DNA from: a virus
Length of the DNA: 52,189 nucleotides
Strand: one strand, 5' to 3'
Virus record (IMG/VR): IMGVR_UViG_3300040960_002552
Coordinates: 1 to 52,189 of that record
Under the pieces are notes generated by a model. The model searched no databases. It was not told the DNA's origin and saw nothing but the letters and a program-made list of their open reading frames with translations. This document shows positions 1 through 52,189 of this stretch, piece after piece (the first letter of the stretch is position 1; each line of letters opens with the position of its first letter). Position numbers and translations under genes: made by a program.

Positions 1-219
1 GACCAACTAGACCAAATCATTCGGCGGAACTTTGGGTTGGACGCCAAGGGCGGGGCTGCTGGGAGCAAGTTGTCCATCGACGTTTCAATATTGACGAACA
101 CCAAAACAGCCCTTAATGGTGGTGCGATTAAAACATCAGGTCATGTCATTGATGTTAGCGATGCCGTTGAAAGCAAAAAAGAAGAACACGATGGAGAACC
201 AGACCAAGATAAAAAATAA
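1..219 (+). CDS. 3'-terminal part of an unrecognised gene (cut by window edge)
   Basis: The reading frame is open from base 1 to a TAA at 217-219, giving 72 residues with no start, so the true start lies outside the window. The visible part has a short hydrophobic/beta-rich stretch (SIDVSILTNT) and ends in a highly charged tail rich in K, E and D. It overlaps the start of the DUF3310 gene and heads the replication operon. I do not recognise a family. A DNA-binding or single-strand-binding role would fit an acidic tail in this position, but that is only positional inference. Confidence 0.6.
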   Translation, partial: DQLDQIIRRNFGLDAKGGAAGSKLSIDVSILTNTKTALNGGAIKTSGHVIDVSDAVESKKEEHDGEPDQDKK

Positions 220-445
220 CGGTGACATGGTCAACTACCCACCCCACTACCGCTCACACCCCTCCGGTGTGGAGGTCATCGAGATCACAGAGCATCTAAA
301 CTTTTGTTTAGGTAATGCTGTTAAGTATATCCTACGGGCTGATCACAAGGGGGCGAAACTCGAAGACCTAAAAAAGGCTCAGTGGTATATCACTCGAGAG
401 GTCCGACGCCTTCAGGAAAACCCTCCTGAAAGAACCGAGTTGTAG
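191..445 (+). CDS. DUF3310 family protein
   Basis: 84 residues. The core matches the DUF3310 signature common in tailed phages: VNYPPHY, then GVEVIEITEHLNF, LGNAVKYILRAD and EDLKKAQWYI. The family is often annotated as nucleotide kinase-like, but its biochemical role is not established. The ATG at 191 overlaps the previous frame by 29 nt. An internal ATG at 227 would still keep the whole domain and cannot be excluded. It sits at the head of a replication operon, 5 nt before the RuvC-like gene, a position where DUF3310 genes commonly occur. Confidence 0.85.
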   Translation: MENQTKIKNNGDMVNYPPHYRSHPSGVEVIEITEHLNFCLGNAVKYILRADHKGAKLEDLKKAQWYITREVRRLQENPPERTEL

Positions 446-450
446 TCGCG

Positions 451-981
451 ATGAATACCACCTACTCTCAGATGATCGTCGGCGTCGACAACGGTGTCGA
501 CGGTGGCTTGTGCGCGATCTCAAGATGCCGAGGCTGTGTAATCTCCAAGATGGTAATGCCGACGCTGAAGCGGAATGGTAAAAGCGAAGTCGACTTGATG
601 GCTGTGAAGGAGTGGGTAAACGAACTGAACACTGAACCCTGTTTCGTGATTGAGGAACCACTGCACCATGCCAAGAGTTCCCAAGCTGTTCGTTCTATGG
701 CAATAAACTTTGGTAAACTGTTAGGGGCTTGCGAGATGCGTATGTGGGAGGTTAACCCCATAACAGTCAGGGAGTGGCAGAAGGAAATGCTGGGGACTGT
801 CCCCAAGGGGAAAACAAAGGAAGTGGCGAAGGACATAGCAATGATGCTGTGTCCGGGCGAAGACTGGACTCGATCAGAGAGGGCCGTGGTCCCCCACGAC
901 GGCATGATCGATGCTTATCTGATTGCTGAATATTGGAGGAAAAAATCAGCTTTTTCTGATTTAAAGGAAAAAAATAATTGA
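451..981 (+). CDS. RuvC-like Holliday junction resolvase
   Basis: 176 residues, a normal length for RuvC-type resolvases. The RNase H-fold acidic residues are in place: D13 in IVGVDNG, E68/E69 in FVIEEP, and D150 and D154 in HDGMIDAYLIAEY. Members cut four-way or branched DNA with Mg2+. In a phage this resolves replication and recombination intermediates before packaging. It is followed after 15 nt by the helicase, so the two are probably co-transcribed and may act on the same branched substrates. A second, unrelated junction-type nuclease (endonuclease VII-like, 10323-10796) is also encoded here. Confidence 0.88.
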   Translation: MNTTYSQMIVGVDNGVDGGLCAISRCRGCVISKMVMPTLKRNGKSEVDLMAVKEWVNELNTEPCFVIEEPLHHAKSSQAVRSMAINFGKLLGACEMRMWEVNPITVREWQKEMLGTVPKGKTKEVAKDIAMMLCPGEDWTRSERAVVPHDGMIDAYLIAEYWRKKSAFSDLKEKNN

Positions 982-996
982 CTCTATTTCGGAAAC

Positions 997-2340
997 GTGA
1001 GAGTATCCCGCCGAATGAAGCAATTATACCCGAAGCAATTAGAAGCCTTAGATTTTTTTACCAGTAAGATAGATTCAGGGTTCAGTACTCTGGATGCGAG
1101 TGCCACCGGAACAGGTAAGACCGTTGTGGCGGCGCACCTCGCGAAGCACTGGGACGGCCCAGTAGCGGTTCTTTGTCCTAAAGCGGTGATACCTTCTTGG
1201 GAAAGGGAACTATCCGAGACAGGTATCGAGCCTCTGTTCATTCTCAACTACGAGAAGATACGAGGTGGGCGGACTCCCTACATGACCAAAGTTGGGAAGT
1301 CTATTATGAACTGGAAGATTCCAAAGAACACCCTCGTTCTGCTGGATGAAGTCCATAAGTGCAAGGGGCCATACACACAAAATGCCCAGCTGTATATTTC
1401 TTTAACGCTCCAAGGTTTTACCACTCACGCCATGTCTGCAACGGCAGCGGAGAACCCTACTGAAATGCGGGGTCTGGGTTTTGCCCTCGGCCTTCATACA
1501 CTGAACAAATCCAAGGGAGGTAAGCGGTCTTTTTACGGGTGGATGAAACAAAACGGGTGTTTCCTAGACGAGTGGGGTAAATGGGACTTTTGTCGAGCGA
1601 GGTCTGGTGTAAACCCCAAACTCACCCAAATGCACGACACTTTATTCCGATCCCAAGAAGCACGGGCTTGTCGATTAAAGACATCAGACTTCCCCGACTC
1701 CTTCCGAGAGAACATGGTCTTTTATGAGCCAGTTCAGTTTACGAAAGCAAAGCAGATTGAAAAAGCATTCAAAGAGTTGGACATAACACCCGACATCTTG
1801 ACCGACTATATCGAGAACGGCACGGTAGAAAACTCGGACAACATAGTTCTAGTTAACATACTAAGGGCTAGGCAGTTATCAGAGTCTCTCAAAGCTCCTG
1901 ACATAGCCGAGATGGCGGAAGATTTAATCCTAGAAGGGAAGAGTGTGGTGGTGTTTGTAAACTTCACCCAGACAGTTGATGCGCTGGTCGAGAGACTTAA
2001 ATGTCTTAAGATCGATGGAAGACAAAACTCAGCAGAAAGACAGGAAGCTATTGACAGGTTCCAGAAGGACGAAGATAATGCCCTCGTTGTCAATATAGCA
2101 GCAGGAGGCACGGGTGTTTCTTTGCATGACGTTCGAGGAGAACGACAGCGTGTATCCATAATCTCCCCCACCTATGTAGCCAAGGACCATCTTCAATGTC
2201 TGGGTCGAATCCACAGGAACGGTGCTAAATCGGACGCGATCCAAAAAGTTCTCTACGCCGATAAGACAATAGAAGAGTCGGTTATCAAATCTCTTAAAAC
2301 TAAAATCAACAACATAGATACACTAAACAATGGCAGATAA
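997..2340 (+). CDS. SF2 DNA helicase (SNF2/DEAD-type)
   Basis: 447 residues from a GTG start; an ATG at 1015 gives a protein six residues shorter and is equally possible. Walker A is ATGTGKT at residues 36-42 and motif II is DEVH at 117-120. Motif III-like MSATA follows, and the C-terminal half has the motif VI-like stretch QCLGRIHRNG near residue 405. This is the two-RecA-domain arrangement of SF2 translocases. Phages with a PolA/primase-helicase module often carry such a helicase for fork remodelling or recombination. Its 3' end overlaps the nuclease N-terminal fragment by 11 nt, indicating translational coupling. Confidence 0.9.
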   Translation: MRVSRRMKQLYPKQLEALDFFTSKIDSGFSTLDASATGTGKTVVAAHLAKHWDGPVAVLCPKAVIPSWERELSETGIEPLFILNYEKIRGGRTPYMTKVGKSIMNWKIPKNTLVLLDEVHKCKGPYTQNAQLYISLTLQGFTTHAMSATAAENPTEMRGLGFALGLHTLNKSKGGKRSFYGWMKQNGCFLDEWGKWDFCRARSGVNPKLTQMHDTLFRSQEARACRLKTSDFPDSFRENMVFYEPVQFTKAKQIEKAFKELDITPDILTDYIENGTVENSDNIVLVNILRARQLSESLKAPDIAEMAEDLILEGKSVVVFVNFTQTVDALVERLKCLKIDGRQNSAERQEAIDRFQKDEDNALVVNIAAGGTGVSLHDVRGERQRVSIISPTYVAKDHLQCLGRIHRNGAKSDAIQKVLYADKTIEESVIKSLKTKINNIDTLNNGR

Positions 2341-2584
2341 CGTAAACCACAGCGAACGCGCCCACGCAGAATTTGGACCTAGCGGACTAAAGTATGTCAA
2401 GGCTTGCCCCGGCTTCAAAGGAAAAGAAGGAACCTCTGAAGCAGCCGAAAAAGGAACTCGGATACATGAAGCTCTAGAGGTCCATGACCCTAGTGCCCTT
2501 CACGACGAAGAAGAGGTAGAGATCTATGAAAAGATCGTCCAGATGGAGTTCGAGTTTATGAAGGAATTTGAGTCAAACAATTAA
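2330..2584 (+). CDS. N-terminal fragment of a split DUF2800/Cas4-type nuclease
   Basis: 84 residues resembling the first part of phage DUF2800 (RecB/Cas4-like) nucleases: a H-A-E-F-G-P-S-G lead, then KACPGF with Cys26, then the helical AAEKGTRIHEALE segment. It stops abruptly after EFEFMKEFESNN, just where intact relatives continue into the catalytic strand. The rest of the protein is encoded at 4307-5194, after a 1.7-kb block of other genes. In Cas4/AddB enzymes one N-terminal cysteine and three C-terminal cysteines hold an iron-sulfur cluster. Cys26 would be that N-terminal ligand. Whether the two pieces assemble or are both dead is unknown. Confidence 0.75.
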   Translation: MADNVNHSERAHAEFGPSGLKYVKACPGFKGKEGTSEAAEKGTRIHEALEVHDPSALHDEEEVEIYEKIVQMEFEFMKEFESNN

Positions 2585-2595
2585 CTAGTTACACT

Positions 2596-3252
2596 ATGAT
2601 AGTAAATATTCTAAAAAATAACCACACTATTTCAAAACCGTTTAGGTCTATATTAGGAGTAGACACTCTTAAATCTGAAAAAAAAGAAAAGCATACTTTA
2701 ATGGCCCTCAATTCCCCGAGGCTATCAGAAGTTGCTTGCCTTCTAGTCAACAAGTATAACATAGACTGCATCATTGAGACGGGAACTTTTCTGGGCAGAG
2801 GGACCACGAAGTCCTTCGCATTTACTGGGGTGGAAGTTCACTCTTGTGAATCTAACGGAGTCACCTACAAGAAGGCCATAGAGAACATAGGATACCTGCC
2901 CCATGTTTTCCTTAACCACGCGAACTCGACAGAGCGAAAAGATTTACCTGCAAAGTTGGTTGAGAAAATACAAGTCGAAAACGTAGCCAAAGAGCAAAAC
3001 TGGTTAGCTAAAACCCTACTTGCCAAAAAAGATAAGAGAGTCTTACTCAGCTTGGATTCTGGCGGGGCTATCGGACAAAAAGAAATGACAGTGGCTTTGG
3101 ATGCCATAAAAGAATATAACAACGTAAGGTGTTTGGTTCTTGATGACCTCCACCAAGTTAAACATAAAGATTCTCCTGATCGGGTACATGAAGAGCTTGG
3201 CCTAGATATATACCAAGTCGAGCATCGCTGGGGGTTCACCATAAATGAGTGA
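2596..3252 (+). CDS. Methyltransferase-like Rossmann protein, paralog 1
   Basis: 218 residues. The stretch CIIETGTFLGRGTT (about 58-71) looks like the SAM-binding motif I of class I methyltransferases. VHSCE after the next strand would hold the acidic residue of motif II, and LLSLDSGG and LVLDDL would be later strands. The substrate is unknown. It is the same length as the protein at 18571-19227 and about two-thirds identical by hand alignment (145 of 218 positions). It is the first gene of the cargo that interrupts the nuclease gene. An alternative is a non-catalytic Rossmann protein or a hydroxylase related to the cephalosporin-hydroxylase type of methyltransferase. Confidence 0.65.
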   Translation: MIVNILKNNHTISKPFRSILGVDTLKSEKKEKHTLMALNSPRLSEVACLLVNKYNIDCIIETGTFLGRGTTKSFAFTGVEVHSCESNGVTYKKAIENIGYLPHVFLNHANSTERKDLPAKLVEKIQVENVAKEQNWLAKTLLAKKDKRVLLSLDSGGAIGQKEMTVALDAIKEYNNVRCLVLDDLHQVKHKDSPDRVHEELGLDIYQVEHRWGFTINE

Positions 3253-3436
3253 GGTGGAGATGGCTTCTTTGGTGCTTCAATACAAAGTTTTAAAACACGA
3301 CCTTGACGAACTGTTGAAAAGCATTTCCGATAATTCCGCTGACCTTGACATTTATGAGCAGCGCAGCCTTCTCAGAGATGGGATAAAGGTGATCTCAAAG
3401 AGATGCGCTAAGGTGATTGAATTGACCGAAGACTAA
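3245..3436 (+). CDS. Small helical protein, unknown
   Basis: 63 residues starting with an ATG that overlaps the end of the methyltransferase-like gene by 8 nt. The sequence is almost entirely predicted amphipathic helix (LVLQYKVLKHDLDELLKSI). It is the second gene of the cargo block inside the split nuclease. A hairpin that could end transcription follows at once. No family recognised. Confidence 0.6.
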   Translation: MSEVEMASLVLQYKVLKHDLDELLKSISDNSADLDIYEQRSLLRDGIKVISKRCAKVIELTED

Positions 3437-3440
3437 TTTT

Positions 3441-3474
3441 AGCTGGGGATTGGGGTCGAAAGCTCCCAATTTTA
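3441..3474 (+). terminator. Possible terminator inside the cargo block
   Basis: ATTGGG at 3449-3454 can pair with CCCAAT at 3465-3470 around a 10-nt loop, flanked by AGCT on both sides and followed by TTTT. The stem is short, so it could equally be a weak attenuator or an mRNA-processing hairpin. Confidence 0.4.
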
Positions 3475-3526
3475 AATGAGACAGCATAGATGTCCGCCCA
3501 GTAGCTCTCTCTCTAAAAATTGAAAA

Positions 3527-3778
3527 ATGAATAAAGATTTATTCTCAGGTTTTGATCCAGACCATCTATTGGTAATGGACGGGTATGATGACTGCATCGT
3601 TGGGGTAGTAGAACGCTTCGGTCAAGACCCTATCGTTTGTTATGACAAATACAAGGTAATACAAAAACTCCAAGATGATGGTGGTATGTCCAGAGACGAG
3701 GCTGTAGAGTTTTTTCACTTTAATCACCTTGGGGCGTGGATGGGAGATTTAACTCCGTGCTTTGTATCGCTTAATTAG
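3527..3778 (+). CDS. Small acidic hypothetical protein
   Basis: 83 residues, acidic, including LLVMDGYDDCIVGVVERFG and a central VIQKLQDDGGMSRDEAVEFFHFN that looks like a short helical pair. Similar small proteins occur widely in phages without assigned function. Its ATG is preceded at short distance by the box AAAAATTGAAAA, a leader shared with the next two reading frames and not a Shine-Dalgarno sequence. Confidence 0.6.
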   Translation: MNKDLFSGFDPDHLLVMDGYDDCIVGVVERFGQDPIVCYDKYKVIQKLQDDGGMSRDEAVEFFHFNHLGAWMGDLTPCFVSLN

Positions 3779-3808
3779 GTTGCATTTATAAATAAAAATT
3801 GAAAACGA

Positions 3809-4024
3809 ATGAAACACCACTACCCAAATTGCCAAGGAGGACTAGACTGCGATTGCGACGACGAGCTAGACACGGACTCGCTCAAAGTCGGCAGCATCAT
3901 CCGATACTGGACGGAGCGACTTATGGTCGATCATATCGACTGGGATAAGGGAGTATTATGGGCATCCTGCGCTATGGGGAAAGAATTTGAAATCCCCTTT
4001 GGTGAATTTGATATTATTCGCTAG
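3809..4024 (+). CDS. Small Cys/Asp-rich hypothetical protein
   Basis: 71 residues. The N-terminus has HHYPNCQGGLDCDCDDE, a His/Cys/Asp cluster that could bind metal. The remainder resembles a small beta domain (SLKVGSIIRYW, KGVLWASCA). It is preceded by the leader box AAAAATTGAAAA and lies inside the cargo that splits the nuclease. No family recognised. Confidence 0.6.
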   Translation: MKHHYPNCQGGLDCDCDDELDTDSLKVGSIIRYWTERLMVDHIDWDKGVLWASCAMGKEFEIPFGEFDIIR

Positions 4025-4091
4025 GGAAGGACATTGCGCCCACCACGGAGAGTTTTATGAAAAATTGAAGAATGTATTTTAGAAATTTCGC

Positions 4092-4325
4092 ATGGATTTA
4101 AAATATGGTCCGTTGAGAGACAAGATACTCAAAGAATTGAGTGATGGGGAAGTTCTCACTTCCAAAGAAATAGAAGAGAAGGTTGCTTGGCCCAAAAAAA
4201 CCAACATAGTAAAAACCTTGTCAGATTTGAAAATAGACTTGGTGGTTAGAAAAGACTCAAGAAAGTTGTTGAAAATATTCCCCGAAAAAGCTAGGGGTCA
4301 GTTTAAATGGAGATTAGTAAAATGA
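4092..4325 (+). CDS. Winged-helix-like small DNA-binding protein
   Basis: 77 residues, basic. The layout (LRDKILKELSDGEVLTSKEI, then a recognition-like helix with basic residues, then a beta-wing RKLLKIFPEKARGQFKWRLVK) resembles a winged helix-turn-helix. It could regulate transcription of the cargo or the replication operon. A 9-codon frame from 4072 to 4101, which carries the AAAAATTGAAGA leader box, ends across this gene's ATG and may couple its translation. The gene's end overlaps the nuclease C-terminal fragment by 19 nt. Confidence 0.55.
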   Translation: MDLKYGPLRDKILKELSDGEVLTSKEIEEKVAWPKKTNIVKTLSDLKIDLVVRKDSRKLLKIFPEKARGQFKWRLVK

Positions 4326-5194
4326 AAGAAGACTACAATGAAATCGTTTTAGACATCGAACTGGACTATGGGTTGTCCACGTTCGGAACATGCGACAGGC
4401 TTACCATTTACAACGGTAAAAAAGCACTTCTCGCGGATTACAAAACGGGGATAAGTCAGATTGACCACCCGTCGAAAAACTACCAGGCAAAAGCCTACAC
4501 CTTGGGAGTATTCCAAAAATATCCCGAAGTAGAAGAGGTCACGTTTGTTTTCTACATCCCGCTTTACAACGAATCCCCTCACCACACATTTACCAGAGAG
4601 GATGTCCCCGCGTTGAGAAAGGAACTGTCTACGGTGATCGCTTTAGCCACTGGCACTCGACACTACTGGCAAGATGGAACCCCTCCGACTCAAAACCTAA
4701 ACCCAACACAAAATTGCAGGTTCTGCCGACACGAAGAGTCGTGTCCTGCCCTGGTGGGGTTGGTTTCGGAAGTCGCTAAAAAAGTAGGGCATCAATTTGA
4801 AGGTGTTGATTTTGATGAGACAGATGATCCCGAACAAGTTGAAGTCCTTTATGACCTCGCGAAAGTCGTTGAAAAGTGGGCTATGTCCTACAAAAGAAAA
4901 GCGGTCCAACTGGCGAAAGAGGGGATGGTCTTCCCAGGGCTGAAATTAAAATCAATGGGCGCAACGTCTAAAATAGAAGACGTTGGTGGACTCATTGAGA
5001 CAGCTAAAGATTTCGGAATCACCGAGGACCATCTTTTGAAGTTAGCATCTTTCCCTATCGGAAGGCTTGCGAAAGCGGTATCTGAAACCGCGAAAACAAA
5101 AGAAAAAGCAGCAATAAAAACAGAATTTCTTGACACGCTTGAAGAGAAGAGCATTATGTCAAAGTCTGAAGAGAGGTTCACACTCTCGAAATAG
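4307..5194 (+). CDS. C-terminal catalytic fragment of a split DUF2800/Cas4-type nuclease
   Basis: 295 residues with the PD-(D/E)XK nuclease core: D30 in FGTCDR, D44 and K46 in ADYKTG, and the QxxxY-like motif NYQAKAY near residue 60. Cys137, Cys140 and Cys146 (NCRFCRHEESC) match the three C-terminal iron-sulfur ligands of Cas4/AddB-like nucleases. The N-terminal helix and the fourth cysteine are missing here and are found at 2330-2584. A second ATG at 4322 may be the real start. The family degrades DNA ends during phage recombination and replication. The active-site residues are intact, so a two-chain enzyme is plausible. Confidence 0.8.
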   Translation: MEISKMKEDYNEIVLDIELDYGLSTFGTCDRLTIYNGKKALLADYKTGISQIDHPSKNYQAKAYTLGVFQKYPEVEEVTFVFYIPLYNESPHHTFTREDVPALRKELSTVIALATGTRHYWQDGTPPTQNLNPTQNCRFCRHEESCPALVGLVSEVAKKVGHQFEGVDFDETDDPEQVEVLYDLAKVVEKWAMSYKRKAVQLAKEGMVFPGLKLKSMGATSKIEDVGGLIETAKDFGITEDHLLKLASFPIGRLAKAVSETAKTKEKAAIKTEFLDTLEEKSIMSKSEERFTLSK

Positions 5195-5221
5195 AAACAA
5201 CAAAACAAAACAAAAACAAAA

Positions 5222-5857
5222 ATGGCAAAATCGGAAATAGTAGAAGATAAGAAAGAACTGTCGTCCGCGACTCCAGGATTCATCATCGACCCGGAGGACA
5301 TCGACATCCCCAAAGTAAACCTGGTTCAGAAAATGAGTCAGATCGACGGACCCCTTGGGTCAATCATGCTGGATCAAAAGCACTGCATCGCAGAAGCCGA
5401 TGAACCTGTTGCGGTTTCAATCGTATCCGCCCGTAAGGGTTGGCGTGAAGACATTCCATTCGATGAGGACGAGATGCCTCGCATCGCGTGGAACCACGAA
5501 GACCGTGATGCCTTGGAAGCAGACTCAGGATATAAGATCCTTGAGTTCGCTGACATCCGCATCCTCTTCCACGGAGGTGAGGATGCTGACCAAACGGTAT
5601 ACACCGTGCCGATTGGAGATAATCAGTATGCTCTTGGACGGATCAACGTCCAGAAGGATGCCTACCGCAACACATACAAGCGTCTTGCTACGTTTGCAGC
5701 AGTGAACGCAGGGGCGGATCTTTCGGCTAAAGTTTGGAATATGAAGTCTATCTTGCTCACCAAAGGCAAGTATAGCTGGTATTCTCCTAGCTTAGAAAAC
5801 TCCTCAGAGGTAGCCGCTGATGAGGTGGTTCAGTTCTTGGAAATGTTTCAGCAATGA
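5222..5857 (+). CDS. Replication-module protein, possible ssDNA-binding protein
   Basis: 211 residues with a recognisable phage-type core (DIPKVNLVQKMSQ, GPLGSIMLDQ, ARKGWREDIPFDEDEMPRI, ALGRINVQKDAYRNTYKRLA), though I cannot name the family. It lies between the nuclease and the polymerase, where related modules encode a single-strand-binding or recombination-helper protein. That role is inferred from position only. The leader is a run of A and C without Shine-Dalgarno sequence. The stop overlaps the next ATG (ATGA). Confidence 0.6.
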   Translation: MAKSEIVEDKKELSSATPGFIIDPEDIDIPKVNLVQKMSQIDGPLGSIMLDQKHCIAEADEPVAVSIVSARKGWREDIPFDEDEMPRIAWNHEDRDALEADSGYKILEFADIRILFHGGEDADQTVYTVPIGDNQYALGRINVQKDAYRNTYKRLATFAAVNAGADLSAKVWNMKSILLTKGKYSWYSPSLENSSEVAADEVVQFLEMFQQ

Positions 5858-6027
5858 GCTACGACATTGAACTCGTCAAGGAACACGTAGCCAACATCGA
5901 GGCTGTGCGTTCCGAATTAGAACAGAAACTCGATGAACTTGAAGCCGCTAAAGAACACTTGGAGACTGAACTCAAAAGACTAGGCGCAGCCCATCAAGTG
6001 CTTTCTGATTCGTTGGAAGAAGCATAA
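5854..6027 (+). CDS. 57-residue coiled-coil protein
   Basis: This short frame starts at the ATGA that ends the previous gene and runs to TAA at 6025-6027. Nearly the whole sequence is heptad-like helix (LEQKLDELEAAKEHLETEL), typical of a small coiled-coil protein. The strict coupling to the upstream gene and the terminator just downstream support it as a real last gene of this transcription unit. Function unknown; it may bind the upstream protein. Confidence 0.65.
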   Translation: MSYDIELVKEHVANIEAVRSELEQKLDELEAAKEHLETELKRLGAAHQVLSDSLEEA

Positions 6028-6043
6028 ACAACAAAAATAATAT

Positions 6044-6078
6044 AGGCTCCGCTCATTATGGGCGGAGTCTTTTTTTTA
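6044..6078 (+). terminator. Rho-independent terminator
   Basis: A GC-rich stem pairs GGCTCCGCTC with GGGCGGAGTC (two G-U pairs allowed) around a short AT loop and is followed by eight T. It closes the nuclease/5222/coiled-coil unit. The polymerase unit begins only 4 nt later, so readthrough or a promoter inside this region must serve the polymerase. Confidence 0.75.
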
Positions 6079-6081
6079 CTT

Positions 6082-6264
6082 ATGACAAATATTGAAGACG
6101 TTGATACAGATGAAATGATAGACTTCCTCCACTCGTTGGTAGAAGCCCTAGAACCCGACCCCGACCAGACAGAGCGTTTAATCGGGTTCTTAGAGGAGGA
6201 GAGCATCCTCTTGGAATACTGGACAGATGAAAACGATGTCTTTTGTTGTGGGAAGCAAAAATGA
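6082..6264 (+). CDS. Small acidic protein before the polymerase
   Basis: 60 residues from the ATG just after the terminator. Strongly acidic and helical (DTDEMIDFLHSLVEALEPD), ending with CCGKQK. A longer frame is open upstream but would run through the terminator stem, so the ATG at 6082 is preferred. It overlaps the polymerase start by four bases (ATGA), suggesting co-translation. No family recognised. Confidence 0.6.
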   Translation: MTNIEDVDTDEMIDFLHSLVEALEPDPDQTERLIGFLEEESILLEYWTDENDVFCCGKQK

Positions 6265-8021
6265 AAACATACGCGCTGGACTTTGAGTCCTACTACGACA
6301 AGGAATGCTCCATATCTGTTCTGGGACCGCTAGGTTATTTCTCTCACCCAGACTTCGATGCTTACATGGTGAGTGTTGTAGGAGATGACGGATATGTTTA
6401 TGTGGGACACCCGAAAGAGTTTGATTGGAGTATCCTAGAAGGAAATAGAGTTCTGTCACACAACGCCGCTTTTGATGAAACCCTTTACCTTTTCGGCATT
6501 GGGATGAAGTGGTGGGATGAAGTGGACTACGCGGAATGGCACTGCACTGCTGATATGGCAGCGTATTGTGGGCATCCAAGGAACTTGAAGGGGGCTTCAA
6601 AAGCTGTCTTAGGGATAGATCTAAGTAAAGAAACCCGCGACACAATGAAGGGGCAGAAGTGGGACGGTATGGACTCTTTATTCAAAGAAGAGGTTCTGGA
6701 ATACGCCACTAAAGACTCCGAGTATTGCTTGGCTCTTTGGCAGAAACTTGAACCCCTGTGGCCGAAAAAGGAAAGAGAGATCAGCGTTATGAATCGGAAA
6801 GCAGCCCAGGGAGGTATCCCAGTAGACTCCGACTACATTGAGGAGTGTATCGCTACCCTCAATAAAGAACTTTTTTTGGCCGAACAAAACATCCCCTGGA
6901 TTGGGGAGAAGAAACTTTTATCGAGAGCGGCCTTTAACGATGAGTGCAGGAAGAACGGGCTAGTCCCCCCTGCATCACTGGCGAAAGATAATGAAGAAAC
7001 CGAACGCTGGTTTCGCGCCCACAGTAAAAAGTTTCTTTGGATCGGGGCAACTAGGAACTGGAGACGAATAAATGCGCTCAAGAAAAAAATGTTATCCTTC
7101 CGGGCCGCTACTATGCAGAATGGAAGATACTACGGGGGGTTGATGTATTGGGGGGCGCACACGGGAAGATTCAGCGGCAGCGGCGGGAACCTAAACCTTC
7201 AGAACATGCCGCGTGGTGAACTGTTCGGGGTAGACATGAGGAAAGTAATCTGCGCCCCAAAAGGAAAAAAACTCGTAGTGGTTGACTTATCACAGATCGA
7301 AGTTAGAACATTATCCTGGTTGTCGGGGGACTCAGGGATGCTAAAGAGAATCGAGGAATCAGATGACATCTACGAAGCGTTCGCTATCCAGTTTGGGCTG
7401 TGGGACGAGTCGAAAGGGTCTTTGAAAAAGGAAGACCCTTCTCTCAGGCACACCGTAAAGACGATGGCTCTTGGATGCGGCTACGGAGTGGGGGCGAAAA
7501 GATTTAGTGAGTTTAGCGGAACAACAGAAAAAGAAGCCGCTAAGTCTGTAGCACTCTACCGGAGCAGCCTCCCTAAAGTAACTAGGTATTGGAGGGACTT
7601 AAATGATTCTTTGAATGTTGCTTATGATTCAGAATGCCCTTTTGAAATCTCTTTGCCTTCTGGCAGGAAACTTAGATATGGGAGTTTGTATTCCAATAAA
7701 ACATCTAGGGGGATAGAGCTAGTAGCCAAAATTACAAAAGGGTCAAACAAAGTCGCTATGAAACTTTGGGGTGGGATTTTAGCGGAAAACGCCGCCTCTG
7801 CATTGGCGAGGGATATTTTCACTGACGCGATGCTCCGAATCAGAAAAGAAGGATATTGGATACTGTTTCACGTCCACGATGAGGTGGTCGTAGAGGTGGA
7901 CGAAGACAAAGCTGAGAAGGCTCTGGAGGACATAACTAGGATATTATCCACGCCACCAGAGTGGATTTCAAAGATTCCACTTGAAGCCGAGGGAAAAATA
8001 CTGCAAAGATACGAAAAATGA
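6261..8021 (+). CDS. DNA polymerase, family A, with 3'-5' exonuclease
   Basis: 586 residues. The N-terminal DEDD exonuclease has D7 and E9 (LDFES), D72 (HNAAFDE), and Y148/D152 (YATKDSE). The polymerase domain shows HTGRFSG followed by LNLQNMPR, motif A DLSQIEVR from D340, a motif B region near 394-407 (R394, K398, Y406-G407), and motif C HDE at 537-539. It is the replicative polymerase of the phage. The ATG at 6261 is chosen because it overlaps the previous stop; an upstream in-frame start at 6243 lacks support. The primase-helicase follows with a four-base overlap, so the two are made together. Confidence 0.96.
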   Translation: MKTYALDFESYYDKECSISVLGPLGYFSHPDFDAYMVSVVGDDGYVYVGHPKEFDWSILEGNRVLSHNAAFDETLYLFGIGMKWWDEVDYAEWHCTADMAAYCGHPRNLKGASKAVLGIDLSKETRDTMKGQKWDGMDSLFKEEVLEYATKDSEYCLALWQKLEPLWPKKEREISVMNRKAAQGGIPVDSDYIEECIATLNKELFLAEQNIPWIGEKKLLSRAAFNDECRKNGLVPPASLAKDNEETERWFRAHSKKFLWIGATRNWRRINALKKKMLSFRAATMQNGRYYGGLMYWGAHTGRFSGSGGNLNLQNMPRGELFGVDMRKVICAPKGKKLVVVDLSQIEVRTLSWLSGDSGMLKRIEESDDIYEAFAIQFGLWDESKGSLKKEDPSLRHTVKTMALGCGYGVGAKRFSEFSGTTEKEAAKSVALYRSSLPKVTRYWRDLNDSLNVAYDSECPFEISLPSGRKLRYGSLYSNKTSRGIELVAKITKGSNKVAMKLWGGILAENAASALARDIFTDAMLRIRKEGYWILFHVHDEVVVEVDEDKAEKALEDITRILSTPPEWISKIPLEAEGKILQRYEK

Positions 8022-10195
8022 GATACATCAAAAACCTGAGAGATAAAGAAGCCCGAAACATTGAACCAAGTAAACTCCCGAAGAATAAACCGAACTTCAA
8101 AAGTAAAGCGGAGTTTAGGGATTGGAGTTCCTCCGTGGACACTGACCACGCCTTCATTAGTATGTGCGAGGGAGATACCCCTGGAGAGAGAGTTTCAAAC
8201 AGCAACCACGTCAATAGAGTATTGGGGTTCATTGCAGACTATGATGCCCCAGTAGATTGGGATGTCGCAGAGATACAAATAAATGATACGACTCCCTACG
8301 CTCCGAAGTGGATTTGCAAAACCTTCAGTGGATACGCCAGGGCTATTTGGGAGTTTGAAGAGCCGCTCCCCATTGATAAAAACCTTTATGACACCTTCAT
8401 AAGAGAGATTGGCAAAGCCACGAAAGCACAGCGATTGCTGGCGGGGTTCGATGATTGCGCTTTCAAGCCTAACCAATATTTTGAAGCGGGAGAAGATTGG
8501 AAAGAAATAGGCAAGCCCCTGCCCTGCTCCGTTATTCATGCGGCTCTTAACAGAGCGATCCAGAAGAAACCAATCGTAGCGTCAGACATCACAGTCCCGC
8601 TCGATGTTATTGCCGAAAAAGTAGAAGAAGTCTTCCCCGGTAGGTGGTTAGGGGACTTCGAAATCGGGGCGCGAGGTCCACTATTCTGGATAGGGGATGG
8701 GATCAACCGCGAAGGTTGCCAAGTCGGAGAAGATGGAATGATCTGCTACAGCGACAGGGCAGGAAAAGGGTTTGTGTCGTGGAGAGACATCTTCGGTTCT
8801 GCTTTCATTGAGAAATATGAGGAGAAGAAAATTGCAGTGGTCCTCGATGACTACTGGTTCAATGGGAGGTCATTTTACAAGCTGCTGCACGGGTGTGCTG
8901 TTACAATACCGAAGGACCAGTTAATTCTGGAGCTTAGACAAAAGGGGTTCTCGACAAAAACCAAGAAAGGGCAGTCCATCTCTGAAGTGGATTCGGCGGT
9001 ATTGATGGTCAGCAACCAAAACCGCGTAGACGAAATTGCACCAGTTGTCTTCTCAAACGAGAGGTTAGTGACCTATAATGGACACCGAATCCTTAACAAC
9101 GCATCCAATAAAGCAATCCAGCCAGCGGACTCAGGCGACCCAAAAAATTGGCCCTTCCTACACGGGTGGCTTTCCCAACTGTTCAGCCCAGCGGAGGACA
9201 GACCAGCCACAGATTACTTTTATTCTTGGATGAAGCGTTTCTATGATGCGGCCTTAAACTTCAAGTTCCAGCAGGGGCAAGCACTCCTCTTAGTGGGAAT
9301 GACTAACAAAGGGAAGTCACTGCTTTCTAACCGGGTGATCGGGGATTTGGTTGGGGGATTCGCTGACGCGAGCGACTATTTGAGCGGACACACCAAATTC
9401 AATAAAGACCTGGGCAGGTCAGCGGCCTGGGTAATTGATGACACGGTTAGTGCGGCATCTTTTGAAGACCAACGAAAAGCCACTGAGCTTATCAAGAGAG
9501 CAGTAGCCAACCCAAGAATCGAGTATCAAGCGAAGTATGCCGACACGCTTTCAGTCCCGTGGACGGGCAGGGTGATTATGTCTCTGAACATGGATGCGAA
9601 TAGTCTCACAGTTATCCCCGCGCTTGACTCATCAAACCGGGATAAGATTATGGCACTCCGTATTTCAGATTTCGCAACGAGTGATTTCCCCCCTAGCCAT
9701 GACCTTGAGCAAACTATTGAAATGGAACTCCCTCACTTTGCAAAATTTCTTCTTGATTGGCAGATCCCGCAAGAACTAAATGATTTCAGCAGGTTCGGAG
9801 TTGACTCATTCATTGATGAATCAATCGTCTCTGCCGCATACGACAACTCAAGTAGAAGTGCTATCGCAGAGCTTGTAGAGTTCTTTGTAGAGAAATACAG
9901 AGACGCAGAAAACTTAGATGACGAATCTTGGAGGGGGACATTGACGAACTTCCAAGTCCTAGTGCATGAATTTAACAACGGACGTTCTGTTGGTATGTCA
10001 CAAAACCTAGAGTTTGTTCGAAGAGGGTTTTGTGCTATGGAAGAAGCTCATAAAGCCAACCCAAGACTGCGCCCGATAAAATCTTCGGGACATGGTGGGG
10101 GAAAGAAGTGGACAATAGATTTAAGTCCAAAATATGACATAGACAATTACTTGTCCTTCAATGATTCTGAAATAGACACAAACGAACCCTTCTAA
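8018..10195 (+). CDS. Primase-helicase (prim-pol-like plus SF3-like ATPase)
   Basis: 725 residues. The N-terminal third carries ADYDAP (D74, D76), which fits the acidic DxD of a primase-polymerase fold. A middle segment with IGDGINREGCQVGEDGMICY follows. The C-terminal half has Walker A GMTNKGKS at 427-434, then AWVIDDT as Walker B-like motif and a later MSLNMDA sensor-like strand, as in the superfamily 3-type helicases of phages and plasmids. It would prime and unwind at the fork for the coupled polymerase. It is the last gene of the rightward replication block and ends tail to tail with the next gene. Confidence 0.85.
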   Translation: MRYIKNLRDKEARNIEPSKLPKNKPNFKSKAEFRDWSSSVDTDHAFISMCEGDTPGERVSNSNHVNRVLGFIADYDAPVDWDVAEIQINDTTPYAPKWICKTFSGYARAIWEFEEPLPIDKNLYDTFIREIGKATKAQRLLAGFDDCAFKPNQYFEAGEDWKEIGKPLPCSVIHAALNRAIQKKPIVASDITVPLDVIAEKVEEVFPGRWLGDFEIGARGPLFWIGDGINREGCQVGEDGMICYSDRAGKGFVSWRDIFGSAFIEKYEEKKIAVVLDDYWFNGRSFYKLLHGCAVTIPKDQLILELRQKGFSTKTKKGQSISEVDSAVLMVSNQNRVDEIAPVVFSNERLVTYNGHRILNNASNKAIQPADSGDPKNWPFLHGWLSQLFSPAEDRPATDYFYSWMKRFYDAALNFKFQQGQALLLVGMTNKGKSLLSNRVIGDLVGGFADASDYLSGHTKFNKDLGRSAAWVIDDTVSAASFEDQRKATELIKRAVANPRIEYQAKYADTLSVPWTGRVIMSLNMDANSLTVIPALDSSNRDKIMALRISDFATSDFPPSHDLEQTIEMELPHFAKFLLDWQIPQELNDFSRFGVDSFIDESIVSAAYDNSSRSAIAELVEFFVEKYRDAENLDDESWRGTLTNFQVLVHEFNNGRSVGMSQNLEFVRRGFCAMEEAHKANPRLRPIKSSGHGGGKKWTIDLSPKYDIDNYLSFNDSEIDTNEPF

Positions 10196-10377
10196 GGGTT
10201 GGGGTCATCAAATTGGATTTCTGAAGCGATTTCCGCAATAATCCAAGACAGGCATAGAAGTATGTCTGTCTTTTTGTATCCCTCATCAATCAAGTATCGA
10301 ATTGATTTAGTTATAGTGTCGTCTATCGCTTTTTGTTCTTCCCCAAAAAGGGAGTCTCCAAACTCTTCGGATGCCAT
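10192..10377 (-). CDS. Small acidic helical protein, unknown
   Basis: 61 residues, acidic and helical (AIDDTITKSIRYLIDEGYKKTD). Its stop overlaps the stop of the primase-helicase on the other strand, and its start overlaps the endonuclease VII gene by 55 nt, so it is the last gene of the leftward late operon. No family recognised. The long overlap makes it somewhat less certain than its neighbours. Confidence 0.5.
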   Translation of the reverse strand: MASEEFGDSLFGEEQKAIDDTITKSIRYLIDEGYKKTDILLCLSWIIAEIASEIQFDDPNP

Positions 10378-10796
10378 TTTTCTAAGTATTCTTTGAACTC
10401 TTGAGTTCTTTTTTTACCAAAGGGACGTTTATTTCCGATCTTCCTTTTACTACCGGAGTAACCTCGCTCTGTTAGGTATTCCTTAGCTTTATCTATTACC
10501 CCAGGACTATCTTTTAAAAGACCCAGAGCAGCATTGCATTTCCTACATAGAATACCTCTAATCTCGTTGTTTTTGTGGTTGTGGTCTACGGTATAGTTCT
10601 TCTGGCTTAAAGGTTCTCGACAGATGTCACATTTACCTCCACTTTTCGATAGGATAGATAAGAATTTTTCAAAGCTAGTGTTGTATTTCTTTACTTTAAC
10701 CGACAAGTCTCTATTCCATTTCTTCCAATACTGTGCTTCCCGCTGTTTTTTTCTTTTTATTTCTCTTTTCTCTTCTTCCTCACTTTTTTTAGACAT
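10323..10796 (-). CDS. Endonuclease VII-type HNH nuclease
   Basis: 157 residues. The zinc ligands C56 and C59 (KCDIC) and C84 and C87 (LCRKC) flank VDHNHKNNEIRGILC, the His-Me/HNH core of the recombination endonuclease VII family (D71-H72-N73-H74). The C-terminal part is very basic. The T4 enzyme resolves branched DNA during packaging. Members in other phages act as packaging debranchers or as free-standing homing nucleases. The location beside the lysis genes, rather than in the replication block, leaves both options open. Confidence 0.85.
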   Translation of the reverse strand: MSKKSEEEEKREIKRKKQREAQYWKKWNRDLSVKVKKYNTSFEKFLSILSKSGGKCDICREPLSQKNYTVDHNHKNNEIRGILCRKCNAALGLLKDSPGVIDKAKEYLTERGYSGSKRKIGNKRPFGKKRTQEFKEYLEKWHPKSLETPFLGKNKKR

Positions 10797-10820
10797 AATA
10801 AATAGGGGGGCGTATAGTCT

Positions 10821-11606
10821 TCATGAGGAATTAGTTAGGGATAATAGTCTAGTCCTATACTCAGGCATAGGCATTGATAGGGAACCACCAGGATCTACCT
10901 TTCTTCCAGGCGAAACTTCATCGTGACCAAGGATGTAGGGGACTTGGAAACAATCGTATTGGTCCCACAACCACAGTAAAAGTTTAGTTAAACTATTTTC
11001 CTGCTCCTTGGTAAACTTGTAGTAATACCCTGGAGCAATGTTTTTGTTTTTTCTTACTTCTAAGCGACACTTATCTTCGGGGTAAGGCTCAGTCCGGTCG
11101 AACCAAGCGGTCTTGCGTTTGTCCAAATGACCTGGACATATAACCTCGATACCGACCACTCTGTTGGAAACGTAAGACCCCAGCCCGTCGTAGTAACTTT
11201 TCCCCGCGTGATACCCCCACTGATTCAGTGGGAAGTTTTGTCCAACATTCCCTTCTTCGTCGATTACAAAATAGGTGAACCCCTGCCTTGCCTGATAAGA
11301 CAAAGCGGACTTTAGGCTCTGGTTTTCTCTACCAGCCGTCCAGTGGACGATTGCGCCCTCTGGCCCACCACTTGGATACCTCCCTCTTGTCTTAGACGGG
11401 GTAAAATTTGTCTCTGCTTGGGGATACCACAAAGACCGCTGGTTGGATCTCTTAGATTCTTTACTACTAAGAGAGATAGAGTTATCGCGATCAACTGCTG
11501 CTGACTCACCCAACAAACGGTTAACTACTCTCAGTGCTTTAGCGTGGCTATCGCTTGTCCAGTTTTTAAGATGCCACCGGAGCGTATATAGATCATTCTT
11601 GTTCAT
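10821..11606 (-). CDS. N-acetylmuramoyl-L-alanine amidase (endolysin)
   Basis: 261 residues. The Amidase_2 fold spans about 78-250. Zinc ligands are H88 (IVHWTAG), H228 (LGHDE) and D238 (KVDPGG), and HAGKS around H133 and GIEV with E154 match the conserved core. The reaction cleaves the lactyl-alanine bond of peptidoglycan. The first 70 residues are an extra domain of unknown role with no signal peptide, so release should need the holin encoded at 12860-13033. It lies 8 nt downstream of the 11614-12480 gene. Confidence 0.92.
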   Translation of the reverse strand: MNKNDLYTLRWHLKNWTSDSHAKALRVVNRLLGESAAVDRDNSISLSSKESKRSNQRSLWYPQAETNFTPSKTRGRYPSGGPEGAIVHWTAGRENQSLKSALSYQARQGFTYFVIDEEGNVGQNFPLNQWGYHAGKSYYDGLGSYVSNRVVGIEVICPGHLDKRKTAWFDRTEPYPEDKCRLEVRKNKNIAPGYYYKFTKEQENSLTKLLLWLWDQYDCFQVPYILGHDEVSPGRKVDPGGSLSMPMPEYRTRLLSLTNSS

Positions 11607-11613
11607 CGCCTAA

Positions 11614-12480
11614 CTAAAGGTTTCGAAGCTTTGCGCTGGGGAAATACTTTTTCGCGTTAGATCTTAGCTTATCTCGATCTCCGGCCTTCTCCTCTTCTGT
11701 ATTTAGTCTAGAGAGGATCTCATTAGTAATTCTTGCGTCTACCGTCTCTTCATACAATCCTTGAAAACCTTTTTCAAAAGGTGAGTTAGACAAACCTCTT
11801 AAAACTGGCTCGCCTACGTTTTTTTGAATAGCCGCGTCCACCCCCCTTAAAAATCTGTATGCCGGAGCTAGGGTTCTATCATTTCCTACAGTGTCAATCT
11901 GAGATTCCGCCATATTTCTTCGAAGCATATCAAAAAGTCGCGGCTCCTCTCTTTGCCCTACGTCATTTAATGCCAGTGCCGCCCCGGCTAACTCTCGATT
12001 CGGCTTCGGCTTTGGCTTCGGCTTCTGCTTCTGCTTCGGGGGCATAAGCTTCGGGGCAGGGGCTGTGGCCACGAACTTCGGGGCAGGGGCCGAAGTCTTA
12101 GGTTTTGAAGGAGACTTCACCTTTTTTCCGCCTTTTAAAGCCAAGGAAAGAACAGCTTGAGATGTTATATCTGCTGCTGCTTCTGGGTCTTCTTCAGCTT
12201 CACTAACAAAATCAGACCCTGCTTTAGCAACCCTTTGCGCGTAGCCTTTTGCTCCTAAGTCTGAAAGACTTTTTAATTCATTTTTTGAAAAAGAAGCTAC
12301 ACCTCTAACTACCCCCTCCGGGTCAGATATTATATTTAAAAGGTCGCCCACGTCTTCTGGAATTGATCTTTTTAGCTCAGAATAATATTCAGCCCACCCC
12401 TCTTTGGTTTTAAACCAAGGAGTATCTTTTGAGTTTTCGGCAACCTTGTTTTCAACCGCAGATAAAAAAGAATCACTCAT
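11614..12480 (-). CDS. Lys/Pro-linker virion-like protein, unknown
   Basis: 288 residues. The N-terminal 120 residues are helical, the centre is a low-complexity linker rich in K, P and A (QKQKPKPKPKPN), and the C-terminal 110 residues are helical with basic ends. The alanine/proline/lysine linker is like those of the virion-type proteins at 50158-51555 and 51577-52170. I infer a structural or ejected protein located between spanins and endolysin. No family recognised. Confidence 0.6.
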   Translation of the reverse strand: MSDSFLSAVENKVAENSKDTPWFKTKEGWAEYYSELKRSIPEDVGDLLNIISDPEGVVRGVASFSKNELKSLSDLGAKGYAQRVAKAGSDFVSEAEEDPEAAADITSQAVLSLALKGGKKVKSPSKPKTSAPAPKFVATAPAPKLMPPKQKQKPKPKPKPNRELAGAALALNDVGQREEPRLFDMLRRNMAESQIDTVGNDRTLAPAYRFLRGVDAAIQKNVGEPVLRGLSNSPFEKGFQGLYEETVDARITNEILSRLNTEEEKAGDRDKLRSNAKKYFPSAKLRNL

Positions 12481-12495
12481 GTAAATCCAATCTTT

Positions 12496-12747
12496 TTATT
12501 TTTGACCATAAGGCTTTCCTGTTAGCAAAGCCATTATATAGCTGTAGTGAGAATGAAACTTCTGCCCCCTACCCTCGATCACACCTTCCTTAAACTGATA
12601 GGTCTTACCCTTTACCAAGGTCAGGGTAGGCGGATCGTAGAGTGCGGAGTTGTTCTTCTGCGCCTCGCTTTCTTCTAGCGAGGACTTCGATACGCAGCTT
12701 GTCAGCAGGGGTAGCGCGATCACCAAGACGATGGATTTCATCTTCAT
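12496..12747 (-). CDS. Outer-membrane spanin-like lipoprotein (o-spanin)
   Basis: 83 residues from the ATG at 12747 (12741 is an alternative). It starts with a basic residue pair, a hydrophobic stretch and the lipobox LLTSC, as in lipoproteins cut by signal peptidase II. It overlaps the i-spanin gene in a different frame over more than 140 nt, the classical Rz/Rz1 arrangement. The role would be to join outer and inner membranes in the last step of lysis of a Gram-negative host. A longer open frame upstream is only the shadow of the i-spanin. Confidence 0.75.
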   Translation of the reverse strand: MKMKSIVLVIALPLLTSCVSKSSLEESEAQKNNSALYDPPTLTLVKGKTYQFKEGVIEGRGQKFHSHYSYIMALLTGKPYGQK

Positions 12748-12859
12748 ATTTATGGATCTCTCGCTGTATTGAACGCATTTCCCGAATGGGAAAGACAAAC
12801 TTGTAATAAGAAGCAACAGCAGACAAAGCTGAAGTGACTGCTGCCAGGGCTGCACCCAT
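12605..12859 (-). CDS. Inner-membrane spanin-like protein (i-spanin)
   Basis: 84 residues: one N-terminal membrane segment (about 3-25) then a charged helical region (MRSIQREIHKYEDEIHRL) expected to span the periplasm as a coiled coil. Its ATG directly abuts the TAA of the holin gene. The lipoprotein gene is nested and extends beyond it in another frame. That layout, not sequence similarity, is the main evidence. Confidence 0.7.
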   Translation of the reverse strand: MGAALAAVTSALSAVASYYKFVFPIREMRSIQREIHKYEDEIHRLGDRATPADKLRIEVLARRKRGAEEQLRTLRSAYPDLGKG

Positions 12860-13033
12860 TTACTCTTTTTCAGCTTTCTGGCGGACAGACCAGACGATAC
12901 CAATAAGCGTGATAATACTACCAACCGCTTCAAGCATCATCTGTTCATCGAGGCCAATGCCCTTAGTGACCAAAAGCCCCCCGGAAAAAGTGAGAAGGTG
13001 GCGTACGACTCCTAGAATGGATTCTTTATTCAT
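12860..13033 (-). CDS. Holin-like membrane protein
   Basis: 57 residues from the ATG at 13033. RHLLTFSGGLLVTKG begins one membrane segment, and VGSIITLIGIVWSVRQKAEK the second with a basic tail. This resembles small two-segment phage holins with the RHxLTFxGG start. A longer frame upstream needs a TTG start and adds only a polar extension. It heads the leftward lysis set holin, i-spanin, o-spanin, unknown protein, amidase. Confidence 0.75.
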   Translation of the reverse strand: MNKESILGVVRHLLTFSGGLLVTKGIGLDEQMMLEAVGSIITLIGIVWSVRQKAEKE

Positions 13034-13090
13034 GTGGTTTTTTGTGTTTTTGGGTTTTGTCGTTTTGAATTTATTCAAAACATAAATTGG

Positions 13091-13447
13091 TTATAGTATG
13101 TTTACTACTCTGGAAGCTGCCCCACCGAAAGGCTCTATGTTCATTTCGGGTTTCACCATGCCACGGTAGGCACTCTTTTCTTGATCTAGCAACGCATTGC
13201 AGACGTTCCAGTGGTAGTCAGCGCGTTGAACATCTGCGTTGTCTTCTGCTACCGTAGCTAAAAGACCATGTTTAATAGCATTTACGTTAGAAAGATAGAC
13301 AATATCATCGTCGTTAAAGAGCGTCTCAAACCCACGCTTTAAAAGAACAAACACTGATTTGTCTGAACTAGATGGGTTGGAGAGCCGAAACCTACGGTAT
13401 CGAGCTACTTCGTTTCCTCTACCTTTCGCTAATGTGAGAGTCGCCAT
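13091..13447 (-). CDS. Putative structural protein, unknown
   Basis: 118 residues. It begins ATLTLAKGRGNEVARYRRFRL and has a helical middle with NVCNALLDQEKSAYRGM. Similar small proteins lie near head-tail joining genes of podoviruses, but I cannot name a family. It follows the poly-serine adaptor-like gene by 21 nt on the same strand. Confidence 0.6.
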   Translation of the reverse strand: MATLTLAKGRGNEVARYRRFRLSNPSSSDKSVFVLLKRGFETLFNDDDIVYLSNVNAIKHGLLATVAEDNADVQRADYHWNVCNALLDQEKSAYRGMVKPEMNIEPFGGAASRVVNIL

Positions 13448-13468
13448 ATTAATAATAGTATCTTTTTC

Positions 13469-14257
13469 CTACGGTGGTGCGGGTGAGCTTGATGAGCTTG
13501 ATGAGCTTGATGAGCTTGATGAGCTTGATGAGCTTGATGAACTTGATGAACTTGATGAACTTGATGAACTTGACGCACTTGACGAGCTTGACGAGCTTGA
13601 TGCACTTGACGAGCTTGATGCACTTGACGAGCTTGATGCACTTGACGAGCTTGAACTTGAACTTGAAGAACTCGACTCAGCGTCTTCCACTGCTTGAACT
13701 TCTACTTTTTCATAAAAGCCTTTGAACCGTATCTCCAATACAGAAACTGCTTTTGTGGCGTGAGGCTCCGTAGTTATCATGCTCGCGCTCCCATCCAACA
13801 CGAACTCATGGACTTTCTTAGATCCATCCGACCTCTCGTAAGTTACGAACACAGACCCTTCAGAGGGGAGTGCCGTCCGGGGCGTGATGGGAACAACCTT
13901 TATCTGATAAAGAGAAGACTCGTTTAAGTCAATAATAGTAGGGTGTAAACCGTCATCGACAATTCCGTAAACTGGGCCTGGACCCCCCGAATAAAGGCCA
14001 GAGGTCTTGTAGTCTTGCCACCTAGCCCTCATATCACTAGGTAAGTTATCAACCACAGCAGATAGCACGGACTCCGCGTTTTCTGGTAGAGAAAAGTATT
14101 CGTGGTCTGTTACGATAGTCCTTTCAAACACCAAATCTCTCCAGTATCCCAAACCATATAGTCTGGGGAGAACTTGATTCAAATAAGGCAAAAACTGAGA
14201 TTCAGACTCAAGATAGCTTGAGAGAGTGGTTTTTAAGGTAGCTACGGTAACTGCCAT
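13469..14257 (-). CDS. Putative tail/adaptor protein with poly-serine C-terminus
   Basis: 262 residues from the ATG at 14257; an in-frame ATG at 14275 adds six residues. The first 195 residues form a mixed domain (LSSYLESESQFLPYLNQVL, RDLVFERTIVTDHEYFSLP, FVTYERSDGSKKVHEFVLDG). The last 64 are serine with four alanines and end PAPP. In DNA this tail is a run of 9-nt units (TCATCAAGC type). Position next to other structural genes suggests a tail or head-tail component, with the serine run as an exposed flexible linker. No named family recognised. Confidence 0.6.
   Translation of the reverse strand: MAVTVATLKTTLSSYLESESQFLPYLNQVLPRLYGLGYWRDLVFERTIVTDHEYFSLPENAESVLSAVVDNLPSDMRARWQDYKTSGLYSGGPGPVYGIVDDGLHPTIIDLNESSLYQIKVVPITPRTALPSEGSVFVTYERSDGSKKVHEFVLDGSASMITTEPHATKAVSVLEIRFKGFYEKVEVQAVEDAESSSSSSSSSSSSASSSSSASSSSSASSSSSSSSASSSSSSSSSSSSSSSSSSSSSSSSSSSSSSPAPP
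13484..13675 (-). repeat. 9-nt tandem repeat encoding poly-Ser (TCATCAAGC type)
   Basis: On the - strand the unit is TCA-TCA-AGC or TCA-TCA-AGT, repeated over 192 nt with a few GCG/GCA substitutions. The unit length keeps the frame, so copy-number change would only lengthen or shorten the serine tail. Confidence 0.9.
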
Positions 14258-14422
14258 AGGGCATTCTAACGGCAAAACCCCTTTTATTCAAGTCAGAAGC
14301 CTAATCAGAATATAGGGCTAAATCAAATTATTAGGGGGTTTCGGGGGTATTGCTACACTATGGGTGAATTTTCTTGAAAATAATCTAATCTTCTATTAGA
14401 GGTCAGTAGTAATTTAATTGAA
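14258..14422. promoter_or_regulatory. Divergent intergenic region before the glycosyltransferase
   Basis: AT-rich stretch between the leftward adaptor-like gene and the rightward glycosyltransferase. An AAACCCC run near 14277 could pair with GGGGGTTT near 14334 over a large loop. I see several AT-rich hexamers but no spacing good enough to name a promoter, although the isolated + gene needs one here. Confidence 0.3.
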
Positions 14423-15424
14423 ATGAGAAAAATAATATTCCAAAACAAACTTAGCTTAGGGGATGTCGTGGTATGCACCGCAGCAATTCGTGACCTCCAT
14501 CGTGCGTATCCAGGGGAATTTAAAACAGGTTACACAGGAACCGCGCCAGAACTATTTAAGAATAACCCCCACATAGAAAATTTTAATGATACGGGGGGAG
14601 TTGAGACAATAGTATTAAAATACCCCGCAATCAACACAAGCAATCAACGCCCCCTACACTTCATTGGGGCTTACCATGAGTTCTTGGAAGAAAAGCTCTA
14701 CCTTAAAATCCCCGTAACAGAGTTCAAGGGCGACATCCATTTGTCCGATGAAGAGAAGGGGTGGACGAACCAAGTTCAAAACATCACTAAATATGAGGTT
14801 CCTTTTTGGATTATAGTTTCGGGCGGTAAGTATGATTTTACTTGTAAGTGGTGGGATCACAAAAAGTATCAACAAGTGGTCGATTCTCTAAAGGGGGAGA
14901 TACTATTCGTGCAAGTAGGGTCTGATAACCACCACCACCCTCCCCTCAAAGGGGCGATTGATTTAAGGGGGAAAACCGATGTCAGGCAGCTAGTCAGACT
15001 CGTCTACCATAGTTCTGGAGTCGTGTGTCCGGTTACAGGAATTATGCACATGGCAGCAGCGGTCCCCACAAAGCAACCGGGGTCTACAAGACCTTGTGTA
15101 GTGGTCGCAGGAGGCAGGGAGCCAGTTTCTTGGGAACATTACCCCCCTCACCAGTTCCTCCATACACAAGGGATGCTGGACTGTTGTAAAAAAGGTGGGT
15201 GTTGGAAGTCTAGGGTGGAGCCTAGAAATGACGGGTCTAAGCAAGACTCCTGCCTGTGTAGCTTACCTGTTATCCCCGAGGGAGGGGGAATTGCCGTCCC
15301 TAAGTGTATGGACATGATCTCCTCCGACGACGTTGTGAGGTCAATAAGAAAATATATCGAAGGGGGAGCTTCCCCGACTGTTAACGATATAATTTGGTCT
15401 GGGGTGAAGCAGCACCTTACTTAA
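14423..15424 (+). CDS. GT9-like glycosyltransferase
   Basis: 333 residues. It starts IIFQNKLSLGDVVVCTAAIRDL, the typical GDxxxxTPxIRxL-like start of family 9 (ADP-heptose:LPS heptosyltransferase type). The C-terminal half has LVRLVYHSSGVVCPVTGIMHMAAA, matching the nucleotide-sugar region (D/GSG..HxAAA). It also has an unusual cysteine-rich insert near 250-290 (CCKKGGCW and CLC). It should transfer a sugar, either to a phage structural protein, host surface glycan or DNA. It is encoded on + inside a - operon and ends overlapping a poly-serine gene tail to tail, so it looks like an inserted gene. Confidence 0.75.
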   Translation: MRKIIFQNKLSLGDVVVCTAAIRDLHRAYPGEFKTGYTGTAPELFKNNPHIENFNDTGGVETIVLKYPAINTSNQRPLHFIGAYHEFLEEKLYLKIPVTEFKGDIHLSDEEKGWTNQVQNITKYEVPFWIIVSGGKYDFTCKWWDHKKYQQVVDSLKGEILFVQVGSDNHHHPPLKGAIDLRGKTDVRQLVRLVYHSSGVVCPVTGIMHMAAAVPTKQPGSTRPCVVVAGGREPVSWEHYPPHQFLHTQGMLDCCKKGGCWKSRVEPRNDGSKQDSCLCSLPVIPEGGGIAVPKCMDMISSDDVVRSIRKYIEGGASPTVNDIIWSGVKQHLT

Positions 15425-15579
15425 ACGGACCCAGAGGTTTTCGGAGATCCATGACTGCTGCTACTGCTGCTACTGCTGCTACTGCTGCTACTGCTGCTAC
15501 TGCTGCTACTGCTGCTACTGCTGCTACTGCTTCCACTGTCGCTGCCTCCATACCCTCCTCCACTGCTACTATCGCTCAT
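15421..15579 (-). CDS. 52-residue poly-serine protein
   Basis: Short frame from ATG 15579 to TAA 15421: MSDSSSGGGYGGSDSG, then 26 serines in a row, then HGSPKTSGSV. It begins 5 nt after the stop of the upstream tail-type gene. It resembles the 75-residue serine-rich product at 17524-17751, so it may be a small exposed linker-type virion protein. Low complexity limits certainty, but the start and stop frame the repeat neatly. Confidence 0.5.
   Translation of the reverse strand: MSDSSSGGGYGGSDSGSSSSSSSSSSSSSSSSSSSSSSSSSSHGSPKTSGSV
15454..15531 (-). repeat. 9-nt tandem repeat encoding poly-Ser (AGCAGCAGT type)
   Basis: On the - strand the unit AGC-AGC-AGT repeats eight times plus two codons, with no substitution. 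The codons differ from those of the 13484-13675 and 17540-17677 tracts. Confidence 0.9.
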
Positions 15580-15584
15580 ATTAT

Positions 15585-16241
15585 CTATTCGTCTGGGTAA
15601 GCTGAGTTAATGAACTTCTCGTTATGTATAAATTGATTCTCAGTTCTATCAGGGAATCTAAGGTTTCGGAACCCTTTGCGAATCCCACTCAGACGAACGC
15701 AAACTCTTTTGGGCCTCATGAACAAGGGGAGAGACAAGATTATTTCTTGACCCTCAACCCTGGCGTATTTCACACCCCCTGAGTCCCCGATAGCAGAAAT
15801 TACCCTAACCGTATCTGGCTCACACACTTCTAAAAATTTTTCATCTAGCGGGGTCTTACTAAACCTCTTAGTAGGAAAAATCTCTACGTGGTCATCAAAG
15901 CGAACTTCCGGCATCTCAGCAATAAATAAAGCGGCATACCCTGTTTCATTCCAAGAACAAGGGACGATAGCGGTGGACTTAGAGCTACTACTACTGCTGC
16001 TAGGGGGGCTACTACTGCTACTACTACTACTACTTTCTTCGCTAAATATAAAAGCAGGGTCATTTAAATATAAACCTATCGGGGAAAAATCAGAAATGGG
16101 GTTGTCGGGCCAAGGCCCAACCTCTATGGGTCCATACAGCAGATCCGGGTTAGGTATCTGAGTTTCTACCCCAGTTAAGTCCCCAAAAGACTCTTCGGGT
16201 GGGGGTGCGTTCACCTGGGGATACTGAAAATCTTCGGCCAT
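15585..16241 (-). CDS. Putative tail protein with internal Ser-rich linker
   Basis: 218 residues. An N-terminal proline-rich region, then a linker of serine with two prolines near 69-88, then a beta-rich C-terminal domain (EVRFDDHVEIFPTKRF, VRVISAIGDSGGVKYARVEG). It belongs to the same leftward tail cluster as its neighbours (4 nt after 16246-17511). I infer a structural role. No family recognised. Confidence 0.6.
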   Translation of the reverse strand: MAEDFQYPQVNAPPPEESFGDLTGVETQIPNPDLLYGPIEVGPWPDNPISDFSPIGLYLNDPAFIFSEESSSSSSSSSPPSSSSSSSKSTAIVPCSWNETGYAALFIAEMPEVRFDDHVEIFPTKRFSKTPLDEKFLEVCEPDTVRVISAIGDSGGVKYARVEGQEIILSLPLFMRPKRVCVRLSGIRKGFRNLRFPDRTENQFIHNEKFINSAYPDE

Positions 16242-16245
16242 TAAT

Positions 16246-17511
16246 CTACGGGTAGACTCCGTTCAGTTGAAGTTCCGTAGACTCAACGATAAACATATCG
16301 AGGCTTGTTTGTCTTACGGACACATTTATCAAATAATCTCCAACTAAGTCAGTCCCGTTAAAGCCCGACGTAGCGGCTAACGAGGTAGGCTGAATGTTTC
16401 GTTCAATATTTAAGCCAGTAGGTGCGGTAGAAGATCCGTTAGTAGTTCCGTTTATACCAACAGTAATCGCTCCGTGTATAGCAGCAGGGAGAGTGAACTG
16501 CCTAGCAGATGCTTGTGCAACAGGAGGGTTAGTGCTATATGCGGCATACTTGTAAGATATGTCTTGTCGTTTTGGACGGGGTAGCAACGTCGAAGAGGAC
16601 AATATGGAGTTTACTTTTGTTTCTGGGTTTGTAGTTAGGGTTCTTTCGATTTTTGTTTTGAAAGGTCCAGAAGAGGGGGCGGTAACCGGGAACTCTGCCG
16701 TGCTGTCTTCACTATATTGCCCTATGTTATCCCCATTAGAATTAGACCCCGTAACCCAAGCAGAAACAAAATCAAAATCTACTGAGTCTAGTCTCTGAGG
16801 AATTCCTTCATACTTTTGAGATCCATAAATAGTCTCAAGATCTCTGTCGGCAATGGTTCCCCCACTATCCTTAATACTCTGATTAATAAGCACATCGTGA
16901 AAATTATTTCCGTGTCTTACTTCATTAGTGTCCCCTGGAGAGTTAGTGATACCTGCGCCCTCAAGGGTATATCCCGAAGGAACGACGGTCTTAGTTACCT
17001 TGATGTTTCCCTCTAGGTTTGCATCATACACGTAATCAACCGTTTGTGGAACTACAAATCTTCTTTGGACTGCTATGTAAATTCCAGATAAAGGATCTCC
17101 CACGCTTTTAATGGTATCCCCCACAAACCCATAGTCTGTAAACACGCTGTCTACTGTTCCGCCGGATGGGGGAGTCAAAGAAGACGGGTAATCGCTCCTT
17201 TTGATGATGTAAGTTCTAGTAAGCTCAGAACCATCCCGAAGCTCGTAATTATACGAATCCTGTGAGTCCCTAGTGGCTGCGTAATAATACCTGTAAAGCT
17301 GCCCCTCCGAACTGTCTTGCTGCACGTAGACAAGTTCATGATTGGGCCATTTAGTAGAGTCGGGATGGCTAGTTCCGTAAGCGGGTATATTCTTCCCCAC
17401 TCTCTGAGTATCTACCGTCTCATAAAATAGAATGTCAGCTACGTTAGGGCTGACAAAAGTAAGAACTCTTTGTCTTTTGGGAGCAGGTTGATTTCCAAAA
17501 TTGACGGGCAT
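16246..17511 (-). CDS. Large putative tail/fibre protein
   Basis: 421 residues with high Ser, Thr, Gly, Asn and Tyr content and a strongly beta-type pattern (LTFVSPNVADILFYETVD, GAITVGINGTTNGSSTAPTG, DYLINVSVRQTSLDMFIVE). This composition is usual for phage tail or fibre subunits. There is no coiled coil or enzyme motif. It sits between the poly-serine products in the tail cluster, so it is the best candidate for a main external tail component, but the assignment rests on composition and location. Confidence 0.6.
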   Translation of the reverse strand: MPVNFGNQPAPKRQRVLTFVSPNVADILFYETVDTQRVGKNIPAYGTSHPDSTKWPNHELVYVQQDSSEGQLYRYYYAATRDSQDSYNYELRDGSELTRTYIIKRSDYPSSLTPPSGGTVDSVFTDYGFVGDTIKSVGDPLSGIYIAVQRRFVVPQTVDYVYDANLEGNIKVTKTVVPSGYTLEGAGITNSPGDTNEVRHGNNFHDVLINQSIKDSGGTIADRDLETIYGSQKYEGIPQRLDSVDFDFVSAWVTGSNSNGDNIGQYSEDSTAEFPVTAPSSGPFKTKIERTLTTNPETKVNSILSSSTLLPRPKRQDISYKYAAYSTNPPVAQASARQFTLPAAIHGAITVGINGTTNGSSTAPTGLNIERNIQPTSLAATSGFNGTDLVGDYLINVSVRQTSLDMFIVESTELQLNGVYP

Positions 17512-17523
17512 ATCTAATCTATA

Positions 17524-17751
17524 TTAAGGCTGATAAGAACCCGATGAACTCGATGAACTCGATGAACCCGATGAACTCGATGAACTCGATGAACCCGATG
17601 AACTCGATGAACCCGAAGGACTCGATGAACTCGATGAACCCGATGAACTCGATGAACTCGATGAACTCGATGAACTCCCCCCACCTCCCGCGTTTCCAAT
17701 TAGTGTGGGGTTATCAACCCCATACAGAGTATTAGCTTTAGTCAACTTCAT
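17524..17751 (-). CDS. 75-residue serine-rich protein
   Basis: The product begins MKLTKANTLYGVDNPTLIGN, then GGGG, then about 45 serines interrupted by single glycines and a proline, and ends GSYQP. The N-terminus could dock to the virion with the serine part exposed. It precedes the 421-residue tail protein by 12 nt on the same strand. The DNA repeat unit (TCGAGTTCA type) differs from the other two poly-serine tracts. Confidence 0.6.
   Translation of the reverse strand: MKLTKANTLYGVDNPTLIGNAGGGGSSSSSSSSSSSSGSSSSSSPSGSSSSSGSSSSSSSSGSSSSSSSSGSYQP
17540..17677 (-). repeat. 9-nt tandem repeat encoding Ser/Gly-Ser (TCGAGTTCA type)
   Basis: The + strand shows GATGAACTC units alternating with GATGAACCC variants. 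The variants change every second or third serine to glycine. In-frame unit, so length variation would not disrupt the gene. Confidence 0.85.
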
Positions 17752-17796
17752 TTCTCGTTGTGTTTAGTTTCCCCCTTTTCTACAAGAAGTGCAAGT

Positions 17797-18555
17797 CTAA
17801 ATGTAGTAAGGCAAGGGGCTTCCATCCTCTATTTGGCGGATAAATTCTCTCATCATAGGGTGTTCCCTATACTTCTCCCACCTCGTCTGTCCTGGGGAGG
17901 GGGGCTTTCCAAAAGATGAACCTCCTCCGTGCTTAGACTCTTTGTCCATTCCTAAGTTGTGAAACTGAATACCCAATTTAGTAGCCTTGGACCTCCTGTA
18001 TTCTTCACTACTAATCCAGTTCTCAAATTTAACTGCGGTGGTTTTCGGAGGGAGCGGGGTGTATTTGCGGTAGTGTTTTAGCATCTTGTAATAACCTGAT
18101 GGGTCAGTCCCAGTCATCCATTCCCCCCAAACTTTCAATGTATCCTCAGAGATAGAAAACTGAGATTTTGGCTGTTCCAGCCTAGCCAGCCTTGATGCAA
18201 ACACATCTTTTAAATCTCTAGTTACAAATACGTTTACCGAATCCACTCCAGTATCTAGCTCCCTAACCCATTTTGCCGCATCCCACTCTTCAAAACCCAA
18301 AACTAATGTCCCCGTTAATTTATCCAAAGGAGTCCTACAAGATTCTGGTAAGTCAGGCATTTCATTTCCTAAGTTAAACCGATTCCCTTTTATATCTGGC
18401 GAAGAATTTACAAAGTTCAAGTAAGTGAGTTGGTCTTCTCCCTCCTCGATTAAAGATGCAATTATCCAGTTCGTAATTGCATGAAGCCCTGACCTTTGAA
18501 GGCCAAATACTCGATACTCCCTTCGATGTTCAAACTTGATGTCCCTTATGTCCAT
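17797..18555 (-). CDS. Sulfotransferase-like protein
   Basis: 252 residues. VFGLQRSGLHAITNWI (about 16-31) fits the 5'-phosphosulfate-binding loop of PAPS-dependent sulfotransferases. VFVTRDLKDVFASRL, with R113 and S121, fits the 3'-phosphate-binding motif. A glycine-rich C-terminal stretch (GGGSSFGKP, then TRWEKY) fits the second nucleotide-binding loop. The enzyme would move sulfate from PAPS to a hydroxyl of a sugar or protein. The acceptor is unknown. It starts 15 nt from the divergent methyltransferase-like gene and lies near a glycosyltransferase, suggesting surface-glycan or virion decoration. Confidence 0.75.
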   Translation of the reverse strand: MDIRDIKFEHRREYRVFGLQRSGLHAITNWIIASLIEEGEDQLTYLNFVNSSPDIKGNRFNLGNEMPDLPESCRTPLDKLTGTLVLGFEEWDAAKWVRELDTGVDSVNVFVTRDLKDVFASRLARLEQPKSQFSISEDTLKVWGEWMTGTDPSGYYKMLKHYRKYTPLPPKTTAVKFENWISSEEYRRSKATKLGIQFHNLGMDKESKHGGGSSFGKPPSPGQTRWEKYREHPMMREFIRQIEDGSPLPYYI

Positions 18556-18570
18556 GTTATAGTTTTCCCC

Positions 18571-19227
18571 ATGATAGTAAACATACTAGAAGATAATCAT
18601 AATATTTCAAAACCATTTAGGGATAAACTAGGCGTCAGTTCGCTAAAATCTAAGCGGATAGAAACTAATAACGCGATGGCTCTCACATCAGCGAGATTAT
18701 CAGAAGTTGCTTGTCTTCTAGCTAAGAAATATAAAATAGACTGCATCATCGAGACGGGAACTTTTCTGGGAAGGGGGACCACAACTTCTTTTGCTTTCAC
18801 AGGACTAGATGTTCACTCTTGTGAGACTAACTGGGTGTCTTACAATAAGGCTCTGGAAAACGTAGGATACCTACCTCATGTGTTCCTCAATCACGCGAAC
18901 TCCCTAGAACGAAAAGACATACCCAGCAACTGGGTTGAGAGAATACAAATTCAAAATGTAGCGGAAGAAGAAAACTGGCTGTCTAAAATACTCCAAGAGA
19001 AAAAAGACCAGCGTGTTATGGTAGGACTTGACTCAGGTGGACCTAACGGACAAAAGGAACTAGGCGTTATCTTAGAAGCTGCAAAAAGAGAGGGCAATAT
19101 AAAATGCCTTATTCTAGACGACCTCGATAGGATCAAACACAAGGAGTCCCCGAAGAGACTGCGTGATGAACTTGGTATAGACGTATATCAAGTCGAGGCG
19201 AGATGGGGCTTCGCAATAATTGACTAG
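18571..19227 (+). CDS. Methyltransferase-like Rossmann protein, paralog 2
   Basis: 218 residues, same length as the protein at 2596-3252 and identical to it at about 145 positions. The run CIIETGTFLGRGTT is unchanged, as are LPHVFLNHAN and LDSGG. That conservation marks the likely active centre. It stands alone on + within the leftward structural operon. A longer in-frame extension upstream overlaps the sulfotransferase start and is not supported, because the two paralogs align from this ATG. Probably a SAM-dependent enzyme acting on a glycan or nucleotide-sugar; that is inference. Confidence 0.65.
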   Translation: MIVNILEDNHNISKPFRDKLGVSSLKSKRIETNNAMALTSARLSEVACLLAKKYKIDCIIETGTFLGRGTTTSFAFTGLDVHSCETNWVSYNKALENVGYLPHVFLNHANSLERKDIPSNWVERIQIQNVAEEENWLSKILQEKKDQRVMVGLDSGGPNGQKELGVILEAAKREGNIKCLILDDLDRIKHKESPKRLRDELGIDVYQVEARWGFAIID

Positions 19228-19261
19228 GGGTTAGCTCCCGCGAACTACCGATCTAACTTTC

Positions 19262-19564
19262 TCAGTTAGCCCGACTGATATTATCTAAGTGCTTCTCAAT
19301 AGCTGAGAACAATTCGGCGCGTTGCTTCTGCTCTTCTGCTTCAATAGTCCTACGATGGAGTGCATCTGCCTCTAGGAAACCTACCCGGTCTTTGTAGCTG
19401 CTGAGTTCCCGCTCAATAGAGGCGAATCGAGCATCAACTTGATCTTGATACTCGCCCCATAGTAGCCAGGAGCAAACACCCAAGACAATGGCGAGTCCGA
19501 AGTAATTTACGGCCCAACGAAGTAGTTCGGGCTTTACCTCAGATACGGCTTGCGCCCAACTCAT
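19262..19564 (-). CDS. Membrane-anchored coiled-coil protein
   Basis: 100 residues: one membrane segment (about 16-37, NYFGLAIVLGVCSWLLWGEY) followed by a long charged helix. The topology resembles an i-spanin or a holin partner, but it is 6 kb from the main lysis set and no lipoprotein frame lies beside it. It could also be a virion membrane-interacting factor. Confidence 0.6.
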   Translation of the reverse strand: MSWAQAVSEVKPELLRWAVNYFGLAIVLGVCSWLLWGEYQDQVDARFASIERELSSYKDRVGFLEADALHRRTIEAEEQKQRAELFSAIEKHLDNISRAN

Positions 19565-19584
19565 GTCAGTCCCTCCTAGTTCCC

Positions 19585-19848
19585 TTAATTAACTGCTTTG
19601 TAAGCAATCACTGACCCAGTGTGGACGGTGAAGGATTTGATGCTTCCCAAGATAGTAAAACCAGCGGGGAAATGGACGTTGGAGTCAATGGTGTCTCCAT
19701 CCAGCGCATCCATCGTAATAGAAGTAAACTTGGTGTTACTGGTGACGCACTGAATAGCGCAGTATTCTCCACTGACTGGGCTTCCCGTCGTGCTAACGAA
19801 AGTTGCGCCGCCCCTACCTGCTGATTGTTTTTCGATGTCGTTTGTCAT
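19585..19848 (-). CDS. Small beta-rich structural protein
   Basis: 87 residues. After a polar N-terminus the rest is beta-type with Gly/Thr (GEYCAIQCVTSNTKFTSITM, FPAGFTILGSIKSFTVHTG). Small proteins of this form near the capsid gene are often head-decoration or spike components. No named family recognised. Confidence 0.55.
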   Translation of the reverse strand: MTNDIEKQSAGRGGATFVSTTGSPVSGEYCAIQCVTSNTKFTSITMDALDGDTIDSNVHFPAGFTILGSIKSFTVHTGSVIAYKAVN

Positions 19849-19859
19849 GTTATCTAAAC

Positions 19860-20177
19860 TTAATACTTAGACGCGTTTTTTTCAACAGCTATAAGGAATC
19901 CCATAGGGCCGTCGTCGCTGTCGTAAACTCCGTCGTCTTCTTCCATAGACTCTCGTTCTTTCTGGCTGTTAACTACATAGTCGCGAACCGAATCAACGTA
20001 AGCGTTAGACAACGTAACTTTAGATTGAACCCATGCTTGGGATAGGAGAGAGCAGTTGGGGTGTTTATCTAAGTGCCTAAGCAGATCCACTACGTTAGCG
20101 TGGATGTTGCGAAGCTGCTGCTCCGCCATCTCCAGATCCTTAACTTCCCCATGATCTTTCTTGTCTGCGTAGTTCAT
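19860..20177 (-). CDS. Helical hypothetical protein of the head cluster
   Basis: 105 residues, mainly helix with a charged acidic patch (MEEDDGVYDSDDGP). Its start codon overlaps the TAA of the preceding gene (TAATG), so translation is coupled. No family recognised. Confidence 0.6.
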   Translation of the reverse strand: MNYADKKDHGEVKDLEMAEQQLRNIHANVVDLLRHLDKHPNCSLLSQAWVQSKVTLSNAYVDSVRDYVVNSQKERESMEEDDGVYDSDDGPMGFLIAVEKNASKY

Positions 20178-21136
20178 TACATATAGTCCCTGTAGATTTT
20201 AAGTGCTAGCTGGTTGTCTGTGAGGCCAGGATTTTCAGCTTTCGCTTTTTTCAAGATCTCCATTTTGCCTTTATCCATAGAAGACACGGGATCGAAGGAA
20301 CTGCCCATGATCATCTTAAACAGGCGACCTGCTTCCTCCTCATTCATATCTGGGACAGGCTCTGCGCGTGGTGTAAGCTTTGCGCGTGGTATAGGCTCTG
20401 CACGGAGTGTAGGCTCTTTGAATAAGGAGTCAGCTTTCTCAGCCGCTTCCTGCTCCACCCCTTGACGAGACTCGTAGTCACCTATACTCTCCTCAAATGC
20501 TTCCTCAAACCCAGCATCCGCGTCTCTTAGGCTTTTCTTGTAGCCCTTCCTTTCAGCTTTCTTCTCAGCCATTTCCTTGTCTTCTCTTGTGGCCCTAGCC
20601 CTAGTATTTCTTAGCTCACGCTCCAGAGATTTTTGGGTAGCTCTATTACGATCATTACGAGCGGCTCGCATAGCCTCTGGGTCGATTCCACCTAGCTCTC
20701 TCTGCAACTGCGCTGTATCGGAGTCTGCAACTGCTTGTTGTTCTGCGAGCCTTTTCTCTACCGCTTCGGTCATGCTCAACCCATATTCCGTTGGGTCATC
20801 TCTCACTTCAAACATACTACCCGCAGGAGCGGACGGGACATTTTCCCCTCTCTTTATCTCTCCCTGCCGAATGTCAAAGCGTTTTTGTTCCTCCGCTTTA
20901 ACCATTTCAGCCAGTGCCTTGAGTCGTTCTTCCGCTATCTTTTTATCAGCGGCATACCTTTCCCGCCCTTCTCTAGTCCCCATAAGGTAGGCGAAGCGTC
21001 CTGATTCTTTTTGAGCTACATCAGGGTTAAATGTTCTAGTTTGAGACTGTTCTTCAACAAAGTTAGTGAGACTATCTGAGTCCAAACTGTTGAGTTTCTC
21101 TTGGATTCGCTTCTTTTGAGCAGTAGTGAAAGACAT
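20177..21136 (-). CDS. Coiled-coil virion-like protein
   Basis: 319 residues from the ATG at 21136; the upstream extension is not supported by spacing. Highly charged, long helices (RATREDKEMAEKKAERKG) and a short repeat of REP/RAEPIPRAKLTPRAEPVP type near 255. It contains SMTEAVEKRLAEQQ, and ends with a folded helical segment. It follows the small capsid-linked gene, so an internal head or ejected protein is likely. No enzyme motif. Confidence 0.6.
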   Translation of the reverse strand: MSFTTAQKKRIQEKLNSLDSDSLTNFVEEQSQTRTFNPDVAQKESGRFAYLMGTREGRERYAADKKIAEERLKALAEMVKAEEQKRFDIRQGEIKRGENVPSAPAGSMFEVRDDPTEYGLSMTEAVEKRLAEQQAVADSDTAQLQRELGGIDPEAMRAARNDRNRATQKSLERELRNTRARATREDKEMAEKKAERKGYKKSLRDADAGFEEAFEESIGDYESRQGVEQEAAEKADSLFKEPTLRAEPIPRAKLTPRAEPVPDMNEEEAGRLFKMIMGSSFDPVSSMDKGKMEILKKAKAENPGLTDNQLALKIYRDYM

Positions 21137-21192
21137 AATAATAGATAGTGATTTTACAGGTAGCCCCATAACAGAGGCTACCTGCAAAAAGT

Positions 21193-21381
21193 TTAGCTGA
21201 ATGTTACGCCGAGGGCTTCTCCAAGCTCCTGGACAGAGATAGTCTTAACCTTCTGCTCAGAGACATCAAAAACTTGAACGAGGTCTGCTCGCGCAACTTT
21301 TTCGGTGTCTGAAACGTCAGCGGTTGTGAGGTCGTCACCCGCAAGGGTTTCGATGGTTGGTGCGTCGTCTAGAGTAGGCAT
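21193..21381 (-). CDS. Small acidic head-associated protein
   Basis: 62 residues, acidic, TIETLAGDDLTTADVSDTEKV followed by a short helix. It lies 68 nt after the major capsid gene and before the coiled-coil protein. Such small products are often head-stabilising or fibre-docking proteins. Function unknown. Confidence 0.55.
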   Translation of the reverse strand: MPTLDDAPTIETLAGDDLTTADVSDTEKVARADLVQVFDVSEQKVKTISVQELGEALGVTFS

Positions 21382-21449
21382 GGCATACTTAGGGTTAGCT
21401 ATAGCAAGAGAGGGGTGGGATTACCACCCCCCTCAAACTAAGCGGGTTA

Positions 21450-22745
21450 TTACGCAGCGGGAGTTGTGGATGTCCGCTTGAACAAGATGACAAAACCGAA
21501 GTCGGTCTTGATTGGCTTCGTCGCGCTGGCGAGAACGCCACGGAAGAAACCGATAGTGCCATCGGGGTTGGTGATCTCGTTAGGGATGTTCGTCCACTTG
21601 AAGTCACCACGGTAGCTAACAGGATCGAAGGAGATACCTTGCGCTCCGCTGAACGGATTCGGGATCTGAGACTCACAAACGTGTGGGTGGATCACGAAAG
21701 CTGCTTCATATTCAGCAGAATCGTAAGCACTGTTTGGAGTGGTCACACCACTGGAAACCGTGTAAGGAAGAACGCGGGTAATCTGATCCGTATTCGCCAG
21801 AGTGAAGCGAGGAGCGAGGTCATCGACAAGGTGATAGAAACCACGGAAGGATTTCTCAACACCGAGGGGTGCGATGAGGTCGCTTACCTTGCTGTTGTTG
21901 TAACGAACATCGTCGCGGAAACCTGCTTCAGTCTGAAGCTGGTAGGAAGCCTCAGAACTCAGCACAAGGCCAAACACGGGGCGTCCGTTCTCACGACCAT
22001 AAGCCTCGCTACCTGCACCCTTGCGGACGAGGTTGAAGTAAGACTTATCGAGGAGAGCGTTAGAGATGTTGCTCGTTGGGACGGTGAAGGAACCAGCAGT
22101 GCCGAGATCGACTGTGCCAGTAAGCTCAGTGCCTTCAAAACCGGACTGAATAGCCGTTCCAGAAGCAACAGCACCGATGTAGCTGTCAGAGACTTTCGAG
22201 AACTCATCACGGTAGCGATTCTCCCAAGTGTATCGGGAAGACTCAGCCATGTTGTCCATGATAGCACGAAGCTGTTCCTGACGGTGAGCGGCGAATCGGA
22301 GGTCTTCCAGCGAGATGCGTGGAGACTCGATCACTGCGCGGTCGATGTTGTATTTTTTAAGCTGCTTGGAGAACTGAACATACGAACGATTGTCGGTAGC
22401 ACCAGTTCCGCGACCACCCTGGACATCATCAGCAGCGTCCTTGAGGGGCTGTCCGAGGTCAGAGGTGTCAAACGCATTAGCGGCAGCATTCAGAGTTCCG
22501 AGTGCAGACCAGTTAACACCAGCAGTATCACCAGCAGAGTCGGTAGTCGGGATAGCCCGGTCATAGACGAGGGTGCTGAGTTGATAGCCCATCCCGTCTG
22601 GGAAGGCAGTTTGCTTCATCAGATCCATCCATGCAGAAGTGTGGAGGGTCCGAGTGTATACGTCTTGGTTGATTCGGTTGGCTTCTTCAGCCAGAATCGT
22701 GTTAATTGCAGTGGTTCCTGCGGAACCGAGGTCAAATGTTGACAT
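21450..22745 (-). CDS. Major capsid protein
   Basis: 431 residues. Composition and layout fit a HK97-fold capsid protein of podovirus type: a helical N-arm (AINTILAEEANRINQDVYTRT), FPDGMGYQL, a central region with AESSRYTWENRYRDEF, and a C-terminal IPNPFSGAQGISFDPVSYRGDFKWTNIP followed by FGFVILFKRTS. The gene directly follows a scaffold-like gene in the leftward order portal, small basic protein, scaffold, capsid. Base composition is visibly less AT-rich than in the flanking spacers, as is common for highly expressed structural genes. Confidence 0.85.
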   Translation of the reverse strand: MSTFDLGSAGTTAINTILAEEANRINQDVYTRTLHTSAWMDLMKQTAFPDGMGYQLSTLVYDRAIPTTDSAGDTAGVNWSALGTLNAAANAFDTSDLGQPLKDAADDVQGGRGTGATDNRSYVQFSKQLKKYNIDRAVIESPRISLEDLRFAAHRQEQLRAIMDNMAESSRYTWENRYRDEFSKVSDSYIGAVASGTAIQSGFEGTELTGTVDLGTAGSFTVPTSNISNALLDKSYFNLVRKGAGSEAYGRENGRPVFGLVLSSEASYQLQTEAGFRDDVRYNNSKVSDLIAPLGVEKSFRGFYHLVDDLAPRFTLANTDQITRVLPYTVSSGVTTPNSAYDSAEYEAAFVIHPHVCESQIPNPFSGAQGISFDPVSYRGDFKWTNIPNEITNPDGTIGFFRGVLASATKPIKTDFGFVILFKRTSTTPAA

Positions 22746-22819
22746 GGTAAGAAAAAATAATTTGGGGTTAGTCCAAACACCTATTTTTTAGATGCCTGTG
22801 TTGTCCAATCAAGGTTTCT

Positions 22820-22847
22820 TAGGACTGCTTATAAGGCCAGAACAACC
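22820..22847. repeat. Direct repeat copy 1 upstream of capsid gene
   Basis: Starts TAGGACT and ends with GGCCAGAACAACC. It matches the copy at 22886-22912 except for the 6-7 nt in the middle and one C/T change. Possible promoter or operator pair. Confidence 0.6.
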
Positions 22848-22885
22848 ACCTAGTTTGGTAAAAGTCGTAGTATTAATTTAAGTAA

Positions 22886-22912
22886 TAGGACTAATTAAAG
22901 GCTAGAACAACC
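22886..22912. repeat. Direct repeat copy 2 upstream of capsid gene
   Basis: Second copy, 65-66 nt from the first, with TAGGACT at one end and GGCTAGAACAACC at the other. Confidence 0.6.
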
Positions 22913-23008
22913 TACTTAAATTAAATTAACTTATAAAAGTTTCCCATATAGTCTTGATTTTGTCAAATAAGCCCACCTTATCTTCCCTCAAATTAAAATA
23001 CCTAATAA

Positions 23009-23046
23009 AAAAGCCCCCAACCCATTACAGGAAGGGGGCTTTTTGT
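23009..23046. terminator. Bidirectional terminator after the scaffold gene
   Basis: AAAAAGCCCCC at the left pairs perfectly with GGGGGCTTTTT at the right around a 15-nt loop. The A and T runs allow termination in both directions. It separates the scaffold gene from the capsid gene on the leftward transcript. Confidence 0.85.
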
Positions 23047-23066
23047 TAATTAGGAGTTAAGTTTTA

Positions 23067-24302
23067 TTAACCAACTCCTGATAGTCTTTGGCTAATGGCA
23101 TCCTCGAAAGAAACATTTGACCCAGCAGAATTAGCAACTCTACCGGAATCCGGCACTGATCCGCTAGTTCCAGGCTCTGCTTCTTCATACTCCGCAAGCC
23201 TGTCGGTGAGGTTTTCTAGTTCTGCTTGCAAGGCACTGTATTCTTTTACCAAGGAGGGCAGCATTTGGGCCGCTACCGCGTTGTAGGCTGCATCCACTGG
23301 GTGGATAACGGCAGGGTCAGTGCCAGCCGCTTTTTCAGTGATTGCATCGAAGTCAATCCCCTCAAATCCAGCCAGAAACGGAACCTTCTCTTTGACTCTC
23401 CCCACTACGTTTCTCGTAACTACTTGGCGTTCTTGCGCTTTCTCAGCCGCTTGTTGGTTCTGCCTCTGCTCCTCCAAGTTTTGAGCTTCATAGTAGGCTT
23501 CCTCCAGGTTATTAATCATATTTGACCTGTGATCCAAGATAGGGTTGATGTCCTCCAACACCCTGTAAATCTTAGCTTTGTCTCTGTCGGAAACATCCTC
23601 TAAGATTTCAGACAATGCCTCATCTTGGTCCTCCCCCTCATCCATAGAGATAACGTCAATAAGCGCATCTGAATCAATGTCGTAATGGTCCGCGACCTGT
23701 TCCGCTTTATTCAATAGCTCAAGAAGAGGCGCAGTAACTGTTTCCTGATAGCTAGTGGTGTTCTCCAAGTCGGTGAACATCTTCTGCTGTTCATACTCAG
23801 CAAGCTGTTCACGCATCGTTTCGATGTCCTCATTATCAACTGCGCCACTCAGTTCTTGAATCTTACTCTCATATTCTGTGGTCCGCTGCCGAAGTTCGTC
23901 CACCTCTGATCGAAGAACCTTTCTTTCCTCTTTGAGTTGCTTAAAACGCCTAGCAGCTTTTGGAGTCCAATCGGCAGTGTCCTGAGTTTCCAAGTCATTG
24001 GTGGGGTCAAAATCATTTTCGGACTCTTCGGACTCTTGAGCTTCTTCCCCCTCCGCTAAAGGCTCAGAGGACTCTTCTTCCGTCTCTGCTTCCGGGGCTT
24101 CAGATTCCGGTTGCGGGACTTGGGGTTCGGATTCGGGAACTTCTGGTTCGGGTTGGGCTTCTTCAACGGGGTTATCCAAGCGGTCTAACGCCTCTTCAAA
24201 TGCTTGCGAGAAAGAGTTTTCCACTCCTCCTACATCAAGGTCTGCTTCATTTAATTGTGGCTCCGACTCTGCGGCGAAGTCCATTACGGCTTGTTCACTC
24301 AT
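23067..24302 (-). CDS. Scaffolding protein
   Basis: 411 residues, very acidic and almost all helical. The first 120 residues are low-complexity Glu/Pro/Ser, followed by long coiled-coil heptads (LKEERKVLRSEVDELRQRT) and a C-terminal region with FLAGFEGIDFDAITEKAA. This fits capsid scaffolding proteins of podoviruses in charge, size and position between portal and capsid genes. It would guide assembly of the procapsid and leave before DNA packaging. Confidence 0.8.
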   Translation of the reverse strand: MSEQAVMDFAAESEPQLNEADLDVGGVENSFSQAFEEALDRLDNPVEEAQPEPEVPESEPQVPQPESEAPEAETEEESSEPLAEGEEAQESEESENDFDPTNDLETQDTADWTPKAARRFKQLKEERKVLRSEVDELRQRTTEYESKIQELSGAVDNEDIETMREQLAEYEQQKMFTDLENTTSYQETVTAPLLELLNKAEQVADHYDIDSDALIDVISMDEGEDQDEALSEILEDVSDRDKAKIYRVLEDINPILDHRSNMINNLEEAYYEAQNLEEQRQNQQAAEKAQERQVVTRNVVGRVKEKVPFLAGFEGIDFDAITEKAAGTDPAVIHPVDAAYNAVAAQMLPSLVKEYSALQAELENLTDRLAEYEEAEPGTSGSVPDSGRVANSAGSNVSFEDAISQRLSGVG

Positions 24303-24606
24303 TACTTAGGCTTATGTGCGCCCACTCTTGGGGCAGTTTATTTTGTGTTGTTTTGGGCTGGGTTAGTTTTTCCAGATCCTGGAAAGCGTCTCGATACCCA
24401 GCATACCACGCTTGTTTCATGGCATTAGCTTCTGGGTCTGAAGATAAAGTTGCGAAAGTAGGTCCAGCCGCTTCCTTCAATGTCGCGGCGGCAAGTTTGA
24501 AAACATCACTATCTAGCATCTCACGCAGTTCTGCGGGAGCCGCCATATCTCTAAACCACTGTTCAATCGGTATTGGTGGCTTCATTTTTCTATTTAATTT
24601 ACTCAT
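24295..24606 (-). CDS. Small helical head-cluster protein
   Basis: 103 residues, with EQWFRDMAAPAELREMLDSDVF and NAMKQAWYAGYRDAFQDLEKL. It overlaps the scaffold gene by 8 nt and lies 5 nt after the basic DUF5872-like gene. An internal ATG at 24585 is an alternative start. Function unknown, probably head assembly. Confidence 0.6.
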   Translation of the reverse strand: MSKLNRKMKPPIPIEQWFRDMAAPAELREMLDSDVFKLAAATLKEAAGPTFATLSSDPEANAMKQAWYAGYRDAFQDLEKLTQPKTTQNKLPQEWAHISLSNE

Positions 24607-24611
24607 TTATT

Positions 24612-25010
24612 TTAACTACGTGCTTTTTTACTAGCTTTCTGTGCGGCGGCTGTATTTTTCACAAACTGCTTTCCTTTTCTCATGCCCTCTCTCTTCTTTC
24701 TGCTAGTGGCAGCATACTCAGAAGCTGAAAGAGATTTTATTGCCTTCTCAGGTAAATATCTTTCGCCCGTAGCCTTTGGGCCTTGGGTAGATGGTTTCCC
24801 ACTCTTAGTTCGCCATTTCTGCTTTGTCCACTTACTAAGAGACTTTTGTGATTTTTTCTTTCCCCCTTTGTAGCCCCCTCCAGCGGCCTTATACTTCTGG
24901 GCGACTATCTGCGCCTTACGAGCAGACCACTGCCCCGGCTTTCCTCCTTTTCCAGAAGCCTTGACCCTTTGGATTATTCTCTTCCGCAGTCCTGGTTTAG
25001 TGTATGCCAT
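24612..25010 (-). CDS. Basic protein resembling DUF5872
   Basis: 132 residues, strongly basic. KGGKPGQWSARKAQIVAQ, AAGGGYKGGKK and SLSKWTKQKWRTKSGK, then RYLPEKAIKSLSASEYAAT, are the landmarks of a small family found in phages and large viruses (DUF5872, assignment from memory). The charge suggests nucleic acid binding, perhaps DNA condensation in the head, but there is no experimental basis I can cite. It lies between portal and scaffold genes. Confidence 0.65.
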   Translation of the reverse strand: MAYTKPGLRKRIIQRVKASGKGGKPGQWSARKAQIVAQKYKAAGGGYKGGKKKSQKSLSKWTKQKWRTKSGKPSTQGPKATGERYLPEKAIKSLSASEYAATSRKKREGMRKGKQFVKNTAAAQKASKKARS

Positions 25011-25042
25011 CTTATTTGTCAGTTCCCCCCTACTGGAGTCAC

Positions 25043-27319
25043 TTACGGTAACTCCATCTGGTCACGGAGGTCCGCAGCAGCCTTAGCATCTCTAAGTGCT
25101 TGCTCCTGCTCAAACTTTCTTTGGCGAAGCTCCATCTCAAGTTCTGCTTTCTGTCGGCGGATCTGCATGTCCACTTGCGCTTGCTGCATCTTCAAGTCAG
25201 CGGCGTTAGGTTGGGGCGGTGCGTCCATTCCCTCTTGCCCTTCGGGTGACATCTCTGCGGCACTGGCTTGTGCCTCCGCTGCCTCCCGCTGCATCTTCTG
25301 CATCTTCTTAGCGGTATTATTAATCGCCTCTTCAGCATACTGAAGGACTTGCTTCGTGTTGCTGATGAGCGGCTGCAAGTCTGCGTCTCCGGCTGCAAGT
25401 TGCAGGGTGTCGCTGATGTGTTGGTAAAATGCTACAAGGGTCTGGTAAACTTGAACGGGGTCTACTGTCCCCTCGTCCATGCCCGTGATAATCTCTTGCA
25501 GGGCCGGAACGTGGATTTGCAGGTGTTTGCCGTGCAGTTCGTTCGACAGTGCCGGAACCTGCTTACCCTCCATAAGGTCGCTGTTCTCAAAGTAGGCGAT
25601 CTTGTCGTCTACGGTTGGGCGACTACCTGGCTCCTTCGGCAAGTATCTGTCCGCAAGGTCATGTCCTACGCTGGTGGCTACCACATCGCGGTCGAGGTTG
25701 CGTTGACCCACTTCGTCGAAACGCCCGGACAACGCTTGCATCTCGCGGAGCGCAACCAACCGCCCTGCCTTTGAACCGTTACCAATGGCACGTAGTGCCT
25801 TGGTCTTGGTAAGGTCTAGCTTCTTGATAAACTCTCTAGGGACTCCGCGAACCTCGCAGCGGCGGTAGAACTCCTTGATTAGTGGGTCTTGGCGTTTGCT
25901 ATCGACAACGCGGCGAACAATCTCGCGCATCAACCGCGTCCACGACACATAAAACAGGTTCAAGGACGCACCTGACAAGCGGGTGCTGATCTCCAGGTCC
26001 GCTGAAACCTGTAACGAGTTCCTGTATGGTGAACCCTGTGTCGGGCTATAGGTGGAGAATGTGTCGGTGTTCTGCGCCAACTGGTTGCTAAGGTCATCCA
26101 AGGCAGGTTTCACTGCTGTCCCCAAGTTCGGGATCGCTCGCTCCACGACTCGCAAATCAGGACTCAGGACTGCGTATCCACCGTAGTAGGTGAACTGCAA
26201 CTCGTCCAAGGCGCGTTGGTTCTCTGCCTGGAGCATGGGTGCGGAACCCAGCATAGCTCCGTCTACCATCTGGCAGCGGAGTCGGTTGCTTGTCTGGATG
26301 TGTGAAAAGATCCGCTGACCCAGACCCCGAATACTGTGGTAGGTTCCGTTGCTGCCCACCCCGTAGGCGAACATGATGTAAGCCTGTTCGGGAGACGAGA
26401 AACGACTCAGCTTCTTATACAGGAAGTCCTTGGGGTTATCTTCGGCACTGATGTAGTGGCTAACCGTCCCGTCCATTTCCCGAACCCAGAAGTGCAGGAC
26501 CGCTACAGTCGGGTTCTGGATTCCGGTGTAGAGGTCGTTGTTCTTGAGTTCGGCTTGCAGTGACTCGTAGTCGGTATACATCGAACCACTGTCCCCGTAA
26601 CGGCGACCCGTGGTCTTGGCGTTCTTCATGATGACGCGCTTCACTTCATCGCAGTTCCAACCGATTTTCTCAGCGGCCTTCTCGTTCTTGATGAAGTGAA
26701 ACAACTCATGCAGCAAGTAGTCCCTGCGACCCACCGCAACGTCAATGCAGTTCTCTGACGCAGGGGTCTGGCGCGGGATAAGGATGTCGGTGAACCCGCC
26801 CACCCGAAACTTCCAATCTTCCGGGGTGTCAAAGTAGGCGACCCCCACACCGTGCTTGATGAAGGTGGTGCAGAGCCGCAGGTAACTGCTGTGGAACTCA
26901 GGCCATGAACGCATCATGTGGGTCAGTTCCTCCCCAACGATGTCCTCAAACACCCCGCGCTCACTAGCCTCTCCGATGGTCCCCTTGACCTCAACGAGTT
27001 TCTCCAGCGAGGTGTATAGGTCCACGTAAGCTGACACGGATATGTCCAGCAGTCGAGTAGCCTCACCGAAGTTAAGGTTCGTCTTCATCGCCTGTCCACT
27101 AGCTGCCAACTTGTCGTTGTTGTAGGGGGCGGCTCCGTCAAACATTCCGTCAATCCTAGCGCGGTTAACTGCGGACTTCTCGTCTGCTTTGCGGAGGGTC
27201 TGGAAAATGGAGATTGCAGCCTTAACGTCTTTCAGCCTAGACTCGACGGGCTTGCCTTTTTCATCAAGTGACCCCAAATCGAGGGCATCAATTTCGAGGT
27301 GTCGGGATTGACTACTCAT
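25043..27319 (-). CDS. Portal protein (podovirus type)
   Basis: 758 residues, in the size range of podovirus portals. Landmarks are an N-terminal helical region, the wing segment DILIPRQTPASENCIDV with YLLHELFHF, a central GQRIFSHIQTSNRLRCQMVDG, and a C-terminal coiled coil ending in repeated Q/E/R helices (QRKFEQEQALRDAKAAAD), as in head-tail connectors. It forms the dodecameric DNA gate at one vertex. No terminase precedes it, which is unusual and suggests the packaging genes lie outside this window. Codon use is more GC-rich than in its neighbours. Confidence 0.8.
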   Translation of the reverse strand: MSSQSRHLEIDALDLGSLDEKGKPVESRLKDVKAAISIFQTLRKADEKSAVNRARIDGMFDGAAPYNNDKLAASGQAMKTNLNFGEATRLLDISVSAYVDLYTSLEKLVEVKGTIGEASERGVFEDIVGEELTHMMRSWPEFHSSYLRLCTTFIKHGVGVAYFDTPEDWKFRVGGFTDILIPRQTPASENCIDVAVGRRDYLLHELFHFIKNEKAAEKIGWNCDEVKRVIMKNAKTTGRRYGDSGSMYTDYESLQAELKNNDLYTGIQNPTVAVLHFWVREMDGTVSHYISAEDNPKDFLYKKLSRFSSPEQAYIMFAYGVGSNGTYHSIRGLGQRIFSHIQTSNRLRCQMVDGAMLGSAPMLQAENQRALDELQFTYYGGYAVLSPDLRVVERAIPNLGTAVKPALDDLSNQLAQNTDTFSTYSPTQGSPYRNSLQVSADLEISTRLSGASLNLFYVSWTRLMREIVRRVVDSKRQDPLIKEFYRRCEVRGVPREFIKKLDLTKTKALRAIGNGSKAGRLVALREMQALSGRFDEVGQRNLDRDVVATSVGHDLADRYLPKEPGSRPTVDDKIAYFENSDLMEGKQVPALSNELHGKHLQIHVPALQEIITGMDEGTVDPVQVYQTLVAFYQHISDTLQLAAGDADLQPLISNTKQVLQYAEEAINNTAKKMQKMQREAAEAQASAAEMSPEGQEGMDAPPQPNAADLKMQQAQVDMQIRRQKAELEMELRQRKFEQEQALRDAKAAADLRDQMELP

Positions 27320-27378
27320 GTGTGATCTAAATACTTAACATAACTCATAGTCAACCTCAGTCAACCAGTTGGAGCCTT

Positions 27379-27531
27379 TCAACGGGGGAAGATGTTTTTG
27401 AATGTGTCATAAACAAACACCAGTGACATCAACATAGCAAACCCAAAAATGAACACGAAAAGCAGAACCGTTGATATAATAACACCACCCAACCCTGTAT
27501 CCTGTAGGGTGTCTCTTCCACCCACAATCAT
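27379..27531 (-). CDS. 50-residue single-span membrane protein
   Basis: Starts at an ATG that overlaps the stop of the upstream gene (ATGA) and ends with TGA at 27379. After MIVGGRDTLQDTG it is one long hydrophobic stretch (VIISTVLLFVFIFGFAMLMS) and a short polar tail. Coupling to the upstream gene supports reality. It may be a holin-like or host-membrane factor; nothing more can be said. Confidence 0.6.
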   Translation of the reverse strand: MIVGGRDTLQDTGLGGVIISTVLLFVFIFGFAMLMSLVFVYDTFKNIFPR

Positions 27532-28004
27532 CCTTCCTGAGCCTCTTCTTCTACTAGGAGCTTGATCTTGTCCACCGACATATGGACCCGCTTGCCTGTG
27601 TTCTTCTCCTGTAGCACAAGATACTCTTTGCTGAAACGGGATGCAGGGTGCAGGACAAAGGGAACCCTGCGACCGCGCCCCTTTCGGTAGGGTTTAACGC
27701 GGTAGACCACTCCAGCCCCATCAATGGCGTAGTCCTCAAACCCAGGGATGGCTCGCCCTCCCCACTCCTGGAATATCTTCTCATGGGTCAGGGTCTGGTC
27801 GAGGATCGGAACACCGCCCACGAAGTCTTCGTGATAGACCTTGCGCCTAATCCCGTCCGAACACTTGATGATGCAGTATGCCATGTTGGAGTTACGCACT
27901 ACCTCGTAGCGAGTCTTCAACTTCTTTCTGAGGGGGACATAGACCATGACCCCACTTTCGGTCATCACATGGTCTGGGAAGTCAGGGTGTTTGTGTAGAT
28001 TCAT
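27528..28004 (-). CDS. NUMOD4-like duplicated-domain protein
   Basis: 158 residues with two similar halves. The second half (AIPGFEDYAIDGAGVVYRVKP) resembles the NUMOD4 motif of homing-type nucleases, and the first (PDFPDHVMTESGVMVYVPLRK) is a weaker copy. No HNH or GIY-YIG catalytic part is present, so it may be a DNA-binding adaptor or a relic. It is the first gene of the leftward portal unit, next to an 820-nt noncoding region. Confidence 0.55.
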   Translation of the reverse strand: MNLHKHPDFPDHVMTESGVMVYVPLRKKLKTRYEVVRNSNMAYCIIKCSDGIRRKVYHEDFVGGVPILDQTLTHEKIFQEWGGRAIPGFEDYAIDGAGVVYRVKPYRKGRGRRVPFVLHPASRFSKEYLVLQEKNTGKRVHMSVDKIKLLVEEEAQEG

Positions 28005-28202
28005 TATATTTTACGTTTTAAGGTGTTTTTATGTGTCTCCGCTGTGGTTACCCTCTGAAACCCCAAAAACGCCTCAGAATCCAATCTGGGGCCATTACGG
28101 GGTATCTCTACCAAGTAGCCGTAACCTGGTTCGTTGAGAGTGCGCGGATACATCGTTCGCCGCCAGAGTAGCGGACACAGGGTTCGGGGTCAAGCAGAAG
28201 TT

Positions 28203-28214
28203 GTGTTTTAATGC
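28203..28214 (+). repeat. GTGTTTTAATGC direct repeat, copy 1
   Basis: Exact copy of the 12-mer at 28234-28245, 31 nt apart. Spacing of three helical turns would place both on one face of DNA, as for a binding-site pair. Confidence 0.5.
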
Positions 28215-28233
28215 GCTTTCGATACAGGAACGT

Positions 28234-28245
28234 GTGTTTTAATGC
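28234..28245 (+). repeat. GTGTTTTAATGC direct repeat, copy 2
   Basis: Exact second copy, located just before the two-tier hairpin. Confidence 0.5.
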
Positions 28246-28260
28246 ACAGCATCTTCTTAT

Positions 28261-28336
28261 AAAAAAGTCTTCTAAGGTTTCAGTTGTGTTTGTCTGGCTC
28301 AGATAAACACAACAAGCCTCATAGGAGACTTTTTTT
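28261..28336. terminator. Two-tier hairpin with A/T ends (bidirectional terminator or sRNA end)
   Basis: The outer arms AAAAAAGTCTTCT (28261-28273) and AGGAGACTTTTTTT (28323-28336) pair, and an inner arm GTTGTGTTTGTCTG pairs with CAGATAAACACAAC around the loop GCT. The inner stem is 14 bp with one G-U pair. Both sides end in A or T runs, so it can terminate either strand. A terminator inside a divergent region is unexpected unless small transcripts end here. Confidence 0.6.
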
Positions 28337-28727
28337 AGGGGTATATAACAATAAAACACACGTTATTTTCTTTCGCACAGAGGGGTCGCGCCACCCCCCG
28401 TTCCCCCATCCAATTTTCCCTGTTTCCTCTTTCCAGAATCATGAATCGGGGTTCGGGAATCGGAGACTCGAAATCCCGTAAATTTTTTCACAGACACGTA
28501 TATACATACAAGACACACGCGGGAAAAACCTGGTGGGGGACGGGTGGCGTAGGGAGCACGGGCGCGGGGCAGTGATTCCCCTTCCCTGTATCCCGCTTCT
28601 GGCTCCCGGCTTCACGGTGCCGGGACCAGGGCAAAGGAATCATGATGCAGGATTCCGGTCCCGTTTTCAAAATCGGTTTTTCAAAGTGAGGTCACTCCAC
28701 ACGATATCAGAAACATTCAATTTAATG

Positions 28728-28756
28728 TTGACAGGTCACTTCATTTGATTTAAATA
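28728..28756 (+). promoter_or_regulatory. Candidate sigma70-type promoter for 28826
   Basis: TTGACA at 28728-28733, a 17-nt spacer and TAAATA at 28751-28756. The -35 box is perfect, the -10 box moderate. TTGACAGG occurs again 35 nt on (28763-28770), which might be a second start or an operator. Confidence 0.5.
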
Positions 28757-28789
28757 TTACCGTTGACAGGAAACCACCGAATCCCGTTT

Positions 28790-28824
28790 CCTGAAACCTG
28801 AAACCTGAAACCTGAAACCTGAAT
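28790..28824 (+). repeat. Heptamer leader (CCTGAAA x5) before 28826
   Basis: Four exact CCTGAAA units and a fifth CCTGAAT end one nucleotide before the ATG. It belongs to the series of heptamer leaders in the accessory island. Confidence 0.8.
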
Positions 28825-28825
28825 A

Positions 28826-29554
28826 ATGAAAACACACATCACCCCCAAATCCGGAAACGGAAAAGTTGGGCCCATCCCAGTGACTACGAGTAGCGCGGAA
28901 ACCTGCGCATTGTCCTGCCCTTTTAATCATGCAAACGAGGGAGGATGTTATGCGGAATCCGGGCCCCTTAAGCTTCACTGGGACAAAGTGACGCGAGGGG
29001 AGAGAGGGGAAACCTGGAACGAGTTTCTCGATTCTCTCATCACTACCTTGCGCAAATCGGAAGACCCGCGCCAATTGTGGAGGCACAACCAGGCAGGAGA
29101 TCTCCCTGGAAACGGAAACGAGATCGACGTTCAACAGCTGGCCGATCTCGTTAGGGCAAACGGAAACCGGAGAGGGTGGACATACACACACAAACCTGTT
29201 TTGAACGGACAGGACAAACCGGAAACCGTTTCCACGAATCGTGACGCTGTCAGGATGGCAAACGAGGGCGGTTTCACTGTTAACCTTTCCGCCAATAATT
29301 TGAGTCACGCGGACGAGCTGGTATCGCTTGGTATCGCTCCGGTTGCCACTGTCCTTCCAAAGGAAACCGAAGGACGGAAACTGGAAACTCCGGAGGGAAG
29401 GCCAGTCGTCGTTTGCCCTGCTACGCTTCCAGGCTCGAACGTCACATGCGCCACATGCGGTTTGTGCGCAGTGGGAAACCTTAACAGACCAATTGTCGGG
29501 TTTCCCGCCCATGGGACCGGAGCGAAGAAAGCCGACGCGGTAGCGTCCCGATAG
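28826..29554 (+). CDS. Cysteine-rich phage protein with GCYAESGP and [12 protein letters not shown] motifs
   Basis: 242 residues. Conserved-looking blocks are [72 protein letters not shown] and [16 protein letters not shown] recognise this layout from uncharacterised phage proteins (DUF7227-type, from memory). The paired Cys clusters at both ends suggest a zinc or iron-sulfur site. A relationship to the radical-SAM-like phage Gp37/Gp68 family is possible but unproven. It starts the rightward accessory island behind its own promoter and ends at a strong terminator. Confidence 0.6.
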
Positions 29555-29569
29555 CGTGCCAGGTATCGC

Positions 29570-29600
29570 AAGGGGCCCCTCGAAAAGGGGCCCCTTTTCT
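29570..29600 (+). terminator. Strong terminator after 28826-29554
   Basis: AAGGGGCCCCT pairs with AGGGGCCCCTT around CGAAA, followed by T-rich sequence. Each arm is itself nearly palindromic, so alternative cruciform pairing is also possible. Confidence 0.8.
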
Positions 29601-29604
29601 ATGT

Positions 29605-29838
29605 ACCGGTCTCACGCTCTACCGGTCTCACGCTCTCACGCTCTCACGCTCTACCGGTCTCACGCTCTCACGCTCTCACGCTCTCACGCTCTACCGGTCT
29701 CACGGTCTCACGCTCTACCGGTCTCACGGTCTCACGCTCTACCGGTCTCACGGTCTCACGCTCTACCGGTCTCACGGTCTCACGCTCTACCGGTCTCACG
29801 GTCTCACGCTCTCACGCTCTACCGGTCTCACGGTCTCA
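29605..29838 (+). repeat. 24-bp minisatellite (ACCGGT/CTCACG type)
   Basis: The dominant 24-nt unit contains ACCGGT, CTCACGGT and CTCACGCT in that order. The first 90 nt show a less regular 7-8-nt CTCACGCT arrangement. The unit length is a multiple of three, so one reading frame stays open by chance, and no initiation signal supports translation. No unique spacers are present. Position between two operons leaves origin, recombination or packaging roles possible. Confidence 0.85.
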
Positions 29839-29859
29839 CCTGGCACAGCCGCACATGCT

Positions 29860-30074
29860 CTCACGCACTCACTCACGCACACTCACGCACACACGCACTC
29901 ACTCACGCACACACGCGCACTCACTCACGCACACTCACGCACACACGCACACTCACGCACACACGCACACACACGCGCACACACGCGCACACACGCGCAC
30001 ACACGCGCACACACGCGCACACACTCACGCACACACGCGCACACACTCACGCACACACGCGCACACACTCACGC
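29860..30074 (+). repeat. Alternating purine-pyrimidine CA/CG tract
   Basis: About 215 nt built from CACGCA, ACACGCGC and CACTCACG words. Between about 29957 and 30020 a decamer ACACGCGCAC is repeated five times without change. Most of the tract alternates pyrimidine and purine, a pattern known to favour Z-DNA. The strand has almost no T. Confidence 0.85.
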
Positions 30075-30099
30075 ATCCCGAACCCTGGAACCTGATCCC

Positions 30100-30190
30100 T
30101 GAACAATTTTATTTCGAGCCATAACACCCTGACCAGGAGCGGTTTACGCCTGACCTAGAAAGAAAGTTTACATTTTTCTGTTGACTATTT
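30100..30190 (+). repeat. 91-bp duplicated regulatory element, copy 1
   Basis: Nearly identical to 31528-31618 (87 of 91; the four differences are all A/G). It ends in a TTGACT box and contains two GTTTAC words and the inverted motif CCTGACCAGG. It lies just upstream of the 30218 operon. Confidence 0.85.
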
Positions 30191-30217
30191 AAGGTGGAGG
30201 ATTCATGGTTCCGGCGT

Positions 30218-30673
30218 ATGAAAACTGAAACGAAATTCGTGGAGGATAAAGCCTCCGCGACGTATGTCGATTATCCTGACTCCATTTTTCATGGGTGCCA
30301 GGACCGATCAGTCTCCCACTGGGGAGACTACAAAATGACCACCCGATCCGCGGGGGTAGACTCCCGTTGCGGGGAGGTAGCCCACCCAGAACTCGGAGTG
30401 GTCGCAATCTTAACCGAAATCCGTCGCCCCAATGGGGTGACGGGGATCGCGTGGGCGTCCACGCACCCAGTCTCTAAAGACTGGGACATCTGCCAAGACT
30501 ACCTTGGCAACAAGCTTGATCTTGCCAAGCAAGCTCAGGAGGAGTATGAGGCTGTGCGGTCCCTGCAAAGGGATCGCTCAGAATTTGTAACCCTCAAAGA
30601 GGGTTACAGAGGCACTCACTTGTCTGCCTACCTCAAGAGAGTGGGCAGGGAAGACCTGCTGTATCTTGTCTAA
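30218..30673 (+). CDS. Accessory-island hypothetical protein
   Basis: 151 residues from the ATG at 30218, chosen because the preceding GGTTCCGGCGT also precedes the next gene's ATG. Mixed alpha/beta with SATYVDYPDSIFHGCQD and GVTGIAWASTHPVSKDWD, and a C-terminal basic helix. First gene behind copy 1 of the 91-bp element. No family recognised. Confidence 0.6.
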   Translation: MKTETKFVEDKASATYVDYPDSIFHGCQDRSVSHWGDYKMTTRSAGVDSRCGEVAHPELGVVAILTEIRRPNGVTGIAWASTHPVSKDWDICQDYLGNKLDLAKQAQEEYEAVRSLQRDRSEFVTLKEGYRGTHLSAYLKRVGREDLLYLV

Positions 30674-30684
30674 GGTTCCGGCGT

Positions 30685-30885
30685 ATGAAACTTGAATCCA
30701 TTATCGGGCATCCTGATGCCTTCCTCTTTGAAACGATCACTCACGACGGCGTCGACGCTATCGTGTCTGGCCTCCGCGAAGGCGATCCAGATGAGGAATT
30801 GATCATCGCGGTCGAAGACACTCACCACTTTTCAAAAATCTACGTCCTCGCCAAAGAGGATGTAGATGTCATCCCAAAATCCTAA
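30685..30885 (+). CDS. Small hypothetical protein
   Basis: 66 residues, acidic (GLREGDPDEELIIAVEDTHHF). Shares the start context GGTTCCGGCGTATGAAA with the previous gene. No family recognised. Confidence 0.6.
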   Translation: MKLESIIGHPDAFLFETITHDGVDAIVSGLREGDPDEELIIAVEDTHHFSKIYVLAKEDVDVIPKS

Positions 30886-30894
30886 CACAATAAA

Positions 30895-31515
30895 ATGAAA
30901 AAAGAAATCGTAATACTTAACGGGCGCGGAGAGTCCATGAGAGTCTCCGCCCTTGTCGTCACCCACCCGCACCCTACTATCGGCGCGGTGGGAATCCACA
31001 AATCCCTTCCGGGATCGGCGTCTACGTGGTCCGCAACTCACGTTCGTTCTGGGCTGAGAATCACTAGAGGTGACACTCGGAAGTCTCTGGTGGAAGAAAT
31101 GACCACTAGGGAGTTCACCGATTCCCAACTGGCAATCGTCGCTGCCGCTGCCGATGCCCCTGAGATGGAAGAGACCACGCCCCCCGCCCCTCAGAAGGAG
31201 ACACGGAAAAGCGTGGACCTCGACGCTATCGTCGATGCGGTTAATCAAGTGGTCACGCTCAGTGACCGTGAGCGCAAAGCAGTTCGCGATGCACTGTCAT
31301 CGCGTAGTGGTAGGCTCAAGGCGTCCGCCCCTGTCGAATCGTGGGCAAAAGCGGCCTGGAACGGGCTACAGCCTAACCCTTGGAAGATTCAAATCGGGGC
31401 GATGATGTTCCTCCCTGATGAGGAGCGTGACCTCCTCCATCGTCTCTCTAAACACACCTGGCCCGTCGCGCTCGACAAGGACATCGAATCCCTAACACGC
31501 ATGGGCGTTGCATAA
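30895..31515 (+). CDS. Hypothetical protein with Pro-linker
   Basis: 206 residues. A beta-type N-terminal part (MRVSALVVTHPHPTIGAVG), a proline-rich hinge near 92-100, and a helical C-terminal part (AVNQVVTLSDRERKAVRDAL, WAKAAWNGLQPNPW). Last gene of the unit behind copy 1 of the 91-bp element. No family recognised. Confidence 0.6.
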   Translation: MKKEIVILNGRGESMRVSALVVTHPHPTIGAVGIHKSLPGSASTWSATHVRSGLRITRGDTRKSLVEEMTTREFTDSQLAIVAAAADAPEMEETTPPAPQKETRKSVDLDAIVDAVNQVVTLSDRERKAVRDALSSRSGRLKASAPVESWAKAAWNGLQPNPWKIQIGAMMFLPDEERDLLHRLSKHTWPVALDKDIESLTRMGVA

Positions 31516-31527
31516 ACCACTGAACAC

Positions 31528-31618
31528 TGAACAATTTTATTTCGAGCCATAACACCCTGGCCAGGAACGGTTTACGCCTGACCTAAAAAGAAAGTTTACA
31601 TTTTTCTGTTGACTGTTT
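31528..31618 (+). repeat. 91-bp duplicated regulatory element, copy 2
   Basis: Second copy, upstream of the ArdC-like gene. Here the inverted motif is the perfect palindrome CCTGGCCAGG. TTGACT near its end could be a -35 box. Confidence 0.85.
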
Positions 31619-31633
31619 GCCCGGGACGACGAA

Positions 31634-31654
31634 ACTTGTAGCCTGTAACCTGTA
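31634..31654 (+). repeat. Heptamer leader before 31657
   Basis: Three units ACTTGTA, GCCTGTA, ACCTGTA end two nucleotides before the ATG. Confidence 0.8.
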
Positions 31655-31656
31655 AA

Positions 31657-32526
31657 ATGAAAAAGACAAAAGAAATACAGCAAATGGTGACCGACAGGAT
31701 CACCAATCTACTCGACCAAGGGGTTAACCCATGGCAGAAGTGTTGGAAGGGAATCCGTGAGAGCGGAATGCCTTTCAACCTCAACAGTAAGCGCGCCTAC
31801 TCAGGTGCGAACGTGCCGCTTCTCCTGCTCAAAGGAGGCGACTGTCCGGCGTGGGTGACCTATAAGGGGGCGCAAGAGCTTGGCGGTAACGTCAGAAAGG
31901 GCGCGAAATCCACTGCCATCGTCTTCTGGAACTTCCTTAAGCGCAAGGACGCATCCGGTGAGGAGAAGACATTTCCCATGCTCAAGACCTACAGGGTCTT
32001 TAACGCCCTTCACGACTGCGAAGGATTGGAAGAGCATCTTGAGGCGATCCGCCCCGATGACATCCTCCCCAGCGTCCCTGAGTCTGCACTGGCAGACTAC
32101 GTCGAGCGTGAGGGCATCAAGCTCCAGCACGGCGGGAATCAAGCCTACTTTGCCCCTGCACTGGATCTAGTGCAGATGCCGCACCAACAGAGTTTTAAGA
32201 GCGATGCTCACTACCAGTCAGTGCTGGCACATGAGTGTGTCCACTCCACCGGAACTAAGGACAGACTGAACCGCAAGGGGCTGACCGAAAATGCTGCCTT
32301 CGGAAGTGAGACGTATGCCTTCGAGGAACTGGTAGCTGAGATCGGCGCATGTATCACATGCGCCAATCTGGGAATCGAACCTGACTGGGACAACTCCGCT
32401 GCCTACCTAAAGAACTGGTCAGACGCACTGAAGGACAATCCGTCGTGGATGGTTTCCGCCAGTGGCAAGGGCGCGAAGGCCGCGTCCTTCATCCTCAACC
32501 TTAACCCCGAACAACCTGAGTCCTGA
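31657..32526 (+). CDS. ardC-like: ArdC-type antirestriction protein (zincin)
   Basis: 289 residues. The N-terminal part (VTDRITNLLDQGVNPWQKCW, then AYSGANVPLLLL, WVTYKGAQELGGNVRKGAKS) is the ArdC-type ssDNA-binding domain. The C-terminal part is a metallopeptidase-like domain with HECVH at 192-196 and YAFEELVAEIG at 220-229, giving the zinc ligands. The plasmid protein ArdC protects incoming single-stranded DNA from host restriction. Here it would help the phage genome survive entry or replication. It lies behind copy 2 of the 91-bp element with a heptamer leader, suggesting early expression. Confidence 0.9.
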   Translation: MKKTKEIQQMVTDRITNLLDQGVNPWQKCWKGIRESGMPFNLNSKRAYSGANVPLLLLKGGDCPAWVTYKGAQELGGNVRKGAKSTAIVFWNFLKRKDASGEEKTFPMLKTYRVFNALHDCEGLEEHLEAIRPDDILPSVPESALADYVEREGIKLQHGGNQAYFAPALDLVQMPHQQSFKSDAHYQSVLAHECVHSTGTKDRLNRKGLTENAAFGSETYAFEELVAEIGACITCANLGIEPDWDNSAAYLKNWSDALKDNPSWMVSASGKGAKAASFILNLNPEQPES

Positions 32527-32528
32527 TT

Positions 32529-32556
32529 CCCTTTACCCTTTACCCTTTACCCTTTA
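32529..32556 (+). repeat. Heptamer leader (CCCTTTA x4) before 32560
   Basis: Four exact CCCTTTA units end three nucleotides before the ATG. Same period, different unit from the neighbouring leaders. Confidence 0.85.
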
Positions 32557-32559
32557 CCC

Positions 32560-32781
32560 ATGAAACAAGAAACCATTGCGAAAGCATTCAACATTCAAAA
32601 AGACGGATACCTCTTCCTCACCGGAGCCAGCAACATTGATGGTCTACTATGGGCATCTGAAGATGAAACCTCGCCGGATCACTACGTAGAATTTGAATCC
32701 AGACAGGATGCGGAGGATTTCATCAATCGCCATGAAGTCGCTGAAGCAGAGATCGTCGAGTGCGATTCGCTATGGGCGTGA
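32560..32781 (+). CDS. Small hypothetical protein
   Basis: 73 residues, acidic, compact alpha/beta (DGYLFLTGASNIDGLLWAS, EFESRQDAEDFINRHEVAEA). No family recognised. Preceded by a CCCTTTA leader. Confidence 0.6.
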   Translation: MKQETIAKAFNIQKDGYLFLTGASNIDGLLWASEDETSPDHYVEFESRQDAEDFINRHEVAEAEIVECDSLWA

Positions 32782-32789
32782 ACAACGAA

Positions 32790-32810
32790 ACTTGTAACCT
32801 GTAACCTGTA
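32790..32810 (+). repeat. Heptamer leader before 32813
   Basis: ACTTGTA, ACCTGTA, ACCTGTA, ending two nucleotides before the ATG. Confidence 0.8.
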
Positions 32811-32812
32811 AA

Positions 32813-33118
32813 ATGAAAATAACCACTTACGAAATTACCATTCGCACCACCTCTGAACACGCCGCCGCTCGCAAGAACGGCAAAAAGGGAGGCCGCCCCA
32901 AGATCGTAGTCACTGCTGGCATGGGCAGTTGCCATTGCGGCGACTGTTACGTCAGAGTATTCTCTGACGGCACAATCCAATATCAGGGTTCCGAAAAGTG
33001 GCAACGCAGCGACCGTCGCCCGTTCATGGGAGACGATGAGCCGTATCGGCCCTACAACTCCCGGCTAACGGTCGAGGCTTACCAGAAAGCCACGGCCCGC
33101 CAAACCGCGATGCGCTGA
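32813..33118 (+). CDS. Chimeric small protein, partner 1
   Basis: 101 residues. The first 19 residues, MKITTYEITIRTTSEHAAA, are identical to those of the gene at 33231. The rest differs fully and is basic with KNGKKGGRPKI and a CHCGDCY cluster that may bind metal. The frame after the shared part may have been joined by recombination. No family recognised. Confidence 0.6.
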   Translation: MKITTYEITIRTTSEHAAARKNGKKGGRPKIVVTAGMGSCHCGDCYVRVFSDGTIQYQGSEKWQRSDRRPFMGDDEPYRPYNSRLTVEAYQKATARQTAMR

Positions 33119-33222
33119 AGAAAGGCAAGCTTCCTTGGACGATAAGCACCAGCGGGGAGATCGCGCCCGTGAAATTAGCTACGCCAGAAAAATGGCTGAA
33201 TCCGAACTTTATTTTTAAGTAA
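33041..33222 (+). pseudogene. Possible coding remnant overlapping and following 32813-33118
   Basis: In the -1 frame relative to the gene at 32813, an open stretch runs to TAA at 33220-33222 and reads KGKLPWTISTSGEIAPVKLA and TPEKWLNPNFIFK at its end. It has no start of its own and is cut just before the duplicated leader of 33231. It may be the C-terminal rest of a gene replaced by the chimeric gene. Weak evidence, no family named. Confidence 0.3.
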
Positions 33223-33228
33223 CCTGTA
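33222..33228 (+). repeat. Single-unit heptamer leader before 33231
   Basis: One ACCTGTA unit, two nucleotides before the ATG. It belongs to the segment duplicated from the 32813 gene start. Confidence 0.6.
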
Positions 33229-33230
33229 AA

Positions 33231-33524
33231 ATGAAAATAACCACCTACGAAATTACCATTCGCACCACCTCTGAACACGCCGCCGCCTTGCGCGGGGCGG
33301 GTTGTTCTGGGGGCATGACCCACCTCCGCTATGATGGAGAGGACTTCCGCGAGGGCGCATTTGATGTCGCAACATGGCGTGACGAAAATGAAGCTCGAGA
33401 AAACTTCGGTCGATTAGCTGACGACAGCTTCGGACCAGGGATGGAAATGGTCTTATCCCGTGAAATCTATGACGACGAAACTGACGAATTTGAAACTGAA
33501 GATATTCTTGTCGAGGGTGTTTGA
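33231..33524 (+). CDS. Chimeric small protein, partner 2
   Basis: 97 residues. It shares leader and first 19 residues with the 32813 gene, then continues with an acidic, aromatic domain (GGMTHLRYDGEDFREGAFDV, FGPGMEMVLSREIYDDETDE). No family recognised. Confidence 0.6.
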   Translation: MKITTYEITIRTTSEHAAALRGAGCSGGMTHLRYDGEDFREGAFDVATWRDENEARENFGRLADDSFGPGMEMVLSREIYDDETDEFETEDILVEGV

Positions 33525-33540
33525 GATTAAGAAAATTGAA

Positions 33541-33561
33541 CCCTGTAACCTGTAGCCTGTA
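33541..33561 (+). repeat. Heptamer leader before 33564
   Basis: CCCTGTA, ACCTGTA, GCCTGTA, ending two nucleotides before the ATG. AAAATTGAA stands directly before it, as in the leader at 33928. Confidence 0.8.
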
Positions 33562-33563
33562 AA

Positions 33564-33926
33564 ATGAAACTCACTCTCGTAAGGGGAATCCCAGGTAGTG
33601 GAAAATCTACGTATGCCAGGGGACTCGGAATCCCAGACCACTACGAAGCCGACATGTGGTTTGCGGAGCGTGGGGGATTCGACCCTGCGAAACTGAACGA
33701 AGCCCATGCGTGGTGCTTTGAGAAAGCCAAGGAAGCAATGGACTCAGGCAGATCGGTAGTCGTGTCGAACACCTTCATCCGAAGGTGGGAGATGCAGAGA
33801 TACATCGCCTATGCGGAATCCCTCGGCATCCCTGTCGAAGAGATCGTGATGACTGGCGACTATGGCAGTATCCACAATGTGCCGGAATACACTGTTGAAA
33901 GGATGCGCCAAAACTTCGAAAATTGA
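33564..33926 (+). CDS. P-loop kinase-like protein (AAA_33 / N4BP2L1 type)
   Basis: 120 residues. Walker A is GIPGSGKST at 8-16. EADMWF and LNEAHAWCFEKAKEAMDSG follow as the aspartate and helix typical of polynucleotide-kinase-like P-loop proteins, then SVVVSNTFIRRWEM as the Walker B/lid region. It would phosphorylate a nucleic acid end or small substrate. It is short, with just the core. In an island with antirestriction function it could repair or protect nucleic acid ends, but that is inference. Confidence 0.8.
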   Translation: MKLTLVRGIPGSGKSTYARGLGIPDHYEADMWFAERGGFDPAKLNEAHAWCFEKAKEAMDSGRSVVVSNTFIRRWEMQRYIAYAESLGIPVEEIVMTGDYGSIHNVPEYTVERMRQNFEN

Positions 33927-33927
33927 A

Positions 33928-33948
33928 CCCTGTAACCTGTAGCCTGTA
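33928..33948 (+). repeat. Heptamer leader before 33951
   Basis: Same three units (CCCTGTA, ACCTGTA, GCCTGTA) and same spacing as before 33564. Confidence 0.8.
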
Positions 33949-33950
33949 AA

Positions 33951-34169
33951 ATGAAACTGAAAAAATCAATAGACCGAAACGGTAATTCGATTCTGAGAAT
34001 CGAAACTCCCCGTGGAGGATTCTCCGTTCAAACCAACGGGAACCTGCCCTTCGCGCATGGATGCCCGACAGAAACCCTGGCGGAAAAAAGCTCAATCATC
34101 TTTGAGGAAATCCGCGCCTTTGTGATGGCGCACGGGACTCGCCGCCAGAAGAGAATCATCAAAAGCTGA
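33951..34169 (+). CDS. Small basic hypothetical protein
   Basis: 72 residues, basic (RNGNSILRIETPRGGFSVQT, HGTRRQKRIIKS). May bind nucleic acid. No family recognised. Confidence 0.55.
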   Translation: MKLKKSIDRNGNSILRIETPRGGFSVQTNGNLPFAHGCPTETLAEKSSIIFEEIRAFVMAHGTRRQKRIIKS

Positions 34170-34219
34170 ATCTTGACTCCCTCCTCCCTATCTGAATTAA
34201 AAATAGTTAAAATTAATTG

Positions 34220-34248
34220 TTGACAGTAGGATTTTAATATCGTAATAT
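34220..34248 (+). promoter_or_regulatory. Sigma70-type promoter for the 34283 unit
   Basis: TTGACA at 34220-34225, 17-nt AT-rich spacer, TAATAT at 34243-34248. This is the clearest bacterial promoter in the window. A GGGGTGTTCCCC mini-hairpin lies between it and the ATG at 34283. Confidence 0.7.
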
Positions 34249-34282
34249 TACAAGCAGCAGGGGGTGTTCCCCACAAGCAATT

Positions 34283-34603
34283 ATGACTGATAAAGAATAC
34301 AAAGAACTGACACGATCCCGAACCGCATACGAGTGGGGGGTCGAACTGGTGATAGACGATGAGTCTGAGGACATCGACGACACGTTCTACTTCGATGCAT
34401 TTGCCGAAGCAAAGCAAGAGGCTGAGAAACCCCGCGAGGGATACCGGAACGTGGTCGTATTAATCAGAGAACAAGGATCAGAAAGCCTTGGAGTTACGGA
34501 TAGGCAATGGGCCTATCTTGAGGAAGACGGAACTCTACCCGAAGAGTTCGACGGAGGTAGTCGTATCCCGAAAAGATTTCATCAAGAGGTCGCCAAGGCG
34601 TGA
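34283..34603 (+). CDS. Acidic hypothetical protein
   Basis: 106 residues, acidic, TDKEYKELTRSRTAYEWGVEL and FYFDAFAEAKQEAEKP, then a beta/helix C-terminal part. First gene behind the sigma70-type promoter and one of the few in this part without heptamer leader. No family recognised. Confidence 0.6.
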   Translation: MTDKEYKELTRSRTAYEWGVELVIDDESEDIDDTFYFDAFAEAKQEAEKPREGYRNVVVLIREQGSESLGVTDRQWAYLEEDGTLPEEFDGGSRIPKRFHQEVAKA

Positions 34604-34616
34604 ACCCCAACCCGAA

Positions 34617-34630
34617 CCCTGTAACCTGTA
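34617..34630 (+). repeat. Heptamer leader before 34634
   Basis: CCCTGTA and ACCTGTA, three nucleotides before the ATG. Confidence 0.75.
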
Positions 34631-34633
34631 ATT

Positions 34634-34990
34634 ATGAAACTAGTAAAGAAAACCGATAGTAAATTATTCTTTGAAACCGAATCGGGTTGCCGATTCACGC
34701 GCCCCATCTACGCATCTACCGGAATGGCAGTAGACCTCGACGGTTGGGTATCCACCCGACTCCTCCTGGAACCAGATGAGTTCGACAAGGAAGAGTTTCC
34801 AGAGGTGCAGTGGAGGCTTGAGATCACGCCGGATATCGACATGGAACACCCATTCTTTTCAAGCACACCCTGCTGGCTGAAACCAGGGTGCAAGCACCAA
34901 CTGATCTACCTCGGCACTGATGGTGAAGAACACCAAGCGAAGGTCACCCAGTGGTGGAACGGAACTCAAAAAGGAGAATCACCCGCATGA
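34634..34990 (+). CDS. Hypothetical protein
   Basis: 118 residues, beta-rich (KLFFETESGCRFTRPIYAST, EDQ-poor but E-rich centre, HQLIYLGTDGEEHQAKVTQW). Its stop overlaps the next ATG (ATGA). No family recognised. Confidence 0.6.
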   Translation: MKLVKKTDSKLFFETESGCRFTRPIYASTGMAVDLDGWVSTRLLLEPDEFDKEEFPEVQWRLEITPDIDMEHPFFSSTPCWLKPGCKHQLIYLGTDGEEHQAKVTQWWNGTQKGESPA

Positions 34991-35505
34991 AATACGCGAT
35001 TCACGCTAAAGACAGACCTACTCTGGAAGAGGTGATGGGCGATGACATCCCCACATTCCCGCCTGAGCCAAAAGACCTCGACTTGGCGGAGGCAATCCGT
35101 CCAGGGCTTCGACCTTCACCGGAGGACGGGGATAACATATTCACAGACGGTGAGGTAACCTACTATTGTGTAGAGTTAGAGAGGGAGACTCCCCGCACCA
35201 TCGCTTCCAAGAGGTTCGTCACTGCGAAGGTCTGGTGCAGAACAACATGGAGATATATGTCCGGCGGCTACTGGGAACCTCCCGAAATCGAAGAGCAACC
35301 TCTGGACGAAGAGAGTGGGTGCTGGTCATCTCTCAGCGATGCTGCGAGAGCAACCGCGCACGATGTCCTAGACCGCGAGATCGACGCGCTAGACAACACC
35401 TGCTACGCATGTTTCGGGTGTGGTAAAGAATCACCCCTGGATGAATCCGGGGGCGACTGTAAAACGTGTGGTGGCAAAGGATATGTACCCGCCGCAAAGT
35501 GTTAA
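34987..35505 (+). CDS. Protein with C-terminal CxxC zinc-knuckle
   Basis: 172 residues from the ATG that overlaps the previous stop. The first 130 residues are acidic with a WRYMSGGYWEPPEIEEQPL segment. The end CYACFGCGKESP, then CKTCGGKGYV, is a DnaJ-type zinc-knuckle pair. Likely a zinc-stabilised nucleic acid or protein binder; function unknown. Confidence 0.65.
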   Translation: MKYAIHAKDRPTLEEVMGDDIPTFPPEPKDLDLAEAIRPGLRPSPEDGDNIFTDGEVTYYCVELERETPRTIASKRFVTAKVWCRTTWRYMSGGYWEPPEIEEQPLDEESGCWSSLSDAARATAHDVLDREIDALDNTCYACFGCGKESPLDESGGDCKTCGGKGYVPAAKC

Positions 35506-35512
35506 TTTCAAT

Positions 35513-36034
35513 ATGAAAACCAAAATGAAAAATGAAATAGATAGCTTGCGCTATGAAATTTGGCGCAAGGAAAAGGAAGCGAGAGCGAAAGTGAAAACTC
35601 CTACGTTCGACGAACTGTTCGCACACACGCCGGAAGGTGACTTCCACTGGGAGGGTGACCCGGAAGACGTTGGCAATGTTTGGTGGGGCGACAAAGGTCC
35701 ACGTCAGGATTGCCAATATATCGACATGGGTCGTGAGAACGGTAAAACCTGGTTCGTCGTTTACTTGGAAACTATCGCAGGTTCTAATGACTATCAACTC
35801 GAGGCCGGATGGGATGAGCGTGAAGGAGATGAGATCACCGACGACGTGCTATCGGACCTCCGGTTTCACTTGGAATTCAGAACCATTCGTCACTTCGCTT
35901 CATGGGCGAAATATAACCTAGATTGTGCCATCTCCGGAGAAGACCCGCTGGAAAACTGGTTCGACAGTTCTAAAAACACGCCAGAAAACAATATCGCGGC
36001 GGCGAAGGATAACCTTAAATACCTAACAAAATAG
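35513..36034 (+). CDS. Acidic hypothetical protein
   Basis: 173 residues from the ATG at 35513; a longer frame upstream overlaps the previous gene and is not favoured. N-terminal helix (EIDSLRYEIWRKEKEARAKV), then alpha/beta with GNVWWGDKGPRQDCQYIDMG and KTWFVVYLETIAGSNDYQLE. No family recognised. Confidence 0.6.
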   Translation: MKTKMKNEIDSLRYEIWRKEKEARAKVKTPTFDELFAHTPEGDFHWEGDPEDVGNVWWGDKGPRQDCQYIDMGRENGKTWFVVYLETIAGSNDYQLEAGWDEREGDEITDDVLSDLRFHLEFRTIRHFASWAKYNLDCAISGEDPLENWFDSSKNTPENNIAAAKDNLKYLTK

Positions 36035-36035
36035 C

Positions 36036-36212
36036 ATGAACAAACAACACCTACAGTGGGCGAAGTCCCACGACTGGGGACGCGAGGCGTTCCTCAACAA
36101 CGGGAATCTGTTTATCATAAACAGTGAACCAGCAGGAGTCCACGGGGTATCTCGCGGGGCTTGGATCGAGTTCTCCACATTCCAAAACCTGAGAGCGTGG
36201 GCGGGATATTAA
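36036..36212 (+). CDS. 58-residue hypothetical protein
   Basis: Begins two bases after the preceding stop and ends with TAA at 36210-36212: QHLQWAKSHDWGREAFLNNG, then GVHGVSRGAWIEFSTFQNL. A compact small domain with aromatic residues. Tight spacing to the upstream gene supports it. No family recognised. Confidence 0.6.
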   Translation: MNKQHLQWAKSHDWGREAFLNNGNLFIINSEPAGVHGVSRGAWIEFSTFQNLRAWAGY

Positions 36213-36241
36213 AATGGATCAGTAATTTATAAAGAGAAGTA

Positions 36242-36255
36242 ACCTGTAACCTGTA
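36242..36255 (+). repeat. Heptamer leader before 36263
   Basis: Two ACCTGTA units, seven nucleotides before the ATG (AGAAATT between). Confidence 0.7.
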
Positions 36256-36262
36256 AGAAATT

Positions 36263-36448
36263 ATGTGCGAAGCATTAGAAAAAAGATACAAGGCCGACTT
36301 GAAACGGCTGAAGGCAATTTTTGCCGACTCAAGAGCGGAAGTAAAGTCAGTGGAAGTAGAGATATTCCGGCTAGGATTTGTCTACGGATACACCGCCATG
36401 CATGACCTCACCGTGTCCGAAGCAACCCTGAAACAACACCAAAAATGA
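36263..36448 (+). CDS. Small helical basic protein
   Basis: 61 residues, LEKRYKADLKRLKAIFADSR then a short aromatic segment. Its stop overlaps the next ATG (ATGA). May pair with the downstream regulator. No family recognised. Confidence 0.6.
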   Translation: MCEALEKRYKADLKRLKAIFADSRAEVKSVEVEIFRLGFVYGYTAMHDLTVSEATLKQHQK

Positions 36449-36759
36449 GAACACCAAAACCATTACCCTTACCTCAGATAATCGCTCGCTATCAGAGAGG
36501 CGAGCGATTACAAGACATGACTGAAGATTACAACTGCTGCTATGCGACACTCAGGAGTAGACTCCTAAAAGCGGGGGCCATGCGAAAACCTGGACGGAAG
36601 CGGGGCCAAAAAAGCGGACCCAGAGATCCCGAAAGGTTATCTAAAATCCGCCAACTCAGGCGAAAGAAAATGACCTACCAGCAGATCGCAGATATAGTTG
36701 GCATGTCTAGACAGGGGGTGCAGCAGTATGTGAACAATCATTTAGGCACGAAGAAATGA
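36445..36759 (+). CDS. Helix-turn-helix DNA-binding protein
   Basis: 104 residues. The second half, IRQLRRKKMTYQQIADIVGM then SRQGVQQYVNNHL, is a clear HTH of the resolvase/Sigma-70-like or helix_turn_helix_psq type. The first half (IIARYQRGERLQDMTEDYN then TLRSRLLKAG) is a second, degenerate HTH, with a very basic linker between. A regulator of phage or host promoters is likely. Confidence 0.75.
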   Translation: MRTPKPLPLPQIIARYQRGERLQDMTEDYNCCYATLRSRLLKAGAMRKPGRKRGQKSGPRDPERLSKIRQLRRKKMTYQQIADIVGMSRQGVQQYVNNHLGTKK

Positions 36760-37220
36760 AAACCCTAATCATTATCATTATCATTCTTTCTGGCCTAGCG
36801 ACATACATCGCGAGTGGACAAGAGAAACGGGAGTTCCGTCCCCTGATTCCTGGTAAGTTTACCTCCAGCGAAATCGTTACCACCGCGAAGAAATGGACGG
36901 GTCGTCATTACCGTTACGGACACTCCCGCCAGTGCGCGAACTTCGTGGGTCATGTCATTAAAGACTCTGGGGGGATTCCCCCCTACGGTCACTCAATGGC
37001 TCGGAACTGGTTGAAGTGGGGACACCCCATTCTGCCAGCAGTAATCCGTCCAGGGGATGTTGTAATCACTTGGCGCGGGAGTCGATCAGGAACTTCTGGG
37101 CATATCCTGATCTACATCGGTGATGGGCAATGCATTCACCGCCCGACTCGGAGCAAGGCGGTATGCAAAACTCCACTCTCGCTCTATAAATCTAAAATCT
37201 TAGGAGTGAGGAGGAAGTGA
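36756..37220 (+). CDS. Secreted NlpC/P60-type peptidase
   Basis: 154 residues. A membrane/signal segment (about 2-20), then a papain-like NlpC/P60 core: Cys60 in RQCANFV and His116 in TSGHILIYIGDG. The family cuts peptidoglycan peptides or related amides. With an export signal it would act in the periplasm, for lysis or superinfection exclusion. It is separate from the main lysis operon. Its start overlaps the HTH gene (ATGA). Confidence 0.8.
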   Translation: MKTLIIIIIILSGLATYIASGQEKREFRPLIPGKFTSSEIVTTAKKWTGRHYRYGHSRQCANFVGHVIKDSGGIPPYGHSMARNWLKWGHPILPAVIRPGDVVITWRGSRSGTSGHILIYIGDGQCIHRPTRSKAVCKTPLSLYKSKILGVRRK

Positions 37221-37221
37221 A

Positions 37222-37290
37222 ATGTATCTGCTAATTAACCTGATAGTGCTGGTTGCAATCGTTAGGCTCATATACGAGTGTGGTAAATGA
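37222..37290 (+). CDS. 22-residue membrane micropeptide
   Basis: Starts after one of the few good Shine-Dalgarno stretches here (GAGGAGGAAGTGAA) and ends by overlapping the next ATG (ATGA). Nearly all hydrophobic (LLINLIVLVAIVRLIY), then ECGK. Could be a small membrane effector next to the secreted peptidase, or a translational leader for 37287. Confidence 0.5.
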   Translation: MYLLINLIVLVAIVRLIYECGK

Positions 37291-37550
37291 ATCAGAAAGA
37301 ATTTTTGGATCTCGGCGGAAACACCGTCGAGATCCTGGCTCGCCCAGAGAATGGGAACTGGGCGGCACTTGCGTTTGTTCACGGAACAAAGACCAGTGTT
37401 CGGGGTGCGATCATAGACCTACCCTCCTGCCGTGAATCGTTTACGCGATCCCTGGCGGCGGCGGTTACTGACCCTGCCAGTGATGTATACGCGGAGGTCT
37501 ACTCCTCGATTGAGAAGACCATTCTGAAGATGACGAACACCTCGGTTTAG
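37287..37550 (+). CDS. Hypothetical protein ending the accessory island
   Basis: 87 residues, MNQKEFLDLGGNTVEIL, AALAFVHGTKTSVRGAIIDL and a helical C-terminus. It ends tail to tail with the small basic protein on the other strand. No family recognised. Confidence 0.6.
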   Translation: MNQKEFLDLGGNTVEILARPENGNWAALAFVHGTKTSVRGAIIDLPSCRESFTRSLAAAVTDPASDVYAEVYSSIEKTILKMTNTSV

Positions 37551-37744
37551 TAACCGGACTTCTTGCGGATTAGCTTCTTCACCCGCTTCTCAGCCTTCGC
37601 TTTGCTGGAGTCTGTATTCGACTTACCAGGCTTTGAGTGTCCGTATCCTTTTTTCTTCATGGCTAAGTGCTGTGCGTAGGTATTAGCCTTATAGCCTTTA
37701 CCGGACTTATCATACATCATGTGGGGCTTGAACTTACTCTTCAT
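37547..37744 (-). CDS. Small basic Lys-rich protein
   Basis: 65 residues from the ATG at 37744, which overlaps the end of the giant gene by 11 nt. KGYKANTYAQHLAMKKKGYG and HSKPGKS resemble small basic phage proteins often found near virion genes. The C-terminus is mostly Lys. Possible DNA binder packaged with DNA. A longer frame starting at 37846 is not favoured. Confidence 0.6.
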   Translation of the reverse strand: MKSKFKPHMMYDKSGKGYKANTYAQHLAMKKKGYGHSKPGKSNTDSSKAKAEKRVKKLIRKKSGY

Positions 37745-40700
37745 CTTTGTAATTGTAGGTTCCAGGAACATAGGTTCCATCTTCAAATCCTTTAGTGGTA
37801 TATTTTCTCCTTGCTTCCAGCATGAACCTATAGCGTCGATTCGCATCGCTCACATCATCGAACGTTCTCAGCTTCCCTTCGTCTCCATCTTTTCCAGAAG
37901 TAGGTAAAGGTAAAGAGAACGTCCTAGTCACCAACTGACTACGGGTGCTTCCTCTAAGGTAATTACGAATATCTGTCTTTTTCATCAGTCCGGTAGAACT
38001 GAGTGCAACCGCAATTTCCTCTGGAGACATTCCCATTTTGAAGAACTGCTTGGTTACATTGTCGGTCAAGTCATAGACTTGAATGAGTCCCTCGTAGTAA
38101 GCGTTAGCGGCCTCCCTTACCTCTTCGTCTGTTGGTTTTCGCTCTTGCCTACCTACCTTAATATACTGCGTCATCACATCAGATTTATGCGAGGAAGCAT
38201 TCCGCTTAAAGACGTTATACTTTTTAAGAATGGCGGAATGTCTTTCGGCTACGGATCTAGTGAAAGGCTTCGTTGGCCTAACCGCTCTATCGAAGAGTGC
38301 TTTCGCAGCCGCCTCCATCTTCTCGGACTCTGTTCCTTGAGCAGAGTCATAGGCTTGCTTGCCTTCAATGGTTCCTCGGACAAACGCAGGAGCAAGCCTT
38401 TTTAGCGAATAAAGTATTGGCTTTTCAATACGGTCGGAACCTCTATCAGTTTCCTCAACAATCTTTTCACCATAGGCATCCCGGTTGGTATGCACCGCCT
38501 CATGGTAAACTTCGGACAGGATTTGCTGATCCAATATCTCCCCAAACGCAATCGCCCCCAAGAACCCAGAAACCGCACCCATAGCACCTAGTCTATCTTG
38601 TCGAATCTGCTGGACGCCATAACTAAAGGGATCTCCAAAGAAAGACATTTCATCCATGAAGGTGAAGTTGTAGTCCGTTATTTCCCCTGTTTCACGGTTT
38701 AGGAATCTGACCATCTGGGCGCGTTTGTAGAAGCTGGGGTTGCCCTCGTCCAAGGCATCTTGTTCTTCCTGATCAAGCCCACCTATGAGTTTACTCAATA
38801 AGTAACTGGCGGGGCCGAAGGAGACACCATACATCGCAATTACTCCAGCGAGTCTCTTGACCCCCTCTGTTCTCATGACGGGGTTACTTGACTTCAAAAG
38901 CTCAAGGACTTCTGTGTGGTAGTTCACAAATGTCCTTCCTGTCTCAAACTTGAATCTAGCGAAGGGTGCTACGACAACCCGCAAAGGAGACTCCGCTAGA
39001 GTTTTACCGGCTTGAACAAGGTAGTCCTCACCTGGGGTGATCTTATTCATCATCCTAGCTGCCTCCTTTTCGATGTCGTAGTCTGACATCTCCGAAATCG
39101 GAACCCCTCGGAACGACCCCTCTCCCTTCTTGGCCCTAGCCTTTTTCAAAAGATCTACGTTATTGTAGAACAGTGCGATTCGGAAAGCATTGTCGGATGC
39201 GTTCGTAAGTTTTAATGAGTAGTCTAGTATCTTCTTAGAGAGTTTCCTAAATGCCCTTGAAGCAGGGTTTAGAGACTCCAGTTTGTCCATGTCTGCGATG
39301 AAACTAGGGTCGGGCTTTCTCAGCCCGAAGAGGTCTTTATAAGTAGCCGCCCTCACACTCTGATTGACAACGCTGAGTCCTTCTAGTTTGGCGTGTTCCG
39401 TCATGAGCGACTCCAGAGAAACCCGCTCACCTCTGGCTAAACGGTTAATCCAATCAGGAACGTATCGGTATTTCTCGCTCACCCCAGGCAACGAGACTGC
39501 CGCTTCCGCGATAGCACGAACCATGAGTTTGGTCGTGAAAACAGGCTTCAAGAAAGCTCCCGCTCTAACTGCTCTGAACACAGTAGAGAGAGAGTTTCTG
39601 AAGTGGAAGGCTAGTCCTGAGAACGTGGTTACTCCCATCAGGGTCAATCCATTAAGGAACCCAATGGCGGACACTGCTCTAGCAAAACCCTTAGCAGTTT
39701 CGTCTGCCCGACTCATATCAATCGGGGTTTTAGTTTTCTCAAGTGCGGCCTTGATGTCCTTCCTGACATACTTCTCTTTTAATGGATTAGAGGCAGGGAC
39801 GTTGCCCTCCAACATATCGAATTTTTTTCGGTCTAGTGCGTTTAAGTTACGATACTCATCATCCGACAAGATGAATGGATTATACTCCTCGCCAGCAGCC
39901 TCGGCATCTTTTCGCAAACGATTGTCCAGGTCTACGAGATTCTTGAGCTTCATGATGCTTGCCAGCATATGAGTCTGAGTCTGAATAGTCTGAAGCATTA
40001 CCCGGATTCCGCTGATAGCGTCCTCATCAGAATCATATTGACCAAGAAGACCCCTGATACCTGGAAGCAGGTCTTTCTTTTTCTTGAGTGCGTCATGGAT
40101 TACCTTGGCTCCGCTGGAAGCGTTCTCGTAATCCCTCGCATCTCCAAACGAGGCTAGGTATTTAATCATTGCATTTTTAGCCGCCGTGTCTTCGTCACCT
40201 AATTCTTGATCAACCTCTCGTTTGAACTCTTGGGATTGGCGAATTGCTTGAATCTGATCTTGGGTTACTAATTCCCCACTGATTTCAGCCGCTCTTAGTT
40301 TTGCTTTTAAGAGATTTTTCTCGACCTCACTCCGCGCAATAACTAAAAACTCTGGGATTGCGGTTTCAATTCGCCCTTCAAGTTCGGCAACCTTCTGCTC
40401 ATCCCCCTTCACTTCTTCTCCTTGAAGTAATAGAATGAGGTTTGACTTATAAGTGGGGTCATTAAAGAAGCGATAGCGTCGTGACAAGTAGAAACCTTTT
40501 GTTACATCGAAAGCTAGTTTGAGTTCTTTACTCAGTGCGTCCGCTCCATCTTTACCAAAGTAATCAGAGATATCCGTGATTATTTGCCGTAGTTCGACAA
40601 CCATCTGGGCGAGTTTAGTGTGTCCTCCGTCCTCAAGTTCTTTGAGTGCTTTGGCAACCTTTATCTTATGTTCCCTCGCGGCTTCTTGAAGTAGTTTGTC

Positions 40701-43700
40701 TGTCGCTTCCTTTCGCTTATTATTGGCTTCTTCGTGTAGTTTTTCCCGATACAAGTTCCCTGCGATTACTCCAATCTCTCGATCAGTTGCTGTTGGATTA
40801 TCTTCTCTAGCCTCTTGGATTAGAGCATCAGCTTCTTCTGGAGTCATCTGACGATACGAATTAGGATCATCGCTATTAATCAGTTCAATGTCAGCTTCAT
40901 GCTGATCATCTACGTCCATTTTCGCTTTACGATCAATCACAATGTCTTCCGTTCCAATAGCTGTGTTGAAGGCTTCCCTAATGTCTGCTGGCAAATCACC
41001 TTTGTATTTTTTACTTTTGAGGATACCCATCATCTCAGTGTGGAGACGATTGAGAAGACTACCTACGACGGGAACAAACCTCTCGTTGCCGATAATCATG
41101 TTCCTGAACCGCTCATCTTTAAAGTTGCCATCTATCATACCTTTGCGGAACTCAGACCAAAAACTGCCATCATCGCCCACGATGTCTCTCTGGCTAGGCA
41201 GGTCAACCCCAGTGAGCTTTGAAATCATTCTACGGAACAGCCCGAACTCTTTACTGGTGTGAACCAACGGGATTTCAAGCGTTTGAAGTAGGGGTCGTAT
41301 ATCAAATTCCGCCGTTGCCCTTACATCGTCGCCCCCATCGACATCATCCAAGAACCTGGGTGAATAAAGAATCGAATCCTGATCCCTGTCAAACCGTTCA
41401 TCAATCGGGACTCCGGTAAAGGGGTCGGCGGATTTGATTTGCTCAGGCGACCTTATGACAAGGTGTTCCTCGTTGTGAAACGAGAACGCTTCCTCCAAGT
41501 CGGCATAGCCTGTTATGATCGAGTTCGGGTCGCTCTCGCGGTATAGATCCGCGCCCCCTCCAACGTCCACCATTCGACCTTGGATCTCCATTCTCATTGG
41601 TGGCCCCTTTTTCACAAAGTAACCGTTCGCTAGAGCTATAGGCTCCCCTTGGTCAAAAGCCTCCTGCTGCTCCTGCGTAGGAGTCCCAGCAGGTTCGGTA
41701 AACACAACCGTATCGAACCCAGAAGGGAAGCGATCCGTCTCCTCGCCGCGAGCTACTATTTGTTGTGCCGTAACTCGATCAACGGTTCGCCCTTTCTTGA
41801 CGAAAAGGTTTAGAACCTTGTTGCGGCTCGACTGATATTTATAGGACGAGAATGAGTCGGCCTCATTCGATACGTGAAAACCGCGAATGTTGGTGTCTGG
41901 ATCAAACTCAGGTATCTCGCCTCGGTCGAATGCGTCGAAGGTTGCTCCAGTTGCGTGTCTAGTGCGGGTTTCAAACCCCGCAGCCTTTGCCGCTTCCGCT
42001 ACGATCCGCTCTGCCTCGGCAGTCTCTTCCGGCGTGATGGTTCCTGCATCATGTTTCGCTTCAAGTTCTTTATGGCGAGCGATCTTCTGTGGCGAGATCA
42101 CCCCTGGAGGAATCATGAATCGTTGTGCAGGAGTCAGGATGTCACCATCTTTGTCACGGACAACTAGCTCAGGGTTCTCTACCCCATACCGGGCGGCGAC
42201 TCGTTCCAGGGCTTCTTCAGCCATCTCATAGTCGTTCCGGTCCACGGAGTCCATGTAGATGGCATCGTCACGGGCATCCTCATCAGAGATACGGGGTGCG
42301 CGTAAAATAGAATCTTCACGCTCATCGAACCGCTGGTTTAGCGGACTATAGATAGTAGATAACGCTTCATATCCTTCAAGATTATCCGACAGCGTGTTTT
42401 TTCTGGGATTCGACCCCCACTGCTCTACTTCATATACTTCCCCGCCCCCTACATAAACAGAATAATGTCGGTCTATATTATTTTTGTCCCCTCCAAATCC
42501 AAGAATGTCCCCGACTTCTATTTCTTGTAAGGCTTCGTCTACAGAAAATATTTCCACCTCGGTTTTTGAGAACTGTTTTTTGAAACCCTTGTCCCCAACT
42601 ATTAAATTACAAAAACTCTCACAATTCAAATACGGAGACTCTTCATTAATTTGCTCTACCTTTTTTAAGACCTCTTCTGGTGTAATAGCTGGTGCGCCTA
42701 ATACGCCAACTTGTGATTTTTCATCAGTATAAGTTTTTGTAGCTGTTATTATTGAGCCTTTTAAAGAAACATTACCTTTGCCAAATACTGCCTCTACAAA
42801 AGGTAGATACTCGCGTGTGGTTTGGAATCTTTGCCAACCTTTAGATGTTTGCCTTGCTCCCCTCTCTCTGTCTGCTTTAGATCCTTGATACACTGAAAAG
42901 TGAGCTTCCCCTCCAATTTTCACTGCGTTCTTTGCCTGTCTGATTACGTCTATAATGTTTTCATCTTCTTTTATGACATTCAATACATTATGAGACATAG
43001 CCATATCCGCCTGACCATCTTTTACAGCATCGACTACTCTAGCATTGTGTTCTGGTGTCCTATTGAACGGATCATACACTTCTACAAGTGCGCCTTGCTC
43101 GGCGGCATCTTTTACTAGGTTATCAAAGCGGCCTCCTCCAATATCTACGATAAGTTCGCCGCTTTTTATTTTACCTTGTTTTTTTAGTGTGTTATACCCA
43201 GCAGGTCTTTTCTTCTCATTTATAGATGTGTCGGCTGAATCATAAAGCTGTTCTGGATATGCCCATATATTTTCAGAATCCTGCTCTGACGCAAAAGCGG
43301 GTGCGCGTAAAATAGAATCTTCACGCTCATCGAACCGCTGGCTCAGTGGAATCACGTTGCCGTCTGCGTCACGGGTGACGGGGGCGTCCAGTGTTGTGGG
43401 TGTTTGGGTTTCTTCCGCTTCAGTGTAATTAGGTTGGTCTTTATGGTTGACCCTGATTCTATCGGTCTGTTCTTCAGACAAAACGTAAGCCTCAATATCC
43501 GCTCCATCCAGCATGGCTTTCGTTAGCCTGTGGTTTCCGTCCAAAACAAAATAACTTGTTCCTGTGTCCCCTATGATGATAGGTTTTGAAATGTCCGCTT
43601 TACTTACTACTTCTCTATCAACCGCGAGCGGATTTTGAAAAGATTTCAGGTCTTTGTGGGGAATAGTTTCTTTCTCCACCGCCTCTTGACTTATGATCTT

Positions 43701-46700
43701 AAAAGCACTTTGCTGACCTGCGTATTCAGCTTGGATCACATAGTCATTTCCTTTGTATGGAAACAGTTCTCCACCTTTTCTGTTTTCCAGCAGGGTGTTC
43801 TTTACTTTTAACAGGTAATCATCCACCATACGCTGCGCCGTCTCCATGTCGCCGGATTCGACTGCGGCCAGGTAATCAGCGTCTTGTTCTGGTGTAATAG
43901 CTGGTGCGCCTACTGCGTCAGGCTCCTGTGGGGGGAACATTTGACTGAGTGCTTCGATGTCGGCAGCAGCCCCTTGGGGAGAATCGTCAAATGTGTAACC
44001 ATATGGAAGCGGGGTCTTGAAGTCCATCCGCAACATATTGATCTCATCTGTGATCCTAGCAACTGCCGCCCTCTCTGGGCCAGACAAGAAGCGTCCGTTC
44101 TTAGTCTTCTTGGTGATCCGGCGATACATACCCTTTAAGTATGCGATAACGAGATCTCTGATAGGCTTTCTCTTATCCCCTTTGAGAAGTAGATAAGAGT
44201 CCTCTGTCGTGAACCCTGCTTCCTTATCCTGGTATTGCTGGCGCAAGAACTCTTCAACCAAGTATTCTTTCTGTCGCTTAACAATCTGTGGGTTGTTACT
44301 TTTCAGATCGGATCTCGCCTTTGCTGCGCCTTTTTTGTCGAATTTGAAATAGGTGCTAATCACATACTCGTAGTCAGAGTCAGCCATCCCGTTAACAACA
44401 TCATCGAACAAGGACTGAGGGATAGAATTAAAGGACGCTATGTGCGCGAACTCTTCGACAACTACCCTCTGTAAAGAAGCGGAAACATATTTTTGATGAC
44501 TACTATTAGAGAAGTCTATGTCTCTATTGCCCCTAAACTGCTCAAACAAAGCAACGGGGTCGATTGTTACTTCTCCAGTTCTCCTGTTAGCAGCAGCCGC
44601 AAATCGACTCTTACCTATGACCAGAGTGACCGTAGAAGGGAGTTGTTCCAGTGCCTTCTCTAAGACACTCATGAATATCTTAAACGCCTCTACGTCCTCT
44701 CCTTTGAACTGCTTGGCAGTCTCTTCAATAGATGCTTTACTGAAGACTCGTTTAGTGCGACCTGCACCCAGCCTCTGTTCAGTATTCAAGACGGGGGACT
44801 CGGATGCAGGGGGCAGGATTGGGCTTCCCACTTTGGAAGACACAACGCTTGATATGGCATTGGCCGTAACAGGAGGGGCAGTAACTTGAGCTTTGCCGGA
44901 TAGCTTCCGGAGGTAAGTAATAAACTCCCTGTCGGATTCTGGGTCCAAATTGTTTTGGGGGTTCGAGTCAAGCCAATCCAAGACCGCTGATACTTTCTCA
45001 GAATCAGTAAGGCTATCGAAGTCCTTGATCTTCAGCTTTTTAGTCGTCTTATTACTAGGAAGAACAACAGAGTCGCGACCCACCAGCTTACTAACCTGAG
45101 TGTCGCGAGATGCTTTTTTAAGTATCTTGCGAAGAGCGGAAGTAGTTTTGTTCTTCAGCTTAGACTCGAAAACAAAAGTTACCGGAGATCCATCTATGTT
45201 TGCTTGGAAGGAACTACCTTTACTAATTTTTGCTTTCTGGCTTTGGCGGATGCCCTTTCCTCCCCTGGCTTTCCTCAGAACTCTATCAGCTTCCTCTGCA
45301 TCTTTAACGAATACAACCCTACCACCCGCTTGATTTATTCTGTTAATCTCATCGCTCACCGCTTCGGCTTGCTGTTTAACCTTGGGGTCTGTTGGGGTTT
45401 TAGTGCTTTCGGGGAACGTCGTCTCATCTACCTGGGCGACAACTCGATCAACTTCTTGGTCTTCGGAGAGGGGTTCAACCCTCGGGTCAGGTGTGACATC
45501 GGGTGAACTCAGTTTACTTGGGTCCGCAGCGGCTTGTTGATCGGAGTCAAGAGCCTTATCAATCTCCTTGTTAAGCTCCGCTTCGGGGTCTGCTTCCACA
45601 GGCTCAAAAATAATTTCGATTGGCGCGTCCGCCTCCCCTTCTGCGGTGGGTGTCGCTTCTGGTGGAGGCTCCGCTTCCGTTGTGGGTTCCGTTCCAGGGA
45701 CAGGCTCTGCCTCCGTTGTAGGCTCTGCCTCCGTTGTAGGCTCTGCCTCCGTTGTGGGTTCTGCCTCTGGTGTAGGCTCTGCTTCTGGTGTAGGTTCCGT
45801 TCCAGGGACAGGCTCTGGGGTAGGTGTGGAGGTAGGTGTAGGGGTAGGTGGTGCGAGTCCCATGCGAGCCGCATCGTCCATAGTGAGTTTACCTTTGGCG
45901 ATCAACTCTTCTACTTCGGCGCGTGTTTTGCCGTCAAAGTCTCTGCCCCTAGCGGGAGAGGTCAGGACATTTGCTACCACCTCTGCCGTAAGTGGCGACC
46001 CGCTTTCCGCCAACCTATCTGAAATATCTTCGTAGAGAAGTTGAGACGCTTGCATTGCAGCCTCTCTGCTATCCTTTGAAGGTGCTACCAGCGACCCCAG
46101 ACCCGAACCCGCACTACTCAAACCAGAAACGCCACCACCAAGAACAGCCCCTATGATGAAATCACCCTTGCCTGTCTCGTATGCTTCCTTTAAAAGCTCC
46201 GAATCTACTTGCCCACTTGCTAGGTATTTACCGAACTCAAGGTATTTGTCGAATATCCTAAGAAGCGGAACATCTTCATTTAGTTCGTTATAATCCAAAT
46301 AAGACGTTAGAAAGTCCTCAAAGATTACAGAAGCCCCCGAAGGAAGTCCTTCTTCAATCCCCTCACTAGCGGCCCCAAGTAACAGTTTAGGGATTCCCCC
46401 TCTAGCTACCCCCAACTCTTTCTCCAGTTCCTTTATTGATGTCCCGACAAGTTCTGAAAATTTCTTATTATCAATTTTGCCAAAGTCTTTGCTTAAATGT
46501 TTTTTAAGTGCTTTGGGGGATATACCTTTAAGAATAGAGGACTCCACCACATCAAACCCCCCTTTAGCAAAACCCGCAGTTAAAGCCGCTTCAAAACCAG
46601 TTTTAAAAGCTGCTGCATCAGCAGCAAACTCTCTCTGTTGATCGAGGGTCATGTCTTGACCTTCGGGAGAGTTTTGAATTTGTAACAAGCTGGCTCCGTA

Positions 46701-48956
46701 GTTGCGGGAATATCCTGCCAAGTATGTCCTCCCCACCATACCAGGCAAAGCTCTGCCCATAGTGCCGGGACTCAGTTTCTTAGCAATCGCTTCTTTGTAT
46801 GCCTTTGCCTTCGATGCCCCTTTAGCTGCGCTGATTTTTTTCAAAGCAGCGTCGTCAGCTAGTTTAGAGAGAATTTTCTTCTTAGCTATCTCTTTAGATC
46901 CTTTAAGGGCGGGTAACCCCACTTTTGAACCTACTTTTGAACCTACTTTTGAACCTACTTTCCCTATCGTCCCTGCGCCCCTAGTTAAAACGAAATCCAT
47001 AGCAAGCTGACCCACAAGACCCGATGCACCTACAGCGAGGTCGTATCCCATTCCAGGCTTATACCCAAAAGCCTCCATAGCCTCTCTTTGGGCCATAGCT
47101 TTCGCCGCCTCATTTACAGCCCCTTCCTCAGACGCTGTATACAAACCCATCTCTCTAATCTTTTCCGCCAGCTTTGGGGAGACAAACCCTGCGACTTGTT
47201 CCGCGAGCAAAGGCACACTTTGGGCGTAATATGCAGGGGACATGGCAAACTCGTTCAGCATACCACTCTGATAAATGGCCCCCTTATCTACTTTCGCTTC
47301 TTTCAAGAACTCATCGAAAAGATCTCCAAAAGATTTTGTCTCTGTCTCTGGGAAGTAAGTCAGAGCTTCTTCCCTAGACATCTCGCCCGACTTTATCTTC
47401 TCGGATCTTTTCTCCCAAAGTTCTTCTTGGTATTTGTCAAAAGAGTCTAAGTCCAAACTCTCTCCGCGAGACTCCGCGAACTCTTCAAAGTTACGTCCTT
47501 CCTCGTCACGGAGGAAATTAATAGCATTGCGGACCTCATCGGAATACTGAAATGCTGGGTCATTTAATATAATTTTGCGCCTTTCCCGAAGAGTATCTTT
47601 GTCCTCTTCGGATAGCCCAGCATCTTCCACAGACTTCTCAAAAATGTCGGGCCTAAAGATTGTGGCTTTGTGGATAGTTAATTGCCCCGTCAGCGGGTCT
47701 TTCCTTACGTTCCCCGATAAGTCTCCTTCATCTTTGAATGACTCAGGGAGGTCTTGAATAGTCCTTTCGTATATGTAATTGTCAGAAATTAGAGTAAATA
47801 ACTCATCCTCTGGGTCTATGTTAAATCCTAGCCCAGCAGCGTCTGAGTTATTAACAAACCCCGCGAGTGCCGAACGGAACTCCTCTTTAGCTTCTGGATC
47901 ATCTGGCTCCGACGCTGCTCTCCGCAAGCTGGTTAACAAAGGGTTTTTGTTTTTCCCCGTTAAAAGAGACTTCTTGACGTAAGAATCTAGTTCTTGAAGG
48001 CGAACCTGTTTAGCCAAGGAGAGTCCTTGTTCCCCTTCTGCTTTTTCCGTAGCGAGCTTAAAAGCAATCAGGGCTTGATCGGGTCTGATGTGTCCGTTCT
48101 CCAAAGAAAACTTTATAGCTTCTGAGGGACTATTAAAATTTCCCAATGCGGCGGGGGACGCTTCTACGGTTTCCCCAACTTCTTCACCCCCCTCAAAATA
48201 TGGAACCGATGCAAACGGTATTAAGTCAGACCTAACGGCAACTTGATTAAGGTCTTTCTCTCGGACCCCAGACAACAAATCATCAATCCCCTTCTGTCGA
48301 GCTTGTTCTTGGAACTCATTAATGGGGGTGTATTTATTTAAAGCGGCAGCAGTAGCTCTAGTATTTTGTGGGTAATCCTGATTAAAGCTCGCGGCCCCCC
48401 GGTTGGCGAGGGTCTTGATAGTTTTGTCGTCTAAAGCAGAAATTATCTCAAGTCTGTTGCCCGTCGCGTCTGGACTTGGTTCAATCGCAGCGGCTTGAAT
48501 AGCTGCTTGGACTTTTTCTTCAGAAAACTCTGCCCCCTCTGGGACTTCAACCCGAAAGTTACTGGCGAATTGGTTATATGCGTCCTGATACTCCTTCTCA
48601 GTGGCTTCACCTTGATACTCCCCGCGCCCCAGCTTTTGTAGTTTGTCGAAGTTTATGTATCTTAATCTGTCAGAATGCTCTTCAACAACTTTTCTCTCAG
48701 TGTCGTTAAGTCCCTCTGTTATGCTAGAGTCTAGCGAAGGGCGGTCTACCTTCCACACTGCAAAATCAGGGATAGGTTCAACAGCAGTAGGAGCAGGGAA
48801 CTTCTCTGACTTTTTCTCCTCCTCTTCCTCTTCGAGATCAGTATTCGTCGAGGGTTCTAGTTCGGAGTCTTCTGGTAAAGAGCCAGTAAGACCTTCTTTT
48901 TCTAGCTCATCTTCGGACGGCTCAGGCGTGGGGGAGGGGAATTTGGTGTCTGCCAT
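37734..48956 (-). CDS. Giant polyvalent protein (3,740 residues), multi-enzyme ejected virion protein
   Basis: Layout: acidic N-terminus (1-55); long helical region; a KVGS repeat and hydrophobic Gly-rich segment (about 625-690); Pro/Glu/Thr linker (about 1030-1110); a zincin-like segment with EEFAH at 1501-1505, first His replaced by Glu; a ParB-like segment with GNHR at 1807-1810; a methyltransferase-like domain with VDIGGG near 1938; an NlpC/P60-like domain with C2112 and H2164; an ADP-ribosyltransferase-like domain about 2325-2515; then about 1,180 helical residues. Repeated linkers of RFDEREDSIL(R) and GAPAITPE type separate the modules. Established knowledge: phage polyvalent proteins combine such domains and enter with the DNA to counter host defences. 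I infer the same here. No RNA polymerase motif seen. Confidence 0.85.
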   Translation of the reverse strand: MADTKFPSPTPEPSEDELEKEGLTGSLPEDSELEPSTNTDLEEEEEEKKSEKFPAPTAVEPIPDFAVWKVDRPSLDSSITEGLNDTERKVVEEHSDRLRYINFDKLQKLGRGEYQGEATEKEYQDAYNQFASNFRVEVPEGAEFSEEKVQAAIQAAAIEPSPDATGNRLEIISALDDKTIKTLANRGAASFNQDYPQNTRATAAALNKYTPINEFQEQARQKGIDDLLSGVREKDLNQVAVRSDLIPFASVPYFEGGEEVGETVEASPAALGNFNSPSEAIKFSLENGHIRPDQALIAFKLATEKAEGEQGLSLAKQVRLQELDSYVKKSLLTGKNKNPLLTSLRRAASEPDDPEAKEEFRSALAGFVNNSDAAGLGFNIDPEDELFTLISDNYIYERTIQDLPESFKDEGDLSGNVRKDPLTGQLTIHKATIFRPDIFEKSVEDAGLSEEDKDTLRERRKIILNDPAFQYSDEVRNAINFLRDEEGRNFEEFAESRGESLDLDSFDKYQEELWEKRSEKIKSGEMSREEALTYFPETETKSFGDLFDEFLKEAKVDKGAIYQSGMLNEFAMSPAYYAQSVPLLAEQVAGFVSPKLAEKIREMGLYTASEEGAVNEAAKAMAQREAMEAFGYKPGMGYDLAVGASGLVGQLAMDFVLTRGAGTIGKVGSKVGSKVGSKVGLPALKGSKEIAKKKILSKLADDAALKKISAAKGASKAKAYKEAIAKKLSPGTMGRALPGMVGRTYLAGYSRNYGASLLQIQNSPEGQDMTLDQQREFAADAAAFKTGFEAALTAGFAKGGFDVVESSILKGISPKALKKHLSKDFGKIDNKKFSELVGTSIKELEKELGVARGGIPKLLLGAASEGIEEGLPSGASVIFEDFLTSYLDYNELNEDVPLLRIFDKYLEFGKYLASGQVDSELLKEAYETGKGDFIIGAVLGGGVSGLSSAGSGLGSLVAPSKDSREAAMQASQLLYEDISDRLAESGSPLTAEVVANVLTSPARGRDFDGKTRAEVEELIAKGKLTMDDAARMGLAPPTPTPTSTPTPEPVPGTEPTPEAEPTPEAEPTTEAEPTTEAEPTTEAEPVPGTEPTTEAEPPPEATPTAEGEADAPIEIIFEPVEADPEAELNKEIDKALDSDQQAAADPSKLSSPDVTPDPRVEPLSEDQEVDRVVAQVDETTFPESTKTPTDPKVKQQAEAVSDEINRINQAGGRVVFVKDAEEADRVLRKARGGKGIRQSQKAKISKGSSFQANIDGSPVTFVFESKLKNKTTSALRKILKKASRDTQVSKLVGRDSVVLPSNKTTKKLKIKDFDSLTDSEKVSAVLDWLDSNPQNNLDPESDREFITYLRKLSGKAQVTAPPVTANAISSVVSSKVGSPILPPASESPVLNTEQRLGAGRTKRVFSKASIEETAKQFKGEDVEAFKIFMSVLEKALEQLPSTVTLVIGKSRFAAAANRRTGEVTIDPVALFEQFRGNRDIDFSNSSHQKYVSASLQRVVVEEFAHIASFNSIPQSLFDDVVNGMADSDYEYVISTYFKFDKKGAAKARSDLKSNNPQIVKRQKEYLVEEFLRQQYQDKEAGFTTEDSYLLLKGDKRKPIRDLVIAYLKGMYRRITKKTKNGRFLSGPERAAVARITDEINMLRMDFKTPLPYGYTFDDSPQGAAADIEALSQMFPPQEPDAVGAPAITPEQDADYLAAVESGDMETAQRMVDDYLLKVKNTLLENRKGGELFPYKGNDYVIQAEYAGQQSAFKIISQEAVEKETIPHKDLKSFQNPLAVDREVVSKADISKPIIIGDTGTSYFVLDGNHRLTKAMLDGADIEAYVLSEEQTDRIRVNHKDQPNYTEAEETQTPTTLDAPVTRDADGNVIPLSQRFDEREDSILRAPAFASEQDSENIWAYPEQLYDSADTSINEKKRPAGYNTLKKQGKIKSGELIVDIGGGRFDNLVKDAAEQGALVEVYDPFNRTPEHNARVVDAVKDGQADMAMSHNVLNVIKEDENIIDVIRQAKNAVKIGGEAHFSVYQGSKADRERGARQTSKGWQRFQTTREYLPFVEAVFGKGNVSLKGSIITATKTYTDEKSQVGVLGAPAITPEEVLKKVEQINEESPYLNCESFCNLIVGDKGFKKQFSKTEVEIFSVDEALQEIEVGDILGFGGDKNNIDRHYSVYVGGGEVYEVEQWGSNPRKNTLSDNLEGYEALSTIYSPLNQRFDEREDSILRAPRISDEDARDDAIYMDSVDRNDYEMAEEALERVAARYGVENPELVVRDKDGDILTPAQRFMIPPGVISPQKIARHKELEAKHDAGTITPEETAEAERIVAEAAKAAGFETRTRHATGATFDAFDRGEIPEFDPDTNIRGFHVSNEADSFSSYKYQSSRNKVLNLFVKKGRTVDRVTAQQIVARGEETDRFPSGFDTVVFTEPAGTPTQEQQEAFDQGEPIALANGYFVKKGPPMRMEIQGRMVDVGGGADLYRESDPNSIITGYADLEEAFSFHNEEHLVIRSPEQIKSADPFTGVPIDERFDRDQDSILYSPRFLDDVDGGDDVRATAEFDIRPLLQTLEIPLVHTSKEFGLFRRMISKLTGVDLPSQRDIVGDDGSFWSEFRKGMIDGNFKDERFRNMIIGNERFVPVVGSLLNRLHTEMMGILKSKKYKGDLPADIREAFNTAIGTEDIVIDRKAKMDVDDQHEADIELINSDDPNSYRQMTPEEADALIQEAREDNPTATDREIGVIAGNLYREKLHEEANNKRKEATDKLLQEAAREHKIKVAKALKELEDGGHTKLAQMVVELRQIITDISDYFGKDGADALSKELKLAFDVTKGFYLSRRYRFFNDPTYKSNLILLLQGEEVKGDEQKVAELEGRIETAIPEFLVIARSEVEKNLLKAKLRAAEISGELVTQDQIQAIRQSQEFKREVDQELGDEDTAAKNAMIKYLASFGDARDYENASSGAKVIHDALKKKKDLLPGIRGLLGQYDSDEDAISGIRVMLQTIQTQTHMLASIMKLKNLVDLDNRLRKDAEAAGEEYNPFILSDDEYRNLNALDRKKFDMLEGNVPASNPLKEKYVRKDIKAALEKTKTPIDMSRADETAKGFARAVSAIGFLNGLTLMGVTTFSGLAFHFRNSLSTVFRAVRAGAFLKPVFTTKLMVRAIAEAAVSLPGVSEKYRYVPDWINRLARGERVSLESLMTEHAKLEGLSVVNQSVRAATYKDLFGLRKPDPSFIADMDKLESLNPASRAFRKLSKKILDYSLKLTNASDNAFRIALFYNNVDLLKKARAKKGEGSFRGVPISEMSDYDIEKEAARMMNKITPGEDYLVQAGKTLAESPLRVVVAPFARFKFETGRTFVNYHTEVLELLKSSNPVMRTEGVKRLAGVIAMYGVSFGPASYLLSKLIGGLDQEEQDALDEGNPSFYKRAQMVRFLNRETGEITDYNFTFMDEMSFFGDPFSYGVQQIRQDRLGAMGAVSGFLGAIAFGEILDQQILSEVYHEAVHTNRDAYGEKIVEETDRGSDRIEKPILYSLKRLAPAFVRGTIEGKQAYDSAQGTESEKMEAAAKALFDRAVRPTKPFTRSVAERHSAILKKYNVFKRNASSHKSDVMTQYIKVGRQERKPTDEEVREAANAYYEGLIQVYDLTDNVTKQFFKMGMSPEEIAVALSSTGLMKKTDIRNYLRGSTRSQLVTRTFSLPLPTSGKDGDEGKLRTFDDVSDANRRYRFMLEARRKYTTKGFEDGTYVPGTYNYKDEE
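42295..42336 (-). repeat. Module linker A, copy 1 (42 nt)
   Basis: Identical over all 42 nt to 43300-43341. Encodes the QRFDEREDSILRAP linker between the NlpC/P60-like and ADP-ribosyltransferase-like modules. Confidence 0.95.
42675..42700 (-). repeat. Module linker B, copy 1 (26 nt)
   Basis: Identical over 26 nt to 43887-43912. Encodes GAPAITPEE before the NlpC/P60-like module. Confidence 0.9.
43300..43341 (-). repeat. Module linker A, copy 2 (42 nt)
   Basis: Identical to 42295-42336. Encodes the same linker between the ParB-like and methyltransferase-like modules. A diverged third copy (ERFDRDQDSILYSP) is at 41358-41407. Confidence 0.95.
43887..43912 (-). repeat. Module linker B, copy 2 (26 nt)
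   Basis: Identical to 42675-42700. Encodes GAPAITPEQ before the segment DADYLAAVESGDMETAQRMV that leads into the ParB-like module. Confidence 0.9.
45640..45850 (-). repeat. Pro/Glu/Thr linker repeats in the giant gene
   Basis: 18-nt units encode PTTEAE and PTPEAE repeats, with PVPGTE interspersed, making a long flexible linker between the helical N-terminal part and the enzymatic part. Confidence 0.85.
46921..46965 (-). repeat. 12-nt repeats encoding KVGS
   Basis: Four 12-nt units encode GKVGS, KVGS, KVGS, KVG beside the hydrophobic segment near residue 670 of the giant protein. Confidence 0.8.
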
Positions 48957-49034
48957 GACAACGTATGTAAGTAGTATCCGCTAACACTACACTACGCTGC
49001 CTCTTTCTGCAATGGCAGTTAACTGAAAAATTGT

Positions 49035-50135
49035 TTACTTCCCATCAAATCCTTCACCACCAAAAAGGTTTTCGGGTGTTGGCTCTTTAGGCTTCTCTGG
49101 GAGGGGTAATATGCCTTCGCCAGGAACAAACTGTTTGAAGAATTTTTTGTTTGCTCGGGACTTTCTTTTAATCTCCGCCACCTTTTTAGTAGCCGTATCA
49201 AACAAGTCGCTGAGTTCCTTGGGGGTCATGTTGTCTGGATCATCCTTGAACAACTTATCCGCTTCTTCGGCTCCAAACAATGTAAAGTAAGCGTTCCTAG
49301 CGGCTCGATATATTTGTTGGTTGGAACTTCTAGTGGAACCTCCCGAATCTGTGTCACGATCCCAATCAAACATATTTTCCCCTTGTGGAGGTTTCCCTTG
49401 TTTATCTTCGGTAACCGTCTTTGGACCCTTATCTTCGGATTCTGGAGAAGTTGAGCTAGGCGTAATTTTAGAAAGTGCCGCCAAAGCAGTGGTTGCCGTT
49501 TTCGTCAAATCGGTAAAGTCCGATTTAAGCCCCTCCGCCGCGCTTGGTTTCTTACCTGCTAGGAGCGAACGTAGCTCGTTCTTCTTTGTTGGGTCTGAGA
49601 TTTTGCGAATAGCTTTTCTAGCTTGGTTAAGTCTCCCTCTCTCGATTAGGAGTTTTACCATCGACTCCGTTTCAGAATCTTGAGCTTCTCGCTGCGCTTG
49701 AGTTTCTTCTTTAGCTTCATCAATATCTTGTTGGCCCATAGAGAGGGTCGCTTTGATTGTTGGGTCTTGGCGGTCCGCAATAGACAAACTAGATTCCAAC
49801 TTATTAAAAGCAGCTTGTCTTTCTACGGGGTCTTCTATCTGTAGAATTGTATCTACCTCACCTACAACCCCATCGACTTTTTTTTGGGCGGCTAATTCTA
49901 ATTCTGCCTCTCTCGCTGCCTTTTCTCTACGCTCTTTTTCTGCCTCTATGAGTTGCCGCGCTCTCTCGGCTTTCATTTTTCTTTCCTCGGTTTCCTTAAT
50001 TGACTCTCTGACGGGGTTTATAGACTTAGTATAATAGTCCGAAAACCTCCGCTGGCTTTCAGAACCGCCGACACCTGGGCCGAAGTAACTTCCTTTTAAG
50101 GGGCCAATATTCTGATTGTAAAAATCGTCTGCCAT
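49035..50135 (-). CDS. Coiled-coil internal virion-like protein
   Basis: 366 residues from the ATG at 50135, located 22 nt after the upstream stop; an extension further upstream is not favoured. The central part is a long charged coiled coil (ERARQLIEAEKERREKAARE), then LVKLLIERGRLNQARKAIRK-type helices and a Ser/Pro linker (ALSKITPSSTSPESEDKG). It precedes the giant gene and belongs to the same operon. I infer an ejected or internal core protein of a podovirus. No enzyme motif. Confidence 0.6.
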   Translation of the reverse strand: MADDFYNQNIGPLKGSYFGPGVGGSESQRRFSDYYTKSINPVRESIKETEERKMKAERARQLIEAEKERREKAAREAELELAAQKKVDGVVGEVDTILQIEDPVERQAAFNKLESSLSIADRQDPTIKATLSMGQQDIDEAKEETQAQREAQDSETESMVKLLIERGRLNQARKAIRKISDPTKKNELRSLLAGKKPSAAEGLKSDFTDLTKTATTALAALSKITPSSTSPESEDKGPKTVTEDKQGKPPQGENMFDWDRDTDSGGSTRSSNQQIYRAARNAYFTLFGAEEADKLFKDDPDNMTPKELSDLFDTATKKVAEIKRKSRANKKFFKQFVPGEGILPLPEKPKEPTPENLFGGEGFDGK

Positions 50136-50157
50136 AATAATTGCTAATTTAATGTAA

Positions 50158-51555
50158 TTAGTCGTTGACACCTTCAGTTCCAAAACCAGTAATATAGTTG
50201 CCGCCATTTCTTATGATGGTGGGCTTTGTTGATTTTGCAGGGAATCTTCTTGCTTCGACTGCGAAGTCAATATCTGCCCCAGGTATGTCACGCTCTGGGA
50301 TAGGCGATCCTGTCCGCTTTGCTTCAGCGACCGCTTCTTGATATTCCGCTTCAAGCCTATCAAATAGTCTAGGATCATCGTAGCGCATCTTATCGAGCAT
50401 GTCTTCGCCAAACTTCCTTTTCGCAGCTTCGGGAGACATGCGCCCTTCGGCTACCATTTTACTGTATCTGTCTATGATTCGTGAGTCAGGAGCAATTTTC
50501 TTGGCCCCCTTAGATAGCGCAGTATAGGTTCCGGGGGCTACCCCTACCTCTTTGTCTGCTTGCATCTGGTAGAGTTCGGCTAGTCCCCCATCTCCTTTCA
50601 CTCCAGTAAACCCTTGCGCCCTTAAATTTGCTGCTTTTTCAGCGTATTCTTCACGACTGATTTTGGGCCTTCCGTCATCATACTCCCCTATGTCGGGTTC
50701 TTGGTATGGTTTACTCCCCGCAGCAGCGGCCTTCTTCCCAGCGGCTCTTACTCTTCGCAGTGCCTCCGCTTTAGCAAATGCGGGTTCATTTATAAATCGG
50801 TCTACCCGCGCACGGGGAACCCCAGCCGCGTATGCTTGGCTAGACGCCTTTGCAATGGCTTCTGCCCTGTCACTTCCTGGACTCATCTTCATCGCTTCCA
50901 TCAAAGCCGTAGCAGCCTCCTGCCTAGCCTCCACATCTTCATTAAATCTAGGGACTGATGCTTTGTATTCTTCTCTCTCTATAAAACGATTTAGAACTGA
51001 CTCAGGCACTCCCGCATCCTTAGCTTGTTTTTTAGCGGCTTCACCGACTTCACCTAAATAATCAGGATCTATCGTGATTGCGGCTCGTAGTTTTTTGGCG
51101 GCCTCCTGTCGCGCTCGCAGTTCTTCCTCATTCTTCGGGGGGCTATATGACACGGGTTCTCGGCTTGTGGGCTTACTTGGGGCTGTAGGGGTAGCCGCAG
51201 GTGCTGTAGGGGTAGCCGCAGGTGCTGTAGGGGTAGCCGCAGGTGCTGTAGGCGTAGCCGCAGGTGCTGTAGGTTTAGCCGCAGGTGCTGTAGGATTAGA
51301 CACAAGTTTAGACACAAGTTTAGACACAGGGGTAACCTCTGGGATTGAAATACCCCTACTCCTTAGCATCTTGTCCACATTGAAATTAGGCGTTTTTGCT
51401 GATACAGGATCAGCCGCAGTAGGAGCATTAGGAGCCTCAGATTTTTTTCCGGCCAAGGCTCTCCCAACAGATTGTAATACTCCCTTTCGATCCTCGGAAG
51501 ACCCCTTATCCTTTTTACTGCCGAATTGCCCTCGTTTTCTCTTGCGTTGTCTCAT
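50158..51555 (-). CDS. Virion-like protein with APT linker repeats
   Basis: 465 residues. A basic N-terminus, then VSKLVSKLVS and five to six TAPAATP heptapeptide repeats (about 90-130), then alternating helical segments (EEELRARQEAAKKLRAAITI and VEARQEAATALMEAMKMSPG, which look like diverged copies of each other), and a C-terminal domain. Likely internal virion protein beside the giant protein. No family recognised. Confidence 0.6.
   Translation of the reverse strand: MRQRKRKRGQFGSKKDKGSSEDRKGVLQSVGRALAGKKSEAPNAPTAADPVSAKTPNFNVDKMLRSRGISIPEVTPVSKLVSKLVSNPTAPAAKPTAPAATPTAPAATPTAPAATPTAPAATPTAPSKPTSREPVSYSPPKNEEELRARQEAAKKLRAAITIDPDYLGEVGEAAKKQAKDAGVPESVLNRFIEREEYKASVPRFNEDVEARQEAATALMEAMKMSPGSDRAEAIAKASSQAYAAGVPRARVDRFINEPAFAKAEALRRVRAAGKKAAAAGSKPYQEPDIGEYDDGRPKISREEYAEKAANLRAQGFTGVKGDGGLAELYQMQADKEVGVAPGTYTALSKGAKKIAPDSRIIDRYSKMVAEGRMSPEAAKRKFGEDMLDKMRYDDPRLFDRLEAEYQEAVAEAKRTGSPIPERDIPGADIDFAVEARRFPAKSTKPTIIRNGGNYITGFGTEGVND
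51182..51300 (-). repeat. 21-nt tandem repeat encoding TAPAATP
   Basis: Unit GCAGGTGCTGTAGGGGTAGCC (21 nt) on + repeated five times, the last copies mildly diverged. Frame-preserving. Confidence 0.85.
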
Positions 51556-51576
51556 TGTAAGTTCCTAATAAAAATA

Positions 51577-52170
51577 TTAACGACTCTTTTGTTTTTTCTT
51601 CCTAACGCTATTTAAAACGTCCCTCTTATTGCCCAACATACTGGGTCGTTCAGACCCTACTTTACGACCATACCCTGCACCTGGGTTAGAATTGGGGTTT
51701 GCTGTATTCCCTCTGTTCCCACCAATCGGTTTACCATACCCAGCACCTGGGCTAGAATTGGGGTTCGCAGTTGGAGGCTTAACTCCTGCGGGGCTAGGAG
51801 GGGTAGAGGTTGGTGGTTTGACCAAGGCAGGACTAGGTGGAGTCTCGGTGAACGCAGGGCTAGGAGTAGGCTTACTCCCCAACATACTGGGCCGTTCTGT
51901 TCCAACAGGGCGACCATACCCCGCACCCGCTGAAGCGTTAGGGTTCGCTGTATTCCCTCTGTTCCCACCAATCGGTTTACCATACCCTGCACCAGGCTTA
52001 GAGTTAGGGTTCGCTGTATTTCCTCTGTTTCCACCAAGGGGCTTACCATACCCTGCACCAGGCTTAGAGTTAGGGTTCGCAGTTGGAGACTTAACACCTG
52101 TGGGGCGAGGGGGAGTGTCCGTGTTCATCCCGCCTTGGGGGTTACGCCTACCTTTTCTTCCTTTTCTCAT
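51577..52170 (-). CDS. Gly/Asn/Pro-repeat protein
   Basis: 197 residues. Basic ends and five copies of a 22-residue repeat with NPNSKPGAGYGKP and GGNRGNTA, two diverged. No hydrophobic core or enzyme motif, so largely disordered. First gene of the leftward virion block in the window, 21 nt before the APT-linker protein. Could bind DNA or serve as a packaged linker. No family recognised. Confidence 0.6.
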   Translation of the reverse strand: MRKGRKGRRNPQGGMNTDTPPRPTGVKSPTANPNSKPGAGYGKPLGGNRGNTANPNSKPGAGYGKPIGGNRGNTANPNASAGAGYGRPVGTERPSMLGSKPTPSPAFTETPPSPALVKPPTSTPPSPAGVKPPTANPNSSPGAGYGKPIGGNRGNTANPNSNPGAGYGRKVGSERPSMLGNKRDVLNSVRKKKQKSR

Positions 52171-52189
52171 GTCGTCTACCAGAGGTGTT

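Follow-up and report, generated by a model that had tools for sequence, protein, structure and literature searches.

Heptamer arrays and the genes they precede

The window analysed here is a whole phage record from IMG/VR, 52,189 bases long. Combining tandem repeat detection with a direct scan at lag 7, we found, directly before start codons, two arrays of 7-nt units with one mismatch and six that are exact, defined by an unbroken run of at least seven matches at lag 7. The original prediction had placed tandem heptamers before nine starts, ending 1–3 nt or 7 nt from the ATG. Eight of these sites hold intergenic arrays of at least two copies, but the ninth, before the ATG at 33231, has only about 1.4 units (TAACCTGTAA, 33219–33230). 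The position directly before the start was correctly described, with measured distances from the six exact arrays to their start codons of 0–6 nt.

The arrays and the genes behind them lie on the plus strand. An exact (CCTGAAA)4.9 array at 28790–28823 ends 2 nt 5′ of the ATG of a gene with a DUF7227/GP88-like domain (28826–29554; PF23872, E = 3e-82). A CCTGTAA array at 31633–31655 (3.3 copies including mismatches, two of them exact at 31642–31655) ends 1 nt before the gene for an ArdC-like antirestriction protein with ArdcN and MPTase-PolyVal domains (31657–32526). Almost the entire gap that follows is occupied by an exact (CCCTTTA)4.4 array (32529–32559), which directly abuts (0 nt) the ATG of a 73-aa accessory gene without a Pfam match (32560–32781). 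An (AACCTGT)3.3 array (32789–32811, with about three exact copies at 32793–32811) stands 1 nt before a 101-aa accessory gene (32813–33118), whose N-terminus is homologous to the 97-aa accessory gene at 33231–33524. Three copies of CCTGTAA with one mismatch, ending 1 nt from the ATG in both cases, precede the gene for a P-loop kinase-like protein (AAA_33; array 33542–33562, gene 33564–33926) and a 72-aa gene (array 33929–33949, gene 33951–34169). A degenerate array at 34608–34631, its 3′ end formed by two exact CCTGTAA copies (34618–34631), lies 2 nt before a 118-aa gene (34634–34990), and an exact (GTAACCT)2.6 array (36239–36256) lies 6 nt before a 61-aa gene (36263–36448).

Two further plus-strand arrays lead no start codon and are exceptions to the leader position. 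One, degenerate, at 30077–30105, precedes a promoter-like module. The other, an exact CACTGAA repeat of 2.3 copies at 31518–31533, lies 2 nt past a stop codon and 5′ of a second copy of that module. The 99-nt module (30092–30190) comprises part of the array and the promoter-like sequence, and is 94% identical to its second copy (31520–31618); a heptamer array precedes both.

Lag-7 runs occurred in the 33 nt upstream of 6 of the 51 curated gene starts, against an expectation of 0.13 under a first-order Markov model (maximum 3 in 500). Other lags from 4 to 16 were found at no more than one start each, except for lag 14, a harmonic. Thus, the observation is real and non-random. Two accompanying features proved unspecific. 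Eight of the nine led genes do open with ATGAAA, but the same is true of five of nine array-free neighbours; the difference is not significant (Fisher P = 0.29), and a specific link to the arrays was rejected. A Shine-Dalgarno (SD) sequence is missing from all nine, but only 4 of the 43 other genes of the phage have one, and a specific loss at the led genes was therefore rejected. Both are general features of this phage.

Leader duplication and unit turnover in related phages

Several leaders are copies of one another, so that the nine sites are not independent. The leaders of the genes at 33564 and 33951 are 100% identical over 41 nt (33531–33571 and 33918–33958), the copy containing the whole array before 33951. 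The partial units before 33231 are a piece of a 68-nt duplication of the leader and N terminus of the 32813 gene (33219–33286 versus 32801–32868, 98.5% identity). From these two copies it follows that leader and gene start were duplicated together.

We found three related phages: 3300021958_000375 (L007), which is close and collinear, and the more distant 3300030012_004117 and 3300022074_000057. The 104-residue protein at 36445 has 74% and 76% identity in the latter two, respectively. A 3740-aa open reading frame fills 37734–48956 on the minus strand of the window; the C-terminal 400 residues are conserved in two relatives, with 80% identity over 400 residues in 3300030012_004117. Two large proteins had no relatives among INPHARED phage records. 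Another record, 3300040807_002665, was 100% identical over 20 kb with equal array copy number, and is probably the same virus. Imperfect, C-rich tandem repeats also fill about 470 nt of the window (29607–30075; CTCACG, TACCGG and CACACG types) directly 3′ of a terminator-like hairpin, GGGGCCCC, and repeats of another unit occupy the matching position in L007 and 3300022074.

The original prediction had period and position stay while the units differ, and this was borne out both within the window (CCTGAAA, CCTGTAA, CCCTTTA) and between phages. The 118-aa gene at 34634 is present in all four related phages, and the best lag of its leader was 7 in each; three of them have a CCTGTAA-like unit there, and 3300030012 has a TAATCAY-like one. 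The period of the array at 30077–30105, which leads no gene, was also kept in L007 and 3300022074. Copy number varied: the array before the 36263 homologue has 2.6 copies in the window, 8.4 in L007, and about 1 and 5.7 in the other two relatives. The window and L007 thus differ there by about six units, and both keep GAAATT-ATG.

Gene content varies among these phages. L007 has an extra gene 5′ of its 34634 homologue, flanked on either side by a copy of the CAACCCGAACC...CCTGTAA leader. The L007 counterpart of the 33951 gene has the same class of leader as in the window, behind another upstream neighbour. Homology blocks ended within 8 nt of an array in 8 of 19 cases (P = 8e-6 versus uniform placement). 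Five other ends fell at, or a few bases from, array-free gene boundaries (e.g. 34987 and 36036), so arrays are not demonstrably preferred over other gene boundaries. The contig 3300022074_000057 starts within a (CCTCTGT)15 heptamer array (positions 1–108), probably because the assembly broke at the repeat.

The DUF5906 protein of the window (8018–10195) had homologues in 23 of 388 Verrucomicrobiota genomes, the best match having 34% identity across about 600 residues, but in none of 296 Bacteroidota genomes, which suggests a possible Verrucomicrobiota host. Heptamer arrays were nearly absent from 400 kb of a Verrucomicrobiota genome with two such homologues, and (CCTGWAA)3 was found in none of nine Verrucomicrobiota genomes with DUF5906 homologues. 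The repeats are therefore untraceable to a host.

Heptamer arrays in other phages and bacteria

Heptanucleotide tandem repeats in non-coding DNA are known from cyanobacteria as STRR, which the window arrays resemble in unit length, tandem arrangement and non-coding position. The original prediction took start-codon leaders of this kind to be new, but they are not: in a marine Beggiatoaceae genome, most TAACTGA heptamers lie within several nucleotides of the start codon that follows, a ribosome binding site is usually missing, and the repeats carry stops in all three frames (MacGregor 2015, PMC4679880). Like them, the window arrays are intergenic, of few copies, mostly forward, and close to starts (0–6 nt). 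Few SD sequences are a further likeness, an unspecific one given their scarcity in the rest of the phage. A translational role was suggested for TAACTGA. Unlike TAACTGA, a single fixed unit of cellular genomes, the arrays described here are carried by phages and vary in unit across genes and relatives, with CCTGAAA, CCTGTAA, CCCTTTA and ACTGAAC among the units.

The GGGAATC and GGGGA(C/T)T heptamers of Xanthomonas and Nostoc are likewise intergenic, with the C-rich strand pointing into the gene at starts and the G-rich strand out of it at stops (PMC4692102). The window arrays share this polarity, as well as the length variation between relatives, and their C-rich strand points into starts except at 30077–30105 and 31518–31533. 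The Xanthomonas and Nostoc repeats differ in being non-phage, in having G runs that form G-quadruplexes, and in lying in repeat regions described as stable (PMC4692102). The complementary strand of the window arrays has no G run longer than GG, apart from CCCTTTA (GGG), and so lacks the four G-tracts of a quadruplex. Among phages, the Start-Associated Sequences (SAS) of cluster K mycobacteriophages are the nearest comparison. These are conserved 13-bp single elements with an AGGAG core (5′-GGGATAGGAGCCC) (PMC3203893), and they too are repeated directly upstream of the starts of many genes of different families. However, SAS are neither tandem nor of period 7, and their AGGAG core is absent from all nine leaders. 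Phages are mentioned in neither of the two heptamer papers (PMC4679880, PMC4692102). As far as the literature searched goes, the occurrence in phages and the turnover of units may be new.

We surveyed viral and bacterial sequences with the chosen units CCTGWAA, ACTGAAC and CCCTTTA, a seeded search rather than an unbiased census. (CCTGWAA)3 occurred in 48 stretches of IMG/VR and, among the matches listed, in genomes from many phyla; its reversed control pattern had no match in 18 genomes bearing (CCTGWAA)3. (ACTGAAC)3 occurred in 15 viral stretches, where about ten arrays lie 4–20 nt before a start in unrelated phages. (CCCTTTA)3 was absent from the 296 Bacteroidota genomes. Recurrence at starts, which the original prediction had proposed as a check, was therefore found both in relatives and in unrelated phages carrying CCTGWAA or ACTGAAC. 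In the unrelated phages, the start was nearer than the stop before it for only 10 of 20 forward arrays, so start proximity in phages partly reflects short gaps.

In bacteria (loci L008–L126), the C-rich strand of CCTGWAA arrays points into the nearest gene edge, whether start or stop. Starts lay within 25 nt ahead of the array in 23 of 52 cases and behind it in 5 of 33; the counts for stops were 27 of 42 ahead and 5 of 61 behind. Other heptamer units in these loci shared the tendency. When each array was flipped in silico and genes were called anew, the gene edges stayed put and the pattern reversed, as fixed edges would predict, excluding a gene-calling artefact as the source of the polarity. 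A reading confined to start codons was rejected, given that most of the stop-proximal arrays in bacteria, like the two exceptions in the window, lead no gene.

Interpretation of the arrays

The leaders are weakly structured. The median minimum free energy of the nine was 0, compared with −4.9 kcal/mol at other starts of the phage (P = 0.0014), and accessibility was 0.87 compared with 0.60 (P = 0.007), a difference in structure that is partly an effect of base composition. Our leading interpretation, to which we give about even odds, treats the arrays as a variant of the known and widespread class of intergenic heptamers that, as we infer, provides exchangeable accessory genes with portable, unstructured leaders. 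In this phage the arrays occupy the short gaps between co-directional accessory genes and thereby supply these genes with their 5′ leaders. An array and its start region would then move together as accessory genes, such as those for the ArdC-like and P-loop proteins, are inserted, lost or duplicated, and the leader would act as an unstructured, C/A-rich, SD-free landing stretch for ribosomes. If low structure is what matters, simple-repeat leaders of other periods are to be expected, and two A/C-rich leaders of period 5–6 were found at or near start codons, one at 5199–5222 of the window (start at 5222) and one before a gene of 3300030012 (L180 803–855, fam26). The translation-enhancing leader of the original prediction fits this accessibility, but a purely translational role is no general explanation, because bacterial arrays adjoin both starts and stops.

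A serious rival, which we hold as a tentative possibility, treats the arrays as neutral simple-sequence repeats: such heptamers would expand by polymerase slippage and persist only in non-coding gaps, and the 20–40 nt gaps of phages would bring them close to starts. Heptamers are over-represented among bacterial simple-sequence repeats (PMC4692102), the arrays also precede the promoter-like module, forward arrays of unrelated phages are as near to preceding stops as to starts, and breakpoints also occur at gene boundaries without arrays. Neutral expansion accounts less readily for a syntenic gene that keeps period 7 through replacement of the unit, in phages with about 80% protein identity, for a bacterial strand polarity that survives the flip control, or for the near absence of periods other than 7 at the starts of the window. 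On another reading, which we find doubtful, it is the 7-nt period itself rather than any sequence that is retained, with one DNA-level process building polar gene-edge arrays across phages and many bacterial phyla, or moving them with genes; the C-rich strand pointing into the gene at starts and stops alike would then be a telomere-like polarity.

Two further explanations appear improbable. Three copies of a stop-bearing 7-nt unit place stops in all three frames, and such an insulator would terminate the upstream frame and permit re-initiation after gene shuffling. TAA or TGA does occur within CCTGTAA, CCTGAAA, ACTGAAC and TAATCAY, a gene in L007 ends on the TAA of a CCTGTAA unit in the leader downstream, and the all-frame stops of TAACTGA were remarked on by MacGregor (PMC4679880). 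Against insulation, the CCCTTTA leader of the 32560 gene has no stop in any frame, no co-directional gene ends close upstream of 28826 and 31657, and 112 nt separate the leader at 33231 from the previous stop.

The other, also part of the original prediction, is a binding site for a protein on the RNA or a translational switch tuned by slippage, and we think it equally improbable. Binding of S1, Csp or CsrA-type proteins was proposed for TAACTGA (PMC4679880), and copy number differs among relatives. The unit sequence, however, is conserved neither across relatives nor across genes, contrary to what a protein site would lead one to expect. Slippage is unlikely to act as a switch, since the array borders the start codon with its 3′ end, which stays fixed: only the upstream end shifts with copy number, as in the window and L007, and frame and start spacing stay. 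The arrays, lying outside the open reading frames, thus differ from phase-variable contingency loci, in which copy number alters frame, promoter or start spacing, though copy number may have promoter-spacing effects at 28826 and 31657. The record that is probably the same virus, 3300040807_002665, showed no difference in copy number either.

These observations extend a little-studied class of heptamer repeats to phages. At a syntenic gene the unit is replaced and the period is retained, and the arrays are tied to the turnover of accessory genes. For bacteria, the polarity of heptamer arrays at both starts and stops is a testable constraint on their origin.
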